Source: Candidatus Pacearchaeota archaeon | Lineage (GTDB): Archaea > Nanobdellota > Nanobdellia > Pacearchaeales > GW2011-AR1 | NCBI GenBank assembly: GCA_016186365.1 | Contig: JACPLT010000014.1 | Coordinates: forward strand, 1 to 43,296 | Length of the DNA stretch: 43,296 nucleotides | Direction of reading: 5' to 3' | Part shown: positions 1-43,296 of the stretch, in pieces | Layout: each line of letters starts with the position of its first letter | Position numbering within the stretch: position 1 is the stretch's first letter | The notes under the pieces: model-generated | What the model saw: the letters and a program-made list of their open reading frames with translations, nothing else | Told to the model about the DNA's origin: nothing | Database searches by the model: none | Made by a program: the position numbers and the translations under genes

Positions 1-221
1 ATGCTTATTTTCTCAAATACCATGTTATTTTCCTCCAGATATAGTTAGCGACAACAACTATATAAGCTTTTCGTTGGTAAAATTGTACTATTGTAGAAAC
101 TTATTAGTAGGGATTATTTAAGAAGCAGTGTATTTAACAATGGATTAATTTTCAGGTGAAAGTAGGAGAGTTCGTAACCGCAAAAATCCGAGATTTCTGA
201 TGAGAAAACCTTAGGTTGTCT

Positions 222-704
222 TTATTTTGAAGTTATTCTCCAGGCAGTAAGTGCAGCAACAATCAATAAAATTATTGCCCCCGTAACTTTTGCCTGAGTT
301 GTTACAAAACCAGTTACATTTCCCCAAAACGCGCTAAAAGTAAAAGGAAAAACATTTATCGCAGAAATAAGAAATATTAAAATTAGAACAACAATAAAAA
401 CCCATACAAACCAGGGTTTCATAATTGCATCAATTTTGCTCTGGCTTAACCCAACCAAAACTAATATCAAAAATAAAGAAACAATAAGAACCGCAAACCA
501 CGGGATAACTGTCTGAACATACTCTCTTGAAGGAGTCATAATTGCAAATATTATCGCAACAATAAATCCCACAAAAACATTTATCCATTTTTCCTCTCCT
601 AATATTTTTGTTTTAGCAAGAACAGAATAAACTATCAAAAAAACAAACATAAATCCAAATATCGGCATAAAATAACTTAATCCTGAAATATCTAATTGTA
701 CCAT
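222..704 (-). CDS. small multi-pass membrane protein, paralogue 3 of 3
   Basis: Unrecognised 160-residue integral membrane protein with about four or five hydrophobic segments separated by very short loops. The N-terminal part (first segment, then a TKILGEE turn, then an FVGFIVAIIFAIM helix) is clearly related to the product at 1315-1803, which has TKILGEG in the same place, and more loosely to the product at 706-1212. The three lie in one direction, and this gene starts one base after the stop of 706-1212, so it is co-transcribed. Small tandem membrane paralogues next to a PRC-barrel gene recur in DPANN genomes, but I know of no assigned function. Confidence 0.8.
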   Translation of the reverse strand: MVQLDISGLSYFMPIFGFMFVFLIVYSVLAKTKILGEEKWINVFVGFIVAIIFAIMTPSREYVQTVIPWFAVLIVSLFLILVLVGLSQSKIDAIMKPWFVWVFIVVLILIFLISAINVFPFTFSAFWGNVTGFVTTQAKVTGAIILLIVAALTAWRITSK

Positions 705-705
705 T

Positions 706-1212
706 TTAAGCTTTTTTAATTATAGCAAATATTGCTGCAGCAAGAACAATGACCACTATAAATATCCCCCTATAAGCAGACCACTGGTTAAATCCAGAAC
801 CCCCATAACTCCAGTCAGAAAGTGAAACCATCACAACAATAAAAAATATTAGTGCAGCTAATCCAAAAAATATCCATTTATATGAACTGGCATCTCCTGA
901 GCCAGACAAAAATACTCCTGCCAAAATAAGCCCTGCCAAAAGTATGCTTAACCCAATTCCTAAATTAGGGAACAAATGCTGAAAAAAATCAGAAACAATT
1001 CCAAACTGCAGAGACAGCAATCCAATTGCAAGAGCCATAATTGCAGCCGCACCCTTATTCTCCTTAAATATAGGAAGAGTCATCACAATAGCATAAACTA
1101 GTGCAAATATAAGCAAAAAAGGAAGTATTAAAGAGAAAAAACCCATCGCACTTAGCTCATTAAGCAAGTCTGCAAAATTAAAAATTTGAGAGTATGATGC
1201 TAAGCTTATCAT
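706..1212 (-). CDS. small multi-pass membrane protein, paralogue 2 of 3
   Basis: 168-residue hydrophobic protein with about five membrane segments and no soluble domain. It shares the architecture of its two neighbours: an N-terminal ILPFLLIFALVYAI-type helix, a short charged turn (PIFKENK), then an IMALAIGLL helix. It is followed after one base by the gene at 222-704. The 102-bp gap upstream (1213-1314) contains an AT-rich TTTAAATA-like stretch that could be its own promoter. Function unknown; a complex with the two paralogues is an inference from similarity and adjacency. Confidence 0.8.
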   Translation of the reverse strand: MISLASYSQIFNFADLLNELSAMGFFSLILPFLLIFALVYAIVMTLPIFKENKGAAAIMALAIGLLSLQFGIVSDFFQHLFPNLGIGLSILLAGLILAGVFLSGSGDASSYKWIFFGLAALIFFIVVMVSLSDWSYGGSGFNQWSAYRGIFIVVIVLAAAIFAIIKKA

Positions 1213-1314
1213 TTTAAAAAAAGAAGTTTGCTATTTAAATACCTTTCTATAATCGGGACGTTAAATCTACTTGTTTTGTCCTCGCTTATACAAAATATTT
1301 TATTTCAAGCCCCC

Positions 1315-1803
1315 CTATTTTCCCTCACCCTTTCCAGAGAATAAAACAAGCGCTATTCCCGCAATAATAATTATGATAAAAATAGCATTTCTAAACAAGT
1401 TATTTCCTGCAGCAGATTGGTTAGAAATAAAATCCCATGCCCCGGTAAAATAAACTAATGCTATAACAATTGCCACCCCTACTAATACTCCCAGCCCCTT
1501 CTTCAATCCTCCAGGCATGCTGAAATCTTTGTCATTATATGCAAACTGCAATAAAACCAAAAACACAAGAAGAACAACTGCAATTACAGCCAGCAAAGGC
1601 ATTAAATTAACTATTATCCCTCGAGGATATGGAAAAGCTATCAGCATTAATCCCACAACAAGAGCGATAATTGCGTCAATTTGCTTTTTTCCCTCGCCTA
1701 ATATTTTTGTTTTTTGAAGGATTGCAAAAATAAGTGTGAATACTAATAGAAATGGTAAAATCGCATTTACTACAATGTCAGACGATAGTATAGTATCACT
1801 CAT
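1315..1803 (-). CDS. small multi-pass membrane protein, paralogue 1 of 3
   Basis: 162-residue integral membrane protein. Visible segments are an N-terminal ILPFLLVFTLIFAI helix, the TKILGEGKK turn shared with the gene at 222-704, an ALVVGLMLIAF helix, two more hydrophobic stretches and a C-terminal AIFIIIIIAGIALVLF helix. It starts 8 bp after the stop of the PRC-barrel gene, so the two are probably one transcript. No catalytic motif is visible. The ORFs read on the opposite strand here are shadows. Confidence 0.8.
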   Translation of the reverse strand: MSDTILSSDIVVNAILPFLLVFTLIFAILQKTKILGEGKKQIDAIIALVVGLMLIAFPYPRGIIVNLMPLLAVIAVVLLVFLVLLQFAYNDKDFSMPGGLKKGLGVLVGVAIVIALVYFTGAWDFISNQSAAGNNLFRNAIFIIIIIAGIALVLFSGKGEGK

Positions 1804-1811
1804 TTTTTTAG

Positions 1812-2108
1812 CTAAATTTCAGCAGTTTCTTCTGTTGCAATAGGCTGCTCTGCATCAATCTCATCTCGGATAGGCAGAGAAGATTTATTCACAATAACTA
1901 TATCTCCCATAGCCCTCACAAACTGATGCGGAATAATGATTCCTCTCGCACCGCCAATAAGCTGGCTCGTGCTTCCTGAAATTCTTATCCTCCACCCGTC
2001 AATTTTATTCTCAGAGATATTTGCTTCTTCTACCTGGCCTAAAAAGTCTCCTGCATCAGTATAAACATTTCTGCCGAACACCTCAGATATTTTTTTTATT
2101 TTTAACAT
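1812..2108 (-). CDS. PRC-barrel domain protein
   Basis: 98-residue soluble protein made almost entirely of one PRC-barrel: an N-terminal MLKIKKISEVFGR strand, the G-x-x-x-x-T/D-AGDFLGQVEE turn and the late GIIIPHQFVRAMGDIVIV strands. A short acidic tail follows. Stand-alone archaeal PRC-barrel proteins of this size include the CdpB cell-division proteins that link SepF to the division machinery; others are uncharacterised. The gene heads a minus-strand run with three membrane proteins, which fits a membrane-associated adaptor. A TATA-like box lies 23-32 bp upstream of the start. Confidence 0.85.
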   Translation of the reverse strand: MLKIKKISEVFGRNVYTDAGDFLGQVEEANISENKIDGWRIRISGSTSQLIGGARGIIIPHQFVRAMGDIVIVNKSSLPIRDEIDAEQPIATEETAEI

Positions 2109-2130
2109 TTTAACATTAAAAACAAATAGT

Positions 2131-2140
2131 TTATATATTT
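2131..2140 (-). promoter_or_regulatory. TATA box for the PRC-barrel operon
   Basis: Read on the minus strand this is AAATATATAA, 23-32 bp upstream of the ATG at 2108. That spacing suits an archaeal TATA box for a short-leader or leaderless transcript. Confidence 0.5.
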
Positions 2141-2191
2141 TTCTATACTCCCCAATATTGCATCTGCGAGACAGAAATTAAGATAAACCCG

Positions 2192-3655
2192 CTATAAGTT
2201 AGGAGTGCTGGAATAAATCCAATTAACTTCTTTATCTTCCGAACATTCAAAAACTAAATTATACCTTTCCTCCATAATTTTTTTGAGATTCTGCCATTTT
2301 TCTGTCTCAAATCCAGAATTAAACTTAGTAAAAACAAAATAAACCGGTTTTTTAGCAGCATATTCTAATTCTTTAATCGTTTTTTCATTTAACACATCAG
2401 GATAATATGCACTTTCCTGTTTTGTATAATATCTTAATAATGGGGGATTTTCACTAACAATCAAAAAATTTCCTTGAATCTCTTTAAGCTCAAGTCCTGC
2501 TTGTTCAAAACAATCAGTATTTATGTTATAATAAAGGTTATAATTATTATAAAAGTTAGAAACCGATGAAAAAATCAAGATTACAAGAATAGCAGAAACT
2601 ATTATTTTTTTATATTGGGTTATTTTACTGATAAAAAACGCGGAAAGTATAACTAAAGAAGGGATAATTGGGATAATAAATCTGTCTTCTTTATGAGGCA
2701 TATAAACTGCCATCCCTAAAAAAAACATGAGCCAAATTAAAAGTAGATAAACCTCTTTTTTCAAAAAATCTTTATTATACAAAAAATAAGCCAAAGACAC
2801 AACAAAAATAAAGCCGATTACTGAAAACATTTCCCACCAAACATCAAAAAAGAAAAACCAAGATTGCAGCCCTCCCCAATAAGCAGATGCTTTAAATCCA
2901 TGAACAAAGGCACCTATGGGATTATTATATTCGAAAATTCCATAAATAAACCAGGGTATTAAAATTAAGAAAAAAGCTAAGATAGAACACCATAAATATT
3001 TGTCTTTTAAGAATTTAACCGATTTGTCTCTAATCAAAAAATACAAAGGAAAAATAGGGATTATCCACAAAGCAGTATATCTGGATAAAAGAGCCAATGC
3101 CAAAAAAACTCCAAATAATACTTTATGTTTTTTATTTTCTTTTTCATACCCTTTCCAAAAAGAAATAAAAGTTAAAAGAATAAAGAAAGTAAGCAAAACT
3201 TCAGTTAAAACCCTTCCGCTGTAAAAGGCGTGCAGGGGGATAAATACAAAAAATAAAGAAGAAAGTATTCCCACTTTATAATTGAATAACTCTTTGCCTA
3301 GTATATAAACAAGAACAGCACTTAAAGCACCAACAAAAGGCAGTAGGATATTAAGAAAAAAATCCAAGTTAAAAAAATAAAATAAAGATATTATATAAGG
3401 CAATAGTGGTGCTCTAAATCCTGCTTTTGGCCATCCATAAAAATCATCTCCTTCTGATGGAATAAAATCACTCCAGCCATTTGAAAAAGAGTAATCCATA
3501 GGGTTTTGGCTTAAATCATATCCTAAATTTAAGTATACTGTCTCGTCCCATAATTTTATTGGCATAGAAAAAACAAAAAGAACCCTGACTAACAACGCAA
3601 TCGCAAAAATGGTGATTATCCACTTATTCTTTTTTATTACTTGTTGAATATCCAT
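2192..3655 (-). CDS. GT39/ArnT-like membrane glycosyltransferase
   Basis: 487-residue multi-pass membrane protein of the dolichyl-phosphate sugar : protein/lipid glycosyltransferase type (GT-C fold, PMT_2/GT39 family). The N-terminal membrane helix (about 12-31) is followed by the first outer loop with the family's acidic pair in LWDETVY (D37-E38), and then roughly ten further hydrophobic segments. A short soluble C-terminal domain closes the protein. Such enzymes use a polyprenyl-phosphate sugar on the outer membrane face. The neighbouring upstream gene makes exactly that donor (Dpm1-type) and the two reading frames overlap by 19 bp, so donor synthesis and use are coupled. Acceptor unknown. 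Confidence 0.85.
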   Translation of the reverse strand: MDIQQVIKKNKWIITIFAIALLVRVLFVFSMPIKLWDETVYLNLGYDLSQNPMDYSFSNGWSDFIPSEGDDFYGWPKAGFRAPLLPYIISLFYFFNLDFFLNILLPFVGALSAVLVYILGKELFNYKVGILSSLFFVFIPLHAFYSGRVLTEVLLTFFILLTFISFWKGYEKENKKHKVLFGVFLALALLSRYTALWIIPIFPLYFLIRDKSVKFLKDKYLWCSILAFFLILIPWFIYGIFEYNNPIGAFVHGFKASAYWGGLQSWFFFFDVWWEMFSVIGFIFVVSLAYFLYNKDFLKKEVYLLLIWLMFFLGMAVYMPHKEDRFIIPIIPSLVILSAFFISKITQYKKIIVSAILVILIFSSVSNFYNNYNLYYNINTDCFEQAGLELKEIQGNFLIVSENPPLLRYYTKQESAYYPDVLNEKTIKELEYAAKKPVYFVFTKFNSGFETEKWQNLKKIMEERYNLVFECSEDKEVNWIYSSTPNL

Positions 3656-4704
3656 ATTTTATTTCCTAAAAAGTTGATAATCAATGCCATTCCAATTGCC
3701 AAAATTTGAGAAATAATATAATAAACTCCAAAAATTTCTGTAAAAAGATATAAAAAAATTAGGTTTATTAAAAGAGCAGTTGTGCTAACTAGCCCAAATT
3801 GCAGATATTTCTTCGCTGTCTCCGACTTTATGCTTTCCTCAAATGTCCAAATCTTGTTTAAAATGAAATTGCTAGTCATAGCAATAACAAAAGAGAAAAT
3901 AGCCGAAATTATATAATAAATTCCTGCTTTTTCAGTTAATAAATATAAAATAACTACATTTACTAAAGTTCCTATTCCTCCAACAATCGCAAATTTAAAA
4001 AATTCTTTAATAACTTTTTTCTTATAAGATAAATATCCTGCTAAATTTCTAAGATAATATAAAATCTCTTTTGTTCCGGCTTTACTTTTTCCTTCAACGC
4101 GATTAATAAATGTTATAGGGATTTCTTTGATAGTTTGGTATCTGCCTTTTATTATTACTTCTAACAAAATTTTAAATCCTTTAGGATTTAATTCAGCATC
4201 TCTTATAACCTCTTTTTTAATCATAAAAAATCCAGTCATCGGATCTTTAACTTTTGTATAAATCCTTGCTAAAAGTGTCGCAGTTTTAGACATTAACTTT
4301 CTTTTTAAAGTCCATCCCTTTATTTCCCCGCCCTTAACATACCTGCTCCCAATTGTAAAGTCTGCTTCCCCTTTTTCAATCTCCCAAAAAAGTTCCTTTA
4401 TTTTTTCAGGAGGGTGGCTTAAATCTGCATCCATAACTCCTAAAACTTCCCCATTTGCAATTTTCCAGCCATCTAAAACTGCTGAAGAAAGCCCTAATTT
4501 TCCTGTTCTATGAATTACCTTAAGATTTTTATATTTTTTCTTTAAGTCCTCTAGAATTTTTCCTGTTCCATCTGGAGAATTATCATCCACCATGATTATT
4601 TCTCCATCAATCTTGTTTTCCTTAAATTCTTCTTGAATCTTTTGTATAAGTTTAGGAATATTGTCTCTTTCATTATACGTAGGAATAACCATGCTTAATT
4701 TCAT
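3637..4704 (-). CDS. dolichol-phosphate mannosyltransferase fused to GtrA domain
   Basis: 355 residues. The N-terminal GT2 domain (1 to about 230) has the VIPTYNERDNI start, the VDDNSPDGT nucleotide-binding turn (about 39-47) and the MDADLSHPP metal motif (DAD at 92-94). These mark Dpm1-like enzymes that transfer a hexose from a nucleotide sugar to a polyprenyl phosphate. The C-terminal third (about 235-355) has four membrane helices of the GtrA family, which anchors the enzyme and may help to flip its lipid product. It overlaps the next glycosyltransferase gene by 19 bp. The exact sugar cannot be read from the sequence. Confidence 0.88.
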   Translation of the reverse strand: MKLSMVIPTYNERDNIPKLIQKIQEEFKENKIDGEIIMVDDNSPDGTGKILEDLKKKYKNLKVIHRTGKLGLSSAVLDGWKIANGEVLGVMDADLSHPPEKIKELFWEIEKGEADFTIGSRYVKGGEIKGWTLKRKLMSKTATLLARIYTKVKDPMTGFFMIKKEVIRDAELNPKGFKILLEVIIKGRYQTIKEIPITFINRVEGKSKAGTKEILYYLRNLAGYLSYKKKVIKEFFKFAIVGGIGTLVNVVILYLLTEKAGIYYIISAIFSFVIAMTSNFILNKIWTFEESIKSETAKKYLQFGLVSTTALLINLIFLYLFTEIFGVYYIISQILAIGMALIINFLGNKIWIFNK

Positions 4705-4780
4705 TATTACCCGATTAAGAAGAGGATGTTTAAAATCTTATCTTTCGAACAAACCCCATAAATATCGCAATTTTCTATAG

Positions 4781-4827
4781 AGGACTTTGAATATCCTCAT
4801 TTCCAAAGGAAATTTCGTCAAAGTCCT
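4781..4827. repeat. nested perfect palindrome
   Basis: Outer arms AGGACTTTGA (4781-4790) and TCAAAGTCCT (4818-4827) pair perfectly. Inside them ATTTCC (4799-4804) and GGAAAT (4808-4813) form a second stem with an AAA loop. It lies in the 302-bp stretch 4705-5006 between divergent genes, just before the dispersed repeat at 4834. That stretch holds no gene that I accept. Confidence 0.7.
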
Positions 4828-4833
4828 TCTTAT

Positions 4834-4924
4834 GGATAATTCTGTTGATTAGCATATGTTTAGTCAGAATTATCCAGATAGAGAATTCTGAAAAAAATAT
4901 AGCCCAATTATCAGAATTGTCTAT
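4834..4924. repeat. dispersed two-hairpin element, copy A (91 bp)
   Basis: First hairpin: GGATAATTCTG (4834-4844) with CAGAATTATCC (4865-4875), a perfect 11-bp stem. Second hairpin: ATAGAGAATTCTGA (4878-4891) with TCAGAATTGTCTAT (4911-4924), one mismatch. A second copy at 15370-15460 has exactly the same length, the same first stem, a shared TGATTAG loop start and the same AGATAGA spacer. A diverged relative lies at 34110-34250. The element overlaps the upstream in-frame extension of the next ORF, which argues that the extension is not coding. Confidence 0.75.
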
Positions 4925-5006
4925 AGAAAATTTTGAAAAACCAAGAATAAGAAAATTCTCTATACTGAATAAAAAGGTTTATAAAAAACTCTTTCTCTCA
5001 ATATTA

Positions 5007-5648
5007 ATGATAAAGTTAAAGGAAATCGCAGTATTGCTTCTCTCACTGGTTATTATGGCCTTTTCAGATTCTTTCTTTCATATAAAATCCAGCGAGTATC
5101 TTTCCCAATTCCTGCTCTCACTAGGAACTTTTGCAATTATAATCATAGTATACGAAGCAGCTAAAAAAATAATGGCGCATAATTTAGACTCTGCAGAAGA
5201 GACTAAAATCTGGACAGTTCAGAGATACGGATTATATGAAAGAGCCCATTTCAAATATCCTATCCCTCTGGGAATTCTTTTGTCTTTTTTCTTGTCCCTA
5301 ATAACTCTCGGCAATGTAAAATGGTTCGCCCTGACAGAATCAGAAGTCAAACCCACAGAAGCAAGAGCAGTGAGAAGGCACGAATACTACAGTTATTACG
5401 AAATGACTGAATGGCATCTCGCCTTAATTTCAGCAGCAGGCATAATTGCCTCTTTCTTGCTTGCAATATTTGCCTATCTCATAAGTTATGCAGAGCTTTC
5501 AAAACTCTCAATTTATTTTGCATTTTTCAATCTTCTGCCCATAGGAAAACTCGACGGAACAAGAATATTCTTCGGCTCAAGAGTATTATATGCTATCCTT
5601 GCAGTCATCTCTATCATCTCTCTGGGCTATGCCTTCCTTCTTCCATAA
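5007..5648 (+). CDS. site-2-protease-fold membrane protein lacking the zinc motif
   Basis: 213 residues from the ATG at 5007. An upstream in-frame ATG at 4845 would put 54 extra codons through the dispersed hairpin repeat, so I reject it. Five or six membrane segments. The order of motifs matches archaeal M50 peptidases: helix, first active-site helix, a WTVQRYGLYERAHFK loop, then FNLLPIGKLDGTRIFF near the end, where S2P enzymes have N-x-x-P-x-x-x-LDG (LDG at 182-184). The HExxH zinc site is absent: the aligned segment reads VYEAAKKIMAH (48-58), with Tyr for the first His and Lys for the second. It is therefore probably a pseudo-protease. It is one base from the next gene. Confidence 0.75.
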   Translation: MIKLKEIAVLLLSLVIMAFSDSFFHIKSSEYLSQFLLSLGTFAIIIIVYEAAKKIMAHNLDSAEETKIWTVQRYGLYERAHFKYPIPLGILLSFFLSLITLGNVKWFALTESEVKPTEARAVRRHEYYSYYEMTEWHLALISAAGIIASFLLAIFAYLISYAELSKLSIYFAFFNLLPIGKLDGTRIFFGSRVLYAILAVISIISLGYAFLLP

Positions 5649-5649
5649 T

Positions 5650-6303
5650 ATGCAAATTCTAACCCAAAATAAAGAAATATTGCAGGAGCTGAAAAAAATA
5701 AAAGTTAATGAAAAAGGAAAAATAATCAATTTTGAATTATTAAATATAGAAGAGTGTAATTCGGATTTTTCACAAGATAAAACAATTTTTGTCTGCCCCC
5801 CTGCTCCGCCCATCTCCTCTTTCCACTCCTTTTGCATACAAAACAAAAAAGAGCCCTCTCTTGTTATTTTTGATTCTGCGCCTCATTGCAAAACATCTGA
5901 AGACAGCAGATTAAAAGACTTGATAGAAGCAGGATTTCCTGCAGAAAATATCTTGCTAGTAGGCATAAGGGAGCTCTCGCAAGAAGAACTTATTTTTTTG
6001 AATTCAAGAAAAATAAAGAGAATAAGCATGAATGAGCTTAATAATGATATCGAAGAAATAACAGATATAATAATGGAATTCAGTTCAGGAAAAGAGCCCT
6101 ATATTTCATTTAATTTAAGCATAATTGACCCCATATTCACCTCTCTAAACTCCTCTCCAGGCGGGCTGACTTCCCGCCAGGCGATATACATTCTTTCAAG
6201 AATAAATCTGATGAAAAACCTAAAAGCAATAGATATAAATACCCCTGAAAACAATCCTCAATTAAATAAACTAATAGCAAAACTTCTGTCAGAGATAATA
6301 TGA
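5650..6303 (+). CDS. arginase/agmatinase-fold protein without metal ligands
   Basis: 217 residues from the ATG at 5650, which follows the preceding stop by one base; a longer reading from 5590 would run inside the upstream gene. The C-terminal half carries ureohydrolase landmarks: VIFDSAPHC (72-80) where arginases have FDAHxD, VGIRELS (104-110), and IIDPIFTSLNSSPGGLTSRQ (158-177), matching the DPAFAPG...PGGLT segment. The manganese ligands are gone: GGDHS has no counterpart, DAHxD became DSAPHC, and S-x-D-x-D became SFNLS (153-157). It is also shorter than typical family members (about 300). Probably a non-catalytic or repurposed arginase fold. It shares an ATGA overlap with thpR. Confidence 0.7.
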   Translation: MQILTQNKEILQELKKIKVNEKGKIINFELLNIEECNSDFSQDKTIFVCPPAPPISSFHSFCIQNKKEPSLVIFDSAPHCKTSEDSRLKDLIEAGFPAENILLVGIRELSQEELIFLNSRKIKRISMNELNNDIEEITDIIMEFSSGKEPYISFNLSIIDPIFTSLNSSPGGLTSRQAIYILSRINLMKNLKAIDINTPENNPQLNKLIAKLLSEII

Positions 6304-6833
6304 GAGTCTTCATTTCAATCGATATACCTGAAAAACTGAAAAAAGAAATAGCCCTGCTTCAGAAACAGATATATTCTCAGGGTTTCTTCGAAGGGAAAAT
6401 TACAGAGCCGGAAAATCTTCACCTCACTTTAAAATTCATAGGGGAGATAACTGACAGCCAGCTTATTCAGATTAAAGAGAGGCTCAAAAAAGTAAAGTTA
6501 AAGCAGTTTAAAGCCAGATTAGGAAGCTTAGGAGTTTTTACCAATGATTTGATAAAAATAATCTGGATAAAAATGGAGGGAGATGGAATATTCGAGCTTC
6601 AAAATAAAATTGACTCCTGTCTTTCAGACATTTTCAAAAAAGAAAAAAGATTCATGTCTCACCTTACTATCGCAAGAGTGAAAAAAGTAAAAAATAAGCC
6701 CGAGCTTTTGAATCTTCTAGGATATGAAATGAACAAAGAATTCCCAGTCGCAGAATTTAATCTTAAAAATTCAGAACTCACCCCCACAAAGCCAATTTAT
6801 ACTATCCTTGAAAAATATAAATTAGAAAGCTAA
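6300..6833 (+). CDS. thpR: RNA 2',3'-cyclic phosphodiesterase (ThpR/LigT)
   Basis: 177-residue 2H phosphoesterase, the usual length of the family. Both catalytic HxT motifs are present: HLTLKFIGE near residue 41 and HLTIARVKK near residue 121. The family opens 2',3'-cyclic phosphates on RNA to 2'-phosphates and can ligate 2'-5' tRNA halves in vitro. The start overlaps the stop of the arginase-like gene by 4 bp, so these two and the S2P-like gene form a tight plus-strand operon. A second, unrelated 2H protein lies on the mobile element at 24498. Confidence 0.93.
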   Translation: MRVFISIDIPEKLKKEIALLQKQIYSQGFFEGKITEPENLHLTLKFIGEITDSQLIQIKERLKKVKLKQFKARLGSLGVFTNDLIKIIWIKMEGDGIFELQNKIDSCLSDIFKKEKRFMSHLTIARVKKVKNKPELLNLLGYEMNKEFPVAEFNLKNSELTPTKPIYTILEKYKLES

Positions 6834-6920
6834 TCTTAATTTAAATATCTATTGTTTTTCAAAATATATCTTTATCAATAACTTTATTTTTAAACTTCTT
6901 TTTCAGAATATTTTGATAGT

Positions 6921-7084
6921 GTTAAGTAAAGAACCAAACTTAACATCCCCCCTTAGTTTAGGATTTATAGTATAACAGAAATTTGATTTTTCTCCCCTAT
7001 TAAATGAGGGAGAACAAATAAAATTCTCTGGGAATAATAGTTTTACAGGGGTTAGGGGAGGTTAAGCTATATAGTTTACTTAAC
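6921..7084. repeat. imperfect long inverted repeat before pyrI
   Basis: The segment 6921-6956 (starting GTTAAGTAAA, with ACTTAACAT then a C-run) is the approximate reverse complement of 7051-7084 (a GTTAGGGGAGG stretch ending GTTTACTTAAC). About 94 bp lies between, including an inner TCTCCC / GGGAGA stem near 6989-7012. It ends 18 bp before the pyrI start. It could be a small MITE-like remnant or a structured leader of the pyrI mRNA. No ORF is found in 6834-7102. Confidence 0.55.
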
Positions 7085-7102
7085 ATATAGGAGAGAATTA
7101 AA

Positions 7103-7624
7103 ATGGCAAACATGCTTGTGGATAGAATAGAAAATGGAACAGTAATTGATCATCTTCAAGCTGGAATAGTAGGCAAAATAGCTGAAATATTAGGAATTCC
7201 AAAATTAAAAAAAAGATATGTTCAGGCAGACTGGTTATCAAGCAGAACATGCCCTGAATGGAGAAAAGGACTGCTAAAAGTAGAAGGTTATTTTTTAACA
7301 GAAGAGCAGTATGATTTAGTCGCTCTCCTCTCCCCAGATGCAACAGTAAACATAATAGAAAACGGGCAGGTTACATCCAAACATCAAGTTCACATTCCTG
7401 AAATAATAGAAGGATTGATAGAATGCCCTAATCCCAGATGCATAACCCGGCATAATGAATTTCCAGAAGACGGAAGCGAAAAAGAAAAAATAGAATATGC
7501 CGGAGAGGTAAAAAGTATATTTTATTACGATCCTCAAACAAAAAAATTCCGATGCCACTATTGCGAAAGAGATTTCAGCAGAAAAGAAGTTCAGCTCAAG
7601 ATTGATTATAGACAATTTGGGTAA
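7103..7624 (+). CDS. pyrI: aspartate carbamoyltransferase regulatory chain
   Basis: 173 residues. The N-terminal allosteric domain has the family's RIENGTVIDHLQAG nucleotide-site start (8-21), and the C-terminal zinc domain has C108-x4-C113 and C151-x2-C154, the four zinc ligands that hold the regulatory chain to the catalytic trimer. In E. coli the chain binds CTP/ATP and tunes pyrimidine synthesis. At 173 residues it is about 20 longer than the usual ~153, mainly from a lengthened acidic loop before the second Cys pair. The AGGAGAG ribosome site at 7089-7095 supports this start. The catalytic gene pyrB is not next to it in this window. Confidence 0.9.
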   Translation: MANMLVDRIENGTVIDHLQAGIVGKIAEILGIPKLKKRYVQADWLSSRTCPEWRKGLLKVEGYFLTEEQYDLVALLSPDATVNIIENGQVTSKHQVHIPEIIEGLIECPNPRCITRHNEFPEDGSEKEKIEYAGEVKSIFYYDPQTKKFRCHYCERDFSRKEVQLKIDYRQFG

Positions 7625-7642
7625 TTTTTTTACTTTTGCCCA

Positions 7643-7662
7643 AATTCTCTATATGGAGAATT
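7643..7662. terminator. hairpin between convergent genes
   Basis: AATTCTC (7643-7649) and GAGAATT (7656-7662) pair around a TATATG loop in the 57-bp gap between the convergent pyrI and nuclease genes, after a T-run at 7625-7633. Position suggests transcript ends; archaeal termination relies mainly on T-runs, so the role of the hairpin is uncertain. Confidence 0.35.
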
Positions 7663-7681
7663 AGAGCGCAGGACCGCTTAA

Positions 7682-8368
7682 TTAATCTAATTCTCCATAA
7701 ACATATTCATCATTCAAAATCTTAAATATCTCAGCTTTCTTCCCTATCTCATTTTTCAGCTCTTCTATAGGCGTATTAACTATATTCTTTATTGTTTTAT
7801 ATTTACTTAGAAGTTTTTTTGCTGTTTTCGGTCCTATTCCCGGAAAACCCTCTAAAATATACTGCAACTGCTCTTTTTTGCTGGAAGATTTTCTTCCTGC
7901 TCTCAATCCCAGCTCTCTTTCCTGTTTCTTGGCTAAAACTACCATAAATTTAGCACTATCTTCATAATTTTTGCTGAATATAATTGGAACATTAAAATTT
8001 AACAAAATAGAAAGTAAAAATCCTCGGATAGCATTTGCGTTAACTCCTCCTTTTTCAGGATAAATCTCCTGCTCATCTACTCCCTCAATTATAAGAAGTT
8101 TATTTTTATACTGCTTCATATTTTCAAGCTGGCTGACTAATCTTTTATCAATCATGCTTGAAATAAAATCAGAAACAGTCTTTCTTTCAATAACACAATC
8201 CCTTACAATAAAATCCCCCACTTCCAAATTTTCAAAGCTCATTTCCACGCCCAAACTAACAAGTTCTGCAATAACTAAAGAATTTTTCTCTCTGTAATCT
8301 GCAGCTATCTTTATTTTCTCCCCCTCAGGAATTTCTCTTATTTTTTTGGAAAATATGTCTTCAATCAT
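7682..8368 (-). CDS. XPF/ERCC4-type nuclease (Hef nuclease half)
   Basis: 228 residues. The ERCC4 nuclease domain (about 18-150) shows ADYREK (D24), the VGDFIV strand (G51-D52) and the signature VIERKTVSDF (ERK at 61-63, D67). A helix-hairpin-helix pair follows (FPGIGPKTAKKLL at about 175-187). The domain order equals the C-terminal half of Pyrococcus Hef, which cuts stalled forks and branched DNA. Here it is a separate gene: the helicase half lies upstream in the same operon, with a small Cys/His protein between. The start overlaps that small gene by 8 bp, so the three products are probably made together and act together. Confidence 0.92.
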   Translation of the reverse strand: MIEDIFSKKIREIPEGEKIKIAADYREKNSLVIAELVSLGVEMSFENLEVGDFIVRDCVIERKTVSDFISSMIDKRLVSQLENMKQYKNKLLIIEGVDEQEIYPEKGGVNANAIRGFLLSILLNFNVPIIFSKNYEDSAKFMVVLAKKQERELGLRAGRKSSSKKEQLQYILEGFPGIGPKTAKKLLSKYKTIKNIVNTPIEELKNEIGKKAEIFKILNDEYVYGELD

Positions 8369-8606
8369 TTTTCTTTTTTTCTGATTTTAATTTTTGATAT
8401 TCCTGAAGCATGAATTCGCAGTTTTGGCATTTTAACATTTTGCAGAAACAAATATGATGCATCATTCTCCATTTCTTATTGTGAATATGACAGGGTTCAT
8501 TTTTTATTTTTTCTTTCCAAGGAAGCTTATGAGGAATCGTATGCGGAGGACAAAACCTGTCTCGGGCTATTTCTGTCTTATCCTTAATTTTTATCAGTAT
8601 TGCCAT
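8361..8606 (-). CDS. small Cys/His-rich protein between Hef halves
   Basis: 81 residues, unrecognised. Metal-binding residues are dense: FCPPHTIPH (about 18-26), PCHIH, MMHH, CFCKMLKCQNC (about 53-63). Seven Cys and many His suggest one or two zinc sites. The coding frame starts one base from the helicase stop (8608) and overlaps the nuclease start by 8 bp, which strongly supports a real gene. A bridging or DNA-binding subunit for the split Hef is an inference from position only. Confidence 0.7.
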   Translation of the reverse strand: MAILIKIKDKTEIARDRFCPPHTIPHKLPWKEKIKNEPCHIHNKKWRMMHHICFCKMLKCQNCEFMLQEYQKLKSEKKKND

Positions 8607-8607
8607 A

Positions 8608-11600
8608 TTAAAACAGCTTCTCCTGCTTATCCTCCTCTATTTTTTCCTCATTAAACTCTTTCTGTATAGAGTCAATCGCTTTATACATCTTTTTCTCCTT
8701 ATGAAAAGCGGTCCAATAATAGCTCTCATCTCTTGTATCTTTTGTTATCAGCATAATTAACTTTCCTTCCATCAGTCTTGCAGTTCTTCCAGCTCTCTGT
8801 ATCTTTCTTATAGCAGAAGGAATCGGCTCGTAAAAAATTACAGCATTAACTTCCGGAATATCCAACCCCTCTTCTGCAATTTGAGTTGCAACTAAAATAT
8901 TTATCTCTCCAGAGCTAAAATCCCTGACTAATTCTTGCTGCTCTTTCTGGCTTAGCCCTGTTTCTTTATCCCCCTCTCCTTTTTTTGCCTGTCCTACAAA
9001 AACTTTTGCTCTTGCCCCTGAAATTGAATTCATTTCCCTGCATATTTTAGCTACACTGCTTCTATACTGGGAAAAAATAATTATTTTTGTTTTGCTATTC
9101 TTAGACATCTCTTCAGAAACTATTTCTTTAAGCTTTATCAACTTGGGATGCTCTCTTTTCTTTGCTATCAGCTCGCTTATCTTAATATAAGCTGAATTAA
9201 ACTCCTTTTGTTTTATTAAATTCTGAACTGCCTTGCTCTTTGCTTTTCTTGCCTGCTCAAACAGCTCCTGAAAATACAAAAAAACAGATTCTAAAGTCTG
9301 TGTCTCCAATAACTCAAGGGCATGCTGAACTTTTAGCGCCTGTGCGCAGGCGCTCGCTCCAAGCAAAAGATTAAAATTCTTATTTCCTGAAGAAATCGCT
9401 CTCATTATTCTAAACTGACTGTCAAGTAAAGTTTTTTTGTTGGATATTCCAAATAAAAGCCTTCTTTTTTTAAGCTCATTTATTTTTTTATCCAGAATTA
9501 TCTTTAAACCATCTCTTATCTCTACAAATTCAGGAGGAAAATCCAGCTTGATTATTTCAAATTTCAATTCCTGAAGATATTCTTTGACATCCTCAGAATT
9601 TCTTGTTCTTACCTCTACTGCTTCAATGTCTAAACTTTGGCATATTTTTTTTATTTTTTCTTCTTCATGCCCTGGAGAGGCAGTCAGCCCCAAAATTCTC
9701 TTATGAACTCCCTGCTCTTTATACTTTTCCGCAATATAGGTGTAAGAATAATTTTTTATGCATCTATGGCATTCATCTTCTATAAGTAAAGAAACATTTT
9801 TCAAAGAATAAAGATTATTTTTTATATCATTAGAGATGCAATTATGGCTGATTATAGTATTTGTCAAGAAGTTATGCTCATTTTCTATTGTAAAATCATA
9901 TACCCATTTATTTTCGGATTTTTTTTCTATGTTTTTTATCTTTGCCCATCTAATAGGCATTTTCAATAATTGCCTGAGTTTTTCTGCATTTTCTCCTTTA
10001 GAAATGTCTGCAATTCTAGTCAAATTATCTATAGATAAACAGAGAGATAGATATTTTTCAAATTTTTTAGGATTATCCAAATAAATTTTTTTTATTAGTT
10101 CATTAACTGGAATGATTTCTTTGGCTCGTGTAAATGGCTTTTTAGTATTAATTATTGTTTCTAGAAGAAGTTTGCATTTTTCTCTTTCAGGGTTTATCAT
10201 CAAAAACTTATCCAGATTGTTTCGACCAGAAAATCTAAATGAATATAGAGTGCTGCTTTTCAATACTCTCCCACAAATACAGCTGCGGCTAACTGCAGAT
10301 TCCATACTCCCAACTATTCCCAATCTTAAAGCAAGCCATTTTATATCTTCTATAAATTTTTTGCTGATGCTTGATATTAAAACATTATGTCTAGAAGCAC
10401 AACCATCTGCATCAAATATTCCTTTTAAAAATCCTCGAACATTTGCTGTTTCGCTTGTAAATATATAGTTCGGAACTCTGATTTTATGAGATTTTTTACC
10501 CTTAGGAACACCCAATGCACAAAGAATTTCAGCCAAAGCAGAATTATAAACAATTAACCCTTTTTTTCCAGCATCTTTCATCTTGATTCCAAACACCTCA
10601 AAGAGGGTATTTTTGAAATAATTGGTGTTTTCTTTATAATCTAAATCCGAGAATACCACTTCTTTTCCATGCCCTTCTCTATTCCCGATATGCCCGTCTC
10701 CTAACATTGCGCCTAGGATATAGCTTAATTTAGCATCTAAATATTTTGGGATTGTTACAGGATAACTTTTGCCTTCCCAGTCGGTTAATTTTAATGTCCC
10801 GTAATCAAAATTTGTCTGTTTTGCAAGATCTAAAAATAATTCTAGAGGCATAAAATTATATCTAAAACGAGAATATTCTTTAATGCCTTTTTTCTTTTTG
10901 TCTTTTATTAATTTAAGAAGGTGTCTTGTCTTTTCTTTATCGGCAACTCTAAGATAAGATTTTTTTAAAAGAGGCAAAATTTCTATGATACTATTTTCTT
11001 TAAGGCATATTTCTTTAGCGATCGCAACAAAATCTCCTTCCTTTAATTTTTCGGCATTTTTCCAATTAAGTTCTCCGCGAGGGCTTATCGTAAGGAGAGG
11101 ATGTTCTGGAGTGCATTCGATAGAGTTCCCAAGACTAGTTTTTATTTCAAGGGTATATTTTACAGGCATTTTTAATGCTTTTATCACCCTAACAAAGGCG
11201 ATTTTATCATTTTTCAAACCTAGAACTTCTTCATTAATTTTTGCAGTATATCCTTTTTTTCCTTCATAATTCTCCTCAACCAATTCAATATTATTAAAAA
11301 ATTCTTCTATAGGGATGGGTCCATTTCTTGTAAATATTTGCGTTTTGCCTTCAACACACTGAGGAGTAGAAAAAATAATTTCTGCTCTTTCCCACAATTC
11401 CTGCCTTTTTTCAGCAGAGGTTTTTCCAGTAAAGAGCTCCATTGTAGCAAATAACTCCGGAAGATGCTTTTGAAAATATTTCAAATGCTGTTCAGCTAAT
11501 GGTCTTGTAGGAGCTAAAAAAACAATTTTCTCCTGCGGAAATCTTATCATCCTTTCTATTGCAAGAAGCAGGGCAATAAGAGTTTTTCCCAGTCCTGTAG

Positions 11601-11703
11601 GCAGAACTACCAGGCAATTTTTATCCCTGCAAGTAGAAAATATCTCCTGCTGATACTCTCTTGGAAAAATGTCTTTTAGATATTTCAAAATTTCTTCTTC
11701 CAT
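8608..11703 (-). CDS. hef: Hef-type SF2 helicase interrupted by an intein
   Basis: 1031 codons, of which 506 are an intein (residues 116-621), leaving a 525-residue helicase. Walker A is VLPTGLGKT (about 33-41); motif Ia is FLAPTRPLAEQH; the intein follows FSTPQ in motif Ib; DECH (643-646) is motif II; GLTASPG is motif III; a late ATQIAEEGLDIPEV and QRAGRTAR are motifs V and VI. This matches the FANCM/Hef helicase, which remodels stalled forks. The usual fused XPF nuclease is absent from the C-terminus and is encoded two genes downstream. Activity requires intein removal, since the ATPase motifs are split by it. Confidence 0.93.
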   Translation of the reverse strand: MEEEILKYLKDIFPREYQQEIFSTCRDKNCLVVLPTGLGKTLIALLLAIERMIRFPQEKIVFLAPTRPLAEQHLKYFQKHLPELFATMELFTGKTSAEKRQELWERAEIIFSTPQCVEGKTQIFTRNGPIPIEEFFNNIELVEENYEGKKGYTAKINEEVLGLKNDKIAFVRVIKALKMPVKYTLEIKTSLGNSIECTPEHPLLTISPRGELNWKNAEKLKEGDFVAIAKEICLKENSIIEILPLLKKSYLRVADKEKTRHLLKLIKDKKKKGIKEYSRFRYNFMPLELFLDLAKQTNFDYGTLKLTDWEGKSYPVTIPKYLDAKLSYILGAMLGDGHIGNREGHGKEVVFSDLDYKENTNYFKNTLFEVFGIKMKDAGKKGLIVYNSALAEILCALGVPKGKKSHKIRVPNYIFTSETANVRGFLKGIFDADGCASRHNVLISSISKKFIEDIKWLALRLGIVGSMESAVSRSCICGRVLKSSTLYSFRFSGRNNLDKFLMINPEREKCKLLLETIINTKKPFTRAKEIIPVNELIKKIYLDNPKKFEKYLSLCLSIDNLTRIADISKGENAEKLRQLLKMPIRWAKIKNIEKKSENKWVYDFTIENEHNFLTNTIISHNCISNDIKNNLYSLKNVSLLIEDECHRCIKNYSYTYIAEKYKEQGVHKRILGLTASPGHEEEKIKKICQSLDIEAVEVRTRNSEDVKEYLQELKFEIIKLDFPPEFVEIRDGLKIILDKKINELKKRRLLFGISNKKTLLDSQFRIMRAISSGNKNFNLLLGASACAQALKVQHALELLETQTLESVFLYFQELFEQARKAKSKAVQNLIKQKEFNSAYIKISELIAKKREHPKLIKLKEIVSEEMSKNSKTKIIIFSQYRSSVAKICREMNSISGARAKVFVGQAKKGEGDKETGLSQKEQQELVRDFSSGEINILVATQIAEEGLDIPEVNAVIFYEPIPSAIRKIQRAGRTARLMEGKLIMLITKDTRDESYYWTAFHKEKKMYKAIDSIQKEFNEEKIEEDKQEKLF
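9841..11358 (-). other. Hef intein with LAGLIDADG homing endonuclease
   Basis: 506-residue intein. It begins with Cys (residue 116, CVEGKTQIF), has the block B T-x-x-H in ECTPEHPLL (intein 81-89), two dodecapeptides of the LAGLIDADG endonuclease, ILGAMLGDGHIG (about 214-225) and LKGIFDADGCA (about 311-321), and ends with canonical HN followed by extein Cys. The nucleotide borders are the TGT codon at 11356-11358 and the AAT codon at 9841-9843. All splicing residues are present, so it is probably active. The Methanocaldococcus jannaschii Hef homologue MJ1505 is known to contain an intein as well. Confidence 0.92.
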
Positions 11704-11747
11704 TTTAATAAATCTTCAGATTTTTTATATTCATTTTAATAAAAAGA

Positions 11748-12941
11748 TTATTTAGGAACAAGAGCAATAAAGCTGTAATTCTTAATATTAGAAATGGCTC
11801 TCACATCTTCTAACTTTGTCTTCAGAACATTTTCCTCATAATTGTAATATTCCTCTGCGTCCCCATTAATTTCTTCATCAATCAAGCCATTCATAGTGTT
11901 TATGCTTTCCTCGCTTTCAACATTCCTCAATCCAATAAGCTGTTCTTTTGCCTCATCCAGCTCTTTCTGGCTCAAGCTTTTCATATTTTTTATCTCCTTT
12001 AGTATAATCTCTTTGCAAATTTCTACTTTATCTTTAGTTGTCCCAACATAAATACTGGAAAAGCCGAAGTCTTTTCCCTGTTCAACACTTCCTTTCACAC
12101 TATAAGCCGCTCCCCTCTTCTCTCTTATTTCATCAAATAATCTTGAAGACATTCCAGAAGATAAAACTGCATTGAATAATTCGGGAGCATACCTATTTTT
12201 ATCAGACTGCGAAGGAACATGAAATCCAAAAACAAAATTTGCCTGGTCAATTCCCTCTCTCGCTTCAATAATTGTTTTGTTTATCTTCACAGGAATAATT
12301 TTTTCTCTTTCTCCCTCGCTTTTTTTAAATTTAGAGGCATATTCTTCTATTTCTTCTATATTGGTATTCCCTACAACACAAAAAAAAGTTTTGTTGGATT
12401 TATATTGAGCATTATAATATTCGACTATATTTTTTTTAGTCAATTGAGAAACGCTTTCATTGCTCCCTATTCCCGGCAATCCGAATGGTTCTTTATATAA
12501 AAGCTCTTTTATTTTAAATAAAACATATGCTTGTGGATTGTCATTATACATTTTTATCTCTTCAAGAATAACCTTTTTTTCTTTTTCAAATTCCTGCTCA
12601 TCAAATTTAGGATTGCTTATTAAATCAGAGACAATATCTATTCCAGAGCTAAAATGCTTCTTCGGAAGTTTGCACCAGAAAGAAGTTATTTCCTCATCTG
12701 TATATCCATTTAGTATTCCTCCTTTTTTTTCAATTTCACTGGCTATCTCTTTATATCCTCTTTTTTTAGTTCCCTTGAATAACATGTGCTCTATTACATG
12801 GCTTATTCCCTTTACTTTCCCGCTTTCATACCCGGAGCCCTGTTTAACATTGGCAGAAATGCTTACAATTGGAAGATTTCTTTTTTCAAATAACATGACT
12901 ATCCCATTCTCTAGTTTCTTTTTGTAAAATTCAGGTCTCAT
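11748..12941 (-). CDS. M16 family zinc peptidase
   Basis: 397 residues, a single-unit M16 (insulinase/processing-peptidase-like) protein. The inverted zinc motif HVIEH is at 48-52, followed by MLFKGTKKR, and the distal Glu ligand lies in KVILEEIKMY (about 123-131). The C-terminal M16 domain carries the IREKRGAAYSV segment, a conserved R/Y substrate-binding region. These enzymes degrade or trim peptides in a closed chamber, in bacteria often with an inactive partner. No partner is adjacent. Its start lies 4 bp from the dph6 stop, so the two are co-transcribed. Confidence 0.9.
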   Translation of the reverse strand: MRPEFYKKKLENGIVMLFEKRNLPIVSISANVKQGSGYESGKVKGISHVIEHMLFKGTKKRGYKEIASEIEKKGGILNGYTDEEITSFWCKLPKKHFSSGIDIVSDLISNPKFDEQEFEKEKKVILEEIKMYNDNPQAYVLFKIKELLYKEPFGLPGIGSNESVSQLTKKNIVEYYNAQYKSNKTFFCVVGNTNIEEIEEYASKFKKSEGEREKIIPVKINKTIIEAREGIDQANFVFGFHVPSQSDKNRYAPELFNAVLSSGMSSRLFDEIREKRGAAYSVKGSVEQGKDFGFSSIYVGTTKDKVEICKEIILKEIKNMKSLSQKELDEAKEQLIGLRNVESEESINTMNGLIDEEINGDAEEYYNYEENVLKTKLEDVRAISNIKNYSFIALVPK

Positions 12942-12945
12942 TATT

Positions 12946-13611
12946 TTAATTTAGGCAATTTATTTTCAAAAAATAACAATATTTACTCTCTGTTTTGCTC
13001 TCTCCTTTTATTATTATTTCTTTATTAAACCCAGGCATATATAAAACTGCTGTCTCTGCCTCTCCCCCTTCAAAATCAATTCTGAATTTATATTTTCTGC
13101 TTAATTTTTTTAATTCTTCGAATTTTTCTCTATCAATAACTTCTCCTAAAAATTCTTTTGGAATTCCCTCGCATGCAATCTTTACAATTACTACTTTAAA
13201 TCCTTCTTTAAGAAGCTCTTCCCATATTTTTTCTCCTTCATAATCCCACAAGGGAGCAAAAAATTTCAGCCCAAGTTTAGAGCAGATTTTCTTAACCCTG
13301 TCTCCCTGATAATTACTTGCTATTCCCCCCACAACAATTCCTTTGACTTTATCTTTAGCAAGTTTAATTAGCTCTTCTAAATCTTTAAGCTCCTCATTTT
13401 CCTCGCCTTTACTTTCTCTCGTAATAAGAGTTATTCCCAACTCCTCTGCCTGCTTCTTTAACAAGTTAAAATCCGGCCGATGAAACATAAAGCTGTCTTT
13501 ATTCTTAGGAATAATACTTAGTAAAAACTCAATTTTATGCCCCTCTTTAATCAGTCTGTGCAGAGCTAAACAAGAATCTTTCCCTCCTGAAAATAATACT
13601 CCGAGTTTCAT
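12946..13611 (-). CDS. dph6: diphthine-ammonia ligase
   Basis: 221-residue ATP-pyrophosphatase (N-type). The PP-loop is FSGGKDS (7-13). The C-terminal FEGGEAETAVLYMPGF is the Dph6 signature, and GGIASNYQ..R and APLW are also family-typical. Dph6 amidates diphthine on translation elongation factor 2, the last step of diphthamide synthesis in archaea and eukaryotes. The length matches the archaeal family. It is followed after 4 bp by the M16 peptidase gene. Confidence 0.9.
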   Translation of the reverse strand: MKLGVLFSGGKDSCLALHRLIKEGHKIEFLLSIIPKNKDSFMFHRPDFNLLKKQAEELGITLITRESKGEENEELKDLEELIKLAKDKVKGIVVGGIASNYQGDRVKKICSKLGLKFFAPLWDYEGEKIWEELLKEGFKVVIVKIACEGIPKEFLGEVIDREKFEELKKLSRKYKFRIDFEGGEAETAVLYMPGFNKEIIIKGESKTESKYCYFLKINCLN

Positions 13612-13667
13612 AATAAAAAAAGAAAAAATACCAAGTTTATAAATTATATCATATTGAGATATATAAA

Positions 13668-13892
13668 TTACTCCCTATTCCTAAACTCTTTTCTAGTCTT
13701 CCTCTCTCTTTCTCTCCCGCCAGGAACATTAAAATATTTCCTAAAATCTTCTACATTATATTCTCCAATACTAGTGCTAGGTTGAGCAACATAAACCCCT
13801 GTTTCGGATTTACCTGAATTCGCACATCCCATCAGAGTTATTCCCAGCCCAGCCAAAACTGCCAACCCTCCAAAAAGTTTTCTTGTTCCCAT
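13668..13892 (-). CDS. small putative lipoprotein
   Basis: 74 residues. The N-terminus has RK, a hydrophobic helix (GGLAVLAGLGITLMG) and Cys23 in LMGCAN, which resembles a lipobox. The rest is a short polar tail ending in many Arg and Glu residues (about 59-74). No domain is recognised. It stands alone between dph6 and the divergent GTPase gene. Archaeal lipoproteins of this shape are membrane-anchored, but lipidation is not provable from sequence. Confidence 0.6.
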   Translation of the reverse strand: MGTRKLFGGLAVLAGLGITLMGCANSGKSETGVYVAQPSTSIGEYNVEDFRKYFNVPGGRERERKTRKEFRNRE

Positions 13893-14008
13893 ATTTTTCG
13901 ATGCTCTCTCTCGTTTTTAAATCTTTTTGTTTTAGTAATTTTGTAGTAATTACAATTCTAATTAATCATTAACAACACCTTTTTAAATTTCCCTCTCTTT
14001 CCTTAAAA

Positions 14009-14920
14009 ATGTCAAGCACAAACCAATCCCCGGAATTCTTATCAGCTCAAAAAAGATATCTTTCTGCAAAAAACGATGAGGAAAAACTCTTTGCTTTAGA
14101 AGAAATGCTGAAAACCATGCCCAAACACAAAGGAGCTGAAGAGATGCGTGCAAATTTAAAGACAAGATTCAAAAAGCTGAAGTTAAGCATGGAAGAGAAG
14201 AAAAAGAAAAAATCTTTCTCAAAAGAGGGAATAAAAAAAGAGGAAATGCAGGCAGTTCTGATAGGTTTGGCAAATTCAGGAAAGTCTTCAATTCTATCCT
14301 GTCTGACAAATGCCTCTTCCCAGATAGCAGATTATGAGTTTACAACCCGCTATCCCATAATAGGTATGCTGGATTTTGATAATACAAAAATTCAGCTTAT
14401 AGATTTGCCTGCAGTTGAATCAGAATATTTTGACCAGGGCATAGCAAATACCGCAGATACATTATTGATTGTAATAGAAAATCCCTCTCAATTTGAAAAG
14501 ATATTTCCATTTCTGGAAAAAACAGCAGGATCAAAGTTAATAATTTTGAACAAAATAGACTTGCTTGAAGAAAAAGAAAAAAGAAGGATGTCTGCCTTTC
14601 TTCAAAGCAAAAAATATAACTTTATTTTATTCTCTTCAAAAACAAAAGAAAACATACACGAATTAAAAGAAAAAATATGGAAAACTTTTAATAAAATAAG
14701 AATATACACAAAACAACCCGGAAAACCCGCAGATTCTGACCCTGTAATTCTCCCTGAAAAGTCCACAGTTAAAGATATTGCAGAAAAGATATTTCATGGG
14801 TTGTCAGAAAATATAAAAGAAACAAAAGTTACAGGTCCATCTTCAAAATTTCCTAACCAAAAAGTTTCACTCAAACATACTTTGAAAGACAGGGATATCG
14901 TGGAGTTTTGTATTAAGTAA
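14009..14920 (+). CDS. Obg/DRG-family GTPase with TGS domain
   Basis: 303 residues. A charged helical N-terminus (to about 80) precedes the G domain: G1 GLANSGKSS (86-94), G2 with Thr pair FTT (111-113), G3 DLPA (132-135), G4 NKID (181-184) and a G5-like FSSKTKE. A TGS domain fills about 235-303. DRG proteins bind ribosomes or translation factors in archaea and eukaryotes. The G3 motif is DLPA instead of the usual DxxG, so Gly is replaced by Ala, as I recall for archaeal relatives. AT-rich promoter-like DNA lies just upstream. Confidence 0.85.
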   Translation: MSSTNQSPEFLSAQKRYLSAKNDEEKLFALEEMLKTMPKHKGAEEMRANLKTRFKKLKLSMEEKKKKKSFSKEGIKKEEMQAVLIGLANSGKSSILSCLTNASSQIADYEFTTRYPIIGMLDFDNTKIQLIDLPAVESEYFDQGIANTADTLLIVIENPSQFEKIFPFLEKTAGSKLIILNKIDLLEEKEKRRMSAFLQSKKYNFILFSSKTKENIHELKEKIWKTFNKIRIYTKQPGKPADSDPVILPEKSTVKDIAEKIFHGLSENIKETKVTGPSSKFPNQKVSLKHTLKDRDIVEFCIK

Positions 14921-14933
14921 TATATGTTTTAGA

Positions 14934-14944
14934 CAATATAAATA
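14934..14944 (+). promoter_or_regulatory. TATA box for the 14974 gene
   Basis: CAATATAAATA lies 30 bp before the ATG at 14974, with no ribosome-binding site between them. This fits a leaderless archaeal transcript. Confidence 0.45.
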
Positions 14945-14973
14945 CTTAATAGTAAAAAAGCCAGCATTATTTA

Positions 14974-15246
14974 ATGCAAGAAAAAATTGGTGATACAGGA
15001 GCATATATTGGGATTGCTTCATTAATAGTGGGTCTTGCAGCGATAATAAGTGAAGAGTACAGAATTTTGATACTTATTCTTTATCCAATATCATTAACAA
15101 TTTGGCTGTTATGGAAGTGGTCAGAAAAATTAGAATTGTTTAATAAAAGAATAATGAGTTTAGAAAATGAAGAAAAATCCAATGAGAAACTCTTAAATAC
15201 TCTTAAGAATATAATAGAATTAATAAACGGAGTTAAAAAGAGATGA
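14974..15246 (+). CDS. small membrane protein with coiled-coil tail
   Basis: 90 residues. Two hydrophobic helices (about 11-27 and 32-47) are followed by a charged helical tail (SEKLELFNKRIMSLENEEKS and on) that looks like a short coiled coil. No family is recognised. Its stop overlaps the start of the 35-residue membrane protein downstream in an ATGA, so the two are translationally coupled. Confidence 0.65.
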   Translation: MQEKIGDTGAYIGIASLIVGLAAIISEEYRILILILYPISLTIWLLWKWSEKLELFNKRIMSLENEEKSNEKLLNTLKNIIELINGVKKR

Positions 15247-15350
15247 ATAAAAAAGGCTTAACTGAGGGGGATGTATTAGAATGGCTTAAGATAGCGATTA
15301 TATTAATCTTAGGGTATCTTATTATAAAAGCATTGCTTCAGGCAGCATAA
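15243..15350 (+). CDS. 35-residue membrane micropeptide
   Basis: ATG at 15243 overlaps the preceding stop (ATGA). The product has a polar start, MNKKGLTEGDVLEWLK, and one membrane helix, IAIILILGYLIIKALL, ending QAA. The coupling to the previous gene and the clean hydrophobic helix support a real gene. Function unknown; a partner of the upstream two-helix protein is plausible. Confidence 0.55.
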   Translation: MNKKGLTEGDVLEWLKIAIILILGYLIIKALLQAA

Positions 15351-15369
15351 AACTATTTATTATGAATAT

Positions 15370-15460
15370 GGATAATTCTGGTGATTAGAATAGTCTTTTT
15401 CAGAATTATCCAGATAGAAAACTCTGCGGAAAACTTATTTAGATTAACAGAATTTTCTAT
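15370..15460. repeat. dispersed two-hairpin element, copy B (91 bp)
   Basis: GGATAATTCTG (15370-15380) pairs perfectly with CAGAATTATCC (15401-15411). ATAGAAAACTCTG (15414-15426) pairs with CAGAATTTTCTAT (15448-15460) with one mismatch. Same length and spacing as copy A at 4834-4924, gapless on alignment by eye. It sits between the convergent micropeptide and tyrS genes. Confidence 0.75.
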
Positions 15461-15462
15461 AA

Positions 15463-16602
15463 TTATCTTGTAATTAACAGCTTATCCATCTCTTCTTTTA
15501 ATTTTTTAAATTTAGGATTTGCAAAATGCTCTCTTGCAGGCATCAATATTTGATTTATTTTTTCAGCCATCGCAGTCTTCAAATCTAATGGATGAAGTTT
15601 CTTATTCTTAAAATCTTCAGAAAGTTCTTCAAAAGAGTTATAAGTTTTGTTTCCGCCAAATTTTTCAGGTCTTTTAACTTCTAACTTAGACTTGTTATTA
15701 ATAAAAACAAGATATTTTGCCCAATCAATCAAAGGGTTAAAGTTTATCTCGCCTTCAGGACAAAAAGCATCCATTATTTTTTTTCTTGCTTCTTCCTCAC
15801 TGTCAGTCATATATATTGCAGAATTTGGAATTGACTTGGACATTTTCATCTGGCTCCACAGCTCCTGCATATTCTCATTAGGAACAGGCCAAACTGGGGG
15901 TTTTTGCAGCCCTAAAATTAAATGCCCATGAATAGCTACAGGTTTTATTTTTTCTTTTTTCTTATTTAATAAAGGAGAATATTTCATCTGCAAGGCAACA
16001 TCTCGGGCAATAACCTGTGCCTTTCTTTGATCATTGCCTGCATGAGCAATATTAATCCCCATTTCAAAAATATCTGCTACTTGCATTCCAGGATACATCA
16101 TAATAGCAAAATTAACAGACTCTCCTTCTTGTCTTCCCGCAATTGTTATGCTTCTCTGAATTCTAGCAAGAGTAGTATTTTTAGCAATATCAATAACAGT
16201 CTGCCAATATTTATCGTTATTATGATACAATTCGCTTCCTAAAACAAATTTCAAATCCTTAGAATTTCCTCCAACACATTTATATCCTGCAATTAAAGCT
16301 TCTTTAAAAAAAGGAACCCCTATTTTTTGGATAATATCCATATCTCCGCCAAGTTTATTATTTATCCAAGAGTGATAATCTGCCAAAAATATAGAACAAT
16401 CAATTCCTGCATCAACTAAATCCTTAACCTTGCTCATACATACAAGCCCATGCCCTAAATGAGGCTTTCCAGAGATTTCAAATCCAATATAGTGCTTTAG
16501 CTTTTCTCCAGATTCGAGCATCTTTTTTAAGTCTTCTTCAACTAAAATCTCTTCAGTATTTCTCTTTATCAGTTCCAGCCTTGTTTCAACATCTTTTGCC
16601 AT
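15463..16602 (-). CDS. tyrS: tyrosyl-tRNA synthetase
   Basis: 379 residues from MAKDVETR. I place the start at 16602: an upstream in-frame ATG (16668) would run through the stop and body of the 33-residue ORF at 16605-16706, and an AGGT-type site precedes 16602. Class I motifs are HIGH-like PHLGHG (47-52, after YIGFEISG) and KMSKS in QMKMSKSIPNS. The lack of a C-terminal S4 domain and the short length are typical of the archaeal/eukaryotic TyrRS. It charges tRNA-Tyr. Confidence 0.93.
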   Translation of the reverse strand: MAKDVETRLELIKRNTEEILVEEDLKKMLESGEKLKHYIGFEISGKPHLGHGLVCMSKVKDLVDAGIDCSIFLADYHSWINNKLGGDMDIIQKIGVPFFKEALIAGYKCVGGNSKDLKFVLGSELYHNNDKYWQTVIDIAKNTTLARIQRSITIAGRQEGESVNFAIMMYPGMQVADIFEMGINIAHAGNDQRKAQVIARDVALQMKYSPLLNKKKEKIKPVAIHGHLILGLQKPPVWPVPNENMQELWSQMKMSKSIPNSAIYMTDSEEEARKKIMDAFCPEGEINFNPLIDWAKYLVFINNKSKLEVKRPEKFGGNKTYNSFEELSEDFKNKKLHPLDLKTAMAEKINQILMPAREHFANPKFKKLKEEMDKLLITR

Positions 16603-16604
16603 TT

Positions 16605-16706
16605 TTAACCTAAAGATTTTATTATCCCATAAACTAAGAATCCCGCAGCTATTAATCCTATGACCCATGCGAGATAATACAATACCCTTAAAACTTTTTT
16701 GTTCAT
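16605..16706 (-). CDS. 33-residue membrane micropeptide
   Basis: ATG at 16706, stop at 16605-16607, just ahead of the tyrS start. The product begins MNKKVLRVLYYLAWVIG and continues LIAAGFLVYGIIKSLG: basic N-terminus, then one long membrane helix. It begins with MNKK like the micropeptide at 15243. Short but clean, with spacing that fits an operon with the 58-residue gene upstream and tyrS downstream. Function unknown. Confidence 0.5.
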   Translation of the reverse strand: MNKKVLRVLYYLAWVIGLIAAGFLVYGIIKSLG

Positions 16707-16731
16707 GTTAATAAATTTATTTTATTTAGTG

Positions 16732-16908
16732 TTATATCCTGCTCAAAACTGATACCGCTTGTATCAAAATTGAGGCAATTAATCCTATCAGGGACAAACT
16801 CATCTGAAATGCATCAAAACAGCTTGTATTTACAATATTAATTGCTATAAAAAGGAATATTAAGAAGTTTATAAAATTACCGAACCATCCTAGTAGCTCA
16901 AAATTCAT
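16732..16908 (-). CDS. 58-residue two-helix membrane protein
   Basis: ATG at 16908, TAA at 16732-16734. Two hydrophobic segments, FINFLIFLFIAINIV (about 12-26) and LSLIGLIASILIQAV (about 38-52), are joined by a short NTSCFDAFQ loop. There is no known family. It is first of three minus-strand frames leading to tyrS (26 bp to the next start). Confidence 0.5.
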   Translation of the reverse strand: MNFELLGWFGNFINFLIFLFIAINIVNTSCFDAFQMSLSLIGLIASILIQAVSVLSRI

Positions 16909-16970
16909 TTTACAAAGCAGAAAACTTTAATCAAAAAAACTAGGATTTATTCATAGAGTTTTTAGGATGC

Positions 16971-17001
16971 TCAGAAATGCGAATCTCATGAGCATTTCTG
17001 A
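16971..17001. repeat. perfect 10-bp hairpin
   Basis: TCAGAAATGC (16971-16980) and GCATTTCTGA (16992-17001) around an 11-nt loop. The CAGAAAT / ATTTCTG arms resemble the two small hairpins inside the repeat at 34110-34250. It lies in the gap behind the gene at 17019. Confidence 0.6.
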
Positions 17002-17018
17002 CATTATTAAATCTTTCT

Positions 17019-17396
17019 CTAACAGGAATGATATTCGACAAATCTATCAAAAATAAGTCTTCCAAACTTTTTAGAATCTTCTGAAAGTTTAGAATCCGAT
17101 TTCATTGCTCTTTCAAGACTAGATTTATCTATTTCTACTCGATTATGCTCATCAGGAAAACTAAGTATTCCAAATTTAGTAGAGTATAGATGAAGCAGAG
17201 TCTCTAATACATGACAATACATCTCTGCTCTTTTAAGAATTGGACAAAAAGCACCCATCTGTTCAGGATGCTCTTCAGTTATAAAACCAAAAGCTCGGTG
17301 CATTAATCTATCATATCTCCCTAATTGATTTACTCCCCGTTCAGAACAGCAAGATAAAAAAGATTCAAAAACTTCAAATGAAGATAACCCTTCCAT
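17019..17396 (-). CDS. hypothetical soluble protein
   Basis: 125 residues, unrecognised. Predominantly helical and soluble, with five Cys (a CC pair near residue 16, then C50, C61 and a C-terminal Cys) but no clear metal-site spacing. It stands alone, with an AT-rich TATATATATTTAAA-type promoter stretch just upstream around 17410-17423. Confidence 0.6.
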   Translation of the reverse strand: MEGLSSFEVFESFLSCCSERGVNQLGRYDRLMHRAFGFITEEHPEQMGAFCPILKRAEMYCHVLETLLHLYSTKFGILSFPDEHNRVEIDKSSLERAMKSDSKLSEDSKKFGRLIFDRFVEYHSC

Positions 17397-17446
17397 AAAA
17401 AAAATAACACATATATATATTTAAACATTATTATACTAAAACAGCA

Positions 17447-17803
17447 ATGAACGAAAAATCCCTGCTAATTTTATCTCTCGCTCTCTCTATTTTCGGAATA
17501 ATCCTTCTCTTCTATCTCTCGAGCTTTCCCCCCAGCCAATCTAAAATATCCGAATTAGAAAGCAGGATGATAAATTCAAGGGTAAAAATATTCGGGCAGC
17601 TGATTCAAATCTCAAATCAAAAAACTTTTTTTATCATGAAAATAAAAGACAGCACAGGAACAATAGAAGTCACAACAGAGAAACCCTTTCCAATAAATTC
17701 TACGCTAGAAATAACAGGAAAAATACAAGAATATAAAAATAAAAAACAAATAAATGCTGAAAAGATAGTTCTACTTTTCACCCCAAGCAGCTACACCCAA
17801 TAA
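17447..17803 (+). CDS. membrane-anchored OB-fold protein
   Basis: 118 residues. One N-terminal membrane helix (ILSLALSIFGIILLFYL, about 8-24), then a small OB-fold-like beta domain: RVKIFGQLIQIS, TFFIMKIKDSTGTIEV, STLEITGKIQEYKNKKQINA. The repeated pattern of strand, SGTIEVT-like turn and G-K-x strand matches tRNA_anti/OB nucleic-acid-binding folds. The role is unknown; the orientation would place the OB domain outside or inside depending on topology. The 3' end overlaps the convergent gene by 33 bp. Confidence 0.7.
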   Translation: MNEKSLLILSLALSIFGIILLFYLSSFPPSQSKISELESRMINSRVKIFGQLIQISNQKTFFIMKIKDSTGTIEVTTEKPFPINSTLEITGKIQEYKNKKQINAEKIVLLFTPSSYTQ

Positions 17804-18235
17804 TATTATCTGAATTATCGGCCCCACTAAAGGAATGAAAATAAGCAATACCCACCATCCCGGTCTGCCAACAGCTTCGTAAGTCTTCCACATCCATATA
17901 AATGAAAAAACAGCGTATACGATTATTGCAACTATATTAACAAATGGAATTGGAAACGCTATTAACAGCAATACAGGCCACCATCTCATTTTAGCAGCCC
18001 GGCTCATTATAAGTGCAGGCCCTATAACTGGAATCCATGCAATTCCAGGAGTATAATTTTTAGTCTTTTTAGCAATCGACATAAATGCAAAAGAAGTGTA
18101 AACATAGATTCCTATGCATATAATTGCAAATATCACTAAAAAAGCAGCAATAAGCGCTAACACTCCTCCAATTAGTCCTCCGGCTGCCAATCCATCCAGA
18201 TTTATAGCAGGTGCGATATTTAAAAACAAGTTCAT
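17771..18235 (-). CDS. DUF5684-like membrane protein
   Basis: 154 residues, four or five membrane helices. The segments YTPGIAWIPVIGPALI, WWPVLLLIAFPIPFVN and GRPGWWVLLIFIPLVGPIIQ, with repeated W-W and IP-x-x-GP motifs, match the DUF5684 type of membrane proteins seen next to signal peptidase genes in other organisms. Here no signal peptidase is adjacent. A GGAGG ribosome site lies just upstream of its ATG on the minus strand (18240-18246). Confidence 0.7.
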   Translation of the reverse strand: MNLFLNIAPAINLDGLAAGGLIGGVLALIAAFLVIFAIICIGIYVYTSFAFMSIAKKTKNYTPGIAWIPVIGPALIMSRAAKMRWWPVLLLIAFPIPFVNIVAIIVYAVFSFIWMWKTYEAVGRPGWWVLLIFIPLVGPIIQIILLGVAAWGEK

Positions 18236-18415
18236 TTTAACCTCCTTTATTAATTCAACTAATTCATATTTATAAATATTCGCTTCAATAAAATATAAAA
18301 ATTATGAAAGTATTAATTTTAGAAAAATCCGTACATTTTCCGTAGAGGTTTTACATTCAATTCATTAAATCAACTTCCCAAGTCATTAAAGACAGGAAAG
18401 TAGAGCGATGAGAGG

Positions 18416-18721
18416 TTATTTTTCCTTCTGGATAAAACTCCAAATCAAATAAGTTAAAATTCCTGGCAACAACAAAATAATTATTTGTATTAATATACTG
18501 GATACCAGTGTTGGCTTATCACAAAAACAGCCACCGCTGCAAGAAATATCTGGAAGAATATTTAACACAAAAACTTTAGGGCAATCACTCCCCTTAAATG
18601 TTGCTGGACAAGGATAATAATTACATCTAACAGAACTTGAAAGCCAAAGAAACAACAAATACCAAATTATAATTGCACCAATAGAAAGTATTATCTTCCA
18701 TTTATTAGGTTTGGGGTTCAT
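18416..18721 (-). CDS. two-helix membrane protein with Cys-rich loop
   Basis: 101 residues. Helices at about 9-28 and 71-96 flank a loop with six Cys (C33, C38, C47, C61, C65, C67; CSGGCFC), likely disulfide-bonded outside the cell. I do not recognise a named family. It stands alone just before the left border of the mobile element. Confidence 0.65.
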   Translation of the reverse strand: MNPKPNKWKIILSIGAIIIWYLLFLWLSSSVRCNYYPCPATFKGSDCPKVFVLNILPDISCSGGCFCDKPTLVSSILIQIIILLLPGILTYLIWSFIQKEK

Positions 18722-18827
18722 ATAATTTTCAGTAAATCTTAATTTATAAATTTGATTATCACTTCAATCTCTCTTGCCCCGTTAGTAGCATAATAAATAA
18801 TTTATACCTAAAATACAGCTTAATTCA

Positions 18828-18893
18828 ATGATTATTGAATTAATTATTGCTCTAACTGCAGGAATAATCACAGGAATAATCACCGGCTTGTAA
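18828..18893 (+). pseudogene. 21-codon fragment resembling the start of a TctA-like gene
   Basis: ATG at 18828, stop at 18891. The translation MIIELIIALTAGIITGIITG plus L aligns without gaps with residues 6-26 of the gene at 31338 (VALLLGVTCGTLTGIIPGL region), 9 of 21 identical including the T-G-I-I-x-G-L pattern. A TATA-like AATTTATACC lies at 18799-18808. It is directly left of the mobile element, whose right end abuts the intact TctA-like gene. It may be the severed original 5' end, or a micropeptide that only looks similar. Confidence 0.4.
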
Positions 18894-18902
18894 AACCCGA
18901 AA

Positions 18903-18925
18903 ACACAGCGTTATACTTCTTCTAA
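18903..18925. repeat. left end of element: direct repeat plus terminal inverted repeat
   Basis: CACAGCGTT (18903-18911) is repeated directly at 31275. TTATACTTCTTCTAAC (18910-18925) matches the right end at 31322-31337 in inverted orientation, 14 of 16. Further inward an ATTTGG-like match is also shared in inverted orientation. Which of the two is the recombination core is undecided. Confidence 0.45.
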
Positions 18926-18974
18926 CAAAAAACATTACCAAATAATGACCCAAAATAAATAGTAGCTCAACTTT

Positions 18975-18982
18975 AAGGAGGT
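18975..18982 (+). promoter_or_regulatory. strong Shine-Dalgarno site
   Basis: AAGGAGGT ends one base before the ATG at 18984 but seven bases before the in-frame ATG at 18990, so it selects 18990 as the start of the DNA-binding protein gene. Confidence 0.6.
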
Positions 18983-18989
18983 AATGGAA

Positions 18990-19484
18990 ATGTCATATGA
19001 TAGAATCGGAAACACTCGGATAAGAGAAAGATGTGTCAGAGATGGAAAGCTCGTTGGAAGAAAAAGAAGCATCTTCGACAAGGTAAATGAGATTAAAAGT
19101 GATATTAAAGACTCAATACCCGAAATTAACGATGATAAGTTGATACCTTTATTGAGTAAAATTAGGACTTATTACTGCAATAAAAAGAAAGGTATTCCTC
19201 TCGGAAGGAGAGGGCAAAAAGGCTATAGAAGCTTAACACAGGTTGAAACATTAGTCTATGACTATATGATAAAAAATAATCTCAATCCGAGCACAACATA
19301 TAGATGGTTCATTGCTACAAGACTGCCTCAAGACATCAGGGAGAAATTAGCAAAGGGTCAGATAGGTCAAAGAAAAGCAATGGAAATTTCTGCAAACAGG
19401 AGACGCACCAAAGATAGTGTTAATGGTCTAATCATGATGGAAGAAATTAGAAATATAATCCAGAAGCTGGATTGGAGCGGATAA
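18990..19484 (+). CDS. putative DNA-binding protein upstream of integrase
   Basis: 164 residues from the ATG at 18990 (chosen by the ribosome site). Highly basic. The C-terminal half has NPSTTYRWFIATRLPQDIRE followed by KLAKGQIGQRKAMEISANRR, which resembles the ParB/KorB-type helix-turn-helix region, where an L-P-x-x-V-R-E helix and an alpha-rich repeat follow. It is one base from the integrase gene, so it may serve as a recombination accessory factor or regulator. I do not recognise the full-length family. Confidence 0.65.
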   Translation: MSYDRIGNTRIRERCVRDGKLVGRKRSIFDKVNEIKSDIKDSIPEINDDKLIPLLSKIRTYYCNKKKGIPLGRRGQKGYRSLTQVETLVYDYMIKNNLNPSTTYRWFIATRLPQDIREKLAKGQIGQRKAMEISANRRRTKDSVNGLIMMEEIRNIIQKLDWSG

Positions 19485-19485
19485 A

Positions 19486-20487
19486 ATGGACAATACAAAC
19501 ACAAACAAAGATACAAACAAAATAATTGAAGCAATCAATAAAGCCTTAAATAAAAAAAGGATGCACTATAAAGAAATTTATGAGCAGTTAATCTCAGAAA
19601 AGGTTATTCCTCCTAATTCAGAAAAAGAGTTCAAAAATCTTTATGCATGGGCTTTAGATATGGGATTTGTCGATAGAACTAAAATAAAAAACTGGAGCAA
19701 GAAAAGAGGAAAACTTCCAAAGTATTTTACTAAAAAACAATTAGTTCAATTATTTAATGTTGTAGATAGACCAAAAGACATGATTGCATTTTTTATGGCA
19801 TTAATGTGCGGTTTAAGGATAAATGAATTATGTAAACTGAGAATCCGAGACATTGATTTTGAGAATCATAGAGTCTTTATCGGAGATAGTAAGAATCCAA
19901 ATAGGACACGAGATAATTATGGAAAAGACAGATATGTGGATTTTGATTCAGCAATAGAAGGAGTATTAAAGAAATGGATTGAGATAATAGGAGAGAGTAG
20001 CGAATGGTTTATGCCATCAGATAAAAGCCCAGATATGCACTTGAGAAAAAAGTCTTTGCATGAAAGACTGAGACTCTACTTAAAAGAAGCAGGAATACTT
20101 CAGATAGATTATACTATGAAAGTTTCTCAGAAAGTCAATGGAAAAAGAATCACAAAAACAGTCAACAGATACACAAGATATTTTCATTGTTTCAGGCACA
20201 CAATGGCATGTATAATTTACAACTCCACATCAGATATTTTTATTGTAAATAAATTCTTAGGGCACGCTGATTTAGATACCACCGCAGTGTATGCGAAGGT
20301 CATAGATTCCAAGATGAAAACATCAATTTCCAGTGTTTTTAATTCCATTCATTACAATTATCACAATGGAGAGCATTTGCCTAATCCTCATCCAGTTAAA
20401 AGCACTTTAACACAATCTTCTCCTGTAGTTGAAACTATAGCCCCACAGTCCTTTAGATTTATTGGGTCTCCAGCTTGTGAACAATGA
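19486..20487 (+). CDS. tyrosine recombinase / integrase
   Basis: 333 residues. The phage-integrase catalytic domain holds all expected residues: R111 in CGLRINELCKL, a Lys in the beta-hairpin (around K136-K147), H234 and R237 in HCFRHTM, H260 in LGHADLDTT, and nucleophile Y269 in AVYAKV. The N-terminal 80 residues form the core-binding part. It most likely catalyses integration and excision of the surrounding element. It follows the DNA-binding gene by one base and overlaps the next small ORF by 11 bp. Confidence 0.93.
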   Translation: MDNTNTNKDTNKIIEAINKALNKKRMHYKEIYEQLISEKVIPPNSEKEFKNLYAWALDMGFVDRTKIKNWSKKRGKLPKYFTKKQLVQLFNVVDRPKDMIAFFMALMCGLRINELCKLRIRDIDFENHRVFIGDSKNPNRTRDNYGKDRYVDFDSAIEGVLKKWIEIIGESSEWFMPSDKSPDMHLRKKSLHERLRLYLKEAGILQIDYTMKVSQKVNGKRITKTVNRYTRYFHCFRHTMACIIYNSTSDIFIVNKFLGHADLDTTAVYAKVIDSKMKTSISSVFNSIHYNYHNGEHLPNPHPVKSTLTQSSPVVETIAPQSFRFIGSPACEQ

Positions 20488-20599
20488 AATAAGCCAAGAA
20501 GAGTATATCCGAAAAAGAAAACTTCTTGAATCTGAAGGCTACAAACAAATTATTGAGATAAAAGATACAACTGACAAAGAAAAAGATAAAAGAAGTTAA
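20477..20599 (+). CDS. 40-residue charged protein (GTG start)
   Basis: GTG at 20477 overlaps the integrase end by 11 bp; stop at 20597. The product (NNEISQEEYIRKRKLLESEG then YKQIIEIKDTTDKEKDKRS) is very charged and probably a single helix. The next ORF starts on the following base. Short, but the overlap on both sides favours translation. Confidence 0.4.
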   Translation: MNNEISQEEYIRKRKLLESEGYKQIIEIKDTTDKEKDKRS

Positions 20600-20701
20600 G
20601 TGTCTCTTGCTGAATATGCATTTATTACCCTTATAGTCTTGAGTGTCCTAATGGGATTGGGAGCGTCTCAACTTTCTAATGTTTTTGGACTTTTAATATA
20701 A
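20600..20701 (+). CDS. 33-residue membrane peptide with pilin-like N-terminus (GTG start)
   Basis: GTG at 20600 follows the previous stop directly; TAA at 20699. The product begins SLAEYAFITLIVLSVLMGLG and ends ASQLSNVFGLLI. The E-Y-A-x-I-x-x-L-I pattern resembles the start of Flp/TadE-type pilins, in which EYA opens the hydrophobic helix, but no prepilin peptidase site precedes it here. Otherwise it is a simple one-helix membrane peptide. Confidence 0.4.
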   Translation: MSLAEYAFITLIVLSVLMGLGASQLSNVFGLLI

Positions 20702-21090
20702 TTCCGAATATCATGGGCATTAATTAATCTATCAATGCCATGCATGTGTGTCTGCGTGTAGGTAGACAGACAAGAGCCGAGAAAAAAATTAGTCATCTTT
20801 GAATCTTTTATTATTTGACCGACGCTATTTATAGAGGATAATTATCAATCTTGAGTTCAATTAACTCATTCTGCAAGACTCCTCTTTCAGAAAGCTGTCT
20901 GCTCCCAACATTGTAAAAGTAGACAACTGGAGAGAATATCATCATTTATCGAATGTAAAAGTAAATGGCTAATACGCAATAGAGAAAGAGTTGGGGAGGT
21001 CTTTTATTTGAGACAGGGATAGTAGACAGCAATTCCTTTATTTGAAATCGTAATACAAGCCATTTATATGAGGGGCTCTTTCTGAACAGC
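20702..21090. other. 389-bp non-coding stretch with repeated G(T/C)AGACA motif
   Basis: No ORF is accepted. The heptamer GTAGACA occurs at 20762, 20919 and 21022, and its near-complement TGTCTGC at 20749 and 20896, giving two inverted pairs and one single site. TGTAAAAGTA repeats at 20912 and 20961. The location between the two recombinase genes suits recombination accessory sites, a resolution site or iteron-like binding sites. Confidence 0.4.
21061..21069 (+). promoter_or_regulatory. TATA box for the 21091 gene
   Basis: CATTTATAT lies 22-30 bp before the ATG at 21091, standard for an archaeal promoter with almost no leader. Confidence 0.45.
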
Positions 21091-21579
21091 ATGGTAAAGA
21101 TTTATGGAGCAGTTGACAAAAGAAAGAGAAGACAAAGAAGTGACTATGGAAAACGGAGAGAGCAATACAATGGCAAGCCAGTCAAAAGAAGAAGAGAAAT
21201 TATCTGGGAGAAAAAGAGAGGCGATAAAGAAGTCTTAAAATTGTGGGTTTGGGAAAAGGGGATAATGAGTCCAGAGGGTAGGTCAAAATGGAATCGAAGA
21301 GTCCGCCCATTTATTAAAAACATTATTTACACCCCAAGAATGAGAATCGATGCCCATGTATCTTATCTAACAACAAAACAAAATGTTGAGCAATTCTTTC
21401 TTGAAGTGATAGGATATACTGGAGAATTTTTAATTATGGGCTTCAGCAACGCAGGGAATAGATTTCATTGTAAACCTGTAAAGATTTGCAGGATTATTAT
21501 CAATGATTCAAAAGAAAGTCTCAGGTGTAGGATGATTCAAGACTACCGATGGTGGAGGTATTGGTTTTACCATGATTAA
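21091..21579 (+). CDS. basic hypothetical protein
   Basis: 162 residues, unrecognised. The first 60 residues are extremely basic (DKRKRRQRSDYGKRREQ, VKRRREIIWEKKRG), which suggests nucleic-acid binding; the remainder is a mixed alpha/beta stretch rich in Trp and Tyr, ending DYRWWRYWFYHD. The stop overlaps the serine recombinase start by 8 bp, so the two are expressed together and this may be a directionality factor or accessory DNA binder. That role is inferred. Confidence 0.65.
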   Translation: MVKIYGAVDKRKRRQRSDYGKRREQYNGKPVKRRREIIWEKKRGDKEVLKLWVWEKGIMSPEGRSKWNRRVRPFIKNIIYTPRMRIDAHVSYLTTKQNVEQFFLEVIGYTGEFLIMGFSNAGNRFHCKPVKICRIIINDSKESLRCRMIQDYRWWRYWFYHD

Positions 21580-22312
21580 AATAGATTCACAAAACGCAGT
21601 AGCTTATATTAGACTATCTTCAGACGATAGTTCAAATCCTTCGCTGAGCCCGCAGAATCAGCAGGATATCATAAAGAAGAATGCAGAAGACAGAAAGCTG
21701 ATATTAATTCAGACTTATGAAGACATAAACAAAACTGGCTCAAACATTTTCAGAAAGGGACTTGAGCAATTAATGAAAGATGCAAGAGAAGGAAAGTTCA
21801 AAACAGTATTCATTAAAGATTGGTCAAGGCTTTCGAGAAATATCATAGACCAAGAAACTATTGTTAAAGAATTGAGCAGTATCGGAATTGAAGTAATTTC
21901 ATGTGATGGAGTTACAGACAAAAAGATTAGACAAGTCACAGGATTGACTAACGAGTGGTTTATCGATGAGTGCAGGAAAAAACAACAGCAAGTTCACAAA
22001 CTAAAGCTTGAAGCAAAGATACCTTGTAACCGTCCTCCTTTTGGATATACTTTTAGCAAGAAGATGAAGAAGTTTGTGATTAATCCAGAAGAATCAGAAG
22101 ATGTTAAAAGAATATTCGAGTTAAGAAGTGAAGGCAAATCAATTAATGAAATATCAAAACAATTTAGCATGTCCTCGAGCAAAGTTTTTGGAATCTTAAA
22201 AAATAAAACTTATCTTGGTTTTATCAAATACAAATCAGAATTAATCCAAGCTCACGAGCCCATCATCTCCGAAAAGCTTTTTAATAAAGTGAATAATAAT
22301 TCAGTAGAATGA
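21572..22312 (+). CDS. compact serine recombinase
   Basis: 246 residues. The N-terminal resolvase domain (about 9-135) has the catalytic Ser in AYIRLSSDD (S16), QNQQDI helix, and the DWSRLSRN motif (83-90). It continues into the recombinase domain found in large serine recombinases (NRPPFGYTFSKKMKKF..., SINEISKQFSMSSSKVFGIL helix-turn-helix, TYLGFIKYKSELI), but lacks the zinc ribbon and coiled coil and stops at half their length. It could invert, resolve or integrate DNA. The presence of a full tyrosine integrase in the same element makes its task unclear. Confidence 0.9.
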   Translation: MIKIDSQNAVAYIRLSSDDSSNPSLSPQNQQDIIKKNAEDRKLILIQTYEDINKTGSNIFRKGLEQLMKDAREGKFKTVFIKDWSRLSRNIIDQETIVKELSSIGIEVISCDGVTDKKIRQVTGLTNEWFIDECRKKQQQVHKLKLEAKIPCNRPPFGYTFSKKMKKFVINPEESEDVKRIFELRSEGKSINEISKQFSMSSSKVFGILKNKTYLGFIKYKSELIQAHEPIISEKLFNKVNNNSVE

Positions 22313-22360
22313 ACTTAAAAGAAAGATAGCTTTTTAAATAGTCAAAGAATCTCATACTTG

Positions 22361-22391
22361 AGGTGGTAGCTACCTCAGAGCTTTTTCTGAG
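22361..22391 (+). promoter_or_regulatory. hairpins in the leader of the 22401 gene
   Basis: The perfect palindrome GGTAGCTACC (22365-22374) is followed by CTCAGA (22374-22379) pairing with TCTGAG (22386-22391) across a 6-nt loop. A TATA-like TTTTTAAATA lies at 22331-22340, so the transcript would carry this structure just before the ATG. The two stems share bases at 22374, so they could be alternatives; also a possible operator. Confidence 0.4.
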
Positions 22392-22400
22392 AAAAATACA

Positions 22401-23537
22401 ATGACAGACTATTATTTAGAAGATAGAACAAGACTTGGAGGACAACCCAAGAGAGTAATCGGAGAATATGTAGAGTCTCAGGGGATATTAGTCCCAAGAA
22501 GATTTATGACTTTGAAAGAAGCCAGAGAATCAGGTTTACTAATAATAGCACGAAGTGAACATACTCAAGATTACGATGGTTTATCAGGTCTATTGAGAAG
22601 CCCAGTTTTACAAGGGGAAGACTTTGGGAATGTAGGAAGTGAAGAGGAATTAAAAACTAAAGTTTTAGCTGAACCTGAATGTGGAACAAGTATGCATAGG
22701 CAAATGTGTAATTTTACAAAATATGACGAAGATAGGTTTAAAGCAGAGACCTCTTTCTCTTTTTGGGAGATGTTAGGTGGATTTAATAGGACAGTTGTTG
22801 CAGATACTGCAATTCCTGACAGGCATCATGTGATGACCTATCTTAGTTCAGAAGGAAAATGGTTTTTTAATTATGCAATTGTTGAAAACAGTAGTGTTGC
22901 TCAAGAATTTATCAAGCCTCTTACTCCAGAATTAAAAGAGGGTCTCCCAGCACTTATAGAATTTTATGAAAAAGTAAGACACTTAGGAAGATTTGATAGA
23001 CAGCATTGCCCGATAATGGAAATTCAAACAGTGGGGGATAAAAATTATTTTTTACAATATCTTAGAACCAGAGATTCTCAGCCTGCAACATTTAGGCTCG
23101 AAAGAGAGTTAAAAGATGGAGAAATAGAAGCCCCGTTTGTAAGAGGTGCGACACCTTCGACTGGAGCAGATTATAAAGTTACAGTTTACTATGCCAATCA
23201 AGACAGTTGGGGCTTTGAACTTCAAGGAGAGGATGGGTCTTGGGATAATCACTTTAACCATGTATTTTCAGAGCTACAGGTTAGAAATAGAAAAATTCAA
23301 ATGACCAGCACAAGAGGAGATGTTTGGTGGGAATTAATGAAATATGTTGTTCATCATCTTCAAAAATCAAAATTGTTTAAACCAGAAGTTTCAGTTATAG
23401 CAAATATGGAAGATTTTTTTGTTAATGGGGAAGATACAAGTAAAATTTATCAAAGCACTAAAAACGGACAAAACTATTCTATGATGCTAAATGTAGTTTC
23501 CGATGGAAAAAGATGCCTTATGAGAAGATTAAAATAA
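22401..23537 (+). CDS. PEP-synthase-N-like (ATP-grasp) hypothetical protein
   Basis: 378 residues, not firmly recognised. The segment LLIIARSEHTQDYDGLSGLL (46-65) resembles the VRSSATAEDLPGASFAG loop in the nucleotide-binding domain of PEP synthase and pyruvate phosphate dikinase. The later CPIMEIQTVGDKNYFLQYLR resembles that domain's end (IEWA...G-x-YILQARP), and FVRGATPSTG recalls the start of the next domain. The swivelling His and PEP-binding domains are missing. If the match holds it is a stand-alone ATP-grasp-like protein of unknown substrate. It is a single-gene unit with its own promoter and leader hairpins, convergent with the cargo operon. Confidence 0.5.
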   Translation: MTDYYLEDRTRLGGQPKRVIGEYVESQGILVPRRFMTLKEARESGLLIIARSEHTQDYDGLSGLLRSPVLQGEDFGNVGSEEELKTKVLAEPECGTSMHRQMCNFTKYDEDRFKAETSFSFWEMLGGFNRTVVADTAIPDRHHVMTYLSSEGKWFFNYAIVENSSVAQEFIKPLTPELKEGLPALIEFYEKVRHLGRFDRQHCPIMEIQTVGDKNYFLQYLRTRDSQPATFRLERELKDGEIEAPFVRGATPSTGADYKVTVYYANQDSWGFELQGEDGSWDNHFNHVFSELQVRNRKIQMTSTRGDVWWELMKYVVHHLQKSKLFKPEVSVIANMEDFFVNGEDTSKIYQSTKNGQNYSMMLNVVSDGKRCLMRRLK

Positions 23538-23552
23538 AAAATCTTTTTCAGT

Positions 23553-24113
23553 CTACCATTTAACAAATTTAATTATCAAACCACCAATTGTAATGATTGA
23601 ACTTATGATACCCAGAATAGTGTTAGCTTTTCCTAACAACCCCCAAATGCCCAATTCCTTAACTTCCTCATCTTTAAACATAAGCGATAAAACAACCAGT
23701 ATAACCGCTTGAACCAATATTAAAATTAAAGAGATGTTAGCTATAGATGGAATTTTAAATGCAAGACTTATAACGGTTAATGGCAAGATTATAAGCAAAA
23801 CAAATATCGAGACTCTCACTGCCTTTACTTTATAATGTCCTTGAATAAGATTCAAAACAAATGCATATGCTCCTGTAACTATTGCAGAAAATAAAAATGA
23901 AATAAAAAGCATCACGATAGACGCTAAATCTTTAAATTCGGTATTCAAATAAGAGGCTATCAATATGCCTAAACAAACAAAAACAAGAATCATATTTAAG
24001 GCTAAGAGTTTGTTCACAGGTTTGTCTTCTTCCAATAATTTCTTAATCGGATTTAATCCCTTAACTGCTAAGTCAACTATACTTCCCTCTTCATAAGATT
24101 TTTTATTTGCCAT
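23553..24113 (-). CDS. five-helix membrane protein, last gene of cargo operon
   Basis: 186 residues. A charged N-terminus (1-36) precedes five hydrophobic segments (about 37-57, 62-88, 98-118, 123-146, 160-184). No catalytic motif and no family recognised. Its start overlaps the Nudix gene by 11 bp, so it belongs to the same translationally coupled operon. It could be a membrane effector, transporter or anchor for the soluble enzymes encoded upstream. Confidence 0.7.
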   Translation of the reverse strand: MANKKSYEEGSIVDLAVKGLNPIKKLLEEDKPVNKLLALNMILVFVCLGILIASYLNTEFKDLASIVMLFISFLFSAIVTGAYAFVLNLIQGHYKVKAVRVSIFVLLIILPLTVISLAFKIPSIANISLILILVQAVILVVLSLMFKDEEVKELGIWGLLGKANTILGIISSIITIGGLIIKFVKW

Positions 24114-24501
24114 GTTTCATTTCAATATATCTATTGATTATTTTTTGTGTGCCCGTAGTTATTTTAATATTGCTGTCAGGAGTCCAGAAGGCAATATGTT
24201 TAATTTCATTTCTGGGTCTGGGGATGCCATATGCCTCAACTAAAAACACTTTAGTGTGATTGATTATGCTTTTTCCATCATGCCCGTGCCATTTCCGTCC
24301 ATTATATCTAAATAAATAAGTTATTCTTTTAGTCTGCAAACCAGTCTCTTCATAAAGCTCTCTGATAGTTGCTTTTTTTCTGCTTTCCCATTTTTCTGCT
24401 CCGCCACCAGATAAAGTAAATCTTTTGCTCCTGCCAGCGACTACCAATATTCCTCTTGAGGTATCTACAATTGCTACCCCTTTTCTTCTTGTTATGCTCA
24501 T
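24103..24501 (-). CDS. Nudix hydrolase
   Basis: 132 residues. A perfect Nudix box runs from G33 to L55: G-x5-E39-x7-R47-E48-L-x-E51-E52-x-G54-L55, within GGGAEKWESRKKATIRELYE and following residues. Nudix enzymes cleave nucleoside diphosphates linked to another group (NADH, ADP-ribose, dinucleoside polyphosphates, damaged NTPs); the sequence does not tell which. It overlaps the 2H phosphoesterase gene by 4 bp and the membrane gene by 11 bp. Confidence 0.92.
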   Translation of the reverse strand: MSITRRKGVAIVDTSRGILVVAGRSKRFTLSGGGAEKWESRKKATIRELYEETGLQTKRITYLFRYNGRKWHGHDGKSIINHTKVFLVEAYGIPRPRNEIKHIAFWTPDSNIKITTGTQKIINRYIEMKHGK

Positions 24502-25142
24502 GCTTCTCTCCTGAAGTTGCCTTCCTTGAATAGTCCTATAGTTTTTCTAAATTCCATTTTGCTTTTTGCTTCCCTTCGATTAAGGAGTCTTCTTTGAACA
24601 AAGTCATATTCATATAATATCTTACTATTCTTAATCAATGTTGCCCGAAGTAGATTATGCTCATATTGAAAACTTGGCTGATGATGGGTAAATTCTTTAA
24701 CTTGCATAAATTTCATAGGGCTAAGTTTCATAGCTATTGTTGCATGAGGAGAATATTTTCTGGAAACTTTTATTATTCCTAAAAAAGAAAATGCATCTGT
24801 AGAGTTTAAAGTGCAGTATGATTTAATCTTTTTTATTAGGGCATTTCTAAAAATTGTCATTTTCTCAGAAGGGATTATTTTAATGTGAACTACTTTGCTG
24901 GAATCAAAAGTGCCATATCCGCTTATTTTAAATTTTACAAGAGGATGTTTTTCACAGACCTGCTTAAAATCATTAACGAGTCTATGCTCTTGGCTTGTGT
25001 AAAATGGTGCAACGAGAGTTATATGGGGAATTGGTCTTTTAGGAGAGAAGATTCTAAATTTTTTATTTACTCTCCATATTAACTCTTTCATCTCTCTTTT
25101 TGCTTTTCCATGAAATCTAAATTCAATAAAATAGTGCGTCAT
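24498..25142 (-). CDS. 2H phosphoesterase (2'-5' RNA ligase-like)
   Basis: 214 residues. Two catalytic motifs are visible: PHITLVAPF (H40, T42) and PHATIAMKL (H133, T135), with the family's beta-strand context VVHIKIIPS before the second half. The last 30 residues are a basic extension absent from ThpR. 2H enzymes open cyclic phosphates, for example 2',3'-cyclic ends of RNA or ADP-ribose 1'',2''-cyclic phosphate. It is distinct from the chromosomal ThpR at 6300. It overlaps both operon neighbours by 4 bp. Confidence 0.88.
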   Translation of the reverse strand: MTHYFIEFRFHGKAKREMKELIWRVNKKFRIFSPKRPIPHITLVAPFYTSQEHRLVNDFKQVCEKHPLVKFKISGYGTFDSSKVVHIKIIPSEKMTIFRNALIKKIKSYCTLNSTDAFSFLGIIKVSRKYSPHATIAMKLSPMKFMQVKEFTHHQPSFQYEHNLLRATLIKNSKILYEYDFVQRRLLNRREAKSKMEFRKTIGLFKEGNFRREA

Positions 25143-25726
25143 TGTATCAAATGTTTTTCTAACTCCTTTATTATTTCTTCTTTAGTCAAATTTCCATCGA
25201 GTATTATATCTGCATGTTTTCTTTGTATGAGCTCATACTTTTTTGATTCAGGAATAACTGTATTCATTGTATAATCAAGCTGACTAAAATCGTTAAATCT
25301 TTTCATCCTTCTATAAAGCATATTTACATCCGAGACATCCACCCATATTTTTTTATCGAATAATTTATTGAGATTAGAATCAACAAAAAGAAGATAACCT
25401 TCTACAATAACAATTTCGTGAGGTTTAACTTCTTTATCAAAATTTTCAGTCCATCTGTGTGTTGGAATAAAGGCATTCTTTCCAGCCTTTAATCTCTTTA
25501 TGGCTTCAATTAATTTATCAAACCTTAATGACTCTGGTCTTTCCCAATTATCAGCCTTAACTTTAAAGAATTTATCTTGATTAATATGCAGGAAACGCCC
25601 TTTATATTTTTCTTCAAGCTCTTTAATTACAGTAGACTTTCCAGAACAACTTCTTCCGCAAACGCCAATAATCAAAGATTTTGGTTTCTTAGAAAATATT
25701 CCCATTTTAGAAACCTCATTCGGCAA
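25139..25726 (-). CDS. uridine/nicotinamide-riboside-kinase-like P-loop kinase
   Basis: 195 residues. P-loop GRSCSGKST (24-32), then HINQDKFF (about 47-54), NWERPESLRFDKL, and VIVEGYLLF with the DKKIWVDVS strand. The order and the D-x-F-F and E-G-x-L-L-F motifs match the phosphoribulokinase/uridine kinase family, with nicotinamide riboside kinase the closest by eye. It would phosphorylate a nucleoside or a sugar hydroxyl. Overlaps: 4 bp with the 2H gene, 11 bp with lemA. Confidence 0.82.
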   Translation of the reverse strand: MPNEVSKMGIFSKKPKSLIIGVCGRSCSGKSTVIKELEEKYKGRFLHINQDKFFKVKADNWERPESLRFDKLIEAIKRLKAGKNAFIPTHRWTENFDKEVKPHEIVIVEGYLLFVDSNLNKLFDKKIWVDVSDVNMLYRRMKRFNDFSQLDYTMNTVIPESKKYELIQRKHADIILDGNLTKEEIIKELEKHLIQ

Positions 25727-26321
25727 ATAACTCTCTTGGTTTGTATTCTTCCTGAGCTCCTTGATTTGCTTTGTTTCCTAAATTAAGATAGTTCGCAACT
25801 TTGAAGCCATGAACTTGAGCTACAATATTTCTTGGGAATCTCTGAACTCTTTCATTATAGTCTCTAACTACTCTGTTATATGTTAATCTAAATTGCTGAA
25901 GTTTTCTTTCTATTCTGGTAATGTTGCCAGAGCCCATAATCTGTTGATAAAGCCTATCTGCTTTAACCTTAGGGTATCTTTCAAAGACAGCTTGAATTTT
26001 TAGGAAATTATTTTCTACATCTTCAACAGCTTTAACTTTATCATTAATGGGTGCGTCTTTACTCCATCTACTTCTTGCTTCAATTGTATCTTTGATTGTC
26101 TTATATTCATGAATGCTATACTTCTTAGCGACTTGAGCAAGTGCAGGTAGCATATCAATCCTTCTCTGCATTATTACATCAATGCCTGCAAACTTTTCAT
26201 CTAACTTATTTCTCCAATAGATAAATTTGTTATAAACTGTTATCCATCCTTTAGTCAAGAAAAAGAGACCTATAGCCCCTAACGCTCCTGCCCCAATCCA
26301 CGCAATAGTTGTTATTTCCAT
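25716..26321 (-). CDS. LemA family membrane protein
   Basis: 201 residues. One N-terminal membrane helix (about 7-25, AWIGAGALGAIGLFFLTKG) then the LemA helical bundle: VYNKFIYWRNKLDEKFAGID, VIMQRRIDMLPALAQVAKKY, EYKTIKDTIEARSRW, ERYPKVKADRLYQQI and YNRVVRDYNERVQRFPRNIV, with the conserved R-N and R-R-x-D-x-x-P positions. The LemA role is unknown; it is widespread in bacteria and sporadic in archaea. As the first enzyme-sized gene in the cargo operon it may tether the kinase/2H/Nudix products to the membrane. Confidence 0.9.
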   Translation of the reverse strand: MEITTIAWIGAGALGAIGLFFLTKGWITVYNKFIYWRNKLDEKFAGIDVIMQRRIDMLPALAQVAKKYSIHEYKTIKDTIEARSRWSKDAPINDKVKAVEDVENNFLKIQAVFERYPKVKADRLYQQIMGSGNITRIERKLQQFRLTYNRVVRDYNERVQRFPRNIVAQVHGFKVANYLNLGNKANQGAQEEYKPRELFAE

Positions 26322-26326
26322 TTCAA

Positions 26327-26497
26327 TTATACCTCAAAGTAATCTTTGTCTTTTAAGTTCTTTGGTTTAACCTCCGCTTTAAAGTATTTTATCATCTTCT
26401 TAATCGCTTCCTGTTTTGTATTTAGATTGTTGACTAACTTGTATATTTCGACTATCTTGTCTTCTTCTTTGTCTAAGTCTATTTGTATCTTTGTCAT
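26327..26497 (-). CDS. small RHH-type (DUF2683-like) regulator
   Basis: 56 residues: a beta strand MTKIQIDLDKEEDK, then helix IVEIYKLVNN, turn LNTKQEA and helix IKKMIKYFKAE. This is the ribbon-helix-helix arrangement of the DUF2683 type (strand, helix, N-K-S/T-x-A-I helix). The stop lies 5 bp from the lemA start. A palindrome and promoter box lie upstream. An autoregulatory repressor of the cargo operon is the natural reading. An out-of-frame ATG at 26507 has a nearer GGAGA site but leads only to a short unconvincing frame. Confidence 0.65.
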   Translation of the reverse strand: MTKIQIDLDKEEDKIVEIYKLVNNLNTKQEAIKKMIKYFKAEVKPKNLKDKDYFEV

Positions 26498-26523
26498 GGT
26501 GTATCATTTTGTATCTCCATATA

Positions 26524-26557
26524 ATATCATGATATATAGTAGTATATAAATGTTTCG
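26524..26557 (-). promoter_or_regulatory. promoter and 12-bp palindrome of the cargo operon
   Basis: The box TATATAAATGTTTCG (plus-strand reading, 26543-26557; minus strand CGAAACATTTATATA) is a BRE/TATA-like element. It matches the box before the replication operon at 30536-30550 in 14 of 15 bases. Just downstream lies the perfect palindrome ATATCATGATAT (26524-26535), a good candidate operator for the RHH protein made by the first gene. Confidence 0.6.
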
Positions 26558-26578
26558 GTTAGTTTAAATTCTGAATGT

Positions 26579-27160
26579 TTATTCAGAATTTCTCTTCACT
26601 GGCACTTTTCCTTCTCTTTGAATCTCTTTGGAAACATCTATAATCAAGCTGTCTATTTTTTTAACAGACTCTATACTGTGCCCAAATAAATATCCATAAT
26701 CTGCTTCAGTTCTATAGAGTCCATCTTGATACCATTCTTTTTTCCCTTCGGGGTCATAAATAATATCACCCCCTAAAATAGATTCTTTTAATGCTATTCG
26801 CCTATATTTCTCCATTCTTTTTTGAAATTCTTCTAAGGGCTCGTTATCTAATTCCAAAAATTTCATCATCTTTGTGTGAAAAGTATCCATAAAATAGGCA
26901 TCCTCTTGTTGTAAGTTCATTATTTTATTGTAAGATTCATCATCATGAATCCATTTTTTTGCAGTATCCTTGTTGATACCAAAATGTTGTGCTAAAGCTC
27001 TCAGACTTGGGCGAGGTTTCGAATCATAGTATAACAAGCGACAAAGTCTAATTTTTATCAACCTTTGATATTCTTTACACTCATTCATTAATTTTGTATA
27101 TTCTTTTTTTCCTTCAGCAGTTATTCTGCGTGGTTGACCGTTGTCAAAATAAGGTTTCAT
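26579..27160 (-). CDS. HTH protein, last gene of replication operon
   Basis: 193 residues, unrecognised as a family. A helix-turn-helix is clear at 52-71 (SLRALAQHFGINKDTAKKWI), resembling terminase-small-subunit or transposase N-terminal HTH regions. A helical, Tyr-rich and acidic region follows to residue about 185. It overlaps the zinc-ribbon gene by 17 bp. Likely DNA-binding, perhaps in copy control, origin recognition or packaging; position is the only guide. Confidence 0.65.
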   Translation of the reverse strand: MKPYFDNGQPRRITAEGKKEYTKLMNECKEYQRLIKIRLCRLLYYDSKPRPSLRALAQHFGINKDTAKKWIHDDESYNKIMNLQQEDAYFMDTFHTKMMKFLELDNEPLEEFQKRMEKYRRIALKESILGGDIIYDPEGKKEWYQDGLYRTEADYGYLFGHSIESVKKIDSLIIDVSKEIQREGKVPVKRNSE

Positions 27161-27314
27161 TTATTAATCCCCCAAATTGATTTAAGATTGTAACATGATT
27201 CCGTTTTCTTTTATTGCATTTTGGGCAAATCTTGCCTCGTTTTGCATAAGTGTAGTAAGGCTTCCAACATCTTTGACAGATTCTCTTTCTTAGTTTTTTT
27301 ATTTCTCTTGACAT
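27144..27314 (-). CDS. 56-residue zinc-ribbon protein
   Basis: ATG at 27314, stop at 27144-27146. Very basic N-terminus (MSREIKKLRKR), then C13-x2-C16 and C30-x2-C33 (RICQRCWKPYY ... GKICPKCNKRKRN), a classical zinc ribbon. It overlaps the primase stop by 16 bp and the next gene by 17 bp, so it is embedded in the operon. It may act as a nucleic-acid-binding subunit of the primase; archaeal and plasmid primases often need a zinc element. Confidence 0.65.
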   Translation of the reverse strand: MSREIKKLRKRICQRCWKPYYTYAKRGKICPKCNKRKRNHVTILNQFGGLINETLF

Positions 27315-27841
27315 ATTTTCACCCCCAGATAAATAGAATTATAATCTTCAATTAGCCGTTTTATTTTCCCAGATTTCCAGTGAGGAGCAAATTCTAATGC
27401 AATCGTGCACTTATCGTTTGCTTTCATAGGGTCAGCTCCAAAATAATTTATGATTGAAAGCTTTTCTTCTTTGCTTAACTCTTTATTGAAAAACATCAGG
27501 ACATGATAACCTCGAGAGCCAGTAGAAAAAACATAAAATTTTATTCGAAACTCTTTCAGTTTACTTATGACTGATTTCAATTGAGATGGGTCTTCTAAAT
27601 CAAGAGTAATCTCAATCGGCAGTATCTGACGCTGGTTACAGTGCTCAAGAAACCATTGGTTTTGTTTATTTTCAGAGTCAAAACATATCTCTGAATATTT
27701 CTTCCATTTTCCATGAGTTATATTTTTGCCTTTAATATTAATCCCTTTCTCATATGACCACTCAAGATAAAAATCATACTTTTGTTTTCCAATCTCATAA
27801 AACAAATAATCAAGCCAACTCTTCTTATCTTTAATTTCCAT
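27299..27841 (-). CDS. archaeo-eukaryotic-type primase (AEP)
   Basis: 180 residues. AEP motifs are visible: an acidic pair in EITLDLEDP (D81-x-E83), the S-x-H type motif in FSTGSRGYHVLMFF (GSRGYH 108-113), and a late IALEFAPHWKSGK. The size suits a minimal catalytic AEP as in plasmid replication proteins of the PrimPol kind. With the adjacent helicase it forms the replication module, as in archaeal plasmids. It overlaps the helicase gene by 11 bp and the zinc-ribbon gene by 16 bp. Confidence 0.8.
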   Translation of the reverse strand: MEIKDKKSWLDYLFYEIGKQKYDFYLEWSYEKGINIKGKNITHGKWKKYSEICFDSENKQNQWFLEHCNQRQILPIEITLDLEDPSQLKSVISKLKEFRIKFYVFSTGSRGYHVLMFFNKELSKEEKLSIINYFGADPMKANDKCTIALEFAPHWKSGKIKRLIEDYNSIYLGVKICQEK

Positions 27842-29396
27842 TAGAAATATCCTCCTTGTTTTTTACTACATTAACTACACTAATTTCACTAACATCATTA
27901 TTCAGTGTAGTTTGTGTAGTTGTTGAAGTTAATGTAGTCTGTGTATTTTGGTGTAGTTGTTTTGCATATTCTTGATATTTTTCTGGAATAGGATAGCCCC
28001 GTGAAATCAGAGCCATTAGGACTAAGCCTCGATTAAGGGAATAAGTAATGCCCCTGTTGTCTCTCCCCTTGTTAAAAATGTTTAGACTGGTCAAATGCCA
28101 GCCAACTACTCTCTCAGGGTTTTTGTCTCCAAAATCAATTTTATCAGTCAGATAAGGCATTAAATCAGAAAGATGCAACTCCTTAACCTCATCTGAAATG
28201 CTCTGGCAGTCTAACAGCTCTTTTAATATTAGATATGTCCTATCATTCTCGATTGACTCTATCTGAGTTTCTTCGATATTAACTTGAGCATATTCCCTAA
28301 CAGATTCTTCCACCTCAAAAAATTTAGCCAAGACAAGAGTTGCTGTCCATATATCCTCATTCCTGTTTGCCAAATTAGAGCTATAATCATCGTAAATCGC
28401 TTTAATCTCCTCCCAATAATCCATAATCAGCGTATAGCAAATATCTCTTAATTCCTGCCACTTATGGTCACTTATTTTTGGCTTCCTTTTTCCTTTTTCA
28501 TTAGCAGTTTTGCGTAGTTTAATTGTGATGCATCTTGATTGAGTCACAGGGTCGAGTCCAGTGATATTGCATAATATTTTGGGACAATAAACATCAAATT
28601 GCCTATTGACTTGCTTGTCTCCTACCTTGTCTACTCTTTTGACACTTGCACCTTTTTCTATTCCAGCATTAAGAAGCAAATCAGTTGATTTCTTTCTGTC
28701 CGTATCCATTCTCTCATATTCATCAATTGCCAAGACTCCTTTTGTATTTTCAATAGTCCTAAAGAAAGATGCTTCTGAAATAGAGCTTGCCTCTTGACCA
28801 TTAAAGCCAATCAATCTTAAAATTTTCTTAAACTTGCTTTTTCCACTTTCTTTCAAAGCATGAAAATAAAGATAGCCAAAACTTTCAAACATCTCATAAC
28901 AATAAGTTGCAATCACCCAGCAAGTAGCAACATCATAAATTCTTTCATCATCGACATCCATATAATAAACAATAGTCTCTCTTATTTTTTGATACGCTTC
29001 CTTTTTGATTATTTTCTCAGTCGAATTAATCCAATTCTTTATTGATTTATTGCTCCAGAAATTATTATTGACTTCCAAAGAATGAAGATAGTTTAATCCG
29101 AATTGTTTTATCTTATTCTCCCCTAACTCAATAGTCTCACCTTTAGCTTTAATAATTTTAGATGTATTGAGAAAAATATCTTTGCTTGAGACTACAATCC
29201 CTTCTTTTTCTTTATTTTCTTTATCACGAAATATCTTTCCAAAATACCAGAATCTGTTATGCAACCCTTGATTAAGATTATCATAAATAATTTCGTCGTT
29301 GTCAAGAAAAGAATACTCTTCTTCTCTCTTTTTCTTCCGTTCATATTCTTGACTTTCTTTCAATAATTCATTGGGGTTATTTTTTTCTATTTCCAT
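27831..29396 (-). CDS. AAA/SF3-like replicative helicase of the element
   Basis: 521 residues from the ATG at 29396, which follows an AGGAGA site by nine bases; a longer reading from 29426 lacks one. The central ATPase has a degenerate Walker A (ALKESGKSKFKKIL, about residue 180-193, without the usual first Gly), Walker B GVLAIDEYERM (about 220-230) and a late TGLDPVTQSRCITIKLRK, which contains a likely sensor and arginine finger. The layout resembles SF3 or DUF3987-type plasmid helicases found with AEP primases. The tail is Thr/Gln-rich (TQTTLTSTTTQTTL). Overlaps both neighbours. Confidence 0.75.
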   Translation of the reverse strand: MEIEKNNPNELLKESQEYERKKKREEEYSFLDNDEIIYDNLNQGLHNRFWYFGKIFRDKENKEKEGIVVSSKDIFLNTSKIIKAKGETIELGENKIKQFGLNYLHSLEVNNNFWSNKSIKNWINSTEKIIKKEAYQKIRETIVYYMDVDDERIYDVATCWVIATYCYEMFESFGYLYFHALKESGKSKFKKILRLIGFNGQEASSISEASFFRTIENTKGVLAIDEYERMDTDRKKSTDLLLNAGIEKGASVKRVDKVGDKQVNRQFDVYCPKILCNITGLDPVTQSRCITIKLRKTANEKGKRKPKISDHKWQELRDICYTLIMDYWEEIKAIYDDYSSNLANRNEDIWTATLVLAKFFEVEESVREYAQVNIEETQIESIENDRTYLILKELLDCQSISDEVKELHLSDLMPYLTDKIDFGDKNPERVVGWHLTSLNIFNKGRDNRGITYSLNRGLVLMALISRGYPIPEKYQEYAKQLHQNTQTTLTSTTTQTTLNNDVSEISVVNVVKNKEDISNGN

Positions 29397-29526
29397 CTCT
29401 TTTTCTCCTAAATAATTTAGCATCAATCAAATCATTCTCACTTTCGCATTCGTAGATAGTCTTGCCATTTCCGAGACATTCTAAAAATTCCCTTGCTCGT
29501 TCATTATTATTGCTGTTGCTATTCAT
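29377..29526 (-). CDS. 49-residue small protein
   Basis: ATG at 29526 overlaps the preceding stop by 8 bp; stop at 29377, 20 bp inside the helicase start. The product starts MNSNSNNNERAREFLECLGN, has an acidic centre (IYECESENDLIDAK) and a basic end (LFRRKRDGNRKK). No family. Its chain-like overlap with both neighbours supports a real gene of the replication operon. Confidence 0.5.
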   Translation of the reverse strand: MNSNSNNNERAREFLECLGNGKTIYECESENDLIDAKLFRRKRDGNRKK

Positions 29527-29761
29527 ATTTCACCTCAATTTTTTCAACAAAGTAACAGAAACCCTTTTCTTGCAGTGCTTTCATCAATTTGAAAATAAGT
29601 TCATAAAGAAAACCAGATTTGAGCAAAATCAACTTACCATTAAAATCAGTGCCAATATAAGTTTCAATCATCTTACAAATAATTAAGCTGTTGTCGTTGA
29701 GATTCGAGACTACATAAGAAGGCATATCAATATTTTCTAAGGGTTTTAAGGAGGCTATCAT
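29519..29761 (-). CDS. hypothetical 80-residue protein
   Basis: 80 residues, unrecognised. Mixed alpha/beta with a hydrophobic helix-like stretch (SGFLYELIFKLMKALQEKG). Start overlaps the preceding gene by 4 bp (ATGA) and its stop overlaps the 49-residue ORF by 8 bp, so it belongs to the replication operon. Confidence 0.6.
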   Translation of the reverse strand: MIASLKPLENIDMPSYVVSNLNDNSLIICKMIETYIGTDFNGKLILLKSGFLYELIFKLMKALQEKGFCYFVEKIEVKYE

Positions 29762-29955
29762 TTTACTCTCTCCTTTATTTTTAATACTCTATGGGAAGGG
29801 ATTCGAATAATATTTTGATTTGTTTTGAAAACCACAAAACCATTGCATTCAATTAGAATTACAAAACCAGAAACAACTTTATCATTATCATCTAAATACG
29901 AAAGAAAAACCTCTCTTTCTTCCTTATCACTTAAACCAGAAACCTTATCTTCCAT
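29758..29955 (-). CDS. hypothetical 65-residue beta-rich protein
   Basis: 65 residues, unrecognised. After an acidic start the alternating pattern (VVSGFVILIECNGFVVFKTN then IIRIPSHRVLKIK) suggests a small beta-barrel, possibly SH3- or Sm-like. It starts 4 bp after the stop of the 52-residue RHH gene and overlaps the following gene by 4 bp. Confidence 0.6.
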   Translation of the reverse strand: MEDKVSGLSDKEEREVFLSYLDDNDKVVSGFVILIECNGFVVFKTNQNIIRIPSHRVLKIKERVK

Positions 29956-29959
29956 AAAA

Positions 29960-30118
29960 TTATTTGCCTTTTAAACAGCTCCTCCTGATAAATTTTGAGA
30001 GGGTATTAAACCCAGATTTTTCATACAATTTTTGTAATAATTCAATCTCGTTTTTATTCCATCGAGTAAGTGTGAAAAATATTCTTTTTCCATTTGAGTG
30101 TTCATTTTCGTTTGCCAT
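29960..30118 (-). CDS. 52-residue RHH protein
   Basis: ATG at 30118, TAA at 29960. After a polar start, RIFFTLTRWNKNEIELLQKL forms a strand and helix, and YEKSGFNTLSKFIRRSCLKG gives the turn and second helix typical of ribbon-helix-helix DNA-binding proteins. It overlaps the gene upstream by 17 bp. One of three consecutive RHH genes at the head of the replication operon. Confidence 0.6.
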   Translation of the reverse strand: MANENEHSNGKRIFFTLTRWNKNEIELLQKLYEKSGFNTLSKFIRRSCLKGK

Positions 30119-30365
30119 TTTTTTCTTCATCTAATCCTCCTTGTTTCAAGAATAAAAGGTCAACTTTTCTCTTAATGTCATTGACAGTGGCTTGCAGTGC
30201 AGGATTGAGCGTCATAAATCGAATATATGCGGAAACAGTTGTAAAGCCAAACTGCTCAGCAAGCATCCTTAATCTTTCATATTGGGACTTAGAAAGCTTA
30301 GTCTGTTGAAGGTATACTCCTTTCCCCTGTAATTCGCCACCTTCAGGATTATGATTCTCTTTCAT
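30102..30365 (-). CDS. 87-residue RHH / MobC-like protein
   Basis: Residues about 20-55 (TKLSKSQYERLRMLAEQFGF then TTVSAYIRFMTLN) fit a ribbon-helix-helix of the type found in plasmid mobilisation protein MobC and in copy-control proteins (L-S-x-x-E/Q-Y-x-x-L-x-x-x-A, V-S-x-Y-I-R). A C-terminal helix (VNDIKRKVDLLFLKQ) could dimerise. It overlaps both neighbouring RHH genes (17 bp each). No relaxase is recognised in the element, so a regulatory or replication role is likelier than mobilisation. Confidence 0.7.
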   Translation of the reverse strand: MKENHNPEGGELQGKGVYLQQTKLSKSQYERLRMLAEQFGFTTVSAYIRFMTLNPALQATVNDIKRKVDLLFLKQGGLDEEKNGKRK

Positions 30366-30510
30366 CTTTCACCCCTAAAATTTTATTTGCTCTCTCCAGA
30401 CAAGCTAAACGAATGAAATTAGCTAAAGTTCTATTATCAATAATGCAAGCCTCTTTCACCTTCTGAAATAAGTCTTCCTCGCAATCAGCAGATAGTTTTA
30501 GTCTTTCCAT
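30349..30510 (-). CDS. 53-residue RHH protein, first gene of replication operon
   Basis: ATG at 30510, stop at 30349. MERLKLSADCEEDLFQKVKE gives the strand and first helix, and RTLANFIRLACLERANKILG the second helix of a ribbon-helix-helix fold. The position directly after the promoter with the palindromic operators suggests autoregulation. It overlaps the 87-residue RHH gene by 17 bp. Confidence 0.6.
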   Translation of the reverse strand: MERLKLSADCEEDLFQKVKEACIIDNRTLANFIRLACLERANKILGVKDERES

Positions 30511-30516
30511 ATTATG

Positions 30517-30603
30517 ACTATAATTGGTTATAGTTTATTTAAATGTTTCGCTTTTAACTATGACTGGTTGTAGCTATAACCAAAAGTTTTATATAGTTAT
30601 AGT
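30517..30603. promoter_or_regulatory. divergent promoter region with repeated operators
   Basis: The imperfect palindrome ACTATAATTGGTTATAGT (30517-30534), the near-palindrome GGTTGTAGCTATAACC (30566-30581) and a half-site GTTATAGT (30596-30603) share the core TTATAG / CTATAA. They flank the minus-strand TATA/BRE box TATTTAAATGTTTCG (30536-30550) and overlap the plus-strand TATA-like TTTTATATAG (30587-30596) of the winged-helix gene. One regulator, the winged-helix or an RHH protein, could therefore switch both directions. Confidence 0.65.
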
Positions 30604-30617
30604 CAATTCATTATCTC

Positions 30618-31130
30618 ATGAAAAGAAACACAGTTACAAATAAATTCATGAAATTAAGCAGAAATAATCCCCTCATTGATTTTTGTTGGGAGAAGCCAAA
30701 AAAAGTTATAGAAATAAAAAATGCGTTTAAATTGAAAAGAAGCACATTGGCTTATTACTTAACCTACCTCGAGGATAATGGAATGATAGAAAGAAAAAGA
30801 ATCCAAGAGAAAGAAACTGGAAGACCTACAATGATTACAATAAATAAAGAAAAAATCGAGGAAAATAAAGACTATAGTGGCGATAAATTCTTTATAGATG
30901 ATAATACTCGTCAAGTATTGAGTGCGATTAGAGATTCCAAAAAACCTCTAACCAATTTAGAGATTGATAAAATAGCAAATACTGACCCTGATGCAAGTTA
31001 TTACTTAGACAAAGCAGATGAATATGGGCTAATTGAAGTCAAGTATAACCTAACCAAAAAAGGATTAGCTTTCCTGAATAAGAAAAGAAAATATATCCCC
31101 TATGAAAAGCTATACTCGGATGATGAATAA
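30618..31130 (+). CDS. winged-helix transcription regulator
   Basis: 170 residues. Two winged-helix-like segments: about 15-75 (PKKVIEIKNAFKLKRSTLAY, YLTYLEDNGMIERKR, TGRPTMITINKEK) and about 95-160 (TRQVLSAIRDSKKPLTNLEI, YLDKADEYGLIEVKYNLTKK, GLAFLNKKRK). The G-R-P-T wing and K-G-L end are typical of ArsR/MarR-like archaeal regulators. It is divergent from the replication operon across the operator-rich 107-bp gap, so it is the likely master switch of the element. Confidence 0.8.
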   Translation: MKRNTVTNKFMKLSRNNPLIDFCWEKPKKVIEIKNAFKLKRSTLAYYLTYLEDNGMIERKRIQEKETGRPTMITINKEKIEENKDYSGDKFFIDDNTRQVLSAIRDSKKPLTNLEIDKIANTDPDASYYLDKADEYGLIEVKYNLTKKGLAFLNKKRKYIPYEKLYSDDE

Positions 31131-31151
31131 AAATTCAGAAAATACTGTAAA

Positions 31152-31289
31152 ATGCTACCAAAGATACAAAAGTCGGCACATTTTGGGCTGGGAATGCACA
31201 TCACCGTCGATAAGTATATAAACAACGACATCCTAAAGATACTGTGGTCGAAAAAGATTAAGACCCTTTTATACCACAGCGTTTGGTGA
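31152..31289 (+). CDS. doubtful 45-residue ORF near right end of element
   Basis: ATG at 31152, TGA at 31287. The product begins MLPKIQKSAHFGLGMHITVD. Its base composition is richer in GC than the surroundings (many C/G-ending codons), the S-A-H-x-x-x-x-x-H-I-T-V pattern vaguely recalls small AbrB- or DUF2080-like proteins, and an internal TATA-like stretch at 31214-31222 may instead belong to the TctA gene. I cannot decide whether it is translated. Confidence 0.25.
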   Translation: MLPKIQKSAHFGLGMHITVDKYINNDILKILWSKKIKTLLYHSVW

Positions 31290-31337
31290 TGAAAAATGCC
31301 AAATCCAAAAATTGATTTGGCGTTAGAAGGCGTATAA
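31275..31337. repeat. right end of element: direct repeat, hairpin and inverted repeat
   Basis: CACAGCGTT (31275-31283) repeats the left end. GCCAAATC (31298-31305) and GATTTGGC (31314-31321) form a perfect 8-bp stem with an 8-nt loop. GTTAGAAGGCGTATAA (31322-31337) is the inverse of the left-end sequence at 18910-18925, 14 of 16. The next base is the ATG of the TctA-like gene. Confidence 0.5.
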
Positions 31338-32549
31338 ATGGCAATATTGGGGCTTTTAGTCGCTTTATTGCTTGGTGTGACTTGCGGGACTCTAACCGGC
31401 ATAATTCCAGGTTTGCACATAAATTTAGTTTCATCAATTGCAGTTTCTTCTCTCACCTTCCTTTTAGGAATATTCCCGCCGATTTCTATTGCAGTTTTTA
31501 TTGTATCTCTTTCAATAACAAATATCTTCATTGAGTTTATTCCCTCAACTTTTCTAGGATGCCCTGACGAAAGCTCCTCGCTTTCTGTGCTTCCAGCACA
31601 CCAGTTTCTTTTAGAGGGCAAAGGGCACGAAGCAGTTGTCTATTCAATATATGGATGTTTAATCGCTCTCCCAATAATTGCAATTTTCACAATAGTTTTT
31701 ATTTACTCCTTAAATTCAATATTCAGCTATCTAAAGCCCATAATGTTTCTCATACTAATTTCTTCTTCTGCTTATTCAATTTTAAGAGAGGATAAGAAGA
31801 TAATTGCATTTTTTATCTTCACTCTTTCTGGATTTTTAGGTTTGTCCTCGCTAAATCTTGAAATTAAAGACTCTCTTCTTCCTCTCTTAACAGGTTTATT
31901 CGGCTCTTCCTCACTAATAACAAGTATAATAAAAAAGCAAACAATACCTGAACAAAAAATATGCAAGATAAAAGACATAAAAATAACTAGAGAGGAGCTA
32001 AAAAATGTTTTTCTGGCATCTATTCTTTCAACTCCGCTTTGTTCTGTTCTTCCAGCTCTAGGTTCAAGCCAGGCAGCCATCATCGGTTCAGACATCCTGG
32101 AAAAAATAAAGCAAAAAGAGTTCATAGTTCTATTAGGAGCAATAAATACCACAGTTATGGCCCTCTCTTTCGTAACTCTTTATATTTTGGGAAAATCAAG
32201 AACCGGCTCAGCAGTTGCAATTAACACTCTCCTTCCAGTTATCTCTTTTCAAAATTTATTAATAATCCTTACAGCAGTTAGCCTTACCTGTATAATCTCC
32301 TCATTTCTGTCGCTAAAAATCTCAAAGATATTCTCAAAAAATATAAATAAAATTTCCTACAGAAAGCTCTCATTATCTATTTTATTTTTCCTCTCTTTTA
32401 TGATATTTATTTTTTCAGGGATTTTAGGATTTTTGTTATTTATAGCATCAACTGCAACCGGGCTGGTTGCAATATTCCTCAATTCAAGAAGAACAAATCT
32501 GATGGGAAGCCTGATGCTTCCCTCTATTTTATTTTACATCCCTATGTAA
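31338..32549 (+). CDS. TctA/DUF112-family membrane protein
   Basis: 403 residues, about ten membrane helices. The N-terminus LLGVTCGTLTGIIPGLHINL (about 16-35) is the G-x-x-x-G-x-x-P-G-x-H motif of the TctA (tripartite tricarboxylate transporter) superfamily in its archaeal form. A second related motif, SVLPALGSSQAAIIG (about 233-247), matches the internal repeat with P-G/P-A-x-G-S-x-x-A. Archaeal members lack TctB/TctC partners and their substrate is unknown. The right end of the mobile element abuts the ATG, so the present promoter may be supplied by the element. Convergent with purF (8-bp overlap). Confidence 0.8.
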   Translation: MAILGLLVALLLGVTCGTLTGIIPGLHINLVSSIAVSSLTFLLGIFPPISIAVFIVSLSITNIFIEFIPSTFLGCPDESSSLSVLPAHQFLLEGKGHEAVVYSIYGCLIALPIIAIFTIVFIYSLNSIFSYLKPIMFLILISSSAYSILREDKKIIAFFIFTLSGFLGLSSLNLEIKDSLLPLLTGLFGSSSLITSIIKKQTIPEQKICKIKDIKITREELKNVFLASILSTPLCSVLPALGSSQAAIIGSDILEKIKQKEFIVLLGAINTTVMALSFVTLYILGKSRTGSAVAINTLLPVISFQNLLIILTAVSLTCIISSFLSLKISKIFSKNINKISYRKLSLSILFFLSFMIFIFSGILGFLLFIASTATGLVAIFLNSRRTNLMGSLMLPSILFYIPM

Positions 32550-33735
32550 CTCCCAGCACACATTTCATTTGTTTCTCTTTAAAATTTTTCCCAAATTCAG
32601 TAGGATAATCTCCATTCAAGCAGGCAGTGCATAGCTCATCTTCCCCCAGCCCGATAGCCTCTTTTAAATCCTCTATCTCTAAATAAGAAACAGACTCCGC
32701 CCCTAACTCTTCTGCTATTTTCTTTAAATCTCCGGTATATTTATTAGCAATCAATTCAGAATAAGCTGCCATATCTATTCCATAACAGCACGGATGCAGG
32801 ATTTTTGGCTCTGTTGACCTTAAATGAACTTCTTTGGCTCCCGACTCCTTCAAAAGTGCAATTACTTTCTTAGATGTCTCTCCCCTTACAATGCTATCCT
32901 CAACAAGCAGGACTTTTTTTCCAAGAATTCTCTCTTTTATAACATTATAAGTCCTGTTCATTATTCTTTTTCTGTCCTCCTCTTTATTGATAAATCCTCT
33001 TTCACTATCCGCCTTTGTTATTGCCATGCTCCACCCAATCTTTAAATTTCTTGCCAGAGATTCGGCAGCAGGAATCGCGGTAAATGGAACAGGCACGACA
33101 ACAAAATCTTCAGGATGTTTAATTATTTCCTCTTTTAAAATTTCTGTCCGAGCTAATTGCTCTCCTAACTTCTCTCTGACTAAATTAACAGAAACATTAT
33201 CTATAACAGAATTGGCTTTTGAAAAATATACCCACTCAAACTGGCATCTTGCTCTTCTGTCTCGCTGAAAAATTATTTTCTTTCTTGCTCCATTTTTATT
33301 ATAAATAAGGCACTCTCCAGGATTCAAAAATTGAAAATTAGTTATTCCGATTTTTTCTAAAGCTGTGCTTTCAGAAGCTGCAGCAAAGAAATTTTCATTT
33401 TCTCCGTATACTAACGGCTTAAATCCGCACGGGTCTCTTAATAACACTAAATCTCCATCAGCAAACAAACAAGCCAGACTATAAGCCCCATCAAGTTTTC
33501 CAGTCAAATCAGAAAAAACATCGAATAAATCTGGTTTGACAACTTTTTCAGATTCGTCTCTCTTTTCGTATTTTTTCAAACTCAAAGAAATAAGGTGCAT
33601 TATTACCTCTGTATCAACATCTGTATCCAAAATATAATCATTTTCAACCATCGCTTTTTTTAGCTCTTCATAATTAACAATATTCCCATTAAAAGCCAAA
33701 GAAAACCTCTTCCACGCTCTTGCATGATTTCTCAA
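32542..33735 (-). CDS. purF: amidophosphoribosyltransferase, C-terminal part of broken purF
   Basis: 397 residues. It begins inside the glutaminase domain (RNHARAWKRF, then LAFNGNIVNYEEL, matching the NGN of PurF) and contains the complete phosphoribosyltransferase domain with KKVLLVEDSIVRGETSKKVI, the PRPP loop, and the C-terminal CTACLNGDYPTEF. PurF makes phosphoribosylamine from PRPP and glutamine. The N-terminal nucleophile and the strand with HxRY are not in this frame: they belong to the fragment at 33783-34046 or are lost. The PRTase alone could use ammonia, or the gene is decaying. Confidence 0.85.
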   Translation of the reverse strand: MRNHARAWKRFSLAFNGNIVNYEELKKAMVENDYILDTDVDTEVIMHLISLSLKKYEKRDESEKVVKPDLFDVFSDLTGKLDGAYSLACLFADGDLVLLRDPCGFKPLVYGENENFFAAASESTALEKIGITNFQFLNPGECLIYNKNGARKKIIFQRDRRARCQFEWVYFSKANSVIDNVSVNLVREKLGEQLARTEILKEEIIKHPEDFVVVPVPFTAIPAAESLARNLKIGWSMAITKADSERGFINKEEDRKRIMNRTYNVIKERILGKKVLLVEDSIVRGETSKKVIALLKESGAKEVHLRSTEPKILHPCCYGIDMAAYSELIANKYTGDLKKIAEELGAESVSYLEIEDLKEAIGLGEDELCTACLNGDYPTEFGKNFKEKQMKCVLGVT

Positions 33736-33782
33736 GAACGGCTGGGCTTCTGTTCTTAATTCAAAATTGCTTTTTGCCTTTC

Positions 33783-34046
33783 CTAGTCAAATATCTTTTT
33801 CATATCTTCTTTTTTATTAACAGAAAATAAGTCATTCACATTCCCTATGTCTTTAAACAAAATAAGTCTTCTTTTTCCAAGAATATTTTCATCATCAAAA
33901 ACACTCACTCCTGCGCTTAGCTGTCCTCTATGCTGAAGCTGAGACAGCCCATAATAAGCAAGTGTAGGCAGCTCGCTTTTTTTTGCTAAACCTCCCTCTT
34001 TAAGATAAATTGCAAATATCCCGCACTCCTCTTTTGCTTCTCCCAT
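33783..34046 (-). pseudogene. purF: purF N-terminal fragment (frameshifted)
   Basis: 87 residues. It carries the propeptide and catalytic Cys of PurF (MGEAKEECGIFAIYL, Cys8) and the YYGLSQLQHRGQLSAGVSVF segment. It ends at a TAG (33783-33785). Continuing in the -1 frame from GAC gives LGKAKSNFELRTEAQPFLRN, which leads directly into the downstream ORF. The expected GHxRYxTxG strand before this point is missing, so a deletion not divisible by three, rather than a single-base slip, is the better explanation. Confidence 0.7.
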
Positions 34047-34109
34047 AAATGTAAAAAAAATACTCTGCTTTTAAATACGATTATATTGAATAATATATTT
34101 TTAAGCTAT

Positions 34110-34250
34110 GAATAATTCGGTTACTTGTATAATGTTTAATAGAATTATCCAGACTTCAGAAATTATAAATTTCTGACAGCGCTCAGAAATCTGGGATTTC
34201 TGACGTAGAGAATTCGGCACAAAATGTCATGCATCCATCCGAATTCTCTA
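34110..34250. repeat. diverged dispersed element (copy C) with extra hairpins
   Basis: GAATAATTCGG (34110-34120) and TAGAATTATCC (34140-34150) are diverged arms of the first hairpin of copies A and B. Two perfect 9-bp hairpins follow, TCAGAAATT/AATTTCTGA (34156-34176) and TCAGAAATC/GATTTCTGA (34183-34203), and then a perfect 12-bp pair TAGAGAATTCGG/CCGAATTCTCTA (34206-34217 and 34239-34250). The 274-bp gap 34047-34320 holds no gene. Confidence 0.65.
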
Positions 34251-34320
34251 TACATCCTAATTTTTAATAAATCTGCTGAATCATACAAATAATTAAAAAG
34301 TCAATTTACATTAAAAACAG

Positions 34321-34758
34321 ATGCATCAAAATAGCGAAGGTCTCCCAGGAAGAGAAACTGCAGAATCAATAAGGCTAAAAAGAATGTTCATAGCTCAAGA
34401 AATAGCAGTAGATTACAATGCATTTCTTGCTGTTGCAAAAAAAGTTTTGGCTCAAGGAAAAATGCCAATGACCGATTTTTACAAAAAAGTGTTAGAAGCC
34501 AGAGCATTTCTTCCAGAAGGATTAACTGAAAGATTAGAAAAAGAGAGCATAAAAAATGCTTTGCCAAAAAAAACAGGAGAAATAATGCTGATAGAGATAC
34601 TCACTTTAGCAGCTGTAGAAGATGGGAGAATAACCCTGATAAGAAAACCGTTTCCAGATGATTTAGAATTGGGGCAACCACCATACACTGATGCTTCTCA
34701 AAATTTTTTTAATTCTGGCGGAATTTATGATTATATTCAACTAGATAGAGGGGCATAA
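34321..34758 (+). CDS. hypothetical soluble protein
   Basis: 145 residues, unrecognised. Helical N-terminal two-thirds (RLKRMFIAQEIAVDYNAFLA, FYKKVLEARAFLPEGLTERL), then a short beta stretch (GRITLIRKPF) and a polar tail ending IYDYIQLDRGA. It is convergent with the DP2 gene, 6 bp apart, and has no recognised neighbour in its own direction. Confidence 0.6.
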   Translation: MHQNSEGLPGRETAESIRLKRMFIAQEIAVDYNAFLAVAKKVLAQGKMPMTDFYKKVLEARAFLPEGLTERLEKESIKNALPKKTGEIMLIEILTLAAVEDGRITLIRKPFPDDLELGQPPYTDASQNFFNSGGIYDYIQLDRGA

Positions 34759-34764
34759 ATATAA

Positions 34765-37700
34765 TCAAAACCACTTCTTCAACTCCTGCTGTTTCTCTGT
34801 CTCTTTCCCGAATATACTTTCAATATAACTCTTTGTAAGCTCTAATGCCTGTCTTAGATAAGGAGAAATTTCATATTTCTGCGACAGCAATATTGCCGGC
34901 TCAAGATATTTCACTATGCTCCCTTCAGAGATTGTAAATATTATTTTTCCCCCGCAATTTAAGCATTTCCCGGCTAAAGGGGGCCTTCTGTATTTAGTGT
35001 TGCATTTCCCGCACCTAAATTCCTGCTGCGAAAACTTTCTCAAATTTCCTCTTATATCTCTTATAAAATGCCTGTCAATTGTAAGTCTCGCAACATCAGA
35101 AGCATCAACCGCTCTTATCTTCTCATCTAACTCCATCTGTTTTGCAACCTTCTCACTCATAGTAGGAATCAGCTTGTAGGAAGAATTATTCACCCCGGCA
35201 TTAATATCAGAAGTAAAATGAGTAAACCCTGTGTTCGTAAACGGATCCTCATCTTTAGCCAGCCTGCTCTTGACACTATCAATCTTAATTTCAGAAGAGT
35301 GATGCCCTCCCTCTTCGGCTTTTAGATAAAGTTCCAGAGGATATTCAGAAACCAGCTCAAAATCTAAAATCTGGTCATCCACCTCTCCTGCTCTTAGTCT
35401 TGTATTTAAAACTAAAGGAGCGTCTTGAGTTCCTCCTCTGTGAGCGGGCAGAAACTCTCTGGAGAAATTAATTAACACATCCAACAGCAGCATCACCGCC
35501 GCTTCATCTCCGTCGCATCTAGTATTGATTATTTGTTCTCCCCATAAAACATTTCTATCTTCTTTTTCTTTCCATTCAATTTCAACACAATAAGAATTTT
35601 TCTTATCATGAATCATCTCTATTTCTTTAACTCTATCTTCAAAATAATCTCCGCACGATTTCATAGGGATTTGTTTCCCATTATAATTCAGATATCTCTT
35701 GTCTGATAAGACAAAAAGAGATAACATCTGTCTTTTTCTATTATTTTTAACATTTAAAATCTTAGACAAATTAAAAGAGTCCTTAATTCCTAATACTAAA
35801 TGATTTAATACATGTTGCTTGGGAGTTCTGTTTAGTTCAGCATATCTTTCAAGAACTTTTTTTCCAGGGCTTCGCAGCCGGGTTCTGGCATATCTGGAAA
35901 CTATCCCAAATTTTCCTAAAAGTAATGCCACTCCATCTAATAACTCTCTGGATACAGAATAAAAAACAATGTGCTTTCCATTTATCGCACTTCCATCACC
36001 TTCAAAATAAGCAGACAAATACTCTGTTGCAAAATTATTATTTAACCCAAAAATAAAATTAGGAACTTTCTTCTGATAAGCTCCCTCTCCAACTCCTAGA
36101 ATCGTAAAAAGATAATAAACTAATTTGCTGCAGATAGTTATTTTAGTATTTTCTTCTCCTAAACTAGGGGTTATACCCAATCCTATTTTTATATCTTTTA
36201 TCAATTGTTTTTGAGTTTCTTTATTGCAGATTCTGAAGCTTATTTGGGAAACCCATTTATTTTTTCTAGAATATCCTTCTGAAGAGTAATATCCTAAAAT
36301 TCTCATTAATTCAGGAGTTATTTTAAACATCGCATTAATTTTATGCCGGGAAAATTTCCATCTTAATTTAGCATCACCAAAATTATCCAGTTCTTCTAAT
36401 TTGAATTTAGAGTATACTTGAAAAAGTTCTTCTTCCTTACCATTATAACATACCAAAATATTCTTTTTTTCATTTTCAGAAAGATTAAAAAATAACCTAA
36501 ATAGGTTTAGTTTATTAGTAGAAAGATTAAACTTAAAATTTTCTAATATTGGTATCTTATCATCAAGCCGGATTTTTTTAGCATCTTTGAACTTGAATTT
36601 TGAATCTTGAACATACATAAATTTATGTGTAGGAGTCATAGTATACTCCCGATTTGTAGCAGTTTTTATTTTAATCCATTCTTTTGTTTCAGGACCTTTG
36701 ATAAAATATTTTATTTTTTTATTTTTTATTTTATTTGTTTCTGGATCTATACCTAAAGTATAAAGATTTTTTCTATTTTCCACAGAAATAGTTCCCGCAC
36801 CATCAATAACTTTAGTTTTTGCTCCCTGATTTATAAGTTTTTCAACATATTCTCCTATTTCTCCATAAAACGTTTGTTTAGTGTCATCATCATAAAAAAA
36901 TAGTTTAGTATTTGGATGTACACAATCACGCCTCATAGCCGCATGCATGTATGGAGAAGCCAGCAAAGTTTGAGTCTTGCTAAACCCAATTATTCTTCCC
37001 ACAACCCCTGCGCAGTTATGCGGAGCCATACAAGCAACAAGATGCCCTGCCAAATCTTCTTTTACTCTAAGATTATAAAATGGCTTCATTCCATAAAATT
37101 TTACAAGCATCAAATCAATAAAATTAGCAATTCTCATAAAAATATCATCTGCTCTCTCATCTTTTGAGTCAGGACAGGATGGAAGTATAACATCGTGAGG
37201 TTTTAATTCTAAAATTTGTTCCTCATCTTCAAGAGATTTTCCATGCATATCTTTTTCATAACCTAATTCTCTCAATTTTTGAACACTCACTCTCACCTCT
37301 TTTGGCTTGAAATGAGAGATAGGCATTTCAGTCGCATCATATCTTATTGTTCCGTCCTTATTCACCTGCAAGTCAAACATCGCTCTCAAAAATCCCTTTG
37401 CAGCATTTTCAGGAATATGATTTTTGCTGGATGTTCCTCTTACCCCCTTGATTAATTTAGGTATTTCAGAAGGCAACAAGTCTAATTTTTTAAACGCGGC
37501 ATTAAAATATTTTTTCATGTCAATTTTTCTTGAAGAATAACTTCTTCCAAGATTATGTTCCGCACACTTCTCTTCAGAAATATTCTTTTTGCATTCAGGG
37601 CAGAAATAAAGTTTTCTGCACTCTTTCCCGCAATTTTCACAGGTAAAATAAATAGTTTCATTTTTGCAGTTATCGCAAAAATAAATTGAAAAATCTGCCT

Positions 37701-39654
37701 TTACGCTTCCAACATTGCATGCTTCAATAACACTCCTTAATCTTCCTCCCTCATCTCCTACAGGAAAAAGAACATTTGGGCTCCCTATTAATTTTCTTAT
37801 CTTTGCTTTTTCAGGCCTCCCCATCCTGCTTCCGATAAATGTTCCTGCTTTGTCCCTAATTCTGAATTTAGAAATTTTGTTGATTATTTCAAGAACTTTT
37901 TTATTTTCAAGATTGTCTTCCTGAGATTTTATTCTGCTCATAATTTTGATTATTTCTTCTTCAAAACTAAATCCTAAATTAATTCCAAGATTAGATAAAA
38001 GCGCCTTGCTGTTTTCTGCATCAATTATGGTATTCTCAATAACCACCTCATGCTCTGCTCCTATAAGTTCTAAAGCTCTCTTGCCAATAGAAAATCTTTC
38101 CCGGTCCGTCTTATTGTATGGCAGGATTATTTTATTTTCAAATCTAGAATGAGAAATCCAGTCTAATAATCCTAAAAATTGTTCATAACTTATCTGGCTC
38201 CAATAATAGATAAACTTAGGATGCATAGACAGCCCCAATCTCTCGCTTATCTCTCTGGCTAAATCAAAATGGATTTCGAAAGGATTTTCAATATCAATAT
38301 CTTCTGATTTTTCAGCGGCGGCTTTTTTCAGCTCATGAAACCACCATTCTTCAACATACCCTGGCTTTATCAGCTCATAATTCCTGTTTAAAACATCTCC
38401 AAAAGAAATAAGTATATCCCCAAAATAAATTATCTCCTCCACATCTGAATAAATTTGTTTTGAAGTTTCAAAATCTTTTATTTTTCTCACACTTCCATTT
38501 CTCAACTTGACTATTGGCCCGTCCATCCCATCGCACTGGCTTATTGCGCATCCTTTTGTGGGTTTTTCTATCTTTAGCTGTGTTCCACTGGAAAGGAAGG
38601 AGTCCGAAATTCCCATAGTCGCAGGATGAACAGAAGTTGCAGAAAATCCGCTTGCTCTTGACCTTCCATATCTAAACCGAAATGCTCCAGACCTTGAAGG
38701 ATGCCCAAAAACAGGCCTTCCTGCAACCAAATCTTTAATATAAGTTGGAGAAACATTAGAGCTTCCAGTCTCTCTTTTTTTATGAAGCTTGATATAATCC
38801 TCCAAAAATTCCCAGTCTGAAATTTTAAAACCTTTTGATTGCAGCTGCCTCAAAATTCTTAATCCTTTTTGGGCTTTTTGTGCAAGCCCCTCCCCCATAA
38901 TCAGGCACATTCCTCCCCGAATAAAATTAGTTTCAACTCTCTCCAAATCTTTATAATTGCTTACCTCCTTGCTTTCAGAAGCGTCTCCTGCCACCTGTAT
39001 AGGAATATGTTTTGCAAGAAATTCTATTTCCTCTTCAGTCGGAAGATACTGCAGATTATTGACTTTTTCATGATAATCATAAAGTTCAGTTACATATCTC
39101 TTGACCTCTTTTTCATCTGCATCAAATTTCGCAAATCCAAACATCTCTCTTAAATAATCAATTAACATCAATACCATACAGCTTGCAGTTGTCCCCGCGC
39201 TTCTTATCGGTCCGGAAAAATAAGGCTTGAAATACTCTTTTCCATCTCTAGTTTTTTCAATCTTCAGTTCAGTATATCCCTCAATAGGAGAGGATACTAC
39301 TCCCAAAGTATTGTAAGCAAACCCCACCCTTATCCCTGCATCAATCGCTTCTGCAAAACTTGAAAACTTGCAGTATTTTTCTTTCGCAATCTCTTCAGCT
39401 ATTTTAAAATAAACCGCAGGGTCAAGTTTCCCATACTGCTTTTCAAGCTCGAGTATCCTGTCGATTATCTGCTTATTGTTTACCTGCGGATATATAGTCG
39501 CAATTAAACCCGTAGCTTTTTCTGCAAGAGTTGTTGCTCTTGGAACCTCAACAACAGAAAGGGGATCAAGCCCTTTTTTTCTGGCTTCTTCTGCTATCTT
39601 ATACTCTTCAATTGTTCTGTCTTCTATTTCTTTGAAGTAAGAGTTTATATTCAT
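34765..39654 (-). CDS. polC: DNA polymerase D large subunit DP2, with intein
   Basis: 1629 codons: a DP2 of about 1160 residues plus a 469-residue intein at 911-1379. DP2 is the polymerising subunit of the archaeal replicase PolD. Visible parts: the N-terminal helical region, the FGHPSRSGAFRFRYGRSRAS motif, a zinc segment with CDNCKNE, CENCGKECR and CPECKK, the KYFNAAFKKL region, LRVKEDLAGHLVACMAPHNC, the catalytic loop CDGDEAAVMLL split by the intein, and a C-terminal zinc finger (FRCGKCNTKYRR ... GKCLNCGGK). The two active-site Asp lie in CDGDE directly after the intein, so correct splicing is required for activity. Orc1/Cdc6, DP1 and an HD gene precede it. Confidence 0.95.
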   Translation of the reverse strand: MNINSYFKEIEDRTIEEYKIAEEARKKGLDPLSVVEVPRATTLAEKATGLIATIYPQVNNKQIIDRILELEKQYGKLDPAVYFKIAEEIAKEKYCKFSSFAEAIDAGIRVGFAYNTLGVVSSPIEGYTELKIEKTRDGKEYFKPYFSGPIRSAGTTASCMVLMLIDYLREMFGFAKFDADEKEVKRYVTELYDYHEKVNNLQYLPTEEEIEFLAKHIPIQVAGDASESKEVSNYKDLERVETNFIRGGMCLIMGEGLAQKAQKGLRILRQLQSKGFKISDWEFLEDYIKLHKKRETGSSNVSPTYIKDLVAGRPVFGHPSRSGAFRFRYGRSRASGFSATSVHPATMGISDSFLSSGTQLKIEKPTKGCAISQCDGMDGPIVKLRNGSVRKIKDFETSKQIYSDVEEIIYFGDILISFGDVLNRNYELIKPGYVEEWWFHELKKAAAEKSEDIDIENPFEIHFDLAREISERLGLSMHPKFIYYWSQISYEQFLGLLDWISHSRFENKIILPYNKTDRERFSIGKRALELIGAEHEVVIENTIIDAENSKALLSNLGINLGFSFEEEIIKIMSRIKSQEDNLENKKVLEIINKISKFRIRDKAGTFIGSRMGRPEKAKIRKLIGSPNVLFPVGDEGGRLRSVIEACNVGSVKADFSIYFCDNCKNETIYFTCENCGKECRKLYFCPECKKNISEEKCAEHNLGRSYSSRKIDMKKYFNAAFKKLDLLPSEIPKLIKGVRGTSSKNHIPENAAKGFLRAMFDLQVNKDGTIRYDATEMPISHFKPKEVRVSVQKLRELGYEKDMHGKSLEDEEQILELKPHDVILPSCPDSKDERADDIFMRIANFIDLMLVKFYGMKPFYNLRVKEDLAGHLVACMAPHNCAGVVGRIIGFSKTQTLLASPYMHAAMRRDCVHPNTKLFFYDDDTKQTFYGEIGEYVEKLINQGAKTKVIDGAGTISVENRKNLYTLGIDPETNKIKNKKIKYFIKGPETKEWIKIKTATNREYTMTPTHKFMYVQDSKFKFKDAKKIRLDDKIPILENFKFNLSTNKLNLFRLFFNLSENEKKNILVCYNGKEEELFQVYSKFKLEELDNFGDAKLRWKFSRHKINAMFKITPELMRILGYYSSEGYSRKNKWVSQISFRICNKETQKQLIKDIKIGLGITPSLGEENTKITICSKLVYYLFTILGVGEGAYQKKVPNFIFGLNNNFATEYLSAYFEGDGSAINGKHIVFYSVSRELLDGVALLLGKFGIVSRYARTRLRSPGKKVLERYAELNRTPKQHVLNHLVLGIKDSFNLSKILNVKNNRKRQMLSLFVLSDKRYLNYNGKQIPMKSCGDYFEDRVKEIEMIHDKKNSYCVEIEWKEKEDRNVLWGEQIINTRCDGDEAAVMLLLDVLINFSREFLPAHRGGTQDAPLVLNTRLRAGEVDDQILDFELVSEYPLELYLKAEEGGHHSSEIKIDSVKSRLAKDEDPFTNTGFTHFTSDINAGVNNSSYKLIPTMSEKVAKQMELDEKIRAVDASDVARLTIDRHFIRDIRGNLRKFSQQEFRCGKCNTKYRRPPLAGKCLNCGGKIIFTISEGSIVKYLEPAILLSQKYEISPYLRQALELTKSYIESIFGKETEKQQELKKWF
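35518..36924 (-). other. DP2 intein with non-canonical C-terminus
   Basis: Residues 911-1379 of the DP2 reading frame. Starts with Cys (CVHPNTKLFF), block B is TMTPTHKFM (TxxH, intein 97-100), endonuclease motifs are RILGYYSSEG (about 208-217) and LSAYFEGDGSA (about 303-313), and block F is SYCVEIEWK. The last residues before extein CDGDE are QIINTR, where other inteins end His-Asn (or His-Gln). If splicing used the Asn of IIN, a Thr-Arg pair would remain in the catalytic loop. The insertion site is the same loop as the Pyrococcus abyssi Pol II intein, which ends in Gln. Confidence 0.88.
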
Positions 39655-39681
39655 TTCAAATCTCCATCAGAAGTTTGAAAG

Positions 39682-39743
39682 CTTGGGGATTCGAAAATCC
39701 CCAAGATCTTAAAATTTTTGTTTAATCTAGTGCAAATTTTAAG
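39682..39743. repeat. two strong hairpins between the HD gene and polC
   Basis: CTTGGGGATT (39682-39691) and AATCCCCAAG (39696-39705) form a perfect 10-bp stem closed by a CGAA tetraloop. CTTAAAATTT (39708-39717) and AAATTTTAAG (39734-39743) form a second perfect 10-bp stem. They occupy the 141-bp gap upstream of the polC start, so they may end the dph-like upstream transcript or shape the polC leader. Confidence 0.65.
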
Positions 39744-39795
39744 TTTCATCTTGAAGTTCCTCCGGAACGAAAGAGGTAGAAAATATCAGTTTTCT

Positions 39796-40371
39796 TCATC
39801 TTAAAACAAGCATAATAGCCTCAAACTTAGGTTTAATTATTTCTTTAGCATTTAAGGAGAGTTTGTTAAAACAATTTTGTAATTTTTCTCTGACAGAGTT
39901 TCTTGCTTCTTTTTGGTTTTTGTTTTCATAAACAAATGCTGCCATAAACATTCCAGGAAGATTATCAAAGTTAGCCATCCCATCTGCATCCGCAACTATC
40001 TGCTTTTCAACACTCTCTCGAATTTTCTCAACAGATCCCCTATGATTTAGTATGCATTTTTTTATTATTTCTATCTTCTCTTCAGGGTAATTTAATTCTC
40101 TTAATTTTCTCTCTGCAATTTCTGCACCTGTTAAATGATGATTTTCTCTTCCATAAATTATGCTCCCTATATCATGAAGCCATGCCGCAATTTCAACTAT
40201 TTCTTCATCTGCATTTTTCTCTTTTTTAAGCAGGGTTTTTGAATATTCAACAACAGGAATAAAATGATTTTCAAATGGTTCATACCCATATTTACTTTTT
40301 GGATTTTTGCATTCTTTTTCAACAAATCTCTGTATTTCATCTATCACATTTTTTTCATTATCACTATTCAT
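39796..40371 (-). CDS. HD-domain phosphohydrolase
   Basis: 191 residues. The HD motif is AAWLHDIGS (H66-D67), preceded by a His near residue 36 (FENHFIPV) and followed by ENHHLTGAEIAE (H78-H79) and a late ADADGMANFD (the last Asp), giving the metal-binding H...HD...D set. Single-domain HD proteins hydrolyse nucleotides or phosphate esters; the substrate is not readable. The start overlaps the DP1 stop by 4 bp, so it is translated with the replicase subunit. It may be a nucleotide-pool or small-molecule regulator of replication (inference). Confidence 0.85.
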   Translation of the reverse strand: MNSDNEKNVIDEIQRFVEKECKNPKSKYGYEPFENHFIPVVEYSKTLLKKEKNADEEIVEIAAWLHDIGSIIYGRENHHLTGAEIAERKLRELNYPEEKIEIIKKCILNHRGSVEKIRESVEKQIVADADGMANFDNLPGMFMAAFVYENKNQKEARNSVREKLQNCFNKLSLNAKEIIKPKFEAIMLVLR

Positions 40372-41993
40372 TTTTTCTCTCCTGATTTATCCAAACTGCA
40401 GACAACTGCCTTCTCTTTCTCCTCGCAAGTTTTATTTTCAGGAGCATCTGAAAAATCCAGAATTTTTATCTCTCTTGTTTTTAAATTCAAGACAGGAACC
40501 TTGCAGGGATCAGGATGATTGCCCACCTTTTCCTCAAAAGGAGTCATAGACTGCCAGCAGCTCGAGCAGATGATTAAAACATTATTATAGCTGTCAATAT
40601 CCGGCTTGTGCAAATCTGCAGTATTAATTATATCTGGAACCTCTTTTATGACTAAAGGATCGCTATTCTGGCTGGGAATATAAGTAACTGCAGAATGAAG
40701 TGTTGCCAAATGCCTTCTTTTTAATAAATGTTTGACTACCCTTGTAGGATAATCGTGTGCTTTTCCAATTCTTAACTCTTCGATCTCTCCTATAAAAGAA
40801 TTCATACTCGCTCCATGATACATCAATATTTTTATCCCCCTTGAATCGCTGTTCATTATTTCAATAAAAGCGGGATTACTAACAAGAATAACATTATCCA
40901 GCTCATAAAGCGCCTCGCCATAATCTCTTCCTATGAAAGGCTGAGGTTCAGCAACCCTGACAGAATCGTGCTGTCCAGGGCACACTATTATTTTAACCTC
41001 TTTTCTTATTTGTTTTAAATAACTTGCAAGAACTTTATACTGCTCTCTTATATCTTTGATTGTAAGTAAATCTTCCTGTCCTGGAAATATGCCCACTCCA
41101 TCAATAGTGTCCCCAGTAATAAATAAATATTTAACTTTTTTTGCCTCTTCTCTCTGTTTTTCATCACCCTCTTCTCCATTTATCCATTTTATAAACTTCT
41201 TAAAATTATTTTCAAGAAACATCCTGCTCCCTATATGAATATCAGAGATAAATGCTGCCTTTTCATCTCTTTCAATCTTTGCTTTTTCCTGCAAAAATGA
41301 ATCAGGATAAAGGATGTCATTCGCAAATAAAACTTCATTATTTCCAAATCCTCTTATCCCCACTATATCATCAACTAGGGCTTCTTTTGCAATATCATAA
41401 ACCGCCCCTTTATCTTTGCTGACCAGCACATTCAAGTTTCCTGTTAAATCTTCCACATTCAAAAAGATATTTTTATTTTTAGTTATCCTTTTATTTAAAA
41501 CCATTCCGATTACAGAAGCCACCTGCCTTTCACCGCTCATTTTATCTATAGAAGTAAGATTATCCAGCTCTTTTCTTTCTTGTAATATCCTTCTGATATC
41601 ACTATACCTGTTTCTAAAATGTCTCACAAAATCCATGGGCTCGATTTTTTTAGAAATATTCGCCAAAGAATAAATAACCTTGATATTTCCAAAGTCAGGA
41701 ATCGTTGCTTTTTCTTTTTTAGGCTCTTCAACATAGCTTTCTCTAGAGATTTCTAAGGTTATCCCAAAATTAATTCTAAGCTTTTCAATTATTTTCTTGT
41801 CGCCAATTATACTTTCTATCTTTTCTGCATTATTTGCAATAAACGACTTTGTTATTATTTTCTCTTTCATACCAGAAAACTTTTCTATGATTTTTTTTGC
41901 TGTTTCTTCATCAAAATCAGAAAACAGATTATAAGTCTCTCTATCTAAAAGTACTCCTTTTTCTAAACAAAACTTAAGAATTTCATTTGCCAT
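40368..41993 (-). CDS. polB: DNA polymerase D small subunit DP1
   Basis: 541 residues. N-terminal helical region (1-100), OB fold (about 150-230: ASVIGMVLNKRI ... VGIRGFG) and a calcineurin-like 3'-5' exonuclease: DIHIGS (251-256), TGDTIDG (293-299), PGQHDS (339-344; GQHD replaces the usual GNHD), YHGAS (392-396) and the late TLHSAV. The metal ligands D251, H253, D295, H342 and H393 are in place, so proofreading is probably active. It starts 10 bp from the Orc1/Cdc6 stop and overlaps the HD gene by 4 bp. It pairs with DP2 at 34765. Confidence 0.94.
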   Translation of the reverse strand: MANEILKFCLEKGVLLDRETYNLFSDFDEETAKKIIEKFSGMKEKIITKSFIANNAEKIESIIGDKKIIEKLRINFGITLEISRESYVEEPKKEKATIPDFGNIKVIYSLANISKKIEPMDFVRHFRNRYSDIRRILQERKELDNLTSIDKMSGERQVASVIGMVLNKRITKNKNIFLNVEDLTGNLNVLVSKDKGAVYDIAKEALVDDIVGIRGFGNNEVLFANDILYPDSFLQEKAKIERDEKAAFISDIHIGSRMFLENNFKKFIKWINGEEGDEKQREEAKKVKYLFITGDTIDGVGIFPGQEDLLTIKDIREQYKVLASYLKQIRKEVKIIVCPGQHDSVRVAEPQPFIGRDYGEALYELDNVILVSNPAFIEIMNSDSRGIKILMYHGASMNSFIGEIEELRIGKAHDYPTRVVKHLLKRRHLATLHSAVTYIPSQNSDPLVIKEVPDIINTADLHKPDIDSYNNVLIICSSCWQSMTPFEEKVGNHPDPCKVPVLNLKTREIKILDFSDAPENKTCEEKEKAVVCSLDKSGEKK

Positions 41994-42003
41994 AATATAA
42001 CTA

Positions 42004-43206
42004 TTAAATGTTAAGGCTTTCGTTTAAAATCGCCTTTATTCTATCCATAATTTTATCAGGGATGGACAGTTTAATCTCTCTTGTCCTGCCATGTCTGCCC
42101 TTGCTTATAACATTGGCATTAATCAACCCAAGCATATCCATCTCGCCTATTAAATCAGACACCCTTCTTTGAGTCAATACTTCTGTTTTACACTTTCCGC
42201 ATAACTCTTGATAGACACTATAAATATCCCCAGTAAATATTGTTTCTACTTTTTGTTCAGTAAGCATAATAATAGAAAGTAATGCAATCTGAAATTGTTT
42301 GGGTGCGCTTTCTACTACATTAATCATCTTGTCTTTATCCATCTTTTCATTTGCAATATCCACAAACTCCTGAGTTATTCTCTGACTTCCCTGTCTTTCT
42401 GCTATTTCCCCTGCAATTCTCAGCAAGTCTAAAGCTCTTCTTGCATCTCCATGCTCTCTCGCAGCATAAGCCGCACACTTTGCAATAACCCCGTCATCCA
42501 CAATATCTTTTCTAAATGCCAGTTCCGCTCTCTTTTCCAATATCTCTCTTAATTGTATCGCATTATAAGGTGGAAAGACAATTTCCTCCTCTCCCAAAGA
42601 ACTCCTCACCCTAGGATCTAAACTTTCTAAAAAGTTTAAATCATTGCTTATTCCTATCAAGCTTATTTGTGTCTGCGAAAGCTCAGAGTTAAGTCTTGTT
42701 AAATTATAAAGAAAGCTGTCAGAATTTTTTTTAACCGCTTGATCTATTTCATCAAAGACAAGAATAAGCAATTTTTTCTCTCTCTCAATTAATTCTATAA
42801 ATTTATTATACACTTGGTCTGTTGGCAATCCTGTAGCAGGAACACTTCCCCCTAATTTTTTAACTAATTCAGCTAAAATTCTATATTCAGTATCAGAAAC
42901 TTTTTTAAGCTTGCAGTTAAGATACTCAATTTTCAGCGAAAGTGAATTTTTGGTCGCTCTTCCAAGCATTTCATTCCTAACAAATTGAGTGCTTAGTGTC
43001 TTGCCTGTTCCTGTCTGACCATAAACAAAAAGATTACTAGGCTTCTCCCCCCTCAAAGCAGGAGCTAATATTCCTGCTATCTGCTCAATCTGTTTATCCC
43101 TGTGAGATATCAAATCCGGATTGAAACTATTTTGCAAAACAAACTTATTTAAAAATAAGCTATTTTGTGAAAAAGAATCAAAAATCTTGTCTATTTGTAC
43201 ACTCAT
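42004..43206 (-). CDS. cdc6: Orc1/Cdc6 replication initiator
   Basis: 400 residues. AAA+ domain with Walker A FVYGQTGTGKT (60-70), Walker B LLILVFDEIDQA (146-157), sensor-1 SLIGISNDLNFL with the initiator-specific insertion, and sensor-2 HGDARRALDLLR; a C-terminal winged helix ends the protein (RRVSDLIGEMDMLGLINANV ... HGRTREIKL). It binds origin repeats and loads MCM. Adjacency with DP1 is a classic archaeal arrangement. The 90 bp upstream to the window end are AT-rich with no ORB motif that I can recognise; an origin may lie just beyond. Confidence 0.95.
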   Translation of the reverse strand: MSVQIDKIFDSFSQNSLFLNKFVLQNSFNPDLISHRDKQIEQIAGILAPALRGEKPSNLFVYGQTGTGKTLSTQFVRNEMLGRATKNSLSLKIEYLNCKLKKVSDTEYRILAELVKKLGGSVPATGLPTDQVYNKFIELIEREKKLLILVFDEIDQAVKKNSDSFLYNLTRLNSELSQTQISLIGISNDLNFLESLDPRVRSSLGEEEIVFPPYNAIQLREILEKRAELAFRKDIVDDGVIAKCAAYAAREHGDARRALDLLRIAGEIAERQGSQRITQEFVDIANEKMDKDKMINVVESAPKQFQIALLSIIMLTEQKVETIFTGDIYSVYQELCGKCKTEVLTQRRVSDLIGEMDMLGLINANVISKGRHGRTREIKLSIPDKIMDRIKAILNESLNI

Positions 43207-43296
43207 TTTTCCTCTTTTTATTTTGTATTTTATACCTAATTTTTCAGTTTCTCCAACTTATAAACTTTTATGTTTTACAAAATATATCTCACACCC

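Follow-up and report, generated by a model that had tools for sequence, protein, structure and literature searches.

Phage RNA-repair and ADP-ribose systems combine a 2H phosphoesterase, a Nudix hydrolase and a kinase (PMC9503650). The same source (section 3.8) covers bacterial conflict systems centred on ADP-ribosylglycohydrolases, in which a repressor-controlled operon joins a conserved core to exchangeable modules. The defence and mobile-element biology of DPANN archaea, on the other side, is poorly known. Here we analyse a run of genes from a Candidatus Pacearchaeota archaeon (contig JACPLT010000014.1; the whole 43,296-nucleotide stretch is called the window below), in which a kinase, a 2H enzyme and a Nudix enzyme follow an RHH-like regulator and a LemA family protein. 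We found no relevant paper on RHH-LemA, or on LemA with these enzymes, in the literature searchable here, and the cassette appears to be a conflict or RNA-damage system not described before.

Gene layout and promoter

The sequence-only reading described a compact run of six genes, and all six open reading frames were confirmed on the minus strand. They encode an RHH-like regulator of 56 amino acids (26327..26497), a LemA family protein of 201 (25716..26321), a PRK/uridine-cytidine-kinase-like P-loop kinase of 188 (25139..25705), a 2H phosphoesterase of 214 (24498..25142), a Nudix hydrolase of 132 (24103..24501) and, as the final gene, a membrane protein with five predicted helices (23553..24113) that lies outside the conserved core. 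RHH and LemA are separated by 5 bp, as proposed, and three of the reported overlaps were also found: kinase with 2H (4 bp), 2H with Nudix (4 bp) and Nudix with the membrane gene (11 bp). The remaining one, of 11 bp between LemA and kinase, was discarded as a start-codon artefact that would require a TTG at 25726 and seven extra amino acids. Close relatives begin at the equivalent of the ATG at 25705, so this junction is probably a 10-bp gap, leaving three overlapping junctions and not four.

The run is preceded by a promoter/operator (26493..26583, minus strand) with the BRE CCGAAA and TATA TTTATATA, followed by the repeats CTACTATATATCATGATATTATATGGAG ahead of the RHH start. A shared promoter with a 12-bp palindrome had been proposed. 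The promoter is real, since BRE/TATA and the downstream repeats are kept in 23 loci, but the palindrome is ordinary for DNA this AT-rich (shuffle p about 0.22); we rejected it as evidence on its own, the conserved feature being the longer repeat region. The window promoter matches the consensus of the 22 other loci at 21 of 28 positions (shuffled mean 8.9; 0 of 10,000 shuffles as good), and mean identity of the promoter region across the 23 RHH loci is 58%, versus 30% for shuffles. In most relatives, DNA similarity to the window starts at 26556-26583, that is, at the promoter.

The LemA, PRK/uridine kinase, 2'-5' RNA ligase 2 (2H) and Nudix proteins all exceed their Pfam cut-offs, and the catalytic motifs read from the sequence proved intact. 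The LemA protein belongs to its family by profile (PF04011, 110.2 bits against a cut-off of 26.2) and has a single N-terminal membrane helix by hydropathy, at residues about 3-21. The kinase (PF00485, 53 bits) carries the P-loop GRSCSGKS, the 2H protein (PF13563, 62.7 bits) the motifs HIT (40-42) and HAT (133-135), and the Nudix protein, a member of its family (PF00293, 38.8 bits against 21.1), a complete Nudix box GGAEKWESRKKATIRELYEETGL. The RHH protein has no HMM, Pfam or PDB match, and hhalign shows no similarity to CopG; its family aligns (hhalign E 9e-8) to a DUF2683-like antitoxin located ahead of a ParE-like toxin. It is presumed to be a DNA-binding repressor.

Recurrence, mobility and exchangeable cargo

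RHH-bearing loci number 23 in the host's class, and the next gene is nearly always LemA or a longer LemA-like protein; no toxin gene is paired with RHH, which places the loci outside type II toxin-antitoxin systems. The RHH protein has 20 strong matches (>80 bits) in the 378 genomes of that class, with 59-93% identity among eight type-A operons, and LemA directly follows it in relatives too. Three further archaeal genomes repeat the set RHH-LemA-kinase-2H-Nudix in unchanged order, with small ORFs after LemA in L023 and L025 and, in L141, one small ORF that separates kinase from 2H. With this, the refuting condition named in the sequence-only reading, absence of the gene set from other genomes, fails. 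Partial gene sets occur in five genomes (L147, L150, L151, L149, L101); Nudix relatives are found in L023, L025, L141 and L101. Six of the eight kinases at least 53% identical, in a collection of 85,000 species, lie in RHH-LemA operons; remoter kinase matches (L026-L037, L182, L183) have unrelated neighbourhoods and were left out of the counts. A macrodomain gene adjoins RHH in L144, and L101 carries a restriction-modification pair upstream.

Is the sixth gene part of the system, as had been supposed? Its relatives in 180 genomes amount to one at 30% identity and one very weak match, neither linked to other cassette genes, and a six-gene unit was rejected on this ground. Most operons encode a small membrane protein, unrelated in sequence. 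Other cargo genes are individually missing from some loci. With high confidence, the comparison of loci points to promoter/operator, RHH and LemA as the true core, with the enzymes as exchangeable cargo.

The cassette moves, as is apparent from G454, a genome of another family: its LemA and kinase share 93% and 84% identity with those of the window, but its Cdc6 only 58%. Sequence similarity to relatives is confined to the cassette. An integrase lies within the window and also near L142, L150 and L154; some carriers, such as L023, are surrounded by ordinary chromosomal genes. We found no convincing pair of attachment-site repeats flanking the element, and no non-coding RNA in it at Rfam thresholds. 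Between the window and L141 the 2H proteins are 42% identical, though the kinases share 84% and the Nudix proteins 71%, a pattern that suggests divergent alleles in the 2H slot, swapped between cassettes. For RHH, LemA, kinase and Nudix, dN/dS against L141 is about 0.03-0.16 where dS is measurable, indicating purifying selection. The earlier proposal of a conserved, mobile, membrane-associated enzyme set is borne out by its recurrence in the same order and its movement between genomes; judged from sequence, and again with high confidence, the cassette is a horizontally mobile one of Woesearchaeota/Pacearchaeota-type DPANN archaea.

Predicted chemistry and competing explanations

The chemistry and biological role of the cassette we infer from its enzymes and their relatives. 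A link to ADP-ribose chemistry, suggested before, gained one strong clue: a 71%-identical relative of the kinase (L024) is fused to an ARH3-like ADP-ribosylglycohydrolase (PF03747, E 8e-42), a single case, in a locus with no RHH-LemA in view. The window itself holds no ADP-ribosylglycohydrolase, which sets the cassette apart from systems built on that enzyme. Motifs (H40/T42, H133/T135) and fold matches place the 2H protein in the 2H phosphoesterase superfamily, its model (pLDDT 75) resembling YjcG, LigT, AKAP18 and the plant Appr>p phosphodiesterase. It falls short of the ThpR/LigT RNA 2',3'-cyclic phosphodiesterase family (TIGR02258, 27.5 bits against a cut-off of 65.7); a separate LigT-family gene lies in the host at 6300-6833. 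KptA makes ADP-ribose 1'',2''-cyclic phosphate. Neither KptA, sirtuin nor RNA ligase is encoded within the operon, which places it outside KptA/sirtuin-based RNA repair, and a search of the host assembly, which is 82% complete, gave no KptA (PF01885).

Tentatively, and at somewhat less than even confidence, we read the locus as a mobile, RHH-repressed, LemA-anchored cassette that clears nucleotides of the cyclic-phosphate or ADP-ribose type, probably during genetic conflict or after damage to RNA. RHH would repress its own operon through the repeats that lie directly after the TATA box. Upon derepression, LemA, anchored by its one helix, would assemble at the membrane with the small membrane protein, and this assembly would localise or gate the enzymes. 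The cyclic phosphate that the 2H enzyme may open could be an RNA 2',3'-cyclic end, ADP-ribose 1'',2''-cyclic phosphate or a signalling cyclic nucleotide; the Nudix enzyme may cleave a pyrophosphate, and the kinase may phosphorylate the ribose of a nucleoside-like product, probably no ordinary pyrimidine nucleoside. That these steps form an ordered pathway, from cyclic phosphate through diphosphate cleavage to re-phosphorylation, is possible. The most likely role would be to clear damaged or modified RNA ends, together with nucleotides of the ADP-ribose type, that arise from conflicts between mobile element and host.

Mobility and allele swapping make a defence or counter-defence role plausible. 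In a rival account that we consider rather unlikely, 2H and Nudix would destroy immune signals that are cyclic nucleotides or derive from NAD, or the whole set would produce or detect such signals; LemA and the small membrane protein would form its membrane arm, and the mobile element would use it for defence or counter-defence. The variable cargo behind a fixed regulator fits such a role, as do the neighbours of L101 and L144, and there are 2H and Nudix enzymes that do act on signals of this kind (PMC9503650). However, PADLOC returned weak domain matches only, with no defence model convincingly fitting; the operon lacks an effector or cyclase; and no relative of kinase, 2H, RHH or Nudix was found on IMG/VR viral contigs. 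Several carriers have ordinary chromosomal surroundings.

Somewhat less probable still is nucleotide salvage. A DPANN symbiont short of nucleotides would take up nucleosides for the kinase to phosphorylate again, and would import RNA fragments and dinucleotides as substrates for 2H and Nudix, with LemA and membrane proteins tied to uptake; a plain salvage or stress function keeps a place among the candidates. The small host genome has only one kinase of this type, and the best fold match of its AlphaFold model (pLDDT 89) is UCK2 (E 2e-15). Yet the kinase scores well below the NCBIfam equivalog cut-offs for uridine-cytidine kinase (82 against 180 bits, 79 against 220 bits), and in the profile alignment an RWTExFD stretch replaces Tyr112 and His117, which we take to be the pyrimidine-recognition residues of UCK. 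The protein is predicted to have a uridine-cytidine-kinase fold with an altered substrate pocket. The patchy, mobile and mosaic distribution is also unlike housekeeping.

NAD salvage via nicotinamide riboside, with the kinase yielding NMN and the Nudix enzyme trimming NAD derivatives, is improbable. NRK1 does count among the closest relatives of the kinase with a solved structure, but UCK is closer by both profile and fold, and no NMNAT was recognised in the host (genome 82% complete), whose single CTP_transf_like protein is an FAD-synthase/HldE-like sequence by eye; three other carriers (G454, G390, G062) have no CTP_transf_like gene. The identification as a nicotinamide riboside kinase, and NAD salvage as the main reading, were therefore given up. 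A chance run of co-directional genes without joint function, compatible with the unconserved sixth gene and the missing cargo, is barely credible; recurrence of the first five genes refutes it for them, their order and linkage persisting in several families whose kinases are 53-87% identical.

Comparison with known systems

Bacteria and archaea widely encode LemA proteins, for which we know of no settled function; here LemA stays fixed while the enzymes vary, which offers a genetic handle on its function. Should the enzymes prove to act on ADP-ribose or on cyclic-phosphate ends, NAD/ADP-ribose conflict biology would extend to DPANN archaea. It is possible, although doubtful, that the cassette represents a new class of DPANN mobile conflict system, with a LemA membrane chassis, a dedicated RHH autorepressor and plug-in nucleotide-processing effectors, including a kinase acting on ADP-ribose or RNA-end products.

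With human UCK2 and NRK1 the cassette kinase shares the fold, the P-loop, the catalytic Asp44 and the ribose-binding aromatic and acidic pair (Trp54, Glu55); their base-recognition residues are absent, and the RWTExFD stretch in the cassette kinase is conserved. RHH-regulated type II toxin-antitoxin loci (DUF2683/ParE) likewise have an RHH-like protein, related to an archaeal antitoxin, and a likely autoregulated promoter, but in the cassette LemA fills the slot of the toxin gene. The ADP-ribosylglycohydrolase-centred systems resemble it in their repressor-controlled operon and ADP-ribose-processing enzymes, and one relative of the cassette kinase has the glycohydrolase fused to it. Their regulator is of the Nudix/WYL-HTH type, whereas that of the cassette is RHH-like, and its operon has no chaperone, rhodanese-phosphatase or glycohydrolase. 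Finally, phage NAD+/ADP-ribose RNA-repair neighbourhoods, in which sirtuin or KptA accompanies 2H, Nudix and a nucleotide kinase (PMC9503650), share with the cassette the clustering of these three enzymes on mobile DNA and a presumed cyclic-phosphate and ADP-ribose chemistry. Unlike them, the cassette is archaeal, dispenses with sirtuin, KptA and RNA ligase, uses a uridine-kinase-type kinase, and is headed by RHH and LemA.

Recurrence of the operon and its promoter

The six open reading frames described in the sequence-only reading are present on the minus strand (26497-23553), with catalytic motifs intact as it had claimed. The 11-bp overlap that it placed between the LemA and kinase genes needs an upstream TTG; close relatives start at the equivalent of ATG 25705, which leaves a 10-bp gap. 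Four of the six products belong to known families: LemA, a PRK/uridine-kinase-type P-loop kinase, a 2H phosphoesterase and a Nudix hydrolase. No HMM puts a name to the first product, a small RHH-like protein; the last is a membrane protein that has five hydrophobic stretches but no family assignment. A 378-aa ORF on the plus strand (22401-23537) converges on the operon; four libraries gave it no significant match to any family.

Does this gene set recur, and which of its parts are constant? When related genomes were scanned, three loci showed the order RHH–LemA–kinase–2H–Nudix again. One or two small ORFs separate LemA and kinase in each of genomes G066 (locus L023) and G156 (L025), and a small ORF separates kinase and 2H in G454 (L141). 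Partial sets comprise RHH–LemA–kinase (L147), RHH–LemA–kinase–2H (L150), RHH–LemA–2H (L151), RHH–LemA of the same type with enzymes absent (L149), and RHH–LemA with a Nudix gene 1.1 kb beyond (L101). Upstream of this last RHH-LemA-Nudix set lies a restriction-modification pair, a C5-cytosine methylase and a MutH-type endonuclease (L101 2839-4814, G142:C16). A search of 84,980 species genomes with the kinase alignment gave seven relatives with identities of 53% or more, those with names being from Woesearchaeota, Pacearchaeota and archaeon GW2011_AR18; six of the eight kinases, the window's included, lie in RHH–LemA operons. Two stand outside such an operon: the kinase of L163, near a contig end and with no RHH, and that of L024, a fusion protein taken up below.

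In 378 genomes of the class, an RHH profile gave 20 strong matches (>80 bits); G066, G142 and G086 bring the set to 23 loci. Contig ends truncate two of these; at the other 21, RHH is followed directly by a clear LemA gene (15), a longer coiled-coil protein (5) or an unclassified coiled-coil protein (1). One of the longer proteins passes the LemA cut-off (26.3 versus 26.2 bits), and the others show a weak LemA match or mutual similarity. Upstream, these loci have in common a BRE/TATA box and then a 28-nt stretch with the consensus CTACCATATATTACCATATTATATAATG. Its mean pairwise identity is 0.58 across 23 loci, one weaker RHH match included, versus 0.30 both for shuffles and for the DNA farther upstream; the window's promoter agrees with the consensus at 21 of the 28 positions. 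An RHH operator would be compatible with the tandem TACCATA units, which are spaced by ~10-11 bp. At the DNA level the window resembles its relatives from the promoter, or from a point inside the first gene, onwards and not before, which indicates that promoter and operon are inherited as a unit.

The nearest relative found for the RHH-like protein is a DUF2683-like antitoxin family, which is paired with ParE-like toxins at L103 (6233-6761) and L148 (3373-3887); at L103 the pair is closely followed, on its downstream side, by a relative of the window's membrane protein. At L144 (6342-8963, G022:C113), RHH and a long LemA-like gene are accompanied by a divergent macrodomain gene adjoining RHH and, by eye, a P-loop kinase and two calcineurin-like phosphatases, possibly another ADP-ribose/RNA-end cluster.

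Mobility, exchange and selection

The archaeal genome to which the window belongs, as contig 42, measures 0.97 Mb and is ~82% complete. The region around the operon (~19-30 kb) encodes a tyrosine integrase, a serine recombinase, a 531-aa protein that appears by eye to be a helicase, and a weakly PriS-like protein; no convincing attachment repeats were found around the element. These genes, at 18984-22312 and 27144-29426, may constitute an integrated element. Integrases also lie near L142, L150 and L154, that of L150 being 34% identical to the window's; the L150 cassette is likewise adjoined by its integrase and a neighbouring 18984-type protein. At L141 a DDE-transposase-like remnant adjoins the cassette, and at L093 an integrase-core transposase gene adjoins a truncated 2H gene. 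Elsewhere in the window, apparent intein-like insertions were seen by eye in a Hef-like helicase (8608-11703) and a DNA polymerase II large-subunit-like protein (34765-39654).

G454 comes from another family than the window, and the two share 58% identity in Cdc6. In the cassette, identity rises to 93% for LemA, 91% for RHH, 84% for the kinase over its whole length and 71% for Nudix. Some background similarity between the two genomes has to be allowed for, since a TyrRS-like protein is 67% identical. The 2H proteins are only 42% identical, so this slot has been either exchanged or fast-diverging. The modules recombine: the LemA of L023 is closer to that of L150 (82%) than to the window's (67%), and its RHH is closer to the window's (86%) than to that of L150 (64%). 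Wherever dS could be estimated, dN was far lower (LemA, 0.04 versus 1.25; kinase, 0.11 versus 1.84). A mobile, selected cassette of promoter, RHH, LemA and variable enzymes is well supported.

Possible chemistry of the cargo enzymes

The nearest fold to the kinase model (pLDDT 89) is uridine-cytidine kinase 2 (E 2e-15), followed by phosphoribulokinases and nicotinamide riboside kinase 1 (E 3.5e-10); a profile search against PDB sequences also placed UCK first. The catalytic aspartate (D44) is kept, as are W54 and E55, the aromatic and acidic residues that bind the ribose. A conserved RWTExFD stretch occupies the place of the pyrimidine-reading residues of UCK. With the catalytic and ribose-binding residues retained and the base-reading ones replaced, the enzyme is probably a ribose-phosphorylating kinase for a substrate other than that of UCK.

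The 2H model (pLDDT 75) resembles YjcG, LigT, AKAP18 and the plant ADP-ribose-cyclic-phosphate phosphodiesterase, likenesses that would fit several cyclic-phosphate substrates and single out none. For the Nudix protein no characterised subfamily scored above cut-off, and an uncharacterised hydrolase is its best match among solved proteins. Elsewhere the host encodes a further LigT-family protein (6300-6833) and a macrodomain; neither KptA nor a recognisable NMNAT was found in its ~82% complete genome. Chromosomal relatives of the window's 2H protein (L094-L097, 30-33% identical) sit beside Hef-like nuclease/helicase and cytidylate-kinase-like genes, which suggests a housekeeping nucleic-acid branch of the family.

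The strongest single pointer to the cassette's likely chemistry is a 505-aa fusion at L024 (16534-18051, G062:C13). It joins a kinase part, 71% identical to the window's, to an ADP-ribosylglycohydrolase domain (PF03747, E 8e-42). This domain is complete, and among solved proteins ARH3 enzymes come nearest to it. Neither RHH nor LemA is in view on this contig, which stops 1.7 kb upstream. A 132-aa membrane protein ~2 kb downstream looks by eye like the L023 protein between LemA and kinase.

Possible role and relation to known systems

What might such a cassette do? A moderate inference is that it acts on cyclic-phosphate or ADP-ribose-type nucleotides, as suggested by the enzyme families, by the fusion to a glycohydrolase, and by the way in which 2H, Nudix and kinase enzymes are combined in the RNA-repair and ADP-ribose networks of phages (PMC9503650). 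That paper mentions neither LemA nor NRK. The pathway may be tethered to the membrane, given the LemA helix and the small membrane protein, of unrelated sequences, in most operons. More tentatively, a role in conflict is hinted at by mobility, by the swapping of alleles and by a regulator that stays the same while its cargo changes, features similar to the hallmarks of conflict systems given in PMC9503650. In full-text searches of a largely open-access literature, no RHH–LemA cassette and no LemA with these enzymes was found. In kind, the cassette would be a variation on known mobile, repressor-controlled nucleotide-processing conflict operons, and there is a real chance that its LemA chassis represents a new kind of system.

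Follow-up and report, generated by a model that had tools for sequence, protein, structure and literature searches.

The window analysed here, a 43,296-nucleotide stretch of a contig from a Candidatus Pacearchaeota archaeon, encodes the large catalytic subunit of the archaeal DNA polymerase PolD, DP2, the reading frame of which is interrupted by an intein (Table 1). The DP2 ORF matches the Pfam domains PF03833, PF24844, and PF24846 and aligns to the solved PolD DP2 structures 6knb, 6hms, and 5ijl (PDB). A single match to PF03833 is found in the source genome, which indicates that DP2 is a single-copy gene. The intein occupies DP2 residues Cys911 to Arg1379, with RRD|CVHPNTK at its start and WGEQIINTR|CDGDE at its end. 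A first-pass annotation, made from the letters of the window, had placed an intein in the DP2 catalytic loop between RRD-C and GEQIINTR, followed by CDGDEAAVM, and had listed a block A Cys, a block B TxxH, and endonuclease motifs; its coordinates and residues are right, and the Cys, a TPTH motif, and a LAGLIDADG domain are all present (PF14890 and PF14528).

The alignment with other DP2 inteins and with the intein-free DP2 proteins of related genomes, which had been suggested as a check, places Arg over Gln/Asn and reveals that RRD runs straight into CDGDE in all 27 distinct intein-free cases (one of which reads ADGDE). Because these residues are contiguous in every intein-free relative, the boundaries of the intein are certain. 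The insert is in frame and absent from homologues, its exteins would join seamlessly, and the intein scores above the cut-offs of both splicing profiles (34.4 bits against 24.5 for TIGR01445 intein_Nterm, and 43.3 bits against 35.8 for PF14890 Intein_splicing). The endonuclease domain is similar to that of PI-PkoII (2cw7). The insertion site and the PolD catalytic Asp pair, both members of which are essential, share one loop (PMC4996933).

Table 1. Positions of the features of the window (residue numbers are those of the intein; negative positions count back from its last residue, -1).
Feature	Position	Strand	Remarks
DP2 (polC), PolD large catalytic subunit, with a single in-frame intein	34765..39654	-	1629-aa ORF, one open frame
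Intein, 469 aa, Cys1 to Arg469	35518..36924	-	TIGR01445, PF14890; missing from intein-free relatives
Cys1, N-terminal nucleophile	36922..36924	-	Invariant in 23/23 full-length members
Block B T-x-x-H (TPTH), residues 97-100	36625..36636	-	T97 and H100 invariant, 23/23
LAGLIDADG homing endonuclease domain, core match	35836..36030	-	PF14528, E 1.4e-14, above cut-off
Block F Ser-Tyr-Cys, residues 444-446 (Cys = F:4)	35587..35595	-	Invariant, 23/23
Clade-specific C-terminal block RNVLWGEQIINTR, residues 457-469	35518..35556	-	25 Arg-ended and 25 Gln/Asn-ended DP2 inteins tabulated
Asn at -3, residue 467	35524..35526	-	Asn in 23/25 and Gln in 2/25 members
Arg469, last intein residue, codon AGA	35518..35520	-	Arg in 25/25; stands where a cyclising Asn/Gln is otherwise found
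First C-extein residues CDGDE: Cys+1 nucleophile and both PolD catalytic Asp	35503..35517	-	
Hef-like helicase ORF with a second intein	8611-11715	-	1035 aa
purF-like amidophosphoribosyltransferase gene	32542-34046	-	ORFs of 87 and 397 aa

The second intein of the window, in the Hef-like helicase (STPQ|CVEG...TIISHN|CISND), has a canonical His-Asn|Cys end. The source genome (G000), which is smaller than 1 Mb, contains nine matches to the intein N-terminal model on contigs C18, C20, C33, C34, C37, C42, and C43, eight of which exceed the cut-off, a heavy intein load. At least five other inteins of this genome have canonical His-Asn ends, which indicates that the organism is otherwise not unusual. 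A stop and a shift of frame separate the two ORFs of the purF-like gene, which also seems to be missing a segment present in an intact relative (L041), consistent with either a pseudogene or an assembly error.

Extent and conservation of the Arg-ended clade

Profile searches of the order (200 genomes) and the class (378 genomes), together with a codon-pattern search for RCDGDE in samples of the class and the phylum, reveal an Arg-ended intein at the DP2 site in 25 genomes from 23 genera and 12 families of one archaeal class, the named carriers being one Candidatus Pacearchaeota and one Nanoarchaeota genome. No DP2 intein of this kind is present in the viral contigs searched. All 25 members end in N/Q-x-R|CDGDE, with the tails IINTR, VINTR, ILNLR, IINAR, ILNAR, IINFR, IINMR, IINLR, ILNTR, and LFQIR, and the consensus of the C-terminal block is [RK][NST][VI][LVI]WG[EDN]xI[IL][NQ]xR. 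The profile searches of the order and class did not require Arg, yet every clade member that they returned ends in it. Cys1, T97, H100, S444-Y445-C446, G462, R469, and Cys+1 are invariant in the 23 full-length members. The NCBI profile TIGR01443 intein_Cterm scored a sequence from the Gln clade but none of those tried from the Arg clade; Arg-ended elements currently escape this standard model of intein C-termini.

In a tree of 35 DP2 inteins, the 23 full-length Arg-ended sequences are separated from 12 Gln/Asn-ended sequences with 100/100 support. Within the Arg-ended clade of this tree, position -1 undergoes no change over 14.4 substitutions per site, and position -2 changes at least eight times. 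The first-pass annotation had singled out the Thr-Arg end as an oddity; both residues are read correctly, but only the Arg is conserved, since -2 is Thr in 12 of the 25 members and Phe, Leu, Ala, Ile, or Met in the other 13. The last Arg is encoded by five codons across the members (AGA, AGG, CGT, CGA, and CGG), which indicates that selection acts on the amino acid. Recoding of this codon was considered separately and is ruled out by the five codons in use.

An error of sequencing or assembly, which the annotation had named as a finding that could overturn its reading, is so improbable as to be negligible: identical residues recur in 25 independent assemblies, the codons of which differ synonymously, and the frame is continuous through both exteins. 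The same holds for an RNA intron in place of an intein, as there is no Rfam intron match and the intein blocks are invariant at the protein level. The other such finding, a normal Asn elsewhere in related inteins, was looked for in the alignments and did not emerge.

Register of the last residue and the altered step-3 residues

The last 14 residues of the 25 Arg-ended and 25 Gln/Asn-ended DP2 inteins align without gaps, with hydrophobic columns common to both clades at -11, -10, -9, -5, and -4. The mean BLOSUM62 score per column against the Gln/Asn-ended clade is 0.58 when Arg is taken as the last residue, -0.23 when -2 is last, and -1.19 when -3 is last. Against five canonical His-Asn inteins (four from the source genome and one from a relative), the best gapless register has -2 as the last residue (0.64), the Arg-last register scores -0.24, and the Asn(-3)-last register is again negative. 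The preference for -2 is attributed here to an additional residue in the loop between blocks F and G, an explanation that the result fits but does not prove.

These registers bear on the possibility that the cyclising residue has moved, such that Asn/Gln(-3) cleaves after itself and the N-extein is joined to x-Arg, giving RRD-xR-CDGDE unless the dipeptide is subsequently lost. The carboxamide at -3, which is invariant across the Arg-ended clade and occupied by T/S/V/N/A in the Gln/Asn-ended clade, looks catalytic, and its conservation, equal to that expected of a catalytic amide, is the strongest argument for a shifted cleavage site. However, the Asn-last register would place polar residues at strand positions where all relatives have hydrophobic ones, and in the 13 members with Phe, Leu, Ala, Ile, or Met at -2 the residue following the cleavage site would not be a nucleophile. 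Moreover, in 281 genomes of the class no DP2 has two extra residues between RRD and CDGDE, beside the Asp pair, nor does any of the 27 intein-free DP2 proteins, and the invariance of Arg would be left unexplained. A moved cyclising residue is therefore considered unlikely, and splicing at Asn1377 with Thr as the +1 residue and TR left behind, as the annotation had entertained, fails as a general mechanism.

The comparison of the two clades also reveals which parts of the splicing machinery differ. With block roles in the splicing steps assigned after PMC4031507, the residues predicted to serve steps 1 and 2 (Cys1, TxxH, the block F Cys, and Cys+1) are all present and invariant, and Cys1 and TxxH (23/23 full-length members) and Cys+1 (all members) are those of class 1 inteins. 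The block F:13 His, a frequent though not universal helper of step 3 in class 1 inteins, is absent from the Arg-ended clade, in which N/S/T is found at -12 after an invariant R/K at -13. Trp(-9), Gly(-8), E/D/N(-7), and Asn/Gln(-3) are conserved in the Arg-ended clade and have no counterpart in the Gln/Asn-ended clade, where -1 is Gln (20/25) or Asn (5/25), -12 is His (21/25) or Asn (4/25), and -7 is Asn (24/25). Since the helper residues of step 3 differ and the parts for steps 1 and 2 are intact, the change is concentrated in the C-terminal cleavage machinery.

Signs of function

The splicing domain is under purifying selection, as estimated from a dN/dS of ~0.13-0.33 (about 0.1-0.3), a value that is approximate, with a high dS. 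Three mini-inteins of the Arg-ended clade, of 169 (locus L114), 191, and 204 aa, have lost the endonuclease and retain C1, TxxH, SYC, and NxR. Because mini-inteins gain nothing from homing, the preservation of their splicing blocks is an argument that they splice. The genomes that carry an Arg-ended intein yielded no second intact DP2: the second, partial DP2 match in genome G315 appears to be the absent 5′ end of the gene, cut off by a contig break, and the 5′ end of DP2 is missing in G406.

A further reading, close to one in the first-pass annotation, is that the intein no longer splices and either only cleaves or persists within DP2, regulating or inactivating it. A C-terminal Arg occurs in no described intein, and type B bacterial intein-like domains, which like the Arg-ended clade have no canonical block G Asn, only cleave (PMC4031507). 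However, those domains have no block G similarity and no +1 nucleophile, whereas the Arg-ended clade has a conserved WGxxIxNxR and Cys+1. Furthermore, an unspliced insert would break the catalytic loop of a single-copy polymerase beside both essential Asp residues (PMC4996933), and the selection on the splicing domain and the blocks and Cys+1 kept by the endonuclease-free members disfavour this reading, which is regarded as very unlikely. Of the three readings that the annotation had offered, the comparative data support the one of an undescribed C-terminus, Arg being present in 25 of 25 members.

Candidate cleavage chemistry and relation to known inteins

The insert is probably a mobile, active intein of an undescribed sub-type, here termed Arg-terminal DP2 inteins, which would splice exactly at Arg|Cys through an undescribed third step. 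Steps 1, 2, and 4 would proceed as in class 1 inteins, with the usual thioester formed on Cys1 and then a branched thioester on Cys+1. The peptide bond between Arg469 and Cys+1 would be broken precisely, restoring RRD-CDGDE seamlessly. In the favoured form of step 3, the Nε of Arg would attack the carbonyl of the same Arg to form a six-membered δ-lactam in place of the glutarimide formed by the Gln of the other clade, and Lys/Arg(-13), Trp(-9), Gly(-8), Glu/Asp/Asn(-7), and Asn/Gln(-3) may take over activation of the Arg from the lost block F His.

The Nε of Arg and the amide nitrogen of Gln are separated from Cα by an equal number of bonds, and a six-membered ring results in both cases. A protonated guanidinium (pKa of at least 12.5) makes a poor nucleophile, and this high pKa is a weak point of the Arg lactam. 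When Arg is activated in peptide synthesis, the δ-lactam is the main side reaction, and the six-membered ring drives its formation (PMC7352207); this precedent concerns activated Arg, whereas an unactivated amide would have to react here, which adds to the weakness. That the Arg side chain cleaves the intein-extein bond as a δ-lactam, a new self-cleaving chemistry that would have a single origin at the DP2 site and have reached many archaeal families from there, is put forward as a tentative possibility. In AlphaFold2 models of the precursor region (four sequences), the endonuclease is modelled well, the splicing domain is mostly below 50 pLDDT, and the Arg is not placeable in the active site.

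Host-assisted or water-based cleavage is the main alternative chemistry at the Arg|Cys bond. Arg469 would then not act as a nucleophile, the bond being cut by a host protease, after modification of the Arg (to ornithine or citrulline, for example), or by a water molecule activated by the HINT fold, after which the thioester would rearrange to a peptide bond. Such cleavage would account for an invariant, protease-like Arg site and for the junction, and Asn(-3) and Lys/Arg(-13) could shape this site. However, no candidate enzyme was identified, and dependence on a host factor would slow the spread of the intein, yet it is found in 12 families; cleavage without Arg as the nucleophile is thus judged rather unlikely.

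The last intein residues named in reviews are Asn, Gln, and Asp (and Glu) (PMC4031507, PMC7664689), and no paper on an Arg-ended intein was found among the open-access papers searched, although an earlier description in subscription papers or InBase is possible. The closest described systems are the PolII inteins of Pyrococcus abyssi and P. horikoshii, which resemble the Arg-ended clade in the host protein, the catalytic-loop region, Cys1, Cys+1, the HINT fold, and a non-Asn end (PMC8175363, PMC8229266); Gln-ended PolII inteins at the DP2 site splice (PMC8175363, PMC4031507). In the Pyrococcus inteins, the terminal Gln cyclises to an aminoglutarimide with the help of the block F His, whereas the Arg-ended clade has an Arg end and has lost the His. 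The similarity of the window intein to 2lcj is weak (E 0.016 over residues 51-128). Within the class, Gln/Asn-ended DP2 inteins such as L034, L035, L062, and L164 share with the Arg-ended clade the RRD/CDGDE site, the block order, a C-terminus that aligns without gaps, and the endonuclease type.

With respect to the described classes, Cys1, TxxH, block F, and Cys+1 are common to class 1 inteins (PMC4031507) and the Arg-ended clade, which differs by its last residue. Class 2 and class 3 inteins lack a nucleophile at position 1, whereas Cys1 is invariant in the Arg-ended clade, which therefore belongs to neither. A class of their own would be deserved if the chemistry of the Arg were shown. A clade this large, old, and selected shows that the last-residue rule does not cover every case, and it points to either a new chemistry of cleavage or a splice site that has shifted; Arg as a nucleophile, if true, would add one more residue to the toolbox of protein self-cleavage.

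Two further observations concern the other DP2 inteins of the class. Gln ends, generally described as uncommon, predominate at this site, where they occur in 20 of the 25 (L163-L177, L058-L069). One Gln-ended DP2 intein (L034:3342-3935, genome G020) is a mini-intein of 198 aa, the endonuclease of which was lost independently of the losses in the Arg-ended clade.
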